Assembly (NCBI GenBank): GCA_020284085.1
Contig: JACEVL010000163.1
Location: forward strand, 1,770,761 to 1,834,760
DNA length: 64,000 nt
Source of the DNA: Aporrectodea caliginosa
Lineage: Eukaryota > Annelida > Clitellata > Crassiclitellata > Lumbricidae
Direction of reading: 5' to 3'
A program made the position numbers and the translations under genes. The notes below the pieces were generated by a model. That model was not told the origin of the DNA. It searched no databases and worked only from the letters and a program-made list of their open reading frames with translations. Positions 1-64,000 of the stretch are shown here, piece by piece (the stretch's first letter is position 1; each line of letters begins with the position of its first letter).

Positions 1-1
1 A

Positions 2-2486
2 CTACTGTGGTTTGCGTACAACATACTGGCGCAGCCGCCACGTGCGGGCCGCAGGCGAAACCTGGCAAATGTCGTCAAGAACCGAATAGACAGACAGATT
101 CACCTGCAATATGAGGAGGGGGATGAGAGCGATCACGTGGCGGGTAAAGACAGGGAGAGCGATAGAGACTTGCTGCTGGCAGCTGTAAACGCCAAGTTGG
201 AAGAGGGCAACTTAAGGGCCGCAACTCGCATATTATGCAGCAGAGACCATCCAGTAAAAGCTACAGCTGAAACCTGGGCAGCCATGCAAGAAAGACACCC
301 GACGGATGATCGAATGACCACTACAGAGAGTCTTCCGAATCCGGCGCAGACCACCCCATACCAGGTCACAGAGACAGAGATGGAGAAGGCGGTGCGATCT
401 TTCCCTTTGGGGTCAGCCGGGGGCCCGGACGGCCTTCGTCCTCAGCACCTCCTGGATTTGCTAAACAACAGAGAATCATCAGAGGAGCTCATTCAGGCAC
501 TGACCGGATTCGTCAACGTCATGCTGAAGGGGGAATGCCCGGTGGAGATTCGAAGGCTGATGTTCGGAGGCACCCTGATTGCTCTCTCCAAAAACACCGG
601 AGGCCTCAGACCCATAGTAGTGGGGTACGTCTGGAGAAGACTCGCAGCGAAATGCGAAAACAAATATGCGGTCAGCAGACTGGCTTCCTTCTTCGCCCCA
701 CTCCAGGTAGGCATTGCCACCCCGGATGGGGGTGAGGCAGCGGTTCATGCCGCCAGAGCTTTTGTCACGAACATGCCACAGGACCACGTCTTCGTCAAAC
801 TAGACTTCGCCAACGCTTTTAACACCTTGCGAAGGGACGTAATGCTACAAGCCGTTCATGAAACAATACCCGAACTGTACGCGTTCATCCACCAGGCGTA
901 CTCCGCAGAATCCCTTCTCCAGTTCGGATCGTTCGAGGTGCGGTCACAGATGGGGCCGCAGCAGGGTGACCCTCTAGGTCCCCTGCTCTTCTGCTTGCCG
1001 CTTCAGCCTGCTTTGCGTTCAATGATCTCTGGCTTTCGAGTGGGGTACCTGGATGACCTCTCGCTGGGGGAAGACCAGAGGATGTTCGCCATGACCTGGC
1101 GATCATAGCTGACCTGGAATCAACCTTAGGAATCCGACTGAATCGACAGAAATGTGAAATTTTGGCGGAGAAGGAAATATCGGAAGAAGGCTTTGACGAT
1201 TTTCAGCGAATAAACCGAGAGTCCATGATACTCCTTGGGGCACCACTCTTCAGGGGAAAGGCGTTGGATGACGCACTCCAAGTCCACTCAGACACACTTG
1301 AACAGGCAGTGAAGGATCTGATGAGACTGTCAGTACAGGGGGCGTTGATGCTCTTGCGGTCATGCTTTGGGGCGGCGAAATTGACATACTTACTGAGGGC
1401 CGCACCATGCTGGGGTCATCCCCTCTTGGGGATATTGGATGACCCGATGAGACTCGGATTGGAAGCGATTGTTAACATCGAGCTCAACGACACCCAGTGG
1501 ATACAGGCCACGCTCCCAATTAGAGATGGCGGTCTCGGGATTAGAAGGGTTTCGATGCTGGCATCTTCTGCTTATATAGCGTCAGCTGCATCAACCAGAA
1601 ATCTTGGGGCCGCAATTCTCGGCAGCGAAGATTGGACGGACGACATCAGGGAGGAAATTTTACAGGCCCGCAGCACATCACTTCCGACTGGTGATGAGAC
1701 CACGCTGACCAGACAGAAGGTCTGGGATAGACCGTTGATAGACAAAGAGAGATCAGAATTGTGGACCTCACTCAATGACCCACTCAGCCGGGCAAGACTT
1801 GGAGCAGTGACATCCGCACACGCCGGGGACTGGATGGCTACAGTGCCCATAACATCATGTGGCTTGGGCCTGAGTAATGAGGCCGTCAGGGTGGCGATAG
1901 GCTTACGCTTGGGACTGGATCTCAGCGCGCCACACCAGTGCCAATGTGACGAGATGGCTGATCAGAGAGGACACCACGGTCTGGTCTGCAAACAATCTGG
2001 GGGCGAGCCAGCAGACACTTTGCATTGAACGACATCGTATGGAGAGCCCTCCAGAGAGCAGACACGCCAAGCGTCAAAGAACCGCCGGGCCTGTTCCGCA
2101 GCGACGGCAAACGCCCTGACGGAGCGACGCTGATCCCGTGGACAAGAGGCAAATACATCGCCTGGGACGCCACCAGTATCCATACATGCGCCGCATCGTA
2201 TATTCATCTGACATCGACAACACCCGGGGCAGCGGCCGAATTGGCCGAAACACGGAAAAATGCCAAATACGCAGACCTCCCCGCAACCCATTACTTTGTC
2301 CCCATTGCATTTGAAACGCTGGGTCCCATCAACAGATCAGGCCTGGAGTTCTTGACAGAGCTAGGTCGGCGCTTGACCACAGTAACGGGAGACCCACTCG
2401 AGACCACACATCTTTTCCAGCGCCTATCAATATATGCACGCAACGATATAACGCTGTTGCTTTTCGAGGTACATTTGCACAGTTGA
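2..2486 (+). pseudogene. Non-LTR retrotransposon, RT plus restriction-like endonuclease (copy A)
   Basis: The reading frame is open from base 2, so the element continues off the left edge. It runs to 1108, shifts to 1162-2028, then to 2025-2486. The first part has reverse transcriptase blocks: KLDFANAF (motif A), GPQQGDPLGPLLF and the catalytic box GYLDDLSLG near 1045. The last part has the C-terminal endonuclease layout of R2/R4-type LINEs: a zinc-binding stretch (CQC, then HHGLVC), KRPDG near 2110, WDAT near 2165 and RKNAKYADL near 2255. The frame breaks after the YLDD box (about 1080) and near 2010 mean this copy is dead. Copy B downstream confirms that the three parts belong together. The RPDG..D..K spacing is my basis for a restriction-like rather than an APE endonuclease. 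Confidence 0.85.
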
Positions 2487-2574
2487 CCGAGAACGAGGAC
2501 CGCTAACTCCAGAAAAAAAAACAACTCTTCGGATAGTTTCTAAAGCCTGAGGGATCATAATATACCTCGGGCAA

Positions 2575-2669
2575 AAAAAAAAAAAATAATAATAATAATA
2601 ATAATGATGATGATGATAATGATGATAATGATAATGATAATGATGATAATGATAATGATGATGATGATG

Positions 2670-2766
<97 letters not shown>
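2575..2766. repeat. TAA/ATG microsatellite between LINE copies A and B
   Basis: An A-run after the motif CCTCGGGC passes into pure AAT, then mixed AATGATG, then a long pure AAT tract. Copy A ends just before it and 5'-truncated copy B begins immediately after it. Long poly-Ile, poly-Leu and poly-Tyr frames over it are artefacts. Confidence 0.95.
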
Positions 2767-2767
<1 letters not shown>

Positions 2768-4606
2768 CCGAGACAGCTTGGGGTGGGTGTCCCTGGAGGC
2801 TGCGAGGCGGCCATCCATGCAACCAGGCAGTTTCTACACAATATGGACCCGGGATTCATACTGGTCAAGCTGGATCTATCCAATGCTTTCAACAGCTTAC
2901 ACCGGGATAGCATGCTGATGTCGGTCGAGGAAACCATCCCAGAGCTGGCCGCGTACTGTCACCTAGCCTATGCCGAAGCAACGTGCCTCCAATTTGGCAG
3001 TTTTACCATAAAGTCTCAGGAAGGTCCTCAGCAAGGTGACCCTCTGGGTCCTCTGCTTTTCTGCCTCCCACTCCAACCTATACTAACCCGGCTGCTGTCG
3101 CCCTTGGGTTTTGGATACTTGGACGACCTCACTTTGGGCGGCAACCCAGAGGTTGTCGAGGCGGATGTGGATCTAATCGAGAGGAAGTGCTTGAGCCTCG
3201 GCCTCGCGCTAAACCGCACCAAGTGCGAACTAATCACCGCCGATCTTGCCGGCGATGAACGGGGCTTCCTGAGACAGTTCACCCGTGTCGATCCATCCGC
3301 GGCCATGCTCCTGGGAGCGCCGCTCCTCCCAGCAGATGCTCTACTCTCCTCTTTGGACAAAAGCGTGGCCGACCTCGCAAGGGCTTTTGAAAGACTTCAG
3401 AGTATTGCCAGACAAGACGCACTTTTAATACTAAGATGCTCCCTGGGCTCGCCCAGGCTAATGCACACATTACGATGCACCAGCTGTCACGACCACCCAC
3501 GCCTGAGGGACTACGACGAGTTGTTGAGAGGTGGAATCGAGCGGGTTCTGAACGTGATGCTGACCGACGTCCAGTGGGCGCAGGCATCCCTTCCGATTAA
3601 GATGGGAGGGCTGGGAATCAGGAGGGTGTCATCGCTGGCACTGCCCGCCTTTTTGGCTTCGGCCGCGGGCACCCTCCCCACTCAGTCCCTCATCTTGGGA
3701 ACAACACTCGAGAACGCAGACACGGCCTACACTTCAGCGCGTTCGCAATGGATGGAACTCACCAAGATTTCCGACCCAACGGCCATCCCCAGTCACAAAC
3801 AATCACAATGGGATGGGCCGTTGCTGCAGGAGGTCTTATCGTCGGTTAGTGGCGCACTGCAGGACCCTTACGACCAGGCCAGACTAAGAGCGGTGCAGTT
3901 CCCTCATGCCTCCGACTGGCTACATGCCCTCCCGTTGACCGCATATGATCTGAGGATGAGCGACGAGGCCGTGAGAGTTGCGGCCGGTTTACGCTTGGGC
4001 CTGGCCATTTGCGAGCCGCACACGTGCGCATGCGGTGCGCCGGTGTCGTCCAGAGGCTCACATGGCCTCTCCTGCCATTTGGGGTTTGGACGTCAGGCTA
4101 GACACTGCGCCGTCAACGACATCATCTACCGCAGCCTCAACAGAGCCGGCACCCCTGCGGTTAAGGAGCCGTCTGGCCTCACCAGATCGGACGGGAGGAG
4201 GCCTGATGGCCAGACCCTGATACCGTGGGGCAACGGGCGGAACTTGATATGGGACGCGACGGTGGTGGATACCGTGGCCGCCTCATACATTCCTGAGACG
4301 GCGACCGAAGCTGGAAGGGCGGCGGAGTTGGCTGCCACAAGGAAACACACCAAATACGCTGATCTGCAGAGGAGGTACACCTTCGTCCCTGTAGCCCTGG
4401 AGACCCTTGGCCCTCTCAACGGAGAGGGTCTCGCCTTCATCTCCGAGATGGGTCGCCGCCTGACGAAAATATCCGGAGACACCCGAGAGACAGGATTCAT
4501 CCTCCAGCGCCTTTCGGTTACGGTCCAGCGTTTCAACGCGGTTGCCTTCCAGGGCACCATGTCGAGGTTGCCCGGCGCTGAGGAGCGACCAACTCAGCAA
4601 CACTAA
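2767..4606 (+). CDS. Non-LTR retrotransposon RT plus restriction-like endonuclease (copy B, 5' truncated)
   Basis: One open frame of about 610 codons ends in TAA at 4606. It has no proper start: the protein begins inside the RT domain directly at the edge of the AAT tract, so this is a 5'-truncated insertion. Counting from 2783, motif A (KLDLSNAFNSL) is near residue 30, QQGDPLGPLLF near 85 and YLDDLTLG near 112. Near 413 comes the zinc cluster (CACG, HGLSC, RHC), then RRPDGQTLIPW near 472, WDATVV near 490 and KHTKYADL near 523. It is of the same type as copy A but clearly diverged, so it represents a different subfamily. It has no internal stops. Downstream it is again flanked by AAT repeats. 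Confidence 0.88.
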
Positions 4607-4629
4607 GCCTTACCGTGTTTTAACAATGA

Positions 4630-4639
4630 CAACAACAAC

Positions 4640-4699
<60 letters not shown>

Positions 4700-4727
4700 A
4701 AGAAGAAGAAGAAGAAGAAGAAGAAAA
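4630..4727. repeat. AAC/AAT/AAG microsatellite
   Basis: Short AAC, then AAT, then AAG tracts follow the 3' end of LINE copy B. They form the downstream flank or tail of that insertion. Confidence 0.95.
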
Positions 4728-5360
4728 TATTAGAACAACAGTGATCTATTTGTAGTCCTTATGTCATAGTAGTCAAAGAATGGTGACAAGCTAGAAAAAA
4801 TACGTGAAACATTTATTACAATTATGAACGGGATATTAATTCTGTTGTACATAGCCACTCGAGTTCATTCGGCGAAGAATAATTCGTAATCGCAACTCTT
4901 AAGATTAGGTGCCGAGCCAAGAACTGTCAGATTCTTCCAGCAAAGCCCAATTATTTCGATATAATAGTTTACACGATGAAAAAAGTAGACGAAGCTAATG
5001 ATTCAAAATCTAAGCAAAAGACGCAAACATAAAATAATATTAAACTCTTGGATTGCTAAAAATTGACAAGAATATAAAAAATAGGTATTTGGTAACCAAA
5101 AAAAATTTCACCAGGTCGTAATGATGACCCCAGTTCGGTTGATGCTGCTTATGGGTAGTTCCCATATTTAAACGAATCATGAAACAAAACGCTGACTTTA
5201 AACTAAAATCAAACTAATGATGAAACAGCCTTTGTAGTGTAGTCTATCCAAATTGATGATCTACATGGAATTGTGAGGTTACATTTGTTGGTAAGTGTTC
5301 TTAATTCAGTTTTGTCTCTAAAAGGAGTGTTCGCCTGACCATAAAGAGAAGTGAAGGAGC
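4728..5360. other. Gene-free AT-rich stretch, possible 3' UTR of the receptor tail
   Basis: No coding sequence is visible. On the minus strand it lies directly after the stop codon at 5361. An AATAAA on the minus strand near 4811 could serve as a polyadenylation signal about 550 bases after the stop. This use is inferred. Confidence 0.35.
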
Positions 5361-5690
5361 TCATAGAGGTGTTTCTTTAGCATAATCTACTTCCGTATCA
5401 TATAGTATCAGGTAGGCTGGATCTCGTTCACTTAGAGGCCTAGAACCTTCCGTATCATGTAGTATCAGGTAGTCGATATTTGGTTCACTTATAGGCCTAG
5501 AACCATACTCTTCAATGGATAGCTCATCCATGTCCTCTACGTGGCCATACTTGTCACGTGTTCTGACACTGCTGTCACCTCTGATTTGAATTATTCCGTC
5601 ATTATTGCTAAACACATCTCTTGGCTTCAGGTAGTCGTCATAGGTGAGTGCCACACTTCTTATGCCGGTTGGATATCTTCTCGGTTGTGC
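5361..5690 (-). CDS. Receptor tail cassette 2 with repeated tyrosine motifs
   Basis: The minus-strand frame begins near 5690 with RRYPTGIRS, continues through TYDDYLKPRD and ends at TAA 5361. It repeats the end of the last receptor exon (RRYPTGIRS...DDGYLQPRD at 24575-23275) and then carries on with sequence also found in cassette 1. It contains two adjacent modules of the form GSRPxSE, then YLIL, then DTE. It is hydrophilic, acidic and has no fold that I recognise. It could be a final coding exon of the receptor, an exon of a tandem paralogue, or a duplicated remnant. No clear acceptor AG with a pyrimidine tract precedes it, so use in a transcript is uncertain. Confidence 0.5.
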   Translation of the reverse strand, partial: AQPRRYPTGIRSVALTYDDYLKPRDVFSNNDGIIQIRGDSSVRTRDKYGHVEDMDELSIEEYGSRPISEPNIDYLILHDTEGSRPLSERDPAYLILYDTEVDYAKETPL

Positions 5691-5702
5691 AAGTGTTTCA
5701 TT

Positions 5703-5908
5703 TCAATAATCTATTTCCGTATCATCTATTATCAGATAGTCTGGATCTTGTTCATTTATAGGCCTTTTACCATAATCTTCAATGGATAGTTCACTTATGT
5801 CACCTTCGTGGCCATACTTTTCACGTATTCTGCCACTGCTATCTCCTCTGTCGCCATTGATTCCGTCATTACTGTTAACCTTTATCATCCCAGATAGGCC
5901 TACTGAAA
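5703..5908 (-). CDS. Receptor tail cassette 1
   Basis: A minus-strand frame lies behind a plausible splice acceptor (...AACAATTTCAG at about 5923-5909). It encodes about 68 residues and ends in TGA at 5703. The motifs RGDSSGRIREKYGHEGD, ELSIEDYGKRP and DPDYLIIDDTE match cassette 2 point for point (RGDSS, DKYGH, ELSIEEYGSRP, DYLILHDTE). The two therefore arose by tandem duplication of roughly 170 coding bases. The hAT element at 5924 sits immediately upstream of the acceptor, 15 bases from it. Probably an exon of the plexin/MET-like receptor, but its linkage to the exon at 25055 is not proven. Confidence 0.5.
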
Positions 5909-5923
5909 TTGTTATGTAATCAC

Positions 5924-7103
5924 CAGTGTTGTATCAATTACATTCTAAATGTAATTCAATTATAATTTCAATTACATGCTTGTAAATGTAATTGAATTAC
6001 AATTACAATTACATTCATTTCGGATATTTATATAGCGCCCCTTCAAGATTTCTACTCAGAGGCGCTCCCGACTACAGCGCGGACACTGAATCGGAGTTTC
6101 ACGCCGAAGCGCATGAGCAATTGCGAGTGAAGGACTTGCCCAGGGTCCCTACGCGGCGGCTTGAGGTGGATTCGAACCCGCAACCCTCCGGCTGCAAGGC
6201 ACCAAATATACCCCCTTGAGGTGGATTCGAACCCGCAACCCTCCGGCTGCAAGGCACCGAACATACCTCTACACCACCGCGCCCCACACAATTACAATTA
6301 CTTGATTGTGAAAGTAATTGAATTACAATTACATTTTGATTGTAATTCAATTACCAATTGCTTTTCAATTATTCATTTAAAATTGGCAAATGATCTAGAA
6401 TTTTTTCGATAACTTTTAATTTACTCTATTTTTAAACTGAAACATCCAATGGGCCAATGACCTGTAAATTGTAATATACACATTCAATTGTATTATAAGT
6501 TTGTCAGGTATCCAAAATACGATTTGCAATTATGATCCATTAAAACAAGTTAGAGTTTACTTGATTTTTAGTAGAAGTTTTTCAAAATGATAGTCTGTTA
6601 GAGAACTCAGTTGATTACGCCTGGGTGAGTGAGTCAATTCGTCCAGCAGTGCTAAAGAAACGCTCAACTGGAGCTGAAGATGGAAGCTCTGTTTTCTGTA
6701 GGCAGCCGCAGTAAGCTAGCTAAGAATGAGTGCATGACTGCATGGATAGTCTGAAGGTCAGCTCTTGCCCTTGAGGTCTATCAAAGTGTGCTGTAAGATT
6801 GTAAGAGGGGTGTAAGGAAAGAATAATGTTGACAATTATGTTGCCATGCAAACATAATGCAGAGCAGTTTATTCAATTAATCGGGTGGCCCGGGTCAACC
6901 TGGTAGGCTGGCATCTTTGCTGACTTTATGAAAGTAATTTGTAATTTATACTTCATTCAATTACAAATTACATGCAATATTGTAATTGAAATACAATTAC
7001 AATTACTGGACCTAAAATGTAATTCAATTACAATTACAATTACAGAACTTGTAATTCAATTACGTAATTCAATTACATGTATTTCAATTACTGAACAACA
7101 CTG
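5924..7103. mobile_element. Non-autonomous hAT element with GTAATCAC target duplication
   Basis: The ends are CAGTGTTGTATCAATTAC and the inverse CAGTGTTGTTCAGTAATT. Exact 8-bp direct repeats GTAATCAC lie at 5916-5923 and 7104-7111. Both ends are built from many copies of TGTAATTGAATTACAATT-like sequence. A second copy lies at 27445-28342. No transposase is visible. A SINE is nested inside at about 6023-6285. Confidence 0.9.
6023..6285 (-). repeat. tRNA-derived SINE with a duplicated head segment
   Basis: Read on the minus strand it begins GGGGCGCGGTGGTGTAGAGG, like a tRNA A box, followed by GGTTCGAATCC, a B box. The tail is AGGGGCGCTATATAAATA. The B-box segment (6159-6217) is repeated in tandem at 6218-6270. 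Related copies are at 34150-34380, 43841-43910 and 53316-53476. Confidence 0.8.
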
Positions 7104-8028
7104 GTAATCACTTCTTAAGTTAGTTATGATGCAGTTTACAACCAATATAAAGGCAATCAGTAACAAAAGTAATTTATTTTCAGTTCATATCTGAATTGTG
7201 CATATGTTCCCAAAGTGGAACGTTGGGTCAATTTGACTATCATAAGCACCGTGCATTAGTTAAAATGTAACTTTTTCAAAGTAATTCATATATGCAATGT
7301 GCAAAAGTTGTGATTCAAGGTTGTGTTAGTATTTCATTTAACTGAAACAGTTTCAGGAGAATTAGACACTGCAAAGTCGATTGTGTTCCTGGGTATGGTA
7401 TGTTTCAAAGCTCAGTTCGTGGAGCCGTTTGTCACATTTTCCACACTTCTTCCTATAGTGTTGCTGTGGCAGCAGGCACATCTACATTGTGTTATGGACT
7501 CAATGAAATGGTTCAATCCATCATATCGAAGCAACGCAGGCACCGGTGTTGTCCGAACACTCAGTCCTTGACGTGGCACACCCTTCAGCAGGCCACAAAC
7601 CACATCGCGTCGAAACTGGATGTGACTCAGTCGTTATGTTGTAGGAAGCAGAACACACTACATCTTCTCAGCAATGTTCAAGGCATTCACAAACAGATTC
7701 TACCACCATTTCCCCTGTTAGTTTAGGTGTGTATGCAGAAAGAAGATGGTCCATTAGGTTGACCCCACCCATTCCGGCCGTGTAGTTACAGATCATTCGT
7801 AGCTGTACCACCTTGGCCTTACTCTGACTCCCTTTCATATGTCACTCGACCATGACAATAGGGCTGCTGGTGTCAAAATTACTCAATCAATATAATCAAT
7901 ATTCGTTTAATTTCAAAATAATCCAGTTGACATAACGCAACAGGTTACAAGTAACACAATTAGCTAAAAGAGTCAGGCTAACGTTAATAATTCTAGACAA
8001 ATACAAGTAATTATAATTATAAAGACAA

Positions 8029-8705
8029 TTAATTAATATGTATCTTTAAACAGATACGTGGTATGTAATTACATTTATCATTGATTGGGAGATTAAAGTT
8101 GTGAATTCTAGGACGTAAGTTATATTTGATTTGCTGTGTAGGTGGGAAGATTCCTCGGAGAACATGACATGAATCCCCACAAATAGCCCGAAATAAGCCA
8201 GAATCAGCAGCTTGGGACATATCTACAACGCTACATGTGACAACGTTGTTCTCACTCCAGTGAACAATGTTCACCTTGCCATCGGAAGTGTGAACAAACT
8301 TTGCTCCATATGGCTTCTTGAACTCAGATGTTGGAGGCAAAACTGCATCACGCAATTGACCTTACCAACCAGTACCAGTAGCTTTCATTCCAAGGTCTCG
8401 GAGCTGGCACATCAATGAATATGATGTAAAGAAATCATCGAAGATGGTGATGGTGGTGAGTCTTGACCGGAATTTTGTCAACAAAACCAAGAACAACATG
8501 CTCACCAAGACCGGTTTTTTCTGTTCTGTCACTTTTGTCACAATAAATGTTTGCTTGGTATGGAAACCCATCAGATGAGCAAAGCATCCATACTATGTAC
8601 CCGAATCTGATTGGCTTTCCACTGATGAACATCTTAGAACTGTGATGACCATGAGAACTGTGATTACCATAATACGGCATCGTGCACGGCAAACCCAAAA
8701 ACAAA
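8029..8705 (-). pseudogene. piggyBac-type transposase fragments
   Basis: Three overlapping minus-strand frames show, in order, KPIRFGYIVWMLCSSDGFPY (near 8590-8650), GLGEHVVL (near 8485), IFDDFFTSYSLMCQLRDLG (near 8400-8450) and HWSENNVVT with a downstream IKYN (8270 to about 8110). This order matches the middle of the DDE transposase of piggyBac/PGBD proteins (the GFKVW..., GLG.VV, DNFFTS..L, W.DN blocks). It is broken by frameshifts and lacks both ends. The related frame at 7323-7726 shows no domain I can name. Confidence 0.65.
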
Positions 8706-8733
8706 CTGGGTACCAGAAGCCAATCACAATAAC

Positions 8734-8736
<3 letters not shown>

Positions 8737-8779
<43 letters not shown>

Positions 8780-8810
8780 GATAATGATAATGATAATGAT
8801 AATGATAATG

Positions 8811-8876
<66 letters not shown>
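8737..8876. repeat. AAT and GATAAT microsatellite
   Basis: Pure AAT, then about 16 copies of GATAAT, then AAT again. It lies inside the piggyBac relic. Confidence 0.95.
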
Positions 8877-9067
8877 GGCTAATAATAATCACAATTGCAA
8901 TCAATATAATAATTCTCACAATTTGTAACTCCACAATTTTTGTGGAGATACAAAAAGGCAATTTTCAGTAGCAACGCAAAATAGTGGTTCATGTAAGGAG
9001 AGTGACCCAACGTTCCCAAAGTGGAACACATTTGAAATCAGCTACGTTGCTCGTGAATAAAGCACTA

Positions 9068-9844
9068 CCATTGACAAATTTGATGTCTGTCATTTTGAAA
9101 CACACATTGGTTTTCACCGGATTCATCACATTCACTATGGCGAGTGAGCTCCCAAGTAAAACGTACGCCTCACGTACAAACGATCGACATACTCAGACCC
9201 AAAGACCTTATATATAACTAGACCGTATTAATGTAAGTAAGTAAGTCTGTTCTTTATTAAACGCTGGCAAATGCACGGCGCTGTACATACAAAGTTATCG
9301 AATAGTGGCGAAAAAGTTAGTTAATAGTAAACTAAATAAAAACACTATGGCCTAGCTAAGTAAGTAAGTAAGTTAAAAGTACGCCTAATGTACAAACGAC
9401 ATACTCAGACCCCACATACAGGCCCGAATTAATGTGTGGTGTTAAGTGTGCTGCAGCACTCGGTCCCGCAGTTTTGAGGTGTATGGTGGAACTTTTGTCA
9501 TCAGCGGGGGTACTTTGTAAAATAATCACAACACCGGAGCCCGCACTATCCTTAGGGCGGCACTGTCTACCAGTGTTGTCACTATTTAAACAATTAAATA
9601 GTATTAAATAGTATTTAAATACTTTATGACTATTGGTGCCACTATCTAAAATAGTCATGAAAAAGATCCTATTGAAATAGTATTTAAATAGTGTGCACCT
9701 ATTTACTATTTAGCTAAAAGTTTTCGTTAGGGTTATGGAATGGTTAAAAAAACCTAAAAGTAATAGTCAACCACCAGTCTGAAAAAAAATTTAAACTTTA
9801 CTTATGTAATTGTTTATTTATTATTATTAACTTTACACAACAAA
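9068..9844. repeat. Outer left arm of the large inverted repeat
   Basis: It matches 22095-22967 in inverse orientation. It contains two TAAG repeats (9231, 9355), two copies of ACATACTCAGACCC (9188, 9403) and, near 9574-9720, an AT-rich block beginning CAGTGTTGTCACTATTTAAA that resembles a small hAT-like end. Confidence 0.85.
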
Positions 9845-12250
9845 TGTATTTCAAAGCATCAACTAGCCTAAGTTCGCCACCTGAAATGAAATACTCAGAC
9901 CCTAACCATCCCAAAGCGTTTCACATGGCTTATTGCCCACCACAAGCACTACCGAATCTGATAGTCACTGGACCGTTTAAATGATTAGCGTCTTTGTGGT
10001 AGACGTTCAAACATCACAATAAAGTACCTTGTATTTCAAAGCATGAAATAGCCTAAGTTCGCCACCTGAAATGAAATACTCAGACCCTAACCATCCCAAA
10101 GCGTTTCACATGGCTTATTGTCCACCACAAGCAATACCGAATCTGATAGTCACTGGACCGTTTAAATTATTAGCGTCTTTGTGGTAGACGTTCAAACATC
10201 ACAATAAAGTACCTTGTATTTCAAAGCATGAAATAGCCTAAGTTAGCCACCTGAAATGAAATACTCAGACCCTAACCATTCCAAAACGTTTCACAAGGCG
10301 TAATGTCCACCACAAGCACTACCGAATATGATAGTCACTGGACCGTTTAAATGATTAGCGTCTCTTTGGTAGACGTTCAAACTTGCCATATAAGTGCCTT
10401 ATACTTCAAAGCATGAAATAGCCTAAGTTCGCCACCTGAAATGAAATACTCAGACCCTAACCATCCCAAAGCGTTTCACATGGCTTATTGCCCACCACAA
10501 GCACTACCTAATCTGATAGTCACTGAACCGTTTAAATTATTAGCGTCTTTGTGGTAGACGTTCAAACATCCCAATAAAGTACCATGTATTTCAAAGCATC
10601 AACTAGCCTGAGTTCGCCACCTGAAATGAAATACTCAGACCCTAACCATCCCTAAGCGTTTCACATGGTTTATTGCCCACCACAAGCACTACCTAATCTG
10701 ATAGTCACTGGACCGTTTAAATTATTAGCGTCTTTGTGGTAGACGTTCAAACATCACAATAAAGTACCATGTATTTCAAAGCATCAACTAGCCTGAGTTC
10801 GCCACCTGAAATGAAATACTCAGACCCTAACCATCCCTAAGCGTTTCACATGGTTTATTGCCCACCACAAGCACTACCTTATCTGATAGTCACTGGACCG
10901 TTTAAATTATTAGCGTCTTTGTGGTAGACGTTCAAACATTCCAAAAAAGTACCTTGTATTTCAAAGCATGAAATAGCCTAAGTTCGCCACCTGAAATGAA
11001 ATACTCAGACCCTAACCATCCCAAAGCGTTTCACATGGCTTATTGCCCACCACAAGCACTGCCGAATCTGATAGTCACTGGACCGTTTAAATGATTAGCG
11101 TCTTTGTGGTAGACGTTCAAACATCCCAATAAAGTGCTTTATACTTCAAAGCATGAAATAGCCTAAGTTCGCCACCTGAAATGAAATACTCAGACCCTAA
11201 CCATCCCTAAGCGTTTCACATGGCTTATTGCCCACCACAAGCACTACCTAATCTGATAGTCACTGGACCGTTTAAATTATTAGCGTCTTTGTGGTAGACG
11301 TTCAAACATCACAATAAAGTACCTTGTATTTCAAAGCATGAAATAGCCTAAGTTCGCCACCTGAAATGAAATACTCAGACCCTAACCATCCCTAAGCGTT
11401 TCACATGTCTTATTGCCCACCACAAGCACTACCGAATCTGATAGTCACTGAACCGTTTAAATTATTAGCGTCTTTGTGGTAGACGTTCAAACATCCCAAT
11501 AAAGTGCTTTATACTTCAAAGCATGAAATAGCCTACGTTCGCCACCTGAAATGAAATACTCAGACCCTAACCATCCCAAAGCGTTTCACATGGCTGATTG
11601 CCCACCACAAGCACTACCTAATCTGATAGTCACTGGACCGTTTAAATTATTAGCGTCTTTGTGGTAGACGTTCAAACATCCCAATAAAGTGCTTTATACT
11701 TCAAAGCATGAAATAGCCTACGTTCGCCACCTGAAATGAAATACTCAGACCCTAACCATCCCAAAGCGTTTCACATGGCTGATTGTCCACCACAAGCACT
11801 ACCGAATCTGATAGTCACTGAACCGTTTAAATTATTAGCGTCTTTGTGGTAGACGTTCAAACATCCCAATAAAGTGCTTTATACTTCAAAGCATGAACTA
11901 GCCTACGTTCGCCACCTGAAATGAAATACTCAGACCCTAACCATCCCAAAGCGTTTCACATGGCTGATTGCCCACCACAAGCACTACCTAATCTGATAGT
12001 CACTGGACCGTTTAAATTATTAGCGTCTTTGTGGTAGACGTTCAAACATCTCAATAAAGTACCATGTATTTCAAAGCATCAACTAGCCTGAGTTCGCCAC
12101 CTGAAATGAAATACTCCGACCCTAACCATCCCTAAGCGTTTCACATGGCTTATTGCCCACCACAAGCACTACCGAATCTGATAGTCACTGGACCGTTTAA
12201 ATGATTAGCGTCTTTGTTTTAGCCGTTCAAACTTGCCATATAAGTGCCTT
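9845..12250 (+). repeat. 185-bp satellite array, left arm (about 13 units)
   Basis: The unit marker GTATTTCAAAGCAT recurs at 9846, 10031 and 10216, giving a 185-bp period, and continues to 12250. Each unit holds TTCGCCACCTGAAATGAAAT, ACTCAGACCCTAACC, a CCACCACAAGCACTACC block and GGTAGACGTTCAAAC. Units differ by scattered substitutions and fall into subtypes (CATCAACTAGCC versus CATGAAATAGCC). There is no open frame. Confidence 0.97.
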
Positions 12251-13017
12251 GTCTATGCGATTATGTAGAAACGAAAGAGAAATAATGTGGTAGCCGAACC
12301 TATCGACACTTGTAGGATACATAGGCTACCGCTATACATTAATGTACAAGTAAATGAAAAATCAACACTATTGCTTAAGATTAGATCAGCAACTAAGGTC
12401 ATTAGAATACACAGTAACATATAGCTATACATCATAATACAGTATATCTTTCAGCGACTACATCCATTACATACCATCTACCCATCATGTTAGATATTTA
12501 CATAACAGCATGCAGTGCACATGCCTGCTGCCCATCAAGAGGTCAGTCAATTAGACATTAGGCAGCACATTTGTGCATCATAGTATTATTAGCAATATTA
12601 AAATAACAGAGTGCAGCTGTGGTTTGACCTCACTGAATATTTGACAACACATTTGTAGATATCAATCAAAATAACCGATAAAAACCAAAATTACAACAAT
12701 ATAATGCAATCGTGTATTCCGCATAAGCATTACAAAACGCCGGATACATAATATGCAGGTGCAATAAAAAGTTGAACTGTATTTTCACAGGATGAGCTGC
12801 CATATTGACCCCAGAGCCCAGAGACTCAATCCACACTGGCACAGTAGTGCACAAATAGCCAGAACGATTTTAGCTAGAGACAGCATTATACCGTAATTAT
12901 GTAAATATGTGAGGAACTAATAAATTCCATTAACCATTAGACACTACATTTCTTCAGATGCCAGTCACTTTCGCCCACTATGCCCTATGAGTATATCGAG
13001 GTGTAACCGTTCTTCTA
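12251..13017. other. Core of the inverted-repeat element, no gene recognised
   Basis: Only short frames without known domains occur. It lies downstream of the PHD exon on the minus strand, so it may contain the end of that gene. I cannot identify a terminal exon. Confidence 0.4.
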
Positions 13018-13452
13018 TAGAAGCATTTACTCTGTATCACAAGACTATGTTTACGTAACTGAAAACAAATGTTAAAATGCCGTCGACTTGTGTGAAAGAC
13101 GCACAGACACAGAAGCCATGAAGAAATTAATTTTTATCAGTTTCCTCTTGGACGAAAGCGAGAGGAGAAGCCGAGTGTTTGGGTTACAGCAGTAAATCGC
13201 AAGGAATGGCGCAAGGAATGGCGCGACCTGGATGGCGCCTTCATTCGGTCGCCATTCCTTGCGATTTACTGCTGTAATTCATTTACTCAGCTTCTCCTCT
13301 CGCTTTCGTCCAAGAGGAAACCGATTAAATTTAATTTCTTCGTCGTTTCTATGTCTGTTCGTACAATTTGTCACACAAGTCGACGGCATTTTAACATTTG
13401 TTTTCACTTACTTAAACATTGTCACGTGATCCAGAGTAAACGCTCCTATAGC
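13018..13452. mobile_element. Foldback (hairpin) element of about 435 bp
   Basis: Outer ends CTATAGAAGCATTTACTCTG and the inverse (CAGAGTAAACGCTCCTATAG) begin arms of about 200 bp. The arms include AAATGTTAAAATGCCGTCGAC and CTTGGACGAAAGCGAGAGGA in both orientations. The loop is near 13215-13240. No coding sequence is present. Confidence 0.85.
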
Positions 13453-13596
13453 AGAGTATAATGTTCACGAAGGATTATAATTTAATGACATTGAATTTCT
13501 TTTAACAGAATACACCATATTCTCAACATGCAGTAACATTCAGTAAGTTCAAATGAGCCATAATATGTTAGTTTATAACAATAACCTGTGAACTAC

Positions 13597-13765
13597 CTGG
13601 ATTAGAACATATTGGGCAGAGCCAGGGAATTCCTTTAATTTCGCGCAGTCTTTCTGCTGTAATTTTTACACACGTGACATGACACCAAGTCAAACAATAC
13701 GGTCTACTGCATTGCAACATTGATCCGGACGACGGACCATGACAAATACAATGCAGTTTGGGAGT
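13597..13765 (-). pseudogene. PHD-finger segment of the Ulp1/PHD gene
   Basis: Minus-strand coding sequence from 13765 to a donor CCAG|GTAGTTC at 13597. The residues LHCIC, GSMLQC, YCLTWCHVTC and WLCPIC supply all eight ligands of a C4HC3 PHD finger in canonical spacing. It is the continuation of the protease exon ending at 15865. The joint is exactly the 25-bp sequence duplicated on both sides of the 2.07 kb insertion at 13766-15839, so this part was cut off from its gene by that insertion. PHD fingers usually read histone H3 tails. Here a chromatin-targeting role for a transposon protein is inferred. Confidence 0.75.
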
Positions 13766-15839
13766 GATGTAAGGGATTTGGGAATTACAATAGTAGTAAT
13801 TGTAACGTAATCATTACTGAGATTTGACTAGAGGAATATTTAGACGGACAGACAACAGGACACTGACGGATACAGAGACGGACTAGCAGCGCACGCCTGC
13901 CAGCCCCACGTAGGGATGGTGACCGGATGAAGCGTCGATCAACCGCCGCCACGCGCCGCCTTCTGATGCCGCCTACTTGTCCATCATAAGTTCTACGATA
14001 AGTTACGCCCGCCTTGCAGTGAAATGAACCCGTCCATCTGGAAATGAACCGGTCCAGATAGAAGTTCTACAACGCGACGGACGGAAGGAGCGACACGGCG
14101 ACGACCAATAGTCAGGAAGGAAAGAAACATGGGGACACCGCCTACAACCCTTTCCACGAGACAAGAGTAACTATAAGATAGCCGAACACAGAGAGAAAAG
14201 TCGTTCTCTCGGTTTGGTGACTGACGCGATGTTTTGGTGCTCCTGATGAGGAGAGAGGAACGCTTGAGATTGACGAAGCCTGCTGAAGACAAGTGCTACC
14301 TGCAAGAGGCAGAGGACAAAGAGGACCGCAACGGAACGAGACGAGAGAAGCCGAGAGAAACCGAGGGAGAGAACGCAGTCAACCTCGTTAAAGATTACAG
14401 ACGACGATGCAGGCAATCTCTTTAGAATAAGAGCTAGTGACGACACAGATTTATAACTAGAAACTCGTACGCTTCATTGAGATAGACAACTCACTGCTAA
14501 AGACACTCAAGAGAGTCGAAGGAAGACAGACGCACGTCCGCTGATGAACTTTGATGAACGAGGAACAAGAGTGCAGACCGCTGACTCTCAATCTGATGAC
14601 ATGACAGCCGACTGACTGTCGACTACCAGGTAACGTTGCAGTAGTGTAATTCAAGGGTAATTAGTGCGTATTGACGATAGGCTATCCGCTGAATAGATAT
14701 TCTTAAGAGTCCGTAATTGACGAGTAGAAAAGAGGATCCCGGAGTGATCTTGCTGTAACGTCTTGATTGTATGAAAGTGATGAATATGAGGAGTGAATGA
14801 TCGTTATAAATTACTGTTTGTAATCATTGATTGTACGACATTGTGTAGAAGTTTGTTAGCGAATATACTCTGAAAATGACCTCCCAGTCTCTTGAACTGC
14901 TAACTAGCCGAGACATGATTGATAGCGAGGACATTAGGGCCACTACGAGTAAAGAAGTAAGATCGGAGATGAACCCCCTCACCATGGATAGACTGTTAGG
15001 CTCCATTGAAGCACTAGCCACGACGGTAGCGAGACAGGACGAGAAAGACAGAAGGAGACAGGAGGAGGACAGAAGGAGACAGGAGGAGGACAGAAGGAGA
15101 CAGGAGAGAACTGAAAGGATGATGGCTGAGGTAATTGCTGTATCCAGAGAGAGTAAGCAAGCTGCCTGGGAAAGTGAGAGAAGAACAATGGAAACGTTAC
15201 AGACAGTTTTAGACAGACAGGGTGATCTAGAGGCTGAGATGTATTCCGTAGATGAATGGACCGCTTACGATAGCCCAAATCGCGGCAGCCGACCTAATCC
15301 GTCTGGTTGCCCGGTTGACTTCAGACAGAAGTCCGCCCTTCCACTCAATTCAAACCCACCTTCGTCAGGACCCCAAGATGATTTTAGGCCTCCGATTCTG
15401 CGGAGAAGTGAACGGCTTAGACGCCTAAGGAAAGGGAATACGGGCCAGCCTGATAGGGAAAGTCTGAATGAAACCTTCAGTGATTTAGAGATTACTGAAC
15501 CCACCTATTCCTATCCAGGGACCTCCAGCGGTCACGAAGGACAATCCTGGCTTGAACCCCCAGGGTCCCCGGGTCCAGCACCCCGGCATGAGGAAGAAAG
15601 TAGTAAGTATGTATTGCCGCGTGGAAGCCAATTCCACGCGGCTGGCGACGAGGAATACCTGGACGGCGAAAGGGAGGGCTCCCTAGGGCATTACGACCCC
15701 AGGGGTGGGCCTAGCAACCCCATAGGCATAGCGACCGGCCTAACCTCTAGTTTGTCCAGGCGGCAAGGGACGTATGGGGCTATGGCGACGCGTGGAAGCC
15801 CACTCCACGTGGAAGCCAGCGCAGAAGCTGAAACCCCAG
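13766..15839 (+). mobile_element. 2.07 kb insertion with an exact 25-bp flanking duplication
   Basis: The 25 bases at 13741-13765 are repeated exactly at 15840-15864. The inserted sequence starts GATGTAAGGGATTTGGG, similar to the start of an LTR or leader. It has about 1.1 kb without coding potential, then a gag-like frame from 14876 that is cut at the right junction. It has no poly-A and no second LTR. It looks like the 5' part of a retroelement joined into the gene. The duplication is far longer than the 4-6 bp left by LTR integrases. Confidence 0.7.
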
Positions 15840-15949
15840 GACAAATACAATGCAGTTTGGGAGTATTAAAGATTTTTTCACCTCTTTTATTGGCTACAGT
15901 CTTCGGAAATTCTGTAAATGTTTCGTTTAGCATGCATTGGCGAAAGTGA
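14876..15949 (+). CDS. Gag-like coiled-coil protein, 3' truncated
   Basis: ATG at 14876, 357 codons. Residues 50-115 are strongly charged and heptad-like, with three tandem copies of DRRRQEE. They are followed by a proline/serine-rich stretch and two related RGSxxH segments. The layout (N-terminal coiled coil, then disordered region) is that of the N-terminal part of many Ty3/gypsy Gag proteins. There is no capsid domain or zinc knuckle, because the frame leaves the insertion at 15839. The last 36 residues are antisense to the Ulp1 exon. Could equally be an unrelated structural protein; similarity to a named Gag was not shown. Confidence 0.45.
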   Translation: MTSQSLELLTSRDMIDSEDIRATTSKEVRSEMNPLTMDRLLGSIEALATTVARQDEKDRRRQEEDRRRQEEDRRRQERTERMMAEVIAVSRESKQAAWESERRTMETLQTVLDRQGDLEAEMYSVDEWTAYDSPNRGSRPNPSGCPVDFRQKSALPLNSNPPSSGPQDDFRPPILRRSERLRRLRKGNTGQPDRESLNETFSDLEITEPTYSYPGTSSGHEGQSWLEPPGSPGPAPRHEEESSKYVLPRGSQFHAAGDEEYLDGEREGSLGHYDPRGGPSNPIGIATGLTSSLSRRQGTYGAMATRGSPLHVEASAEAETPGQIQCSLGVLKIFSPLLLATVFGNSVNVSFSMHWRK

Positions 15950-16454
15950 CTGGCAAGCAATGTGACCGTGTACAAGTGCCCTGTTGGGTCGCGCTTCAAG
16001 CAGCACGATAGTGCCGCGGCTGCAGCATAGAAGCCGCAAATTCTTGTACCGGCTTTTTGCTGCTGAAAGTATCTGATGTGAAATGTGATGTCATCACTAC
16101 TGTAATCTTCACGAAGCAACCAGGACACTTGTACCTTGGTCGAATCATTAACGAAATTATATATGCTATCGTAAATGTATACGTCTGAGGTGGATTCGCC
16201 GAATACGTTGGTTGCGCATACCCAGTGGTCGCCAATGCTCAATATTTGCACGAATCTCTGTCGTCCGACGCTTTCGAATTTCGGTATGGATGTTCCTTTC
16301 TCACAGGGGCCGAAAACGCTGTCTTGTAAGCCAGCCACCCGTCTGCCAAAATGCGTCTTCAGCAGCTTCATCCACGCATCAATTTCATTTGAGCCTATTT
16401 CGGTAATATAATTGAATGCAATGTCAGCCACTTCGATGGTTTTCGATGTCTTTC
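15865..16454 (-). pseudogene. Ulp1-like cysteine protease exon
   Basis: A splice acceptor (TTTAACTTTCAG) at 16455 opens the exon. One nucleotide of phase joins it exactly to the exon ending at 16833. The protein has the His-Asp-Gln/Cys layout of the C48/Ulp1-adenain protease fold: FVQILSIGDHWVCATN (catalytic His), VYIYDSIY (Asp), then QQQKAGTRICGFYAAAAAL (Cys in RICG). It is about 190 residues, typical for the fold. Upstream, NEIDAWMKLLKTHFGRRVAGLQ resembles the lead-in seen in invertebrate mobile-element Ulp1 domains. The reading frame is interrupted at 15864 by the 2.07 kb insertion and resumes with the PHD finger at 13765. Ulp1 enzymes normally cleave SUMO or similar tags; the substrate here is unknown. 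Confidence 0.72.
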
Positions 16455-16832
16455 CTGAAAGTTAAACACAGTTTTGATTGTAATGAATTTCATGAAATTC
16501 AATTCGATGAAGCTATGTATATGTATATAGGGTAGAGTGGGGCAAACCGATCCCTATTGCATTTCACTAAAATTTATACTGATCTAGTCTGTTCACTTGC
16601 ATGCATGTATGTGTACTTCAGTTACAATAGGCATTTATGAAGTGCGAATTTTGGTTGTGTGCTAGAAATTTCTTTGTCACATTTCGCTCAATATCACTCT
16701 ATATGAATGTCCATGCAAACAAAGTCACGAATATACACATATTGCTACTATATTATGCCAGGAAGTTTTTACTTATCAGTTTATTACCGACGCTAGTTTA
16801 ATTCATAGAAACTACTTAAGTTACTTACGTAC

Positions 16833-17613
16833 CTGGACTTAACTTAATGCGATCGAAATCTTTATCTTCAATGTTTTCAGCCGATTTCTCCGGACCTGGA
16901 CTTAACTTAATGTGATCGAAATCTTTATCTGCAATGCTTTCAGCCGATTTCTCAGGACCTGGACTTAACTTAATGTGATCTAAATCTTTATCATCATTGT
17001 TTTCAGCCGATTTCTCAGGTTCCAGTTCTTGGGCTGGATCTGTATTCGATTTCCTATTCTTCAATACACGTCTGCTGAAGTCAGTGTCAGAATACTTCGT
17101 ACGCCTTCTTTTCGGTTTCCACTGTTCTTCCTCCTCATGAAGGAAGGAGCATTGTTTCTTCCTTTTCAACCCAATATTAATTGGCTCCGGCAATTTCTTT
17201 GCTTTAACAGCACCTCTAACTCTTTTCAGCTGTTCACAAAGAATTTCTCTTGGGCGTAATTTCGTCCTGCCCATTAGAGTGCCTCTCTTTAGAGTTCGAA
17301 AGTATGATTCAACTTTTGCATTAGTCATAGAAGGTGTTGACTGTTCCATTGAAGTTTTGCGTAGAGCAAGGTTATACATTGGTCGAGACCACAATGGAAA
17401 TAAATGCATGAAATCCTTTAAGCACTTGAAGCCGGCAGGCGAGTACAAATCGTTCGATGTGCCACGTGACTTGTCGTCAGTCAGATCTGTTTCCGGAATG
17501 TCCTTAAGTGCATTAGCGAAAAACAGAGTGAAAGGGGATTTCTTTATAAGAGTGGTCTTTGTCAAGAAAGCAGAGATTTTCTTCTCGGCTTCAGCAGTGC
17601 TATGACTTTCTGT
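16833..17613 (-). pseudogene. Transposase-like C-terminal exon with three tandem modules
   Basis: An exon between acceptor TGTTATTTACAG (17614) and donor CCAG|GTACGT (16833), open throughout. Near 17290-17340 it has NLALRKTSMEQSTPSMTNAK followed by VESYFRTLK. This tryptophan/asparagine-rich block with N-A-x-V-E-x-Y-F-x-x-L-K is one I associate with the C-terminal part of several uncharacterised transposon proteins. A basic stretch KPKRRRTK follows. Then come three copies of a roughly 24-residue module, EKSAEN/S-x2-DKD-x-D-x-IKLSPG (16840-16995). The exons that should precede it are missing: the right satellite arm begins at 17884. The gene therefore lost its 5' half when the arm was formed. 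Confidence 0.6.
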
Positions 17614-17883
17614 CTGTAAATAACATCAATGTTCATCATATCGTTGCAACTACAATCTCATTGAGAGTGGTTTCTATAAGTGTGTTGGCCTACACAATGG
17701 ACTGGTTTTGAGAAAAGGAAAGAATTTATTAGAAATAAGTGGAAATAGAAGAAAAATATGAATATCATTTGGACACTCACTTCAGCATGTTTGTGCTCAT
17801 TCCACAGAAACCGAACTGCTCTTACTGTTTTAACCTAAAAGCAGCTCTTAAGTGCATCAGATTCCATAGACAGGCTATGACTG
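17614..17883. other. Intron remnant next to the right satellite arm
   Basis: No coding similarity. It ends at TAGACAGGCTATGACT where the satellite begins. The inner border of the left array has TTGTCTATG, giving a short inverse match at the two inner junctions. Confidence 0.4.
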
Positions 17884-20800
17884 AGTATTTCATTTCAGGT
17901 GGCGAACTTAGGCTATTTCATGCTTTGAAATACAAGGTACTTTATTGGAATGTTTGAACGTCTACCACAAAGACGCTAATAATTTAAACGGTCCAGTGAC
18001 TATCAGATTAGGTAGTGCTTGTGGTGGGCAATAAACCATGTGAAACGCTTAGGGATGGTTAGGGTCTGAGTATTTCATTTCAGGTGGCGAACTTAGGCTA
18101 TTTCATGCTTTGAAATACAAGGTACTTTATTGGAATGTTTGAACGTCTACCACAAAGACGCTAATAATTTAAACGGTCCAGTGACTATCAGATAAGGTAG
18201 TGCTTGTGGTGGGCAATAAACCATGTGAAACGCTTTGGGATGGTTAGGGTCTGAGTATTTCATTTCAGGTGGCGAACTTAGGCTATTTCATGCTTTGAAA
18301 TACATGGTACTTTATTGGGATGTTTGAACGTCTACCACAAAGACGCTAATCATTTAAACGGTTCAGTGACTATCTGATTAGGTAGTGCTTGTGGTGGGCA
18401 ATAAGACATGTGAAACGCTTAGGGATGGTTAGGGTCTGAGTATTTCATTTCAGGTGGCGAACTTAGGCTATTTCATGCTTTGAAATACAAGGTACTTTAT
18501 TGGGATGTTTGAACGTCTACCACAAAGACGCTAATAATTTAAACGGTCAAGTGACTATCATATTCGGTAGTGCTTGTGGTGGACATTACGCCTTGTGAAA
18601 CGTTTTGGAATGGTTAGGGTCTGAGTATTTCATTTCAGGTGGCGAACTTAGGCTATTTCATGCTTTGAAATACAAGGTACTTTATTGGAATGTTTGAACG
18701 TCTACCACAAAGACGCTAATAATTTAAACGGTCCAGTGACTATCAGATAAGGTAGTGCTTGTGGTGGGCAATAAGCCATGTGAAACGCTTTGGGATGGTT
18801 AGGGTCTGAGTATTTCATTTCAGGTGGCGAACTTAGGCTATTTCATGCTTTGAAATACAAGGTACTTTATTGGAATGTTTGAACGTCTACCACAAAGACG
18901 CTAATAATTTAAACGGTCCAGTGACTATCAGATTAGGTAGTGCTTGTGGTGGGCAATAAACCATGTGAAACGCTTAGGGATGGTTAGGGTCTGAGTATTT
19001 CATTTCAGGTCAGGCTAGTTGATGCTTTGAAATACATGGTACGATGTTTGAACGTCTACCACAAAGACGCTAATAATTTAAACGGTCCAGTGACTATAAG
19101 ATTCGGTAGTGCTTGTGGTGGGCAATAAGCCATGCTTTGAAATACATGGTACTTTATTGGTGATGTTTGAACGTCTACCACAAAGACGCTAATAATTTAA
19201 ACGGTCCAGTGACTATCAGATTAGGTAGTGCTTGTGGTGGGCAATAAACCATGTGAAACGCTTAGGGATGGTTAGGGTCTGAGTATTTCATTTCAGGTGG
19301 CGAACTCAGGCTAGTTGATGCTTTGAAATACATGGTACTTTATTGGGATGTTTGAACGTCTACCACAAAGACGCTAATAATTTAAACGGTTCAGTGACTA
19401 TCAGATTAGGTAGTGCTTGTGGTGGGCAATAAGCCATGTGAAACGCTTAGGGATGGTTAGGGTCTGAGTATTTCATTTCAGGTGGCGAACTCAGGCTAGT
19501 TGATGCTTTGAAATACATGGTACTTTATTGGGATGTTTGAACGTCTACCACAAAGACGCTAATAATTTAAACGGTCCAGTGACTATCAGATTAGGTAGTG
19601 CTTGTGGTGGGCAATAAACCATGTGAAACGCTTAGGGATGGTTAGGGTCTGAGTATTTCAGGTGGCGAACTCAGGCTAGTTGATGCTTTGAAATACATGG
19701 TACTTTATTGGGATGTTTGAACGTCTACCACAAAGACGCTAATAATTTAAACGGTTCAGTGACTATCTGATTAGGTAGTGCTTGTGGTGGGCAATAAGCC
19801 ATGTGAAACGCTTTGGGATGGTTAGGGTCTGAGTATTTCATTTCAGGTGGCGAACTTAGGCTATTTCATGCTTTGAAGTATAAGGCACTTATATGGCAAG
19901 TTTGAACGTCTACCAAAGAGACGCTAATCATTTAAACGGTCCAGTGACTATCATATTCGGTAGTGCTTGTGGTGGACATTACGCCTTGTGAAACGTTTTG
20001 GAATGGTTAGGGTCTGAGTATTTCATTTCAGGTGGCGAACTTAGGCTATTTCATGCTTTGAAATACAAGGTACTTTATTGTGATGTTTGAACGTCTACCA
20101 CAAAGACGCTAATAATTTAAACGGTCCAGTGACTATCAGATTCGGTATTGCTTGTGGTGGACAATAAGCCATGTGAAACTTTGGGATGGTTAGGGTCTGA
20201 GTATTTCATTTCAGGTGGCGAACTTAGGCTATTTCATGCTTTGAAATACAAGGTACTTTATTGTGATGTTTGAACGTCTACCACAAAGACGCTAATCATT
20301 TAAACGGTCCAGTGACTATCAGATTCGGTAGTGCTTGTGGTGGGCAATAAGCCATGTGAAACGCTTTGGGATGGTTAGGGTCTGAGTATTTCATTTCAGG
20401 TGGCGAACTTAGGCTATTTCATGCTTTGAAATACAAGGTACTTTATTGGAATGTTTGAACGTCTACCACAAAGACGCTAATAATTTAAACGGTCCAGTGA
20501 CTATCAGATAAGGTAGTGCTTGTGGTGGGCAATAAACCATGTGAAACGCTTAGGGATGGTTAGGGTCTGAGTATTTCATTTCAGGTGGCGAACTTAGGCT
20601 ATTTCATGCTTTGAAATACAAGGTACTTTATTGGAATGTTTGAACGTCTACCACAAAGACGCTAATAATTTAAACGGTCCAGTGACTATCAGATAAGGTA
20701 GTGCTTGTGGTGGGCAATAAACCATGTGAAACGCTTAGGGATGGTTAGGGTCTGAGTATTTCATTTCAGGTGGCGAACTTAGGCTATTTCATGCTTTGAA

Positions 20801-22094
20801 GTATAAAGCACTTTATTGGGATGTTTGAACGTCTACCACAAAGACGCTAATCATTTAAACGGTCCAGTGACTATCAGATTCGGTAGTGCTTGTGGTGGGC
20901 AATAAGCCATGTGAAACGCTTAGGGATGGTTAGGGTCTGAGTATTTCATTTCAGGTGGCGAACTTAGGCTATTTCATGCTTTGAAATACAAGGTACTTTA
21001 TTGGGATGTTTGAACGTCTACCACAAAGACGCTAATAATTTAAACGGTCCAGTGACTATCATATTCGGTAGTGCTTGTGGTGGACATTACGCCTTGTGAA
21101 ACGTTTTGGAATGGTTAGGGTCTGAGTATTTCATTTCAGGTGGCGAACTTAGGCTATTTCATGCTTTGAAATACAAGGTACTTTATTGTGATGTTTGAAC
21201 GTCTACCACAAAGACGCTAATCATTTAAACGGTCCAGTGACTATCAGATTCGGTAGTGCTTGTGGTGGGCAATAAGCCATGTGAAACGCTTTGGGATGGT
21301 TAGGGTCTGAGTATTTCATTTCAGGTGGCGAACTTAGGCTATTTCATGCTTTGAAATACAAGGTACTTTATTGGAATGTTTGAACGTCTACCACAAAGAC
21401 GCTAATAATTTAAACGGTCCAGTGACTATCAGATTAGGTAGTGCTTGTGGTGGGCAATAAGCCATGTGAAACGCTTAGGGATGGTTAGGGTCTGAGTATT
21501 TCAGGTGGCGAACTCAGGCTAGTTGATGCTTTGAAATACATGGTACTTTATTGGGATGTTTGAACGTCTACCACAAAGACGCTAATCATTTAAACGGTCC
21601 AGTGACTATAAGATTCGGTAGTGCTTGTGGTGGGCAATAAGCCATGTGAAACGCTTAGGGATGGTTAGGGTCTGAGTATTTCATTTCAGGTGGCGAACTT
21701 AGGCTATTTCATGCTTTGAAATACAAGGTACTTTATTGTGATGTTTGAACGTCTACCACAAAGACGCTAATCATTTAAACGGTCCAGTGACTATCAGATT
21801 CGGTATTGCTTGTGGTGGACAATAAGCCATGTGAAACGCTTTGGGATGGTTAGGGTCTGAGTATTTCATTTCAGGTGGCGAACTTAGGCTATTTCATGCT
21901 TTGAAATACAAGGTACTTTATTGTGATGTTTGAACGTCTACCACAAAGACGCTAATAATTTAAACGGTCCAGTGACTATAACATTCGGTAGTGCTTGTGG
22001 TGGGCAATAAGCCATGTGAAACGCTTTGGGATGGTTAGGGTCTGAGTATTTCATTTCAGGTGGCGAACTTAGGCTAGTTGATGCTTTGAAATAC
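17884..22094 (-). repeat. 185-bp satellite array, right arm (about 23 units)
   Basis: The same unit as 9845-12250 but inverted (GGTGGCGAACTTAGGCTA, GGGTCTGAGTATTTCATTTC, GAACGTCTACC). Some units carry deletions, for example near 19015-19140 where partial units are fused, and units lacking TTTCATTTC near 19650 and 21500. This arm is about 10 units longer than the left one. Confidence 0.97.
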
Positions 22095-22967
22095 ATTTGT
22101 TGTGTAAAGTTAATAATAATAAATAAACAATTACATAAGTAAAGTTTAAATTTTTTTTCAGACTGGTGGTTGACTATTACTTTTAGGTTTTTTTAACCAT
22201 TCCATAACCCTAACGAAAACTTTTAGCTAAATAGTAAATAGGTGCACACTATTTAAATACTATTTCAATAGGATCTTTTTCATGACTATTTTAGATAGTG
22301 GCACCAATAGTCATAAAGTATTTAAATACTATTTAATACTATTTAATTGTTTAAATAGTGACAACACTGGTAGTAAACTGAAAGAAGAGGCCCAACAACG
22401 AGAGAAGTGGCGACGTCGGACATTTGAACCTGCCTAACAGGCAGAGAACCACAAGAAGAACACTGGTAGACAGTGCCGCGCTAAGGATAGTGCGGGCTAC
22501 GGTGTTGTGATTATTTTACAAAGTACCCCCGCTGATGACAAAAGGTCCACCACACACCTCAAAACTGCGGGACCGAGTGCTGCAGCACCCTTAACACCAC
22601 ACATTAATTCGGGCCTGTATGTGGGGTCTGAGTATGTCGGTTGTACATTAGGCGTACGTTTAACTTACTTACTTACTTAGCTAGGCCATAGTGTTTTTAT
22701 TAAGTTTACTATTAACTAACTTTTTCGCCAATATTCGATAACTTTGTATGTACAGCGCCGTGCATTTGCCAGCGTTTAATAAAGAACAGACTTACTTACT
22801 TACATTAATACGGTCTAGTTTTATATATAAGGTCGTTGGGTCTGAGTATGTCGATCGTTTGTACGTGAGGCGTACGTTTTACTTGGGAGCTCACTCGCCA
22901 TAGTGAATGTGATGCCCCTTAGTGAAAACCAATGTGTGTTTCAAAATGACAGACATACAAATTTGAC
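22095..22967. repeat. Outer right arm of the large inverted repeat
   Basis: The inverse of 9068-9844, colinear apart from a 96-bp insertion at 22374-22469. Homology fades outside CAAATTTGACCATA near 22967. Confidence 0.85.
22374..22469. mobile_element. 96-bp insertion with 11-bp duplication in the right arm only
   Basis: The sequence AACACTGGTAG at 22363-22373 is repeated at 22459-22469, and the left arm has it once. The insertion therefore happened after the two arms existed. The insert is GA-rich with no feature I recognise. Confidence 0.75.
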
Positions 22968-23235
22968 CATACACAATCACAATAAACACAGTTCATTCCA
23001 AATGTGCAATAAAAATAATTAATTGTCACGTATCTGTAACATACATTAATTTTCAATATTTACGAATAAAAATGTCAATTTTTTTTGTATTTGCATCATA
23101 ATTATAATTATTATTTACCAAAACAGACTCGAAATCAAAGTAAATAAACACGCCTCCATCGTTGGTCAAGTCAATGAATATTTATGAGATGACTTATAGT
23201 CTGTTTCACTGCGACCAGAGGAGTTTTAATAATAT

Positions 23236-23257
23236 GTTCCACTTTGGGAACGTTGTT
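23236..23257. repeat. Third copy of the piggyBac-like end motif
   Basis: ATATGTTCCACTTTGGGAAC followed by GTTG matches the motifs at 7209 and 9009. It stands directly after the receptor stop codon on the minus strand. Its partner end is not evident. Confidence 0.6.
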
Positions 23258-25055
23258 TCAATAATTAAACATCATTTGTCCATCTCTTGGCTGAAGGTAG
23301 CCGTCATCGGTGAGTTCTGCACTCCTTACAGGGGTGGACTGGGGAGTTCAAGCGGCCCGGGAAAAAAACAAAAAGCGGCCCTAACTTCATGACTTTTATT
23401 TTCTTTGTGCATTTTTTCATGCATACCCGAGGGCCAGTGACCTCCAAAGTCATGGGTCACTTTACAAATTACATTATGCAATAACAAAAAACGATAAATC
23501 GCATATATAATTTATAATTATATATAAAATATTAAGAATGCGTCAACTCAAGTTATAAATCCAGGAATTCATTCCCGTTGTGAATGAGTTCATATCGTCA
23601 GTCTTGCCATATGCTAAGCATACTGTGCAAAACAATGCTTTAGATTCTTTACAGTATGACACCCAATTCCTATTGATACCATTGCTTCTGAAAAATACCC
23701 GATACGCATTTGTAAATGGTAGATCAGTTTCACTCACACTAGGTTGTATTGGGTGAAATTTAAAAAACGATTGTAAAGTATTCTGTCGAGGACGTTTGAA
23801 ATAGTAACTGGTGTTTTTATCATCGATAACTGAAGTTTCTGTCACTTCTTCTGAACTATCATTCTCGGCATTTAGATCTGCCACTGCCAGCGTTGTGTTG
23901 TCAGTTAACTCCGACGGCTCCGTAACATTTTCTAAATGTAAGGTGGGAATAAAGTTTGTTGGCACGACTGATTGGACCGAATGCTGATTGTTTTCATCGT
24001 TTCGATTTGTGTCGGGTTGTTTACTTGCAGAAGGTGTTTGTTGAGAGCTGGTGTCTTCAGTTTGAATTGGAGTGGCTTTAAATAAATCGACTAGATTTCG
24101 GCATTTAGCTCCATCTTTACCAAGAATCTTTAGTTTCTTATCTCTTACTTTCTCCGCACCACCTTTACATTTACGTTTCGGATTTATATCACTCATAACC
24201 GTAACATATCTTATTTAATTAATATTACTTATTACTAACTAACAAATTTAAAAGAAATTTTATCAAAACAAACTCAGTGGAAGACGCCGGAAGTAGAATG
24301 GAAGATGTAAATTCTTATCTAACATGGCGGCCGCTGGCTGTACGGAGCACTGTAGGTAAGTAAGTATGCATTGCTCTTTTTCAGTTAATTTACAAACCGG
24401 TTAACCGAAACTAAAAACCGGTTAACCGATGCCGCAATTTTTTGTAAAAAAACCTGTATCATCTGTACTAAATTGATTAAATTATTATATCACCGGTCCT
24501 GGCGGCCCACCGGGAATCTTCCCGGTGTCCCGGCGGCCCAGTCCACCCCTGACTCCTTATGCCAGTTGGATATCTTCTCGTTGGTACAATTTCCACAGCG
24601 ATGGTCTGTTTGCCAGGATTCACTCCGTCATTGATTCTTTTGAATGTTGAAACCACATCTTCATCGTAAGCCACCAGATAATCAGGATCGGCCTCGGTTT
24701 CTTCCTTCGGCTGACGCTCATCTGTTTGGCGACAGTTGGCGTTGACAGCATGGTTTATTGCTCGCTCTACGAGTTCCGGCGGAGCATCGGCATCGGAATT
24801 GATGAAGGTGCTGTCCCGTTTCACTGACCTCTGCGGTGTGTCACTTTTATGAAAAAGTTTCTTGCCAAGAAAGGTCAGTATCGTCAAGTCATTCTCCTGC
24901 TTCATTTTGTGACGCTTGTCAACGAGGACTGCGACCAGAATGATAATGATGACAACGACGACGACACATCCCACGGTAACTCCAATGATCATATCTGTGT
25001 AATCTGTCGTGTAACTCAGACAGCCACCGAGATAAGTATTTCCGCCGACGAATAC
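23258..25055 (-). CDS. Plexin/MET-like receptor, transmembrane and tail exon, split by a hAT element
   Basis: Acceptor TTCGTGTTACAG at 25056, phase 0 from the exon at 29601. The exon starts VFVGGNTYLGGCLSY, the end of the last IPT repeat. A transmembrane helix of about 25 residues (IIGVTVGC then a V/I-rich run) follows, ending in the stop-transfer KRHKMK. About 120 cytosolic residues come next, including DPDYLVAYDED. At RRYPTGIRS the frame enters the hAT element at 24551 and would end at TAA 24477 after about 25 foreign residues. Removing the element and one 8-bp repeat restores an open frame to TGA at 23258-23260, adding 20 residues with DDGYLQPRD. No plexin GAP or kinase domain is present. 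Such receptors normally bind semaphorin-like or growth-factor ligands; the ligand here is unknown. Confidence 0.75.
23329..24551. mobile_element. Non-autonomous hAT element inside the receptor tail exon
   Basis: The ends are CAGGGGTGGACTGGG and the inverse CCCAGTCCACCCCTG. Exact target duplications ACTCCTTA are at 23321-23328 and 24552-24559. It is 1,223 bp and carries part of a transposase on the minus strand. The well-preserved ends and exact duplication suggest a fairly recent insertion. Confidence 0.95.
23543..24196 (-). CDS. N-terminal hAT transposase with TTF-type zinc finger, truncated
   Basis: ATG at 24196, 217 codons, TAA at 23543. It opens with a basic stretch (NPKRKCKGG...KLK), then a long acidic Ser/Thr-rich linker. 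Near residue 165 begins the TTF-type finger common to ZMYM1/ZNF862-like hAT transposases: AYRVFFRSNGINRNWVSYC, then ALFCTVCLAYG, then FTTGMNSW. The catalytic DDE/RNase-H domain and the dimerisation domain are absent, so the element cannot move by itself. It resembles internally deleted hAT derivatives that keep only the DNA-binding part. If translated it could compete for binding to transposon ends; that is speculation. Confidence 0.7.
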   Translation of the reverse strand: MSDINPKRKCKGGAEKVRDKKLKILGKDGAKCRNLVDLFKATPIQTEDTSSQQTPSASKQPDTNRNDENNQHSVQSVVPTNFIPTLHLENVTEPSELTDNTTLAVADLNAENDSSEEVTETSVIDDKNTSYYFKRPRQNTLQSFFKFHPIQPSVSETDLPFTNAYRVFFRSNGINRNWVSYCKESKALFCTVCLAYGKTDDMNSFTTGMNSWIYNLS

Positions 25056-26270
25056 CTGTAACACGAATTGCAGTAGCCTACTCTGAATAAACCATAATAA
25101 TTATTATGCAGTTATGGGCGCAAACAAAGCATCGCGGGGAAGATTATTATTTCAACTTTGAATGTTCAACATGCAACCACGAAACAAATAAAATTGAAAT
25201 ATTCCAAAAGTTACTGACTGCATTGCTCATTTGTTATGTATACCAACATTATACATAGCAAATGCCTGCTACAAAATGTGCAAAGATTTCTACGAATTTT
25301 TAGAAAGCCCCTTGCATAGAATGGACACAGAGCCGTATCATATACAGTGGTGGTTGTGAACACAACAGAAAAACAGTAAAATAATGATTTAATCATTTTT
25401 ACATCAAATTGTCTAGAAGTTATGCATCACAATTATGCACTAGGCCGACATGTAGGCTACTACACAGGAATAACTAGAAGAGTTTACGACTGTATGTAGC
25501 ACTGAATGTCTGATTGTCAAAGCTAGATTATAATTAGCCTAATATGGTACGCATGCTCAAACTGTCTCATATACAATACGCCTTTATTTAGACTTTTGCC
25601 AGGTGCAAAAAAGGCGCTATGTAAATTTTCATTACGTTTAAAACGTTTTAATTGTGCGACGTCTTTTAACATAGGTCATGCGTCCAATGACTGATGATTC
25701 GATCTTCAATTATTATTCTGTTAATTGTAAATAACATTTAGTTGTGTGCATATGTTCTGAGTTCTGACTTGCGAAAGCTTAATGACATAGTTGTAATTGT
25801 AATGGCAAATTTATGTAGCGATGCTTGAAGAGAAACTCTTCACATGCGCTCTTCATCAAGCGCCTACGGAATAAAAGCGTTGAAGGGTCAAGGAACTTAT
25901 GCTGCACGTTGCTATAGGCAATTTATTTCAGAGAGATGGACTGACTACAGCGAAGCTTCTCTGTTTGAATGTGAAAGTTGGGGTCGGTGGGACCATTAGC
26001 TACTTCACCATTTTTCAGCAGAGCAGACATCTGCAGACATCCCTGGCTAAAGGTTCCTATATATACGCTCTGTTGTGAGGTTTTAAAATGTTGTGATGGT
26101 TGGACCAAGAATATGAAAGCACACATTTAAGAGAGATTTAAGAATGGTATCAAGGAGACAGCTTTGGTTCGGTGAGGAACTTATTTTTTCACACCCAACA
26201 ACAGTTGTTTCTCTGATAGAATTCATACTTCTCTACTAAAGGAGTTCCTAGTGTGTCTGCGTTAGTCAGT
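25056..26270. other. Receptor intron, nothing recognised
   Basis: AT-rich intron sequence between the transmembrane exon and the next transposon. The short frames present show no domain. Confidence 0.5.
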
Positions 26271-26278
26271 CGATATAG

Positions 26279-27177
26279 CAGAGATGGGTACGATTAGCTA
26301 GAATTGCTAATCGATTAGAATTAGAATTAGCTCCTGAAATTTGCTAATCGATTAGAATTAGAATTAGCAAAAGCTTCTAGCTAATCGATTAGAATTAGAA
26401 TTATCAGCAGCTAATCGATTAGCAATTAGAATTAGATATCGATAGTTTGATACAGTGTATATATTTCCTTCATGAATTTGTCAAATTTTAATCAAAGCAC
26501 AACAAGTTACTACAGCTAGTTGCTGTAGCCTATTAAAATACATAAAGCTGCAGCCTATTACAATGCCTAAATCTGTAGCTTATTACAATACCTAATGTTG
26601 CACAACTGCTATATGTGAGAACAGTCCACATACCGGCAGGCAACACCACATCGGTCAATACATGCTGCAGTTATTGACATTGCTACTGCATAAGCTCACT
26701 ATTGCATTTTGCAATTATCATATCTTGAATCAGTGCATCACTTAGCCTATTGCGCCTAGCTTTTACGACGTAGCCAGCAGAACTAAATACAAGTTCCATG
26801 GCAGCTGAGGCTGCAGAAAAACAGTGATGATTGAGACGAAGAACATGAAAACGTGAAAAATTTTCAGTGTTACATGAGCAGAATGGACATAGAGCCATGA
26901 CCAGATAATTGAAGTTTGAAACAGCCTTCAGATAAGTTAGTAAGTAAGTATATTCTTCAAACTCAATATTACTAAACTCATTCTTAATGAACGCTTAATT
27001 TTCAGACAGCTAATCGATCAGCTAATCGATTTTCGATTAGCAATTAGCTGCAATTGCTAATCAATTAGAATTAGAATTAGCTTCAGATGACAGCTAATTG
27101 ATTAGAATTAGAATTAGCTGTTTGTCTAATCGATTAGCTAATCGATTAGCATCTAATCGATTAGTTACCCATCTCTG
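26279..27177. mobile_element. hAT element with CGATATAG target duplication
   Basis: The ends are CAGAGATGGGTA and inverse TACCCATCTCTG. The 8-bp repeats CGATATAG are at 26271-26278 and 27178-27185. Both ends are packed with CTAATCGATTAGAATTAG-type repeats. It retains a C-terminal transposase fragment. Confidence 0.92.
26683..26898 (-). pseudogene. hAT transposase dimerisation-domain fragment
   Basis: 71 codons containing SAASAAMELVFSSAGYVVKA then RRNRLSDALIQDMIIAKCN. This is the hAT C-terminal dimerisation motif (A.SA..E..FS.AG, then R..L......L...N). The rest of the transposase is missing. Confidence 0.8.
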
Positions 27178-27444
27178 CGATATAGTAGGAGCTTTGACCT
27201 TTGGTGCAATGGGTCCAATCCTCACAGGCGTTATCAATTTCTCGCGCATTAGGAATCCTAATCATTTCCTTGGTCTCCAGCAAAGGTTTGGGGTTTCTGT
27301 TCTTACACTAAATTGGTTTAGTATTTATCTTAGTGCGTGCATTCAATCAGTGTATTCAATGGTAATTACTGGTCTAAGACTTTGATGACATGTGGTGTTC
27401 CGCAGGGTTCTTCCCTTCTTTACATTGTACACAACCCCACTAGG

Positions 27445-28342
27445 CAGTGTTGTATCAATTACATTGCAAATGTAATTCAATTATAATTGCAATTACATGC
27501 TTGTAAATGTAATTGAATTACAATTACAATTACTTGATTCTGAAAGTAATTGAATTACAATTACATTTTGAATGTAATTCAATTACCAATTACTTTTCAA
27601 TCATTCAGGACTTTAAAATTGGCAAACGATTTAGAATTTTTTTTCAATAATTTTTAATTTACTCTATTTTTAAACTAAAATATCCAATGGGCCAAAGGTT
27701 GCAAATTGTAATCTATATATTCAATTGTATTGTAAGTTTGTCAAGTATCCAAAATACAATTTACAATTATGATCCATTAAAACAAGGTAGAGTTTATTTG
27801 ATTTTAGGAGTAGAAGTTTTTCAAAATGTAGTCTGTTAGAGAACTTAGTTGATTGCGCCTGGGTGAGTGAGTCAATAATGTCTAGCAGTGCTAAATGGAC
27901 GCTCAACTGGAGCTGAAGATGGAAGCTCTGTTATCTGCAGCCGCAGTAAGCTGACTAAGAATGAGTGCATGGCTGCATGGATAGTCTGATAGTGATGGTC
28001 AGCCCTTGCCCTTGGGTCTATCAAAGTGTGCTGTAAGATTGTAAGAGGGTGTAAGGATAGAATAATGATGACAATTATGTTGCCATGCAATCATAATGCA
28101 GAGCAGTTAAGTTTATTCAATTAAAATGGGTGGCCCAGGTCAACCCAGCAGGCTAGCATCTTTGCTGACATTATGAAAGTAATTTGTAATTTACACTTCT
28201 TTCAATTACAAATTACATGCAATATTGTAATTGAAATACAATTACAATTACTGGACTTAAAATGTAATTCAATTACAATTACAAAACTTGTAATTCAATT
28301 ACGTAATTCAATTACATGTATTTCAATTACTGAACAACACTG
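27445..28342. mobile_element. Second copy of the GTAATTGAATTAC-type hAT element
   Basis: Same ends as 5924-7103. The 8-bp repeats CCACTAGG are at 27437-27444 and 28343-28350. It lacks the SINE present in the first copy. The inner sequence (for example GGTGGCCC...GTCAACC) aligns along the whole length. Confidence 0.93.
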
Positions 28343-28350
28343 CCACTAGG

Positions 28351-29033
28351 AACATTGCTTGTCATTCATTCACGGGATATCATTTCTACGCTGGTAATTA
28401 TCTTACATCTTGTATTGTGACCTGTTTGTAAATCTGTTTTTAACGGCCCTTGAGTAGGATCAATCATGTACGCCTGTACGGTGTGTATGGTGGACAAAAA
28501 GGCCAAAGAGGTTCCTACTTGTTCAATCAAAAACTGAATTTATAGTACCGGGTACTCCGCAAAATTATAACATAAAAATAGCTGGCGTCCATGAAGTTTT
28601 GCATAAATACTTAACAGAACGTTTGTGTCACTTGTCTGTCTGAAGCATGAACCTGAGAAGTTTTCTCTGGCGTTTAACCTATTTAGATAATTATAAATAA
28701 TACTCGTCGCTGTGTGGATGCATCATTTAGATGGTTAGATATTTTGATTAATTTTATTCCTCCTACTATGTTGTCTATTTCTTATAGTCCTTAACTGAAC
28801 TGCCTCATTGGTTAAAATTGATTAGTAATGGGATTTAGTACATTCGTAGTTACCAGAGGAAGACAACAATCCGCCTAAGCATTAAGAGCTTTAACAATGC
28901 GTTTTTTATTAGGAACGCTAACAACCGCCGTTCCTCACACAAGAAACTGGAAACCTAGGTCTGCTGAGCCGCAGCATATAATACGTATAACTGCGACAGC
29001 AAATCTAAGGTAATTAGATGGATAAAAGACTAT
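28351..29033. other. Receptor intron, nothing recognised
   Basis: No coding potential or repeat structure seen. Confidence 0.45.
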
Positions 29034-29174
29034 GAAAGTGAAGGCAATTCAGAAGACAGTACGAGGCAGTGAGTTAGGCAAATACGATTACACGATCCAA
29101 CTAGTTGAACGCCGTGTAATCGTATTTGCCTAACTCACTGCCTCGTACTGACTTCTGAATTGCCTTCACTTTCA
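29034..29174. repeat. Near-perfect hairpin with 60-bp arms
   Basis: Arms 29034-29094 and 29114-29174 are inverse copies (GTGAAGGCAATTCAGAAG..., GAGGCAGTGAGTTAGGCAAA) with about one mismatch around an 18-base loop. Probably a small foldback element. No target duplication was recognised. Confidence 0.85.
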
Positions 29175-29600
29175 CGGCAAGACCTCGAATAGCGTCACAG
29201 TGCAATGTTTTGAGTTATCCATCACAGATATAGAATATGTGACCGACAGATTATGTATGTAGTTTAAGTAGTTATGCACCTTAGTACTGTAGTACATGTT
29301 AATCAGTCTTTCATCCCATTAATTATAATTATCTTAGGTTTTATGTCGAAGCCTTAAAAGTGCCTTGAATCAGACGGCGTAAAGTTTGGAATGATGCTAT
29401 TCTGAATGCAAGGTTGTTTTTGCTGTATCATCAATTCATGTAATATATCACGTGAGTTGTTTTGACCTTAGCATGATATTATGCATTGTGATGTTGCGTG
29501 GTTCAGTGTAATGTGGCATGATATCATGACATGTTATATTATTGTAATATGTCGTAATTTTACTTAAATGTGTTGGTTATGGAACTTATGGTTACATTAC
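29175..29600. other. Receptor intron, nothing recognised
   Basis: AT-rich sequence with repeated ATATCATGACATGTTATATT-like words. No gene visible. Confidence 0.4.
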
Positions 29601-29780
29601 CTTGACGGGATGCGAATCAGAAGCAGACACGCAGAAACTTGAACTGTCGTTTTTTGGTGGCTCTTCTTTCGGCGGTTGACATTGGAGTTCATTGTCTGTA
29701 AGACTGGTCACATTGCACGGCGCACTGCTGACGAAAACCTGATAATCTCCCATCGAACAACCATACATAAGGTGGCTGCC
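29601..29780 (-). CDS. Plexin/MET-like receptor exon, last IPT repeat
   Basis: 180 bp bounded by acceptor GTTTGTTTTGTAG (29781) and donor AAG|GTAATG (29600), phase 0 on both sides. The 60 residues begin GSHLMYGCSMGDYQVFV and include APCNVTSL, ELQCQPPKEEPP and FCVSASDSHPVK. The spacing of G.HL, the V.VG-like strand, PC.VT and L.C.PP is that of the membrane-proximal IPT/TIG repeat of plexins and MET. It joins in phase to the transmembrane exon at 25055 and to the exon at 36467. Confidence 0.75.
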
Positions 29781-30117
29781 CTACAAAACAAACAAATGAC
29801 ATCAGTAACATAGCGCTAGTTAGACTCATTTTATTTCGGTAGGTGACGCATCTATCGCACTATATTCCCGTGTAGTCCAACACGTGGCCTTCGAGCATTC
29901 GACCCGCGGGCATGAGACTTAATTTGCCGTGTACAAATTGGTTTTAATGACTTGCGTCTTACAAGTCCCATATTAATCTATTAGATGTTTTCCCGTCCTA
30001 AGAAGGTAAAATAACCTCGATGAGGATATCAGCCCGCAAGTCTCATGCCCGCGGGTCGAATGCTCGAAGGCCACGTGTTGGACTACACGGGAATATAGTG
30101 CGATAGATGCGTCACCT

Positions 30118-33100
30118 CATCATCATCATCATCAGGATCCATGGGCCAAAAGCCCGTAGGTGTCCAATGCAAATTTCATCATCTGTTTCCATAATCCTCT
30201 GTCTTGCGCCAATACACTCAAACTGTGTAGGTCTTGTTTGCACCAATCCCTGATGTCATCAGTCCATTCCCTGTTAGGTCTTCCTCTTCGTCCACTTCCA
30301 TCCATCATACCCATCATGACAGTTTTTATTTTTCTATTATTGTCCATTCTACATATATGTCCAAACAGACCCAATTTCCTTCTCATTACTGACTGTATTA
30401 GATCTTCCTTTATATGTAATCTTCTTCGGACCTCCTTATTTGTCACCTTCATTGTCCAATTCAGATGCAATATTCTTCTATAACAGTACATTTCAAAAGC
30501 CAGGATTTTATCACGATCAGTCTTTTTAATTGTCCAGGCCTCACACGCATAAAGAGCTGTACTAAACACGCATGTTTTCAAGACATTCAGCTTTGTCTTA
30601 TAACTAATTTGCTTACTATTCCAGATGGAATTTAGTCCTGCCATAACTCCCTTTGCCTTTGCTATTCTTGCCTTTATGTCCTTTGTACAATCACTATTCC
30701 ATGTTAACAGACTACCTAAGTACACAAATTCTGTTACATTCTCCATCACCTCATCTTGCACTTTTATTTCCCTGTCTATTGTCTTCTTGCCAAATACCAT
30801 TATTTTTGTTTTATCCACATTTATTTTTAATCCAGCCCGTTGTGCAGATGTGTTCAGTGCGCAAACATTTTCCTGTAGCTTCTCACAACTATTCTCCAGC
30901 AAGTCAATGTCATCTGCAAATTTTAGGTTATTAATCAGTTCTCCCTGTACGGAGATTCCAGTTCCATTGTCTTGTATATCTTCCATGACTCTTTCCAAGT
31001 AAGTGATGAATGTATTGGGTGAAATTGGATCTCCTTGCCTTGTCCCTATCGTAGTTAAAAACCATTCTCCTATTTCCCGTCCCACCTTCACTGCAGATTT
31101 TGATCTGTCACCAATGTTTTTTAGTATTTGTATCAGTCTGTTTCCTACTCCATATGACTTTAGTACTGCCCATGTCACGTCATGCTTGATGGAATCAAAT
31201 GCCTTCTGAAAGTCCACGAAACAATTATAGACAGGCTTGTTTTTTCTCTTGGCTTTTTCAGCAATCAACCTTAACATCAGAATTGGTTGGACTGTGCTTC
31301 TATCTTTTCTAAATCCTGCTTGTTCATCAGACATATATTCCTCCGTTTTTGCCTTCAGACGACTCAACAAAATTGTCATGGGTACTTTCCCCATATGGTT
31401 TATCAGTGCTATAGTTCTATAGTTCTTACATAATGTTAAGTCTCCTTTCTTAGGTATTGTTACAAGTATGGACTTCGTCCATTCCTCTGGTACTGTTCCC
31501 TCTTGCCACACTTGGTTACATATTCCCTGAATTGTCCTTATCATATCCCTTCCTCCAGCTTTTATCATTTCTCCTGTTATTCCATCTGTTCCAGGACTTT
31601 TGTTTTTCTTCAGCTGGTTCACCGCCCTTTCCACTTCCTCGTATAGAATATCATCCTTCTCGTCATCTTCAGCTGGTGGAGTTATCTCTCGCAGTTCTTC
31701 AAGCAGCTTTTTATTTGTTACCTCCGTCTCACTATATAGCTCACTGCAGTATTCTGTCCATCTTTCTTTTATCTTTTCTTTGTCCATCAAGGTATTTCCA
31801 TACTTGTCTCTAATTGCTGTCTGTTTTGGTTGCCATTTCCTAGTTATAGTTTTTATCAGTTTAAACACTTCCCTTGTTTTGTACTCGCCTGCATATTTTT
31901 CAATGTCACAACATTGTTTCTGCAACCAGTTCTCCTTATCCTTCCTAGCTGATGACCTTACTACATTACATAATTTTTTATACTCTTGTGTAGCTTGTTC
32001 AGATTCCTTGGCCTTTAGTCTCATCTTCCTTTTTTCTTTAGCTAGTTCTAATGTTTGGTCACTTATCCATTTATTCTTTGGTTGTTCTGCTAAAGGTATA
32101 GTTGCTTCCACTGCCTGTTCTATGATCTCACCAAGTATGGTCACCTTCCTTTCCATATCAAGTTGTTCCAATTCTGCATCTTTGATTCTCTGTTCTATTT
32201 CTTTCTCATACTGTGCCCGCACCTCCACATTATCAAGTATTTGGATGTTTCTCTTCTTTGCATAATGCTTACTTGGTATGTGTCTCAGCTTCAACTTCAG
32301 ATTACACAGCACCAAATTATGATCAGAAGATATGTCAGCTCCTCGGAATGTTCTACACAGCTTAACTGATGTTATCCACCTTTTATCAATCAATATTAAG
32401 TCTATCATATTGGTATGTTTTCCATCTGGTGATGTCCAAGTGTATTTCCTGCAGTCTTTTTGTTTGAATTTAGTGTTGCAGATCACCATTTGATATTTAG
32501 CTGCAAAATCCAATAGTCTTTCTCCTCTCTCATTTCTTGTTCCATACCCATATTTTAACATTATGTGTTCCCATCCTACATTATCCTTGCCGATCTTTGC
32601 ATTCCAATCTCCACAAATAATCTTGATATCTTTTCTTGGCAAATCTTTCATTGTCCTCTCCAGATTCTCGTAGAACTCTTCAATATCTTCATCTGTGCTA
32701 TCCGCTGTTGGTGCGTATATTTGAATAACTGATATGTTCAGAGGTTGTCCATTAAATCTAGCCACAATTATCCTGGAGTTAACTGGCTTATATCCTAATA
32801 ATGCTGCCCTTGCCTTCGAGTTTAATAAAAATCCGACACCTCTCTGGTGGTCATGTTCCTCACCTGACCATATCACTTCACCATTATTTAATTCTCCACT
32901 CCCAGTCCATCTCATTTCTGACAATCCTAGGATGTCATAACGATATGTTCCCATTTCATTCCTCAACAACTCCAACTGCCCTGTTGCCCACAATGTCCTC
33001 ACATTCCATGTTCCAACTGTTAGTCCTTGTTTTGTCATTTTCAGTCTCTGCTGATCACTCCGTTTTCCGGTAGCCAACTTTTCGACCCAACCCCGGTCAA

Positions 33101-33135
33101 TCAATTGGGGACGCGGACCTTGTTTAACCGGGCGA
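30118..33135 (-). mobile_element. Full-length or nearly full-length RTE-like LINE
   Basis: Direct repeats CGTCACCT at 30110-30117 and 33136-33143 bound a 3,018-bp insertion. Its 3' end on the minus strand is a TGATGATGATG tail fused to the stop codon. It sits within the right arm of a hairpin MITE, so it is younger than that element. Confidence 0.92.
30132..33038 (-). CDS. Endonuclease-reverse transcriptase of an RTE-like LINE, intact
   Basis: The first ATG is at 33038 (the frame is open back to 33104) and it ends in TGA at 30132, about 968 codons with no interruption. Residues 8-255 form an APE-type endonuclease: GTWNVRTL, LSEMRW (metal-binding Glu), IYAPTADS, CGDWNAKIG, SDHNLV. The reverse transcriptase covers about 430-740: KSPGTDGITGEMIKAGGRD, FRKDRSTVQPI, DFQKAFDSIKHD, GTRQGDPISP and the catalytic FADDIDLL. 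The C-terminal part has YACEAWTIKK, AFEMYCYRRIL and GRRGRPNREWTDDI. This is the plan of RTE-group elements. An intact frame and exact flanking repeats make it a candidate for a currently or recently active element. Its product would copy its own RNA at a nicked target. Confidence 0.93.
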   Translation of the reverse strand: MTKQGLTVGTWNVRTLWATGQLELLRNEMGTYRYDILGLSEMRWTGSGELNNGEVIWSGEEHDHQRGVGFLLNSKARAALLGYKPVNSRIIVARFNGQPLNISVIQIYAPTADSTDEDIEEFYENLERTMKDLPRKDIKIICGDWNAKIGKDNVGWEHIMLKYGYGTRNERGERLLDFAAKYQMVICNTKFKQKDCRKYTWTSPDGKHTNMIDLILIDKRWITSVKLCRTFRGADISSDHNLVLCNLKLKLRHIPSKHYAKKRNIQILDNVEVRAQYEKEIEQRIKDAELEQLDMERKVTILGEIIEQAVEATIPLAEQPKNKWISDQTLELAKEKRKMRLKAKESEQATQEYKKLCNVVRSSARKDKENWLQKQCCDIEKYAGEYKTREVFKLIKTITRKWQPKQTAIRDKYGNTLMDKEKIKERWTEYCSELYSETEVTNKKLLEELREITPPAEDDEKDDILYEEVERAVNQLKKNKSPGTDGITGEMIKAGGRDMIRTIQGICNQVWQEGTVPEEWTKSILVTIPKKGDLTLCKNYRTIALINHMGKVPMTILLSRLKAKTEEYMSDEQAGFRKDRSTVQPILMLRLIAEKAKRKNKPVYNCFVDFQKAFDSIKHDVTWAVLKSYGVGNRLIQILKNIGDRSKSAVKVGREIGEWFLTTIGTRQGDPISPNTFITYLERVMEDIQDNGTGISVQGELINNLKFADDIDLLENSCEKLQENVCALNTSAQRAGLKINVDKTKIMVFGKKTIDREIKVQDEVMENVTEFVYLGSLLTWNSDCTKDIKARIAKAKGVMAGLNSIWNSKQISYKTKLNVLKTCVFSTALYACEAWTIKKTDRDKILAFEMYCYRRILHLNWTMKVTNKEVRRRLHIKEDLIQSVMRRKLGLFGHICRMDNNRKIKTVMMGMMDGSGRRGRPNREWTDDIRDWCKQDLHSLSVLAQDRGLWKQMMKFALDTYGLLAHGS

Positions 33136-33254
33136 CGTCACCTACCGAAATAAAATGAGTCTAACTAGCGTTACATAGAAAGTTGAATTCAGGGCATACA
33201 TCAGTGCTTCGCGGTTTCTTCTGTTATAATTTTTGTTATAATAACTTCGTCTTT

Positions 33255-34143
33255 CTCTGCTCCGTGCTGGAAGCCTGGAACCATCCTTTACTACAGAAAG
33301 TGGACAATCAGCTGCGGTGCGGACTGGAACAGATACCAAACGTCAAGCTAGACGATGTCCAATAGAAGCAGGTCACCCTTCATACTAGGGATGGTGGTCT
33401 GCGGATTAGACGGGAGTTTATGCTGGCTTCTTCTGGCATCGACTAAGTCACTTGGGTCAGCCATTCAGGGAAGTGAAAATTGGACGGACAAATATAGAAT
33501 CCAGATTATGGTGGCCCGCAGTTCAACACTGCCGGTGGAGTGAAACCAGCACTTCCACATGCGTCTGGGATAGACCATTGGTCGAACGGACAGGATGGAG
33601 GTCTGGACATCATACACCGACCCACTTAACCGGGCCAGTGTCATCGCCGTACTCCGGAGACTGGCTCTGGACCCTTCCTATTTCATCATGTGTCCTGTGC
33701 CTCGGTAATGAGGCTTTCAGAGTGGCGGTCGGCCTTCGCCTTGGCCTTAGTCTTTGCGCACCACACCAGTGCCAATGTGGCGAAACAGTGGACCCAGGAG
33801 GGGGCCATGGCCTGGTGTGCAAATTGTCAAACGGACGATCTGGCCGACATCATCTGGAGAGCAGATCAAAAGGCAGAAATCCCTAGCTCGAAGGAGCCAT
33901 CCGGTCTTCTTCGCAACGATGGCAAACGACCGGATGGAACAACCCTCGTTTCTTCTAACAGCCGGGGGTGCAGCTGAGCTGGCAGCCGTTCGCAAACAGG
34001 CAAAATACTCAGGCCTCCCTACATCACACACACTTGTTCCAATTGCCTTCGAATCATTGGGCCCAATTAATCAATCAGGCCTCGAGTTTATTTCAGAGGT
34101 GGGCCGTAGTTTGTCCACAATTTCTGGTGAGCCGTTTGAGACA
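33255..34143 (+). pseudogene. Decayed copy C of the restriction-like-endonuclease LINE
   Basis: Plus-strand pieces in shifting frames follow the same order as copies A and B: AWNHPLLQKVDNQL, a GNEAFRVAVGLRLGLSLCAP block, the zinc stretch HQCQCGETV then GHGLVC, an EPSGLLRNDGKRPDGTTL block, KQAKYSGLPTSHTLVPIAF, ESLGPINQSGLEFISEVGRS. Frameshifts and stops occur throughout. It is cut at 34143 by a SINE. Confidence 0.85.
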
Positions 34144-34149
34144 TAACAT

Positions 34150-34380
34150 ATTGTATTGTATTGTATTTGAACACTTGTTATAGCGCCCCAACCAGATTTC
34201 CCATTCAGAGGCGCTCCCGACTACTGCGCGAACGCTGAGTCGGAGTTTCACGCCGAAGCGCATGAGCAATTGCGAGTGAAGGACTTGCCCAGGGTCCCTA
34301 CGCGGCGACTTTGAGGTGGATCCGAACCCGCAACCCTCCAGCTGCAAGGCACCGAACATACCCCTACACCACCGCGCCCC
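34150..34380 (-). repeat. tRNA-derived SINE, nearly full length
   Basis: The head GGGGCGCGGTGGTGTAGGGG is at 34380 on the minus strand, with a B box GGTTCGGATCC, a body, and the tail TTCAAATACAATACAATACA at 34150. The related copies in this window share the body and the ATACA-type tail. Confidence 0.85.
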
Positions 34381-34429
34381 AGTTGTATTGTGATGTGTTG
34401 TATTGTGTGTTGTATTGTACTCCACGTTT

Positions 34430-34557
34430 ATAATGCGACCGAGACACCCGCAGTAAAGATCCGAGAAATTAATCTCTGATAATCCGACCCGACCGGGAAG
34501 CGAACCCGGGGCGCCGACGCGGCGAGCGAGCACCAACCCACTCGGCCACTCAGGATC
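34430..34557 (-). repeat. Second tRNA-like SINE family
   Basis: The minus strand reads GAGTGGCCGAGTGGGTTGGT (A-box like) and GGTTCGCTTCCCGG (B-box like), as in Leu/Ser-type tRNAs, followed by a non-tRNA tail. The body lacks a proper acceptor stem, so I call it a SINE and not a tRNA gene. Confidence 0.65.
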
Positions 34558-34610
34558 CTTAATTCGAGACGCAATCTAACTCATTTATTAATGTTTTAAC
34601 AAGGTTTATA

Positions 34611-35020
34611 GTGGCTCAGAAGACTTTCATCTGTGTCAGAGCCACTCTCTCGAGCCTCATCCACTGCATCTTTACTCAGTATCCAATTTTATTGAGTCTC
34701 TTCTTGAACTCCATCACCGAGTCCGCAGTAACAATTTCCTCGTCCAACTTATTCCAATTGTTCACTACTCTTGTACTGAAGAATCTTTGCATTATTGTCC
34801 CAGATGATTTTTAACAATCTTGTAGCTGTGCCCTCGAGTTCTTTTGTTAACTGAGAATTCAAAGAGCTTTTGTGCTGGTATCTTGTCTCTTCCTGTCACT
34901 ATCTTGAATGTCTCTATTAAATCACACAGCACCTCTTCTATTTTCCCGCAACTCTACAACGCTGTAGCCTTCTATTTGCCCGCAACTCTACAACGCCGTA
35001 GCCTTCTTATCTACCTCGGG
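34611..35020 (-). pseudogene. CR1/L2-like LINE C-terminal fragment
   Basis: The minus strand encodes FFSTRVVNNWNKLDEEIVTA and SVMEFKKRLNKI, the typical end of CR1/L2/Jockey-type reverse transcriptases, after a broken upstream part. The left end at 35020 abuts the motif CTACCTCGGGCAAAAA and a TAA tract. Confidence 0.7.
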
Positions 35021-35027
35021 CAAAAAG

Positions 35028-35046
35028 TAATAATAATAATAATAAT
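35028..35046. repeat. TAA microsatellite before LINE copy D
   Basis: Six TAA units after CCTCGGGCAAAAAG. The same motif precedes the TAA tract at 2575. Confidence 0.9.
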
Positions 35047-35400
35047 TCCCTGGCGGTCATGGGATGTCACGGGGTGACAAATACATTAACTGTTTCCTGC
35101 TTGCAGCAACTTCAGTTACGCTGGGTTCGCGGCCGAACGGGTAGCTGCTGAAAAGATGTTACATACAGCCAACTCTTTGCAACACATGACTTTGCCCCTC
35201 TGGCTGTTGACACCCTCGGCCCTATAACCAGCACTGGTCTAGCACTCATTTCGAATTCGAGACGCAATCTAACTCATATTTCCAGAGAAGCGAGAGAAAT
35301 TAATCATCTCTTTCAATGCCTCTCGCTAATAATATCAACGTTTCAACGCCATTGTTCATTGCAGGCAGCATCTTTGCCTTGCCAGAATTGGATGAAAAGT
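35047..35400 (+). pseudogene. LINE copy D, C-terminal fragment between TAA tracts
   Basis: The plus strand contains FATHDFAPLAVDTLGPITST, then GLALISN..RNLTHISREARE and LFQCLSLIISTF. These align with the end of copies A and B (VPIAFETLGPI..GLEF, RRLTKISGDTRE, ILQRLSVTVQRF). It starts at a TAA tract and is followed by further TAA repeats at 35468-35506. Confidence 0.75.
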
Positions 35401-35467
35401 AGATTCCATAAAGTGTCTCAGGACAATATTAATTTTGTCCCCCGAAGAGTTATATATTTACTTCGCG

Positions 35468-35506
35468 TTAATAATACTAATAATACTGGTAATAATAATA
35501 ATAGCA
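35468..35506. repeat. TAA microsatellite after LINE copy D
   Basis: Interrupted TAATAATAC and AATAATAAT repeats directly downstream of copy D. Confidence 0.85.
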
Positions 35507-36466
35507 AAAACATCAACGAGGATTAGCCATCCCAGAACAATTCCCATAATTTTTAAATGATAATATATACATATAAAATAATTATATGACCTAAACTAAA
35601 CAACACAGACCACCAAAAAGAACGACAAACCAGTGCAATAAAATATAATCGAGTATTAAAGGATTAGGTATTTACTATTATTATGAAATTGAAACGCTTC
35701 TCGTTGCTCTGGTAAAACAACTGAATATAGCCTACCAGATGAGCAGGCTGCAGGGTTAGATTATGCACGTCACTAAGTTAGACTATATTGATAGCCAGTC
35801 AGACAACTTTACACCAGACTACGACTACACTAATTTCATTTAGGCTAAATGAAACGCAAACTTCTGTTTCAATCCTAGATTAAAATAATAAAGACGCTGA
35901 AAACATCTTCTACTCCGGCATCTCTTCGTTTTACGGACCATAGTTGCACAATCTGCTCATGAGATAATCGTGAAATTGGGGTCTAGTGGAAATCGAACCA
36001 TAAATTCGCGTTTGATTTTGATCTTGCATCCTCACAGACATTCGAATCAAAACCAAAACAACGAGAAATTCGTTATTACACTTTATATTGTGTAAGTAAG
36101 ATGGGTTGTAAGCTATGCATGACCGATAAAGTAGTTCAGCTGAATCCTGAATGTTTTTTCGATCTTGTGCATATGTAGACAAAGGGTCAATTTACACAGA
36201 TCGAGTTTCCTAAATTGGCGGTTCTTATGTCACCATGGTCCAACCGACTAGATTTTGTCCGACCTGTTTCCAAATTGCGGCTTGCTTTAAGCTCACAAGA
36301 CTATAATGGTTCTAGAACAATTTTAAATAGAACGGGAAAAAGACGCAATAGAATGTGCTGTTATTTTAGTTTCTTTTGTTCTTTAGTATTCCAGCGCATG
36401 CTTTGGCACATGAATGACCGGCGTTTCATAATTCATTAGGTATAATAGATTGTGTAGTTAACTAAC
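35507..36466. other. Receptor intron, nothing recognised
   Basis: No coding similarity. Short open frames at 35931-36182 and 36215-36439 have no family resemblance and no splice context. Confidence 0.45.
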
Positions 36467-36832
36467 GTGTAAGCTAATGGTGTCCATTTTGTTGGAAACG
36501 AAGTCCATAGAAATGCCGTCGTTGAAAGTGACTCGATTCGAAACGAAATCGAACGCTTCTTTAGGCAGTGATTTGCTGATGTTAATGTATTTCTGAAAGT
36601 CGTCGAAAATGAATCCGAGATACATCTCAAATGTGCTTCCATCATCGTTTTTGAGGTTAGAGACTGGAGCACGCTTCCTTCTGCTGCCTGTCTTGTGATG
36701 GAATGAGGATTCCAGATCGTCAGCACCATGAAATCCTTTTCCAATAGGCACAGTGTCGTTGAAGAACGCCGAAGGAATGATTCCATGAGGAATGAGGCAC
36801 GTCATCGCCGACGCATTCTTCAGGGAGCAACT
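36467..36832 (-). CDS. Plexin/MET-like receptor exon, IPT repeat junction
   Basis: 366 bp between acceptor TGTATTGCTGCAG (36833) and donor CAC|GTTAGT (36466), phase 0 at both ends, 122 codons. It starts SCSLKNASAMTCLIPHG, the C....M.C..P signature that closes an IPT repeat. It later has YLGFIFDDFQKYINI followed by VTFND, matching the GFIMDGV...NP.F segment of plexins and MET. A tract GSRRKRAPVSNLK in the middle contains RRKR, a possible furin-type site. MET is cleaved elsewhere, so this is only a possibility. The exon joins in phase to those at 49166 and 29780. Confidence 0.75.
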
Positions 36833-37094
36833 CTGCAGCAATACAATCGAAAAGAATAAACCTATAACTAGAAAAGAAAAGGCATTTGCAGTACCATTAG
36901 CAGTGGCTTATGCATGCAACACAATGTAATAACCTATGCTGTCTATATTGTCATTTAGAATAGCTCATATAGATTACATATTATTTTACACTACACTGCA
37001 AAGCTTATTTAATAACGGGACCAGAGTTGTAAATGGCTTTATTTAAGCTCTGGATGTTAAAGTCAAGATGCGCGTTAATCGTCTAGTTAAGGAT

Positions 37095-37125
<31 letters not shown>

Positions 37126-37928
37126 TAATAATAATAGTAGTAATAATAATAATAATTATAATAATAATAATAATCTTCATTTAATATTTGCAAACTAACA
37201 AGTACTCAGTATGATTACAATTTATACTATGAACTAGGAACGTATGATCACACGCTATTACAGGAATCGAATTTAACTGTTTGGCAGCCATGCATGGCGC
37301 TCATCACGTCCTAATACTCATTGTTTCATCGCCATCTGGCGAATGAAAAGACTGAGTCGACCTAAGGGAGGGTAGCGGGAAGCGATGACGCGTCCGTTAC
37401 CTCTTCGTGCCAGAGTGTTACCATTGCCCTAAACCTCTTCCTCCGCATCCGTCTTCCCGTTTACATCTGCAGCTGTGGCTCACCTACATATGTATAGAGC
37501 AAATTTGGCATACCGAATATAAATGCGAATAATGTTGCCGTTTAATGTTGCCGTTTTGGCGTATCAACTAAAATAATTATTCTTTAACGGCTGTTTTGTT
37601 ACAAGTATCACAGAGTAGAAAGATACCTGTAGATACATAAATAGTTTGCCACCCACATGACATAGATTCTCCCTTGGTATTAGCGACAGAGTGTGTTTCA
37701 TATAAGATAAAGTTATCATCTCCGTTTCCGGCCGAAGCAATATGTCTTCTGAACAGGTCCCTGGCCCATGCGTCCGGAGTACGGGTCCATTTCGGTCGAT
37801 TCTGCTAGATTAGTTTGCACCCGAGTTTGGAGGCCCGATGTACCACGTGACCAACCGAAGCGCCGGAACTCCATATAAGCCCGCGCAGACCCAGATCACG
37901 TCATTCTTGTGGGAACCATGGTCTACAG
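36833..37928. other. Receptor intron with AAT microsatellite
   Basis: Contains an AAT tract at 37098-37175. Otherwise no gene or element recognised. Confidence 0.5.
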
Positions 37929-38262
37929 CAGGGGTGGCCAATCTTTTTTGGCCGACGGGCCACTATGATTGTTGGCAAGCACGCGGCGGGCCGCAAAATA
38001 TATGTCCTCATAGCCTCCAAAGAAATACAAATGTTTATTTCATATTTTACAAGATGTATAAAAACAGGTACGACTATATTAGGTAACTAGAACTTACAAC
38101 ACTAAATCTTTTAGTGTTTTAGACATAATTATTATGCAGTTTTGCAGTAGTCGGAAAAGTAAGTAGGTGCAAAATGAGAAAAAAATTATTTGGAAGGGGG
38201 CCGTGCGGGCCGCCAATTAGCAGCACGCGGGGCGCATTTGGCCCGCGGGTTGGCCATCCCTG
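37929..38262. mobile_element. Short non-autonomous hAT element (334 bp)
   Basis: The ends are CAGGGGTGGCCAATC and inverse GTTGGCCATCCCTG. The 8-bp repeats GTCTACAG are at 37921-37928 and 38263-38270. No coding sequence. Confidence 0.93.
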
Positions 38263-38434
38263 GTCTACAGGAATCATTGCGTGGCTGATGATGATAATCC
38301 TCAGTATGAGTATAGTCAGTGGTGGCACTACACCAGGCCATACCATTTGTCGTGACACCATGTGTAGGTGACTGATAATAGACCACACATACACACACCT
38401 GTGGACCTGCATTTGTCTGTTCCAGAATTGATTA

Positions 38435-38524
38435 TTGCAATTCCTACTTATTGGTCTTCCCAAGGTCCGTCTATCCCCTATTCAATCTGTTCTCAAGGCT
38501 GCTGCTCGATTGACTTTCTTGAGT
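38435..38524 (+). pseudogene. CR1-like RT fragment
   Basis: The residues IGLPKVRLSPIQSVLKAAAR correspond to the block following the RT palm of CR1/L2-like LINEs (GLP....LQ.VQNAAARL). It is joined directly to the start of the PolB relic. Confidence 0.55.
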
Positions 38525-41500
38525 GCAATGAAGCCAGGCATCGAGACACAACTCAATGAACAGTTGATCAGGCAGCACGGTGTGAAATACACACAATTAT
38601 TAACGGTTGAGATGGTAAAATTGATACCAAACATTGACGATGTGTATAACGATAATGTGGCCCCTAACACCATCACGACCACAGCTTACTTTCGGAGTAA
38701 TGCAGCACCCATTACCAATACGGCAGACATCGAAGGAGTTGTGCAGGCGGCCAAAGATGAAGTCTTAAAGCACCTTGAGTCGTGATCAGGCTGGAGACTA
38801 AAGCGAGTTATGGCGTTAGATATTTGTATCGCAAAATATCAACCATTTCGAGGTAAAAGCTATTTCCCAACACCTAAATACCTACCTCCTCGCACAGTCA
38901 TAAATGTGAAGAATGAGGACAACCGCTGCTTTGAACGGGCAGTATTATCAGCTATATACCCAGTAGAAAATAATCCTCAGCGCCCAACTAAATAACATGC
39001 CCACCTCAACAAGCTGGATTTTACTGGAATCAAATTTCCAGTGATGGTTACAGATATCGATAAATTTGAACGACAGAATCTAGCCGTATCGGTTATCGTG
39101 TTTGGGTGGAACAAGGGGTTGTATCCGGCTCATGTATCAGATCTGAACAGAGCCCACAATGTCGACCTTCTACTACTATCCGACGGAGAAAAACAGCACT
39201 ATGTTTGGATCAAGAACTTGGCCCGCATGCTTTTTAAAAACAGCGGCTACGAACACAAGAAGCATCCATGCCGCCGTTGTCTCCATGTCTTCTCTGGGCA
39301 AGACCTGCAAGACGTCTGATCAAATCAAGGACTGCCGCGGTTTTAGCAATAAGCCACAGAGGTTTGTGGTGCCTGAAGAAGGCAAAATATCCTCAAATTT
39401 AAGAATTACCGCAAACAGATGCAAGTTCCATATATTATTTATGCTGACTTTGAAGCACTAAATGTCCCAGTAGAAAATGAAGAACCCTAAGAGACTAAGA
39501 CCAGACTCATTGCTGAGCAGAAACCATGCAGCTTCTGCTATATAGTAGTTCAAAGCGATGGACAGTCCAACGAACCTGTGCTCTATCGTGGTGAGAATGC
39601 GGTGGAAGTGTTCCTTCATAGCTTACAAGGTCAGTTAGCTAATATACAAGAAATCTGGCTAATATCGCGGAGATGGTCATGACAGCGACCGATTACCAAT
39701 CATTCCGTCAGGCTACCAAGTGCCATATCTGCGGAGATGCATTAGAAGCAGACAAAGTTCGCGATCATTGCTATATAACTGGTAAATACCGGGGAGCAGC
39801 TCATAATGAGTGCAACCTCAAACTTCGCATATATCCAGACAAATGTAAAGTATCCGTGGTCTTTCGCAACTTACGCGGTTACGACGGCCATTTTATTATG
39901 CAGGCAATGAGTGGTAATGAAGCTGAGAAATCACCTGTATTCCAAATAATATGGAGAAGTATATGACATTTAACCTAGGTCAGTTCCAGTTCATCGACAG
40001 CCTCCAGTTTCTAAACAGTTCTTTGGATAAGTTGTCAAGCAATCTATCACTAGATGATCTGAAAGTCACAGCGACTCATAGTAAAAAGCTAGATTTATTG
40101 AGACGCAAAGGCGTTTATCCCTATGAATACATAGATGGCTACAATCGTTTCGAAGAAGGCCAGCTCCCACCCAAAAGAGGCATTCTATCGCAAACTCACC
40201 AGAGAAGACATTTCAGATGTCGATTACCAACACGCCCAACGAGTATGGAAGGAGTTTGACTGTAAAACCATGGGTGACTACCACGACCTGTATCTCCGCA
40301 CGGATGTGCTTCTACTAGCTGATGTCTTCGAGACTTTCAGAGCCACATCGATGAAATACTACAGTCTAGACCCGGCGAACTACATCAGCCTACCTGGAAT
40401 GACTTGGGATGCATTGTTGAAAACGACAAATGTCGAGTTCGAACCATTGCCTGATATCGACATGCATTTATTCTTTGAAATAGGTCTTCGAGGCGGAGTA
40501 TCGATGGTATCCAAGAGATTTGCAAAAGCCAACAATCCACAATGCCCTGACCACGATACCACGAAGCCAAACAACTGGATTATGTATCTGGATGCAAATA
40601 ACCTGTACGGATGGGCTATGCAACAAATGCTTCCAGTAGGTGGATTCACATGGTGTGAAATTAATGAAAATTTTCTAAACGAAATCCTGGGAACACCGGA
40701 CGAGGCCCCCGAAGGCTTTCTACTCGAGGTGGACCTTGAATACCCGGAACATCTCCACGACGCCAACAACGACTATCCATTAGCCCCAGAAACCCTACCT
40801 GTTCGAGAAGATTGGTTGAGCGACTATCAGCACTTGCTCGTGGACAAGTTGGGAGGCAAGTTCACAGAGTGTGTAAAGTTGATGCCCAGCCTACGAAAGA
40901 AGGAACGATATGTGGTTCATTACAGAAATCTCAAACTCTATCACTCGTAGGGCATGCGAGTTATCAAAATTCATCGTGCCATCAAATTTCGACAGGAAGC
41001 CTGGATGGCTCCATATATCGAGATGAATACAAATCTGAGAGCCAAGCCCACATCCGACTTTGAGAAGGACTTCTTGAAACTGGCAAACAATGCAGTGTTC
41101 GGGAAGACAATGGAGATTTTTGCGTAGGCGTATTAGGGTGGATCTAGTGGCTGGAACACAAGAGGACAAACTTCGTAAATTGATCGCCGACCCAGTCTAT
41201 CAATCGCACCGCATCTTCAATGGCGGACTTGCTGCAATTTATAGCAGAAAAAGCAGACTGAGGTTGAATAGACCAGTCAATGTCGGCCAGGCAGTTCTAG
41301 AACTGTCCAAACCTCTGGTACAACGATGTTAAAGCGCGGTACGGCGATAAAGCTCAGCTTTTGTACACCGACACTGACAGTTTACTGTTCGAAGTGGAAA
41401 CTCCGAATCCATGCGAAGATATATTGGTAAATAAAACTTCGTACGATCTCAGCGAATATCCTCGAGATAGTCCATACTTTGATTCCATAAACAAGAAAGT

Positions 41501-41903
41501 GGTTGAAAAATTCAAAGTTGAATGCAATGGAGTTCCAATAACCGAATTCGTGGGATTTCGCCCGAAGATGTATTCCATCCTACAATCTACTGGATCTCAG
41601 ATTCGAAAGGCAAAAGGCGTTCAGAGCACATTTGTTAAGAAAGATCTACATCACGAAATGTACCAGGAATGCCTGTTTCAGCATAAGCTGATGCGGCACA
41701 CACAGGTTGTAATTCGAAGTCACGAGCACCAGATTGGTGTGCACGAGCAGAATAAGATATCCCGTTCTCCACTGGATACAAAACAGTGGATAGCGGGCGA
41801 TGGGATAACAACAAGGGCATACGGCCACTTCAGTATTTGTAAAAAGACAAAATTTCAAATGGTAGCGGAATATCTCAACGAACTTTTAGATGAATTGGGT
41901 TGA
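38525..41903 (+). pseudogene. Protein-primed family B DNA polymerase relic (adintovirus/Polinton type)
   Basis: A series of plus-strand frames follows the order of the PolB of adintovirus-like and Polinton elements: an N-terminal region with INVKNEDNRCFERAVLSAIY (38900), a CRRC zinc motif (39270), a CHICGD..VRDHCYITG zinc/HNH-like stretch (39730), FRNLRGYDGHFIMQ of the exonuclease (39870), DLYLRTDVLLLADVFETFR (40300), the polymerase A region YLDANNLYGWAMQ (40590), LANNAVFGKTME (41085) and the C motif YTDTDSLLFEV (41365). At least seven stops or frameshifts (for example at 38783, 38993, 39317 and 40948) make it non-functional. It would have copied the element's DNA. The stop at 41903 overlaps the end of the integrase relic on the other strand. 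Confidence 0.85.
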
Positions 41904-42780
41904 GCAATCTCTCTCGTGGAAGCTCTGTGCCTATAGGTACCACGAGCAATTCCTCGCGAACAAATCCACGGCCAGGTCCATCAACTAGAGGATACGATGC
42001 GGGCTGGTCAGCTTGTTGGACAACGTTTGAAATAGCGTGTATGGTAAGCGAGCAGCTAGGGTCTGTAGCCCGTCTGTTACCGCCCTCGAGCTCCCCAGGT
42101 GCATATAAGTAACGGACCAAGAATGGCCTCTTTCAGGCCAACAGCACGACGAGCTGGAAGAGAGGATTTTTGTTCTATTCTATCAGCCTTGATCGCTTTA
42201 GCCGGCTTCATGCCAAGCAAACGCGTTGGTTCATTGTTTAGTGCAGCCACAAGCTCAGGCAGCTGGCGAACCCATTCAGCCGACCTTTCTGACGAACCTC
42301 TGGCAGCAAGGAGTAACTCCTGAGCATATGTATGGGACAACAAATAAAGGCTCTGACAATGTCCGGTTGAATCGTTCAACGATGCCTTGCTGGCGATGAT
42401 TTCCAACTTCTTCACGCCTCACTTGAACATCGTTACATCGTGCTTCGTCAGCAATGGTTTAATGGAGCCCATAAATTCGCGACCAGGATCGACCTGGAGC
42501 AGTCGAGGCCAAGTCAATGGACCCAGTTTATAAATTCAGCTTAAAGCGGCTCCGACTTCACAAGCACTTTTATCGATCAAAGGCTCAGCTTCTTTATATC
42601 GTGAGGTGACATCAACCACGGTCAGAGCAATTTTGTACTTTGTAAGGCCAACTTTATCATTAGGAAGATACAGCAGATCAGCATGATGAACGGTGTTAGT
42701 TAGGCCTATCTTCATCGAGCATTGGACGAGGAATGTGTCGTGGTACAGGCTGATAAATTTGCCACACGGCTTGTTTCTTC
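41875..42780 (-). pseudogene. Retroviral-type integrase relic of the same element
   Basis: Minus-strand fragments show VWQIYQPVPRHIPRP (42770), HADLLYLPNDK and LTVVDVTSRYKEAEPLIDK (first catalytic Asp region), PRLLQVDPGREFMGSIK (second Asp), QQGIVERFNRTLSEPLF (Glu), then VRYLYAPGELEGG and DGPGRGFVREELLVVP of the C-terminal domain. This is the DDE integrase found with PolB in Polintons and adintovirus-like elements. Stops and shifts near 42420 and 42535 inactivate it. It is transcribed towards PolB and the two ends overlap by 29 bp. No capsid genes are visible, so only part of the element remains. Confidence 0.83.
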
Positions 42781-42959
42781 AATCATTTGCGAGTTTCAGC
42801 CTGCCTTTCACCTTGATGCGATAGAAAGCTAACCTGCAGCATGCAAGAGAAAATATTATGATATGCCTTAACATGTCTATGGGTGTCCGTATCCATGCAT
42901 GCATGAGCAATATCGTACATGATTACATCATGACTATTAATTGTCAAGGTTCTAGTAAC

Positions 42960-43411
42960 AGCGTTGTGGAGAGCACTGGTGTCGCCGGTGGCTAAATATG
43001 GTTGTGAGAGTTGGACACTGAGGAGGGAGGAGGAGAGACGAATAGAGGCATTCGAGATGAAGTGTCTGAGATTGATCTTGAATATATCCTGGACGGAAAT
43101 GCGGACAAATGAATGGGTGTTGGGGGGGGGTGGCAGGAGTGGAAAGGAGTCTGCTGAAGACGGTAAAAGCAAGAAAACTGATTTATTTCGGACATATCAT
43201 GAGAAGAGAGGGAACATGCATGGAGAAAGACATTACGCAGGGCACAATGCCGGGCGACCGGAAAAGAGTAAGACCGAGAACAAACTGGTTGGGCAACATA
43301 AAGGAATGGACGGGATTGACTATGGAGGAGATGATAAGACTGACGGAAGACAGGAGACGTTGGAGGAATATTGTTCATGATGCGGCCGACCCTCGAGACG
43401 AGGATTGCTGA
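42960..43411 (+). pseudogene. LINE C-terminal fragment
   Basis: Two frames joined at a run of G near 43125: VAKYGCESWTLRREEERRIE followed by AFEMKCLRLILNISWTEMR, then KLIYFGHIMRREG, RPRTNWLGNIKEWTG and DRRRWRNIV. This is the conserved tail of APE-type LINEs. A short GAACA repeat follows (43414-43427), probably the 3' tail. Confidence 0.8.
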
Positions 43412-43429
43412 GAACAGAACAGAACAGTA

Positions 43430-45690
43430 ACAGCGCCACTTGAAATGCATTTGAACACTGGATTTTGGCTTGACAATAATGTTGCAGTTGAAGGGTGAAC
43501 ACTTAGAGAAGAGTGATTGAAAAAGATGGATGACTGTGGTTTTGGTTAGCATGGAGGTCTCTCTTAGGGCACTAGAGAGCGTTTCACATACCTAGACCAT
43601 AAGTATTTAACTGGAAGGTTCCAGTAACATCATTATTTGCAATGGATTTCTACAGTGTATTTTGGCTTGACAATAAGGTTTCAGTTGAAGGGTGAGCACC
43701 TAGAGAAGAGTCTTTGAAAAAGGTGCGTGATTGTGGTTTTGGTTAGCATAGAGGTTCATCTTCAGGCCCTAGGGAGCGCTTTCACATACCTTGACGATAA
43801 GTATTGAAGTGGAAGGGTACAGCACAGCATTATTTGCAATTGTATTGTATTGTATTGTATTTGAACACTTGTTATAGCGCCCCTACCAGATTTCCCATTC
43901 AGAGGCGCTCTGCAATGGATTTCTATAGTGTATTTTGCTTTCACAATAAGGTTTCAGTTGAAGGGTGAGCACTTAGAGAAAAGTGATTGAAAAGGTGGGC
44001 GATTGTGGTTTTGGTTAGCATAGTGGTCTCTCGTTAGGCCCTGGAGATCGCTTTCATATACCTAGACTATAAGTATGTAATTGGAAGGGTCCAGTTACAG
44101 CATTAATTGCAATGGATTTCTACAGTGTATTTTGCCTTCACAATAATGTTTCAGCTGAAGGGTGAGCACTTAGAGAAAAGTGATTGAAAAAGGTGGGTGA
44201 TTGTGGTTTTGGTTAGCATGGAGGTCTCTCTTCGGGCCCTAGAGAGCGTTTCACATACCTAGACCATAAGTATTTAACTGGAAAGGTCCAGTAACATCAT
44301 TATTTGCAATGGATTTCTACAGTGTATTTTGGCTTGACAATAAGGTTTCAGTTGAAGGGTGAGCACCTAGAGAAGAGTCTTTGGAAAAGGTGAGTGATTG
44401 TGGATTTGGTGAGCATAGAGGTTCATCTTCAGGCCCTAGAGAGCGCTTTCATATATCTAGACCATAAGTATTTAATTGGAAGGGTTCAGTAACAGCATTA
44501 TTTGCAATGGATTTCTACAGTGTATTTTTGTTTTCACAATAAGGTTTCAGTTGAAGGGTGAGCACTTAGAGAAGAGTGATTGAAAAAGATGGATTATTGT
44601 GGTTTTGGTTAGCATGGAGGTTTGTCTTCAGGCCCTAGAGAGTGCTTTCATATACCTAGACTATAAGTATTTAATTGGAAGGGTTCAGTAACAGCATTAT
44701 TTGCAATGGATTTCTACAGTGTATTTTTGTGTTCACAATAATGTTTCAGTTGAAGGGTGAGCACATAGAGAAGGGTCTTTGAAAAAGGCATGTGATTGTG
44801 GTTTTGGTTAGCATAGAGGTTCATCTTCAGGTCCTAGAGAGCGCTTTTCATATATCTAGACTATTAAGTATTTAATTGGAAGGGTTCAGTAACAGCATTA
44901 TTTGCAATGGATTTCTACAGAGTATTTTGCCTTCACAATAAGGTTTCAGTTGAAGGGTGAGCACTTAGAGAAGGTTGATTAAAAAGATGGATAATTGTGG
45001 TTTTGATTAGCATAGAGGTCTCTCTTCAGGCCCTAGAGAGTGCTTTCATATATCTAGACTATAAGTATTTAATTGGTAGGGTCCAGTAACAGCATTATTT
45101 GCAATGGATTTCCAGTGTATTTTGGCTTGACAATAATGTTTCAGCTGAAGGGTGAGCACTTAGAGAAAATTAATTGAAAAGGTGTGTGATTTTGGTTTTG
45201 GTTAGCATGGAGGTCTCTCTTCAGGCCTTAGAGAGTGTTTTCATATACCTAGACTATAAGTATTTAATTGGAAGGGTCCAGTAACAGCATTAATTGCAAT
45301 GGATTTTTACAGTGTATTTTGCCTTCACAATAATGTTTCAGCTGAAGGGTGAGCACTTAGAGAAAAGTGATTGAAAAGGTGGGTGATTTTGGTTTTGGTT
45401 AGCATGGAGGTCTCTCTTCAGGCCTTAGAGAGCGATTTCATATACCTAGACCATAAGTATTTAATTGGAAGGGTCCAGTAACATCATTATTTGCAATGGA
45501 TTTCTACAGTGTATTTTGCCTTCACAATACGGTTTCAGTTGAAGGGTGAGCCCTTAGAGAAGAGTTATTGGAAGAGGTGTGTGATTATGGTTTTGGTTAG
45601 CATAGAGGTTTGGCTTCTGGCCCTAGAGAGCGCTTACACATACTTAGACAGTAAGTATTTAATTGGAAGGGTCTAGTACCGTAGAAGCGA
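43430..45690 (+). repeat. 197-bp tandem satellite (about 11 units)
   Basis: The marker AAGGGTGAGCAC recurs about every 197 bp (43491, 43688, 44158, 44354, 44554 and so on). Each unit includes GGTTTTGGTTAGCAT, GGCCCTAGAGAGCG and CAGTAACAGCATTATTTGCA. One unit carries a 70-bp SINE fragment. It lies inside a receptor intron. It is unrelated to the 185-bp satellite. Confidence 0.95.
43841..43910 (-). repeat. 5'-truncated SINE in a satellite unit
   Basis: The tail part only (TTCAAATACAATACAATACA on the minus strand, with GAGCGCCTCTGAATGGG). It is flanked by TTGCAAT and TGCAAT, a short target duplication. Confidence 0.85.
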
Positions 45691-45699
45691 ACACTCAGT

Positions 45700-46500
45700 T
45701 GTTTGTACATGGAGACACGCTCAAACAGATAAAAGAATCACCCAAATAGAATAATATTTAGCTGAGTTGAGGCCTTTTCCCTTGATTCTGAACTTTTGAC
45801 CTTGATTTTTGGGCTTTACATACATTTTTTAGCAATTTTAGATGGCTCCTATTCTGCCCTTTTGACCTTGAAATGACCTTGGATTAATTTTAAGGCCAAA
45901 GGCGAAAATCAACTGCCATTGAGTAACTCAGAATCATCCAGATAAAGCAAAATTTGGCCGAGCTATTGCCAATTTTCTATTGATTTTGACCTTTTGACCT
46001 TCAAATGACCTTTGATTATGTTTTCCATCTAGTACTATGTATTTTCTGATGCAGCCCTTATTGGTCCGATCAAACAGGTAAAAGAATCACGCAAATAGAA
46101 TAATATTTAGCTGAGTTATGGCCTTTTCCCTTGTTTTGGACCTTTTGACCTTGATTGTTGGTGTTTTACATAAACATGTTTATCAATTGTAGATGGCTCC
46201 TATTCTAACATTAATTAGTAGACATTGACGGATCTTCATGCCAAATTTGGTGCTTTTATCGGCCAGGTAACGATAATTTCACTAAGCCATCTCACTAAAG
46301 TTGTGTAAATTTGAGTCATTCATTCCCTATCGGCGGCCATCTTCTTTGACGTGATAAATTAGACCACTTCCGGTAGTCCGATTTTGGTAAACTTTTGATA
46401 TGTTCTCCTACATACAAAATGCTATATAAAGAAAACCCATAACATCTTTTCTTGCAACTTTTTTTGGGTCCCGTGACATATCGATCGTACTAATACGGCC
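45700..46500 (+). repeat. Diverged tandem duplication, no gene
   Basis: Two related blocks of about 350 bp (starting near 45720 and 46069) share AGAATCAC.CAAATAGAATA, GCCTTTTCCCTTG and AGATGGCTCCTATTCT. Multiple TTTTGACCTTGA words occur. No coding potential. Confidence 0.7.
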
Positions 46501-46577
46501 ATTGGTGATTTCCATTCAGGCATGCATCAACTGTGTACCCTGTAACCTTTCCTTTCCTATCACTCTGCTCCAGCGTC

Positions 46578-46790
<213 letters not shown>

Positions 46791-46829
46791 AATATAGTAC
46801 GTAAACGAAAATTATCATCAACCGTGAAT

Positions 46830-47650
46830 CCCTTGAAACGTATGTACAGTTTTGGCATTCAGAAAGGAGCAGAGGAAAGTCGAAAACTGAGGCTCCTGTT
46901 GTCGGTACTCCTTCCATCAATTCATTCTTTAAGATGCAAACTTCAGGTGCTGATATTCCTTCAGCTGCAGATGTTTGTGGAGAATGCAGATACAGCGAAG
47001 GAAGAAGCCGATAGGCCTATTAGTTCACTTTGCTCCGATGTGCCGACAACTTCCAAGTAGAACATAGACTTCATTAGAGGTGAGGAAATTGACATTAGTT
47101 CAAGTTCCACTGTTACCTCAGAATGTGATTTAAGCTGGGCCGATCTTTCGCTATGCTGATCGGGCACACTTTTCTTCCACTATCGCATCTGCTTCCTTTA
47201 ATTAAGAGCATGACTTTATCTCAGGACCCATGTCATCCTATAGTAGTCCGTTTGAAGAAGATGGAAGCGGGAGGCCTATTGTCAGCAGCAAGCACCAGGG
47301 TGAGAATTACCGGGGGAGATTAGGGGGTTCAACCCCCCCTTGTCTTTCTTAGGATCCCACAATAAGGTCTACATTTCTCATACAAACTGCACATAAATCA
47401 ACGTCTAACCCCCAAGTTATTTTTTTTACAATTCTCATACTGGCAAACACTACTATTAATACTTCTACTGGAAGCCTGAAAGTTACTAGAGATTGGTTGT
47501 GCTTCTCGCCATATGTAGACAAGAGAATTAGACCATATTGCCAGAACTGCTGGTTATTTGCAAACAGGACAAACCCTAATCTTCAGTGGCAGTGGATTGA
47601 TGCCGTTCCTGGATCATCACGGCACTATGACAGTAGCATGTTTACTAATT
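46830..47650 (+). pseudogene. hAT transposase relic with TTF-type finger
   Basis: Plus-strand fragments. The clearest, at 47470-47640, reads RDWLCFSPYVDKRIRPYCQN then CWLFANR and WQWIDAVPGSSRHYDSS. This matches the W..YS....(C)..C.LF.....G..W region of TTF-finger hAT transposases. Upstream frames (46824-47060) are not clearly alignable. No terminal repeats were assigned. Confidence 0.5.
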
Positions 47651-47689
47651 GTTTAGGCGGCAGATAAATATTATATATATCTTTTTAAG

Positions 47690-48140
47690 GCTTGAATTAG
47701 TCCCTCGCAGCGGAGGGGTCAGCCACTCGGATCCTTCTTCTCAACTTTTTCTGTCAATGGTAGCCTCTTGCTTCAGTCTGAGAGACTTCAGATCTTGTTG
47801 TGTCATGTCTCCCTATCTCTTCTTCTGCCGTCCACGGCTGCGGCGTACGGTGACCTCTGCCGTCATAATTCTCTTCAAGCAGCTTTCATCCTCTCTTCTC
47901 ATCACATGACCGGACCATCTCAATCTATCCTCTCGTATTTTGTCAGTAATGCATGCCACTACCAGAGTCTTTCTGATGTCCTCGTTTCTTTTTCTATCTT
48001 TCAGCGAGACTCACGTATCCACCGCAGCATTCTCATTTCTGTTATCACCAGGAAGCCTTCCTCTCTCCTCGTCACTGCCCAGGCCTCTGCCCTTTATATC
48101 ATCACTGGTCTTATCATTGTCTTGTAGGCCTACACCTTTT
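47690..48140 (-). pseudogene. LINE C-terminal fragment
   Basis: The minus strand encodes DRLRWSGHVMRREDE, VTVRRSRGRQKKRWGDMT and QDLKSLRL, the conserved tail of APE-type LINEs, in one mostly open frame. Confidence 0.75.
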
Positions 48141-48156
48141 CCTTGAGAGAAATTGG

Positions 48157-48430
48157 CAGTGATGGGCACAAAGTAATTTTTTAGTTAAACTATAACTATT
48201 TTTCAAATAAAATGAAAAAGTTTAAAAAAGTTGGCAAAGTTCTGATATTGTAAATAAGTTAAGTGAACTAAAAATATTTAGTTAAACCTTTTCCAACTTC
48301 TTAACAAAGTTTTTCACAAACATTTTCACAATGACAGAGGTTAAGCATACAACTGACAGTACCGTATATAGGCTTAACTGTTGTCTAATTGCATCTCATA
48401 TGACACGAGTTACTTGAGCAAATGAGTAAA
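48157..48430. mobile_element. Truncated copy of the CAGTGATGGGCA hAT element
   Basis: The left end CAGTGATGGGCACAAAGTAA and following AGTTAAACTATAACTATTTT match 54640 onward. The right end is missing. Confidence 0.7.
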
Positions 48431-48626
48431 CAAAACAATACCAGAATCAATGGCTCTATTTGTTGAACTTTTTGCTTCTGAAAACTGTTGTGCGTGCTAC
48501 CCAAAAGAGTATTTTTTAATGCTTTACTAAGTTCACTGAGATGTTAAAATTTGCTTTACAAATGTGAAAAAGCGTTCAGCTTCAGCGGGCTTTGCCCATC
48601 TGAGCCTCTGACCTGACAAGTATAAT

Positions 48627-48743
48627 AGTGCTGAAGGCCGACTTATGGCCAGCGCGGTAGCGCGAAATTAGATGGTCACCATGCATATGGACACCATATA
48701 AGGTCGCGCTACCACGCTTGCCATAAATCACCTCTGCAGCACT
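48627..48743. mobile_element. Small hairpin MITE
   Basis: AGTGCTGAAGGCCGACTTAT at the left is inverted at the right end. Internal GGTAGCGCG is also inverted. The flanking sequence (GGCAGTCATACAAGTA in inverse) recurs at 52355, so the hairpin lies in a larger dispersed repeat. Confidence 0.65.
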
Positions 48744-49165
48744 AGTTACTTGTATGACTGCCCTGGCTATGCCCTGGTAAAAAAGTGTCTTGCGCCGCCA
48801 CTGAGTATAGTATTAGAGCTGTACTTCTTGCTGGGTAAGTTCATTATGGGTTTTATTTCATTGTTTTATTTTTATATTCTCATTTATCTGTTACCAAAAT
48901 TTATTTCTTTTTAAAATTACTCTTATATTTTTATCGAGTAGTTCCTTTTTCTAAGAGTTAGTTCCCAGAGCTATAAGAACTATCAGTGAATCCTGTAACA
49001 GTATCTGAACTAGGCGACGTAACTCCGTCATATAATGTTGGAGAACCTCCATCATAGCTAATAATGACCACAAAGAAGGGCATGATACAAGCATGTAACG
49101 AATGAGTGCTCTATTTTACCTCATACATGGACGACAGTCGACAGTTATAATTAGTGTGAACTAAC
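48744..49165. other. Receptor intron, nothing recognised
   Basis: The end of a dispersed repeat (GCGCCGCCACTG at 48790), then AT-rich intron sequence. Confidence 0.4.
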
Positions 49166-49289
49166 CTCTCGGCTGTAGTTGGTCTCTGACTGGCCCGTTG
49201 TCTTGTTTACCACAAACGTCGTGATATCCATAATTGGGTTTTGCACAGCGTCCAGGTTGGATCCAGAAACAGTCAAATGAACGTCACCC
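49166..49289 (-). CDS. Plexin/MET-like receptor exon, start of an IPT repeat
   Basis: 124 bp from acceptor GTTCCGTTGACAG (49290) to donor GAG|GTTAGT (49165). It takes 2 nt of phase from the exon at 54357 and ends in phase 0. It encodes GDVHLTVSGSNLDAVQNPIM, the standard opening of an IPT/TIG repeat (GG..L.V.G.NL..VQ.P), then DITTFVVNKTTGQ. The next exon supplies the closing C....M.C..P. Confidence 0.75.
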
Positions 49290-49754
49290 CTGTCAACGGA
49301 ACAATCAAATCCGGTCTCAGTCTCGAAACTTCTCAATTACCGTTGTGGTAATTAGCAAGAATCAATCGATTGTCGCTTCTAAGCAAACCCCATTTTAAAA
49401 TCATGATTTTTAGAAGAACCGTTCGTAATTCATGAGGTTCAAGAGACTAGAAAAAGGCTACGAGCAATACAATCACAATTTTAAATAAAGCACGCATTTA
49501 AGCATCCAATGAACGATTGTTAGGCCAAGGTCCCAGGCGATCGAACGCTCATTTCCAAAGTGCCTTCATCAACCGTGGTAACCTACTCGCGCACTGCGTT
49601 CATCATACGAAATAAGATAACTAGTGGTCGAGCCAAGCAGACCGCATGCAGAGAAAGAACCGCCATTCTGACTGTAGTGCAGAAACAAACCAGCACTACA
49701 TTACATTACCCTCATGTGTATACGTCTAATAAAGACCACGGTAAGATAACCGCC
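49290..49754. other. Receptor intron, nothing recognised
   Basis: No domain or repeat recognised. Confidence 0.4.
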
Positions 49755-50240
49755 CATGTCAGTCGCTGATCGACTTCTCAATTATTGCGACCGATTATTT
49801 CGTCTAAATGCAGAATTTGCCCACGAATTTCGAACATGTTGGAGTTTTCTGGTGCTAGGGTTGTGTGCCGGACTTAGGCCTATTCGTCGGTTTCGTCAAA
49901 GATTTTGTGCATCTAGGAGATATTTTGTCTGCAAGTCGCCTTGGCCTACGTGACTGCATCAGGCCCAGATGTGCGATTGAGTCTGAATCATAGGCTATAC
50001 GGACCGTGTAGGAGTGTACGCCTCCTTTATTAGCCGAATGTTTTTGTATCGGCGAAGGACGACCGACGCGAGTCACTGGAGTGACCTTGACCGAATAGTC
50101 AATCCACCGATAAACACGCGACGAATGCCTCGTCTAAAAACTGCATCTGGCACCTCAACGAATTATCCGGACGTGCGTCTTCTTCTACCAACGAGGGACT
50201 GCTCGGTGGCAGCGTCATCGTGAGCTGCGAGCGCTGTCAC
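49755..50240 (+). repeat. Dispersed repeat of unknown type, copy 1
   Basis: Aligns with 57770-58425 over several hundred bases (GTCGCTGATCGACTTCTC, GGAGTTTTCTGG, GGACCGTGTA, GACGACCGACGCG). A further piece is at 52190-52315. No tRNA boxes or RT similarity were seen. Confidence 0.7.
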
Positions 50241-50319
50241 CTGCTGTCTCTCGTCGGTACGTGACTTTTGGCGTCGCTTTGGCCAGTACCGGCCTTACCA
50301 TTGTGCGAACCGTGCAATT

Positions 50320-50760
50320 GCACATGGCCCGCAAATTATGGGGGACCGAAAATGTCAGAAAATAAACATGAACAAGACACCCCAATAATAAAAAATTTCA
50401 GTTTGCGGTATTGTCAACCTGAATTTATATTAAACGAATATTTGATGATGATAATAGGCCTATTATGGTTTCAATTAAATCTTCGCTTTTATGAAAAAAA
50501 TAAAAAAACAAAAATCAAATGGTACAAACTTAATTTTCTGCGACATTTTATGTGACGTTTTCGGGCTCCCTATTAGTGGGGAGGCCTGAAAATCTCACAG
50601 TAAAACCTGTGATATTTTCGGGTCCCATATTGTGGGGGCCCGAAAGTGTCACAGAAAATGAACATGAACAAGACACCCTAATAGGCCTAATAATGTTATG
50701 GTTTCAATTTAATCTTCTCTTTTTTTGTCAAAAATGAAAGTAAAATTGTACCAAGTTTAA
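50320..50760 (+). repeat. Diverged tandem duplication in an intron
   Basis: Two copies of a block with AACATGAACAAGACACC, AATAGGCCTA and GGTTTCAATT-type words (starting near 50330 and 50640). No coding potential. Confidence 0.65.
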
Positions 50761-51028
50761 TCCTTTGACTTTTATTTTTTGAAAAATATATTTTATGTTG
50801 TCGCAAAAGAAACAGAAATAATACTTTGCCATACTTTGCTTAAATTTTAAGTGAGAAAGTTTACATCTTGAATACTTGTGTCCGTGAGCTATGCCTAGAA
50901 AAAGTTAGTTTCTCTGGTCCAAAAAGTTTCAAAACCACTGTTGTATGTGACTGTGTATGGCACCTTTGTTTATTATTTTATATTATTTCTTTTAGATTTT
51001 CAAAGATTTTATTTTTAGGACTTATTAT

Positions 51029-51080
51029 TTAGCACACACACGCACACACACACAGACACACAGACACACACACACACATA
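51029..51080. repeat. CA microsatellite
   Basis: Imperfect CACACA/CAGACA repeat. The surrounding 50761-51559 shows no gene. Confidence 0.9.
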
Positions 51081-51559
51081 TGTATAATGATTAGCCATGA
51101 AAACAATTTGACTTGTGTCATGGGAGCCCGTACAATTAAACCTGTACAGGGCCCGCAATATACTAGGGCCGGTATCACGAAATAGAGTATCCGTCCTAAG
51201 ACTATTCGGGGGTTGTTGTTGTATGAATTTATCCCCCCGGATGGAATAAACCGGTTTAGAGTATCCGGGAGGATAGACCATTCTATCCCCGTCGTCATAA
51301 TTATGCAGCACGATAGCCTCGACGAAAATCCAGTCAAAATCACCAAAAACGAAGTAAATTGATTTCAGGTCGACGTACAAACTAAAGATACGCAACTTAA
51401 AAATATTTTGTGTGTACAATAAATCCAAACAGTACGACTGAATACACTTAGAAACCGCCAAAAATGCAAACTAAACCGAATACTTCATTTCGCTAAGGGG
51501 GATACTCATGTATGGAGGATACTCTATTGCGTGACACCGGCACTGCTTTGGCGAGACCC

Positions 51560-52130
51560 TTTAGGCGCCAGTTGTTTAGACGCCGGCCGTTTAGGCGCCG
51601 GCTGTTTAGGCGCCGGCTGTTTAGGCGCCACGGTTTTGGCTCGACGACATGGCTTGATTACGAGTAATATTAGTTCTAATGAAACCGATAGGGTACGTTA
51701 GATCGATCCAGCTTCCATTTAATCGAGAAACAAATTTTCATCAATCCAGCTTCCATTTAATGAAAAAATTACTTTAGGTTGGTAAATTATTTCTATCTCA
51801 GAAACACGCAATCGAAGTTGGATTTGATGAGAAAGTTTGTTGGTGAACAGTGGCTGGAATGATGAAAAAGTTTTTTTGTAAATGGCAGCTGGATTGATGA
51901 AACATTTCTTTCGGAAAAAATGGATTGGTGAAAGAATTCTTGCTGAACCAGAAGTTGCATTGATGAAAGAATTGTTTCCGTAAATGGAAGCTGGATTGAT
52001 GAAAAGAATTTGCTTCGATGGGAACTGGATTGATGAAAAATTGCTTCAATGGGAGCTGGATTACTGAATAGAATTGTTTTCTTAAATTGAAGCTGGATTG
52101 ATGAAAATAATTTCTTCCTTACATCACTAC
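51560..52130. repeat. 15-bp tandem repeat and a degenerate GGATTGATGAAA repeat
   Basis: At 51560-51632 about five units of TTTAGGCGCCGGCTG occur. From 51700 to 52130 a degenerate unit of roughly 40-50 bp containing AGCTGGATTGATGAAA recurs at least eight times. Sequences GGCGCCA..GTTTTGGC and GCGCCAAAA enclose it in inverse orientation. Confidence 0.75.
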
Positions 52131-52189
52131 GTTTATTAGCGCCAAAATGTCCGGCGCCAAAACGCCCTGCTTCGCTGTCTCTCCAACCT

Positions 52190-52510
52190 ATCGACGCAAC
52201 CTGGTCCAGAGACTATGAACATCCATGCCATCTGTTAACTGTCGACAGGAATCCGTTGGTTGGCTCCACCATGAGCCCGCCATCAATGATGCATCGTGCA
52301 GTCGAGTCCACGTTAGGGGCCAGACTTTTTTGTAACCCGGGCATAGCCAGGGCAGTCATACAAGTATCCAGTGCAAAGGGCGATTAATGCCCCAAATAAA
52401 TTCTCGGCAGGGCAAAAATTCTGGTAGGGCAACGATCAGGGCAAAGGCTAGGGCAAAGGCTTTCTTACCAGGGCATTTGCCCTGGCTTGCCCTGTTGTAG
52501 CGCCGCCGCT
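52190..52510. repeat. Pieces of two dispersed repeats
   Basis: 52190-52315 matches 58260-58350 (GAACATCCATGC, GACAGGAATCCGTTGG). 52340-52505 holds repeated CAGGGCAAAGGCTAG-like words and ends GCGCCGCCGCTG, related to 48750-48800. The remaining sequence up to 53290 has no recognised gene. Confidence 0.55.
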
Positions 52511-53315
52511 GCTTAGCCGATTTCATTTAAGCCGAGTCCGAGTCGAGTCCGAGTTCAGAAGTGTTCGAGTTCGAATCCGAGTCACTAAAGATCATGTCCA
52601 GTCCATCAACCTAAATACACTGAAACACGCAATTCATTGGCACATAAAAAAAATAACAGCACTCTTTATGCAGAGGGAATTATTAATGTAATTTATCCAA
52701 GCTGCACATGAAAACACAAGATTAGATAAAGTTTTAAATATTTTCGATAATCTGGTCGCATACAAATTATTCCACTGCTAAACACAATTTCAACAGGCGC
52801 ACTCGTGGCAGGAACAGCTAAAACTGCAACTACCATTACGTGTAGTCGTGGCAATATTCAGTTACCTGTTCTGTCGAGAAATCGTGACCGGAAAACCGAG
52901 ACAGCTAGTCAAATTTGAGTGCAGGGTTTCGAGTCCGAGTCCAAGTCCGAGTTGTGACATTCCAAGTCCAAGTCCGAATTCGCAGAAAATCGGTCTCGAG
53001 TCCCTGGCCAACTCGAGTACTGCATCAATGCCCGCCACTGGTAACTCTTTGTCTAGTTTACTGTGCATTGTTTTGCTACCTTACGTAATAGTCTTGTACT
53101 CTAGTTGCAAATGACATTTATAGACTAGCGCAGAAAAAGCGTTTATGTGAGATACTTCAAACTGCGAAATACAAAATGTCCTGTGTCATGCAGAATTACT
53201 TCTGATTTCATGCATGTCTCTGTCTATACTGGCTATCAGTTGTTGGATCTCTGGCTAAAGAACAATGCAAATGGCAACCGGTGAAACGAATATATATATA
53301 TATATATATATATAT

Positions 53316-53476
53316 GCCGCGTAGGGACCCTGGGCAAGTCCTTCACTCGCAATTGCTCATGCGCTTCGGCGTGAAACTCCGATTCAGCATCCGCGCAGTA
53401 GTCGGGAGCGCCTCTGAATAGGCAATCTGGTAGGGGCGCCATAACAAGTGTTCAAATACAATACAATACAATACAA
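53316..53476 (+). repeat. 5'-truncated tRNA-derived SINE
   Basis: Begins GCCGCGTAGGGACCC and ends with the AATACAATACA tail. Inserted between TA-rich tracts. Confidence 0.85.
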
Positions 53477-53513
53477 TATATATATACACAATATATATAT
53501 ATACACTGTGTCC

Positions 53514-54288
53514 ACGATAAAGTAGAACACTAGACTTTGTTAAATATCTTGGTCAATTGTAGTACTATAGGTGCACATGAACTTCAGTCTATTCTATCTA
53601 CACCCTGCCAATTTTATTACAATTGATGCAACGGTTACGACGATATACCCTTATGAAATTGGGTGGTTCAGGAACCACGTTACCGAACAGTAAAAACAGA
53701 TGTAAACAGATGCGTGCGCGGCTGATAATCCTGACTCAGCACCAGTTCTTCGACAGTATTGATATTGTTTGCGTTCGTAACGCCCGATCTCGTGGTTTCC
53801 TTGCAACTGATCCGGTTGCGGAATCTTTTTTAACAGCTTGCTGACACCAGCTATAGGGACCAATTTTTCATTGGAAATTCTGTAATGAGTCTCCTTACGC
53901 CATACCCCTTCGTGTCTCTCAACGCCTTGATTAAAATCTTCTCCTCTGTGCTGAAAACCATTTCTTTACAACCAACTACTGTTAGGTAAAACAGGTCTCG
54001 TAGTGTAACTGTTTCTGAAAATGACGCTTATAAACAACAGCCTGTGTATCCTCTGCGGTAGCCAGAAAAATGACGGCATTCTATGCGTTTTACTGTTCGG
54101 TAACTTGGTTCCTGAACCACCCAATTTCATAAGGGTATATCCTCGTAACCGTTGCATCAATTGTAATAAAATTTGTAGGGTGTAGATAGAATAGACTGAA
54201 GTTCATGTGCACCGAATTTAGTACCTATAATAATACAATTGACCAAGATATTTCACAAAGTCTAGTGTTCTACTTTATCGTGGACACA

Positions 54289-54291
<3 letters not shown>
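53514..54291. mobile_element. Tc1/mariner-like MITE with about 190-bp inverted ends
   Basis: The ends are CACTGTGTCCACGATAAAGT and its inverse, inserted in a TA tract (so TA duplication cannot be scored uniquely). The arms match for about 190 bp (CCTGAACCACCCAATTTCA shared in inverse). The centre has no transposase. An AT tract continues to 54334. Confidence 0.85.
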
Positions 54292-54338
<47 letters not shown>

Positions 54339-54356
54339 GGTTAATCAGTATCTTAC

Positions 54357-54539
54357 GTTACGAGTATTTCCGTGGGTTCGATGGCTGTGATGACTGGATT
54401 TCCAGTGTACTTGAAGCGAAGGTTTTCTGCCCCAGACGTTACATTGATTGGACCCGAGTATTCAACGATCATGAGCAAATTCCGGTCGACGTAAGCGAGC
54501 TCTGCCGGCGGAATTCGGACAGTTATGGAAGCACGTAGG
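54357..54539 (-). CDS. Plexin/MET-like receptor exon, end of an IPT repeat
   Basis: 183 bp between acceptor TTGTATTTGCAG (54540) and donor AAC|GTAAGA (54356). It enters with one and leaves with two nucleotides of a codon. Residues LRASITVRIPPAELAYV and LRFKYTGNPVITAIEP form the end strand of one IPT repeat and the linker P..I..I.P that precedes the next. It joins in phase to the exon at 49289. The sema domain, PSI domain and earlier IPT exons would lie beyond 54540; none is recognisable up to 64000, so the 5' part of the gene is probably outside the window. Confidence 0.7.
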
Positions 54540-54599
54540 CTGCAAATACAACAAAAGCGTAATTGTATAGCACATAATACGCTTCAGATGTATATAATG

Positions 54600-55400
54600 T
54601 GGGGCACCGTTGCCGATTGGTTAGAAGACTCGCCTTGTACAGTGATGGGCATAAAACTAATTTTTTAGTTAAACTATAACTATTTTTCAACTAAAGTAAA
54701 ACAGTTTAACTAAAATTGGCAACTGATTTTGTAAACAAGTTAACTAAACAGGTTAGCTAACTTGTTTACAAAATCAGTTGCCAATTTTAGTTTAGTCTAA
54801 ACTAAAAATAGTTCAACTTTCCAACTTTTTACAATCTTTTTTCAAAAACATTTTCACAATGAAAGAGGTTAAGTGAACTGCAATAATGGAGAGCGTCAGT
54901 GACAATTTCACTTTCAAACTAAGTAATGTTTACTAGACTAATAGTCATAGTACAATTCTACCAGAAAATAATGAAGACATATGCAGTTGTTAATACAAAC
55001 GATGATGCATCGTGCAATGCAATGCAGTTCACTTGTCTTGAGTAATAAAACCAGTTACTCATGACAATCATTGAGGAAGATAGCTGGGTAGTTGCTGATT
55101 TTGTTAGTTAAACTTTTAGTTAATAACTAAAATATATTAGTTAAACTATGGTTTTAACTAAACTATTTGTTTCTAGTTAAACTTTATTAACTAAAAGAAA
55201 TTTAGTTTAACTAAAAGTTTTCAACTTTTTAGTTAACTTTTGCCCATCACTGGCCTTGTAATACGGAGAGTTACGGGTTCGATCCTCCTCCCCTGAGACG
55301 GTTACTGTGTAGGGACCTTGAGCAGTTACTTCACTCACAGTTACTCAGGGCCATGGTTGTTCATTAGATAGTGGTGCTTCATAAATGTAGAATAGTGATA
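54600..55400 (+). repeat. tRNA-Thr-like SINE split by a hAT element
   Basis: GGGGCACCGTTGCCGATTGG (54601) with an A-box-like GCCGATTGGTTAGAAGAC stops at CGCCTTGTA. It resumes at 55253 with GCCTTGTAATACGGAG and a B box GGGTTCGATCC, then a SINE body (GTAGGGACCTTGAGCAG). The break falls in the former anticodon loop. Confidence 0.75.
54640..55252. mobile_element. Non-autonomous hAT element with GCCTTGTA target duplication
   Basis: The ends are CAGTGATGGGCATAAAA and inverse AAAGTTAACTTTTGCCCATCACTG. Repeats GCCTTGTA are at 54632-54639 and 55253-55260. The interior consists of AGTTAAACTA-like repeats and an inverted pair at 54685-54800. Confidence 0.94.
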
Positions 55401-55495
55401 CCTTCTGCAGCTTAGGTTGACCTTTTAAAAGCATTACAAAGAACATAATTATAACTCAAGAGTGGTTGCTTTGCTGACAATACATTAGGGTGGTG

Positions 55496-57659
55496 CCCAA
55501 AAAAATTATTTTTAGTAAATTGATGGGACAGCCCTAGGTTGTGTTCCTTTTGATAAAGTAAGTTAGTGTGTAAAATATTATAAAGATATTCCATCATTTA
55601 AGTGTGCCACATAAGAGGACAAGTTTTCAAAATTTTAGACAAGGATCGTAAGCACAATTGTGATAATATTAGAAACTTTTTTCGTATTTTGTGTAAGATC
55701 AAGTAAACCTTAAATTGTTTTACTTAAAAGTAGAACAATTAAAAAGTACTGGTGAGCATTAGTAAGCCTTATAAGTTTGATTAAATCATAAACTCATTTA
55801 AATATTTATTGGTCCATTTTGTGACCGTTGACTTTTTGGGTTTCGAAAACTTTTCGATACTCGGACGCCACCTGGAGCAAGGCCTGCTTCTGACCCTCAT
55901 TCTTGGTCAGCATTTGATTTTATTCTAGTACCAATGCCACTTCCGTTTCTATCCTATCATTCACCACACTCAACCTATCTTCAGTCTGCTGACACTCCAA
56001 CTAAATGCTGTTCTATTTCCACGCATTACTATAGCTGTCCTTCATTCAATCAAAAGCTGCTGCTACTTGCAGATTGATAATATTGATTGGCGAGGTCTTT
56101 TAGTCTTTGGGGTTTCTGCCTCTTCACCAGACTCAGAGTTTTCGACGCAATCTATATAGCAGTTATCACTTTCTGAAGCATCAGATTTAAATAACTCGGC
56201 AGCTGTCTTAATACCACTGGACCTGGACATTGGAGTAGTAGTAATAGATTGTCTCTTGTCTCTTGATAAATTCTGCCCTTAATTTCATCTGGTTTCTCTT
56301 CTGTTTTCTTCATCTTGTTTTTCAATTTGTTATCCACTTGTGCCATTGAACTTGACATCCTTCCATCTCTGAGCTAAGCCTGCAGAAATGCTCTGTACTC
56401 AGGATTTTATTTTTCAATTCCGCATCAGAATGTGAAATATTAAATGATTTCCCTATTGATTCAACAAATCTTTACTCTGTGACTTTCTGTGTTTCTCCAC
56501 CTCTCCATGCTGCCTTTTGTGAATTCCTCCACTCATTGTAGATCTTCTCAAGCCTCCAGATTGCATTTTGCATTGTAGTCACAGGCAAGTGAGCTCTATA
56601 TCAGAAAGCTGCAACTGTTCCAACTGTCATGCATGCACTTTCACGAACAGTTTGCCATTGACTTTTAACAAATGAAAAACCTGCCATGTCTGTTTTAATT
56701 AAAGCAGCCGTGCAATATTGATTGAATCATGTGTGAATCCAACAAAGCAAATTTCAGTTTCAGATCTGGTAGAAGGTTTTGGACATGCCATCCTTTGAGG
56801 ACCTCTGAGTAGGCTTCTTGAAGGGCGCTGTATAAGTTTCTGGAATGAATGAATCCTAGTCAGTTTCCAATTAAAAAGTACAGAAAACAATCAAGTCAAT
56901 AAAGAGATTGGAAACACTGGATACATTCGGCTAGACTAAGTGTTGGGTATTGGGTATTTTGGGATTTTTCTTGCAAAGTATTTTTTGAAATAAACTAAAA
57001 AATATTTAAATTTAAACTTGTACAGAGTTGCTAATTATAATCTGATTTTCTACTACCGTATATTAATTATATGTTCTGACCCGATACCAAACTTTAGCCA
57101 GATGATAAATGTTTTGAAAAACATTATTAGGTTTGATATGAAATGCTTTTCCTCTATTACAAAATGCTGGATTATTTGAAATTGGTTATGGATACTCTGG
57201 GATATTGAGAGTAAATATAAATAATTAATTAAGCTTAGGAAAGCCTTTAATATACAGAAGTCCAAAAAATTAAAATTATTTATTTACTCCTCAGCTCCAG
57301 TTTGTTCCAATTTATATATTTATTATTAATTTTAATCATTTATTTATAAAACCAGTCATCAGAGAATAAGGTAGCCAACAATCCATGGTACATAGCACTC
57401 ATCACATAGGCCTATCACAGTAAACTGATAGGCTCTAGAAGTGTCAAACTTTCATCCAGCTCCTGAAAAAAAATTAAAAGTTGATTTTTATGACTTCGAT
57501 GAAGCATAATTTTATATGCAAAATTTAAGTTGTGATGTGGCACCCCTAAATAATGGAATATTTTAAAAAGATTTTGCACATGGGTTTCTACAACCAATAC
57601 GAACAGAACTGGGGATGTCCCTGGCATTATAAAAAAATACTTTTTTGACTGCCACCCTA
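55496..57659 (-). mobile_element. Decayed DNA transposon with TAGGGTGG ends
   Basis: TAGGGTGGTGCCCAAAAAAA at the left and the inverse of TAGGGTGGCAGTCAAAAAAG at 57659 form imperfect inverted ends. Minus-strand fragments inside include a VGTVAAF..RAHLPVTTMQNA-like lead-in near 56620 and YNEWRNSQKAAWRGGE followed by SIGKSFNISHSDA (56545-56430). I associate this pattern with transposon proteins of other invertebrates but cannot name the superfamily. Later frames (56152-56358, 57415-57627) are broken. No clear target duplication. Confidence 0.5.
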
Positions 57660-57769
57660 CAATAGGCCCTACATATTACACAAATAGTCATGTGATGTTA
57701 TCTTATTTCTGTTGCTATCATTTTGCTACCTTTACCAATTATATTCGTTGATATTCTGAGCATGTCATC

Positions 57770-58425
57770 GGTCATGTCGGTCGCTGATCGACTTCTCCGT
57801 CATTTCGACTGATTTATATCCTTTAAATGCAGAACTTATTCAGTAACTTCGAACATGTGGAGTTTTCTGGTTCTGGGTTTGCGTGCCGGACTTGTTTGTC
57901 GATTTTGCGAAGGATTTTGTGCGTTTATGGGTATTCTGTTCGCGGGTCGCCTTGTCGCCATGTGATTGCACCAGGCCCATCCTTTGATATACGTTCGAAC
58001 CTAAGCCACACGGACCGTGTACGCCGCCTATAGCCGAGTGTTTTCGTCTCTGTGGAGGACGACTGACGCGGGCCATTGGAGTGACCTCGAACTTCAGTCA
58101 CTGGAGGCGTTTCAATCTACCGACCGACAAACGACAGATGCCATCTTCCGTGCAGTCCTTGTGCCTCGGCGAATTTCCGGACGTGCATCATCTTCTACCA
58201 GTGAGGGACTGCTCGTCGGCAGCGTAACCGTGTTTGCGAACGATGTCACCTGTGGCCGCTCTACTCTATCGACGCAACTTCGTTCAGAGCTTATGAACAT
58301 CCATGCTATCGTCAGCTGTCGACGGGAATCCGTTGGTGGGTCCATGTTTGTACGTGTGCCCGCCACTGGTGACTCTGAGCTAATTGTGCATTGTTTTGCT
58401 AATTGGTAATATTTTCCTTTGTAAT
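57770..58425 (+). repeat. Dispersed repeat of unknown type, copy 2
   Basis: Longer copy of the repeat at 49755-50240. It includes the part found separately at 52190. Short open frames in it differ between copies, so it does not look coding. Confidence 0.7.
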
Positions 58426-58439
58426 GACACTAATATCAT

Positions 58440-58510
58440 AATAGGCTAGCGCAGAGAGCGCCTCTGAGTAGATATCTTGAAGAGGCGCTATATAAATTCT
58501 CTGAATGAAT
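58440..58510 (+). repeat. SINE tail fragment
   Basis: GAGCGCCTCTGAGTAGATAT and GAGGCGCTATATAAATTCTC with a GAATGAAT tail resemble the SINE family ends. A similar fragment is at 56795-56850. Confidence 0.6.
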
Positions 58511-59124
58511 TCGTAATACGACTATTATTAACTACAACAGGACCAACATCTATAACCAATTCCAATATCGCCAAGAACAAGTGAAACCATTGCCACTAGG
58601 GTTGCTATCATTTTCTTTGTTACTTATTCCCAGAGATTTTGTTAGATTACAATGCAACGAGTTTTGCCTCAGGCAAGTCCAGTGATTTAGCTGACTACTA
58701 TAGTAAAGATACTAAAACAGAAAATCAACTATAGTCTCTAGAGCCTTCACGGCATTCAGACGCAAAGTTCATATTTACCATTTACTATTAAACATCATAC
58801 TTGTCCACTGTTGTCTGGACTCTAGTCTTTCAGATATAGGCCCTATCGTATTGTGATGACGATATACGGAATCATTTCGAAGCTACCATCGATGGATGAT
58901 GAAATTAATTTATGCATAATGTTGATAATAATTATTTCTATGGTACAGGAAAAGCAAGGAATGAGTGGCGCTACGAAACAACTGTTTACAACGCATCGCA
59001 TTTGATCCTATCAAATCATATAGAGTTTATCTAATATAATTCTATAGCTTCTATAGCGCAAAGTTAGGGTGCACAAGACTTTAACTTTTATACAACCTCA
59101 GTCCAATTCCGGATACCAGGATTA
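58511..59124. other. Non-coding, nothing recognised
   Basis: No coding or repeat signal seen. Confidence 0.4.
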
Positions 59125-59584
59125 GGGGCCGTCCATAAATGACGTCATGCAATTTTGGCCGATTTTTAACCCCCCTCCCCCTCGTCACACTTCATCACAA
59201 AAAGTAACACCCCTCTGAAAATGACGTCACACAGCTCTGACCCCCCTAAAACCAAATGTCCATGGTGAAGCAAAATGCTCCTTCATGGAACAAATAGGGA
59301 AAGCATGAATATTTTAAAATCTAACGGTGACCAAATATTGAAATAATTAGAAAATTATTAATAATGGTGTCCGTATACATTAAAATAATTAAAAAAATAA
59401 CGAAAATTTAATCCTCAAAATTAGTGCTGTTATTAATAATATTAAATTGTTGTTAATTGTTAAATTTAATAACATAGACCTGGTGTGACGTCATACTTCT
59501 CAGACCCCCCACCCCATGTCACACATCGTCACAAATTTCTGACCCCCTCCCCCTAGGTGCGTGACGTCATTTATGGACGGCCCC
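59125..59584. mobile_element. PIF/Harbinger-like MITE with TTA target duplication
   Basis: Inverted ends GGGGCCGTCCATAAATGACG with C-rich subterminal ACCCCCCTCCCC in both arms. TTA flanks both sides (59122-59124, 59585-59587). Length 460 bp, non-coding interior. The 3-bp TTA duplication points to PIF/Harbinger. Confidence 0.75.
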
Positions 59585-60510
59585 TTATGAGATAATTAAA
59601 TATAAACATGCTGAACACATTATGTGATTAAATCAACGCGAAATTCCTATTGTGCTGTGGCGAACGTGAAATTCGCCAGAGTTATTTACTCTAAAGTTTT
59701 TAGTCTATTCCTCCTGAGCTGGCCTACAGCCTAACTATTAATAGCTACGGATAGAACCACCCTTGGGATTGGTTGGAATAAGTTGAGTCGAACGTTTACC
59801 GCTCGAATTAATTCTTACATGAGTCCTGGTTGGTTGCCGAGATCTCGTGGCCGAGATCTCGCCGCCGTGCGTGTGGACCCCTGAAGGCACGCTGCTTTTC
59901 TGCGCAGTTGGAAGTAAAATGGCGGATTCAGGTTGTTAAGGGTTTTTGTGCCTGAAGTCTTTTGATCTTTTAAGGGTTGTCTTTTGATTTGGAGGCGGTT
60001 TAATTCGATAATTTTTACGGGGAATTTGGTCCGGTACCTCCGGTGCAAGTTTGGCGATTTTCCGTGGAGTTTTGGTATCGAATTGAAGCCTTTTCCTTCT
60101 CTTGTTTCGGTGTCGATGTCCCTGGGTGGACTTACTATACAGTGGAAAATTTCAACAGTTGATTACTGTTCGATGATCAGGAAAGGCCTTGGCCTGTGGG
60201 AAGTTATCAGTTTGTAATTCAGGGAGTACAAGTTTTCCTATCTATAGAATAATACTGATCTCCAGATTTCTTAACACGTGATCGTACATGTTAAACTATA
60301 AAGTTTCTGTTCTTTAGTACACAAAACCTTAGTGTACACTCGAGAATCTCTGTCAGGCCGATAGTTGATAAGGTAGTGAGTTTTGTTAATTGTATCCGAT
60401 TAAGACAATAGGAACTTTGCGTCGTTAGATTAGTGAGAACTCTTTAAACACTTTGTTTTCAAATTCAGTTCTGTTCACCTTTAATTTGTCTAAAATAAAA
60501 AGACAAGGAA
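59585..60510 (+). other. Presumed LTR/leader region of the Ty3/gypsy element
   Basis: No gene is visible upstream of the gag ATG. With the 3' LTR outside the window the LTR limits cannot be fixed. Palindromic GCCGAGATCTCG words occur at 59836-59865. Confidence 0.35.
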
Positions 60511-63500
60511 ATGTCTGAATCACAAGATGCAAGTGTGGTTGGTAATGAAACTTTAGAATTAGACTCAAATCACGAAAGTCACAGTCAAGATAATGAACCA
60601 ATGATAGATTCGCTAGAGGGAGCCAATGAAGCTCTGCGCCAGAAAGGAGTAGAAGAACTTCTAGGAACGCTTCTAGAGCGCCAACACGCTGTCGAGCATC
60701 TGCTGAGCCAAATCCTACAACAACAGAAACAAACAATTGATAATGAGATCAACAGAACAGAAAGGTCTGGTCAGGCAGTCACAAATCAAACTGTCGGTGG
60801 AAATGAGAACCCAGCTAGCATTTATGCTACAGCCTCAGATCGAGCAGCTAGGGACATATCTGCGGCCCAATCCTTGGTACAATTGAGAGACCCTGGTGGT
60901 TTTATGTTAGCAAGACCTTCGGTGGATTTGAACCCGAGACTTTATTATCAGACCCGGATTGACGAATTTCCCCGACAGTGCGCGCGTTCGGTAGAGGGCG
61001 CCACGCACGCTTCAATTGGTACCAGAAGTGGGGTCGATAATAAAGAATATCGGGTACTGAATAATAAAGGATATGAGGTCCCTGATAAAACAAGAAAGGT
61101 CTTGGAGGAAGAAAGAAGGGTTTTTGAGGACGAAAGAAGAAATTTTGAGGGAACAGGAGTTAGACCTAAGAGGGTCACATATAGAAGAAATGAACAAGAA
61201 GCAGAAGGTGCTCATGGTCTGAATTATCTGAGCTTGAATCAAGGGGACTATTCTTCAGATGAGGAGGTGACATTTAGAAATGCACCTAGGAAACAAGATA
61301 GATTAGAATCTAAACTAACTTCTAATTCTAGAATGTTAGATCAATCTAATGTACGATCATGTTCTAATCTGGAGTTTTCAGTTGCAGGAGTTAATCAAAA
61401 TTCGAGGGATTGGAAAAGTCTACCGATGCAAAAGGTCGAAAAACCTTTGGGTCATTGGCCAATCATCGCATCGGAAGACAGATATACAGATCCCGATCTC
61501 TTCATAACTGAAGATCGTTGGGCAACCACTTTGGCAAGCAAATTCAGTTTTCCAATACGAAATGAAGACTTGTCATCAAAGATTGCTTCCTCAAACTTCA
61601 ATATGAAACATGATGAATCTGCTGGATTGCATTTGAATCAATCTTCGGATGTATGTCTTCCAAATACTCTTCATTCCTTTGAGTTGAATCGAAAGAAATG
61701 TGATAATACTTCAGTGATATACTCTACTCCATCCATGTTTGCAAGAGCTTCAGAACTGAGTCAGCCATGCTTGTCTTCAGTTGTTCATGAAAGGGTGAAG
61801 GAACCCATATCAGTGATGTCTACTCCAGGTAACTATGTCATTTCTTCGACTATCAATTCCGAAATAGCCGAAATGAATAGACTTCCTCGGAACACCAATG
61901 AGTTCTCGCATGCTGAACCTTGGTTGTATCCACGTCGAATAGCCGAAACAAACGAATTAAATGATAGGTACATAACCAAAGAAAGCGATAAACTCTCTGA
62001 TGCTAAAGAAATTAGACAGAATGAGATGAACTCTAATGCGTCGAATTCAGTAGTTACAGAATTTGTCCCTGCAAAACCTAAAGCTGAGACAATCGCTGCT
62101 GAAACAGTTAATCGCAAGGTTCCACCTACATCTGAAGGGAAAACCAATATCTCTTCGCCTAGTGTACATATAGACAGGCCTCGTCAATACATTAAGATGG
62201 GTACCTACAATGGAAAAACTTCTGTGGACGCCTTTCTTCGGAAATTTGAAGTTTGTTCCAAGAACAATGGATGGTCAGATGATGAGAAATTAAACCAGCT
62301 TACCTGTGCTTTGTCTGAGCCTGCATCGCAACTTCTTTGGGAGTTTGACTCGAACACAGTTACTACATGGTCTGACTTGGTAAATAAGCTTCGCTTACGC
62401 TATGGAAGTTCTGATCAAGCGTCGTTGTATCAAACTCAATTGAATACTCGTCGCCAGAAGGACGGTGAAGATCTAGGATCGCTGGCACAAGACATAAGGA
62501 GGCTTATGATTCTTGCCTATCCTGGGCCTACGTCTACTCATAGCGAAACGATAGCCATTCGTTCATTTCTTGACGCTCTACGAGATAAGGAATTAGCGTT
62601 GAAACTGCGTGAACGGGAACCAGAAACGTTGGATTCTGCTTATAAACTGGCTTTGAGGTTAGAAGGGTACAGGAAAGCAGAAAGAGAAGAGACAGAACAT
62701 TCAGATCGTCGTCCAGGAAGAATTAAAGCTGTGAAAGAAAATGACTTTCCGGTTGAACTAGTTCGTAAACTCTTGAAAGAAGAGTTGGAGCCGCAGAAAC
62801 AGAGATTAGAACAATTAGAATATCGTCTGGATAGTGGGAATAACTTCACACCGCAAGCTCCGCCATATCAGAACTTTGTGCGACCTGAGCAATCGTCCCA
62901 ATGGAGAAATCAGTGGAATAGGAATGGAATGAATGGAAGATCTCGAAATTATCGTCAGAATGGACCTCGACCGTCTCAGGGCTGTTTTAACTGTGGTCAA
63001 ATCGGACATTTTGCCAGGGTCTGTCCATTGAGACAGAGAGAACAGCCATCTGTAGCTGATGGTTCAAATGAACAGGAACCGAGTGCGCTCCGACATGTGG
63101 TTGGCAGTAACAACGCTTATCTGTCACTCAAGGTTAATGGAAAATCTACCTTCGCTCTGCTTGACACCGGTTCAGAACTTACTCTTGCTCCTGCTTCTCT
63201 GGTTCTTAAGAAGGACATCCGTTCTTCTACCCAGACTCTTCGTGCCGCGAATGGTACAGCTATCCGTGTATTGGGCGAGGCCACTATTAACTGCGAAATA
63301 GGCGGTTATTCATTTGAAGTCTCTTGTTTAATTACCGAACAAATATCTGAATTAATCTTGGGATTGGAATGGCTGGAGAGACAGAATGCTCTTTGGAACT
63401 TTGGTGAACGATGGGTGAAGATACAGAATCATACTTTTCCCATATGCACAAGAAAACGACAAGGAAATTGCAGAAGAATAGTTGTCGCCCAAGATGTGAA

Positions 63501-64000
63501 AGTACCTCCACTAAGCGAACTAGACATTAACACTTACGCAGTAGTCTCTCATCTGCGTTCGTCTGATAGTCAATGGGCTACCCAGCCTCAGGTGTTGAGC
63601 TCCGGATTGGTAATTTCAGGTACTTTATTGCCAGGAAGAATCGTCGACTTACCAGTTCGTGTGATGAATCCGACCAGTAAAGAAATCAGGCTAAAGAAGG
63701 GTACTCAATGTATGGCAGAAGAAGTAACAGTAATGGATGTCACCACCGAAGTCGCAGCTGCTTGCGCAAACGTCGTGGAAGGTCAAGGTAAACCAACTCA
63801 AGAAGAAATAAACTCTGTTCTTTCGCCATTATGGTCGGACATTGCCGATGATGTTCCAGCTGGAGTACAGGACAAATTACGGGAGATTATTCTGAATAAC
63901 CAGAAGGCGTTTTCGATGAATGAATGGGATCTTGGTTTTACAGACGTGATTCAACATGAGATAGAAACTGGACAAGAAGCACCTGTAAGGCAGGCCTTAC
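60511..64000 (+). CDS. Gag-Pol of a Ty3/gypsy retrotransposon, runs off the window
   Basis: One frame is open from ATG 60511 to the last base, 1,163 codons. The first 140 residues are acidic with a coiled coil (ELLGTLLERQHAVEHLLSQI). A long low-complexity region follows. At about 555-720 is a retrotransposon Gag/capsid domain (YIKMGTYNGKTSVDAFLRKF, WSDLVNKLRLRYG). A CCHC zinc knuckle CFNCGQIGHFARVC is near 828. At about 885 is the aspartic protease site FALLDTGSELTL, with ILGLEWL later in the fold. The frame ends in HEIETGQEAPVRQAL, the usual lead-in to the gypsy RT. Gag and pol are in one frame with no shift. RT, RNase H and integrase should follow outside the window. The undamaged frame suggests recent activity. 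An internal ATG after the PBS-like site at 61017 could be the true start. Confidence 0.9.
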   Translation, partial: MSESQDASVVGNETLELDSNHESHSQDNEPMIDSLEGANEALRQKGVEELLGTLLERQHAVEHLLSQILQQQKQTIDNEINRTERSGQAVTNQTVGGNENPASIYATASDRAARDISAAQSLVQLRDPGGFMLARPSVDLNPRLYYQTRIDEFPRQCARSVEGATHASIGTRSGVDNKEYRVLNNKGYEVPDKTRKVLEEERRVFEDERRNFEGTGVRPKRVTYRRNEQEAEGAHGLNYLSLNQGDYSSDEEVTFRNAPRKQDRLESKLTSNSRMLDQSNVRSCSNLEFSVAGVNQNSRDWKSLPMQKVEKPLGHWPIIASEDRYTDPDLFITEDRWATTLASKFSFPIRNEDLSSKIASSNFNMKHDESAGLHLNQSSDVCLPNTLHSFELNRKKCDNTSVIYSTPSMFARASELSQPCLSSVVHERVKEPISVMSTPGNYVISSTINSEIAEMNRLPRNTNEFSHAEPWLYPRRIAETNELNDRYITKESDKLSDAKEIRQNEMNSNASNSVVTEFVPAKPKAETIAAETVNRKVPPTSEGKTNISSPSVHIDRPRQYIKMGTYNGKTSVDAFLRKFEVCSKNNGWSDDEKLNQLTCALSEPASQLLWEFDSNTVTTWSDLVNKLRLRYGSSDQASLYQTQLNTRRQKDGEDLGSLAQDIRRLMILAYPGPTSTHSETIAIRSFLDALRDKELALKLREREPETLDSAYKLALRLEGYRKAEREETEHSDRRPGRIKAVKENDFPVELVRKLLKEELEPQKQRLEQLEYRLDSGNNFTPQAPPYQNFVRPEQSSQWRNQWNRNGMNGRSRNYRQNGPRPSQGCFNCGQIGHFARVCPLRQREQPSVADGSNEQEPSALRHVVGSNNAYLSLKVNGKSTFALLDTGSELTLAPASLVLKKDIRSSTQTLRAANGTAIRVLGEATINCEIGGYSFEVSCLITEQISELILGLEWLERQNALWNFGERWVKIQNHTFPICTRKRQGNCRRIVVAQDVKVPPLSELDINTYAVVSHLRSSDSQWATQPQVLSSGLVISGTLLPGRIVDLPVRVMNPTSKEIRLKKGTQCMAEEVTVMDVTTEVAAACANVVEGQGKPTQEEINSVLSPLWSDIADDVPAGVQDKLREIILNNQKAFSMNEWDLGFTDVIQHEIETGQEAPVRQAL
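61017..61034 (+). promoter_or_regulatory. tRNA-Leu primer-binding-site-like sequence inside the gag frame
   Basis: TGGTACCAGAAGTGGGGT is complementary to the 3' end of a Leu(UAA)-type tRNA (ending ...CCCCACTTCTGGTACCA) and follows a CA dinucleotide by two bases, as a primer-binding site follows a 5' LTR. It lies about 500 bases inside the open frame, which is unexpected. Confidence 0.5.

What the first reader, a model, noticed from the sequence alone, without database searches (positions are those of the whole stretch)
9068..22967. Large inverted-repeat element whose arms are satellite arrays
Two inverted arms of 3.2 and 5.1 kb each consist of a unique outer part plus a tandem array of the same 185-bp unit (about 13 and 23 copies), facing each other across a 5.6 kb core with a Ulp1/PHD gene. 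Satellites inside terminal repeats could spread by transposition and change length by unequal exchange. The arms already differ by about ten units and one 96-bp insertion. The core gene lost its 5' half where the right arm begins, so an arm may have been copied by inverted duplication.
Basis: partly seen in the sequence, partly recalled or inferred. Interest (0 to 1): 0.85.

Follow-up and report, generated by a model that had tools for sequence, protein, structure and literature searches.

The report
Jumping gene with satellite-filled ends
This is a recently active DNA transposon whose two mirror-image ends each carry a tandem array of a 185-base repeat, so the repeats move around the genome with it; a beetle transposon of the same design is already described, so it is a rich new example of a known kind.

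Summary
The structure is real. A 13,874-bp element (9083-22956) lies between perfect 9-bp target-site duplications. Its arms are 762/861-bp outer parts plus arrays with 13 and 24 starts of a 185-bp unit. The same layout recurs in this 1.1-Gb genome: 9 of 15 annotated places have both inverted arms, and 4 of those 9 have perfect 9-bp duplications. It is a transposon family, not an assembly error or a centromeric satellite.

The core gene encodes a DDE-type transposase end, a protease-like domain with an Ulp1-type H-D-Q-C pattern, and a PHD finger. Sibling copy C3270 keeps the gene's 5' part; the window copy lost it by deletion at the array border, not by inverted duplication of an arm. Arrays travel in unit order and gain or lose whole units. 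Some outer arms are recombinant.

Closest known: Rehavkus (Mutator group), with 9-bp duplications, PHD finger and, in a beetle element, 164-bp satellite arrays in the inverted termini. Direct sequence comparison was not possible. A relative in this genome has an unrelated 190-bp array in the same position.

The parts
9074..9082 (.). left copy of the 9-bp target-site duplication ACAAATTTG
   Evidence: read directly
9083..9844 (+). outer part of the left arm (gene 3' side, type without the 96-bp block); terminus ATGTCTGTCA
9845..12252 (+). left array, 13 units of 185 bp; first unit 182 bp
12253..13567 (.). 3' part of the core, no assigned coding sequence; matches five other young copies (in C1077 only its last 276 bp and a 167-bp inverted piece)
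13568..13810 (-). open frame with PHD finger (PF00628, E 1.1e-6)
13780..15835 (.). secondary insertion flanked by a 40-bp repeat of target sequence; splits the protease-PHD frame in this copy
15691..16461 (-). open frame with the protease-like region (putative H, D, Q, C of an Ulp1-type peptidase near 16222-16233, 16162-16173, 16057-16065, 16033-16044); its last part lies in the insertion
16825..17625 (-). open frame with the transposase end motif NAKVESYF (17299-17322)
17626..17880 (-). last core stretch before the deletion border; border identical in C1959, shared CTGAGT at the join
17881..22095 (-). right array, 24 unit starts (TRF 6.9 + 16.1 copies)
22096..22956 (-). outer part of the right arm (gene 5' side, type with the 96-bp block near 22374-22469)
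22957..22965 (.). right copy of the 9-bp target-site duplication ACAAATTTG
   Evidence: read directly

Best explanation
It is a defective copy of a recently active, probably Rehavkus-type (Mutator-group) DNA transposon. Its long terminal inverted repeats consist of an outer part that carries the true termini and an inner tandem array of 185-bp units. Shown: it inserted with a 9-bp duplication; related copies sit at unrelated sites; arrays travel with the element in unit order and differ by whole units; copies have lost the 5' side of the gene to different extents, down to arms-only (foldback-like) elements of which three carry clean 9-bp duplications. Inferred: a copy with a complete gene supplies a DDE transposase that acts in trans on the termini of defective copies. 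Internal deletions probably arise when the gap left by excision is copied back incompletely and the break is rejoined inside the array. The arrays may add transposase-binding or chromatin sites; this is not shown.
For: 9-bp duplications exactly at the termini in 4 of 9 two-armed copies: C162, C142, C33, C1103. Flanks otherwise unrelated. Core identity of 98-100% between young copies in most stretches. Gene with conserved D441, D511, C558, H561 in 6 of 6 aligned sequences, PHD finger, and end motif, protease-like region and PHD finger in one frame in relatives P0023 and P0025. Nested 5' borders: C3270; C1634, C1077 and C2253; C162 and C1959; C414; none in C142, C33 and C1103. Window left array and C1959 right array: 11 unit pairs in order at 99.5-100% with 2 and 3 unmatched units. 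Relative C383 with the same 10-bp termini, inverted arms and its own arrays.
Against: 5 of 9 two-armed copies, and C383, have no duplication; four of the five have altered tips, C1959 has clean tips and still none. No copy with the whole gene was seen: C3270 ends at its contig start. Pfam finds no MULE, rve or other transposase model above its cut-off, the DDE profile has no PDB hit, and the structure models were too poor to use. Copies sharing a deletion border (C162/C1959; C1634/C1077/C2253) could also owe it to conversion between copies. The excision-repair step is inference; the C1634 border shows no such overlap and the C414 border was not resolved.
Confidence: 0.85

Rival explanations
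1. Inverted duplication: one satellite arm was copied in inverted orientation over the 5' half of the gene in the window copy.
For: Gene 5' part is missing exactly where the right array begins. Right-array units 10-13, 16 and 18 match left units 1-6 in order at 98.9-100%, so some unit blocks were shared between the arms.
Against: C3270 has the same 5'-side arm and array next to the longer gene. The two outer arms of the window are of different types, each matched in other copies, which a recent copy of one arm would not give. The whole-array alignment of the two window arrays scores negative.
Confidence: 0.06
2. Satellite first: a pre-existing satellite array was invaded or captured by the transposon, and the arrays are passengers from elsewhere.
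For: The C383 family carries an unrelated unit in the same position, so the array sequence is not fixed in the lineage.
Against: The 150 listed unit matches lie on 11 contigs that also hold arm sequence. Arrays are in inverted orientation in both arms and the first unit is 181-182 bp in 18 of 18 arrays with two or more units. 73 of 223 matches were not listed, and unassembled satellite cannot be excluded.
Confidence: 0.05
3. Assembly artefact: the inverted arms were produced by misjoining repeats.
For: C897 has 5,000 N in its 10-kb stretch with one arm; C1959, C2253, C1634 and C3270 lie on contigs under 24 kb; five copies lack duplications.
Against: Nine places share the layout, the window contig is 4.68 Mb, and the window flanks carry the same 9-mer exactly at both termini.
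Confidence: 0.03

Closest known systems
Rehavkus DNA transposons, above all Rehavkus-1_TC of Tribolium castaneum with satellite TCsat23 (passages of PMC10218199 and PMC6446971)
   Same: 9-bp duplications; PHD finger in the transposase; single-gene element of about 10 kb; short arrays of a 164-bp satellite in both inverted termini of the beetle element.
   Different: Unit 185 bp, not 164 bp; 13 and 24 units in the window against mostly five and eight in the beetle; listed Rehavkus TIRs are 26-400 bp and the minisatellite is described as lying before the 3' TIR; a protease-like domain is not mentioned in the passages seen. No sequence comparison with a Rehavkus protein was possible.
Tetris, a foldback transposon of Drosophila virilis with TIR-220 repeats (passages of PMC4079207)
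   Same: Long TIRs with an outer domain plus internal tandem repeats of similar unit length; duplications of 8-10 bp; assigned to the Mutator superfamily by its authors.
   Different: Tetris copies have no coding capacity; here a gene is present. TIR-220 also forms longer stand-alone arrays; none was seen for the 185-bp unit in the listed matches.
Drosophila FB/FB-NOF and Galileo (recalled; Galileo also in passages of PMC4079207)
   Same: Foldback layout, tandem repeats in long TIRs, arms-only copies.
   Different: [quoted passage not shown] FB units are much shorter (recalled).
KAONASHI and other ULP-carrying plant MULEs (passage of PMC2528002)
   Same: A Mutator-group element with an Ulp-type cysteine protease domain.
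   Different: KI-MULEs are non-TIR with the domain in reverse orientation to mudrA; here it is in line with the transposase, followed by a PHD finger, inside very long TIRs.

Membership tests
Rehavkus | 9-bp target-site duplication | tested here: met
   perfect 9-mers at the termini in 4 of 9 two-armed copies, window included; none in the other 5
Rehavkus | PHD finger in the transposase | tested here: met
   PF00628 E 1.1e-6, above cut-off, in the window frame; fused to the upstream domains in relatives P0023 and P0025
Rehavkus | minisatellite or satellite at the termini | tested here: met
   arrays in both arms; published for Rehavkus-1_TC
Rehavkus | TIR length 26-400 bp (table in PMC6446971) | tested here: inconclusive
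   outer parts 762 and 861 bp, arms 3.2 and 5.1 kb, longer than the table; the 9.5-kb beetle element with arrays in its termini may be counted differently there
Rehavkus | transposase sequence related to Rehavkus proteins | not testable with these tools
   no Repbase protein at hand
Mutator superfamily (MULE) | target-site duplication of 8-11 bp | tested here: met
   9 bp in 4 of 9 two-armed copies; range from PMC6446971
Mutator superfamily (MULE) | DDE catalytic residues | tested here: inconclusive
   D441, D511 and a CxxH at 558-561 invariant in 6 of 6, candidate E in NAKVESYF; no Pfam transposase above cut-off and no usable model; that CxxH is a MULE hallmark is recalled
Foldback-type elements (structural class) | long TIRs with internal tandem repeats, including copies with little or no middle | tested here: met
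   C142, C33 and C1103 have arms and no core match
Ulp1-like (clan CE) cysteine protease | catalytic H, D, Q, C in that order | tested here: met
   H 22, D 21, Q 23, C 23 of 23 aligned sequences; assignment of these residues recalled. 5 of the 26 hits, mostly short, were left out (P0003, P0028-P0031)
Ulp1-like (clan CE) cysteine protease | significant profile or fold match | tested here: not met
   no Peptidase_C48 in Pfam; three PDB profile hits with E up to 10, a deubiquitinase first (0.13) and an Ulp1-like SUMO protease third (1.8), none significant; the genome search with PF02902 did not complete

The most novel reading that the evidence does not exclude
In this transposon lineage a nucleosome-length tandem array inside each terminal repeat is a working part and not a passenger. 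Sister families keep an array in the same place while its sequence is replaced (185 bp here, unrelated 190 bp in C383, 164 bp in the published beetle element), and the transposase's PHD finger and protease-like domain act on chromatin formed over the array. The lineage would then be a renewable source of new satellites.
Probability: 0.12. Interest if true: 0.75.

Novelty: new member of a known kind. Interest (0 to 1): 0.45.

Why it matters
How satellites arise and disperse is a long-standing question. Here one genome offers a young family in which arrays can be followed unit by unit between copies, a nested series from a long gene to arms-only elements, mosaic arms, and a sister family with an unrelated array in the same place. 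That makes the idea that terminal repeats breed and spread satellites testable by comparing copies and alleles. It also suggests a protease-like domain in a DDE-PHD transposase. The principle itself is already in print for Rehavkus-1_TC and Tetris.

Tried and rejected
Considered and set aside (all recalled, none tested by sequence): KDZ/Zisupton, the P superfamily, Helitrons with tandem repeats; the 9-bp duplications, PHD finger and long TIRs fit Rehavkus better. Tried without result: structure prediction of the protease-PHD frame alone and of the DDE frame with six sequences, both too poor, so no fold search was run; scan of viral contigs (no relative); PDB profile with the DDE alignment (no hit); Pfam for a transposase or Ulp1 (none above cut-off); arrays in the short loci of other relatives L034, L036-L039 (no long-period array; these loci reach only about 1.5 kb to either side); a paper search with Ulp1, Mutator, transposase, PHD finger and terminal inverted (0 papers held all five). 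A 12-mer shared by unit and outer arm (ATACTCAGACCC) is weak: 11 of 300 shuffles reached 12 or more. Neighbouring units were more alike than shuffled order (lag-1 p < 0.05) in 6 of 13 arrays, in neither window array. Identical units are about equally rare within one array (14 of 1259 pairs), between the two arms of an element (17 of 1010) and between elements (222 of 16259), so no general homogenisation within elements was seen.

Full report
What is there. Self-comparison and TRF confirm two inverted arms with arrays of one 185-bp unit at 9845-12252 and 17881-22095. The element runs from 9083 to 22956. Both termini read ATGTCTGTCA, and the 9-mer ACAAATTTG lies directly outside each. By these coordinates the left arm is 3,170 bp and the right arm 5,076 bp. 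The outer parts are 762 and 861 bp and match at 96.4% over 498 bp and 100% over 278 bp around one extra block in the right arm.

It is a mobile family. The window lies on contig C162 of a 1.098-Gb assembly of an unnamed organism. A 533-bp query, nearly all outer arm, gave 56 matches; the tool calls its counts lower bounds. I annotated 15 places: the window and 14 other contigs. Nine have both arms in inverted orientation: C162, C1959, C1077, C142, C2253, C414, C33, C1103, C1634 (one arm of C2253 is interrupted, one of C1103 is shortened and has no array of its own). C3270, C1237 and C897 show one arm; in C3270 the other side lies beyond the contig start, and the C897 stretch holds 5,000 N. C372 and C114 are arm fragments without units. 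C534 is an old, diverged copy with two units. C3010, found through the unit, is a diverged small copy with units in both orientations and arm pieces. Flanks of different places share only pieces of 93-288 bp at 77-84% among hits over 80 bp. Perfect 9-bp duplications exist in C162, C142, C33 and C1103. The other five two-armed copies have none; four of them show altered tips at one or both ends and C1959 does not. I cannot say whether these five were rearranged after insertion or are assembly damage.

The satellite belongs to the element. One unit gave 223 genome matches; the 150 listed fall on 11 contigs, and arm sequence was found on all 11. The 73 unlisted matches were not seen. In 18 of 18 arrays with two or more units the first unit is 181 or 182 bp long while most others are 185 (a nineteenth array has one unit). 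First units resemble each other more (98.4%) than they do other units (95.2%). The outer edge of the array is thus fixed while the inside varies.

The gene. The window core holds on the minus strand a frame with NAKVESYF (16825-17625), a protease-like frame (15691-16461) and a PHD frame (13568-13810). In five sibling copies the last two are one 264-aa frame. In the window they are split by a 2,056-bp insertion with a 40-bp repeat of target sequence. C3270 carries a 603-aa frame with DATGSV and VVTDFS. Four database relatives, P0005-P0008, and the C383 frame share D441, D511, C558 and H561 with it. P0023 and P0025 show the end motif, the protease-like region and the PHD finger in one frame. In 23 aligned sequences the putative protease residues are H in 22, D in 21, Q in 23 and C in 23; five of the 26 hits, mostly short, were left out. 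A profile of this region had three PDB hits with E up to 10: a deubiquitinase first (0.13) and an Ulp1-like SUMO protease third (1.8), suggestive but not significant. The PHD finger is significant. No Pfam transposase model was matched above its cut-off.

Loss of the 5' end. In C3270 the array begins near position 2921, outside the 603-aa frame (233-2041). C1634, C1077 and C2253 are joined to the array inside that frame, at C3270 position 574. The window and C1959 are joined about 1.15 kb further in, with the identical border sequence. C414 is cut further still, and C142, C33 and C1103 have no core match. P0005-P0008 continue across the C1634 border, so the longer form is ancestral. The window border shares CTGAGT between core and unit; the C1634 border shows no such overlap; for C414 the comparison failed because the script did not find the pre-border piece in the window. 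Identical borders at different sites suggest that deleted forms were themselves mobilised, although conversion between copies could also spread a border; the arms-only copies with clean 9-bp duplications are the stronger evidence for movement in trans. C1077 also lost part of the other side of the core. Incomplete copying after excision is my inference, from general knowledge of cut-and-paste transposons.

Arms and arrays change. Two outer-arm types exist. The type with the 96-bp block is on the gene's 5' side in 6 of 7 copies where that side can be told (C162, C1077, C2253, C414, C1634, C3270; not C1959). The type without it is on the 3' side in 4 of 6 (C162, C1077, C2253, C1959; not C414, C1634). 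C414_L and C1634_L begin as the 3' type and continue as the 5' type; C1959_L has 5'-type positions and then lacks the block. Limits of that table: 96 of its 109 columns are the block itself, the seven rows used to define the types are uniform by construction, and gaps count as the 3' type, so the fragments C372, C114 and the shortened C1103_L are not evidence in their inner part. Window left array and C1959 right array align in order as 11 unit pairs at 99.5-100%, with 2 and 3 unmatched units. Window right units 10-13, 16 and 18 match left units 1-6 in order at 98.9-100%, although the alignment of the two whole arrays scores negative: a block shared between arms, not two equal arrays. Against general homogenisation, identical units are about equally rare within arrays, between arms and between elements.

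A sister family. Relative C383 (52% over the protease-PHD frame; 68% over a DDE stretch) has the same 10-bp termini, outer arms matching at 84% over 415 bp, and inverted arrays of a 190-bp unit, 7.0 and 11.5 copies, with no match to the 185-bp unit at E up to 1. Its DDE frame also runs straight out of its array. No duplication was found at its ends.

Known systems. Passages of PMC6446971 list Rehavkus with 9-bp duplications, PHD finger, TIRs of 26-400 bp and a minisatellite before the 3' TIR. [quoted passage not shown] Passages of PMC4079207 describe Tetris with TIR-220. A passage of PMC2528002 describes ULP-carrying plant MULEs. In the passages seen of PMC13359780 Rehavkus serves as MULE outgroup. 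I saw passages only, none of these papers whole. The element meets the tested Rehavkus features except TIR length (inconclusive); sequence comparison could not be done. I file it as a probable new Rehavkus-type member with foldback structure: interesting as a system for satellite origin, not new in kind.

Noticed in passing
window 13780-15835: Secondary 2,056-bp insertion in the core with a 40-bp repeat of target sequence and a 366-aa plus-strand frame overlapping it (14849-15949); identity unknown, genome search not answered.
   Followed up: partly
window 43424-45678; L042:4362-5000: Another tandem array, 197-bp unit (2.1 + 8.9 copies); a 198-bp array in L042 looks by eye like its reverse complement. 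No inverted arms longer than 64 bp were found in 40000-52000.
   Followed up: partly
window 13011-13455: This core stretch matches its own reverse complement at 84% over 445 bp, a palindrome inside the element.
   Followed up: no
window 9210-9357: 16 further genome places match only this part of the outer arm, 121-148 bp at 89-93%: a short dispersed repeat or remnants of an older relative.
   Followed up: no
window 9008-9032 and 23231-23255: A 25-bp stretch outside the element recurs in inverted orientation on the other side, 24 of 25 bases; perhaps an older surrounding repeat.
   Followed up: no
L019:1604-1938: An 87-bp tandem repeat lies inside the 603-aa frame of C3270, giving a repeated peptide before the conserved part.
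   Followed up: no
window 6288-7103 and 27520-28342: Direct pair of a dispersed repeat, 90% identical over 837 bp.
   Followed up: no
G000:C383:1497465-1497719 and G000:C61:3573396-3573650: Two more places with the 68% DDE match and open frames of 364 and 227 aa, probably further copies of the C383 family; not fetched.
   Followed up: no
L040:22-759: A 152-bp tandem array (4.9 copies) lies just outside the left end of the C383 element.
   Followed up: no
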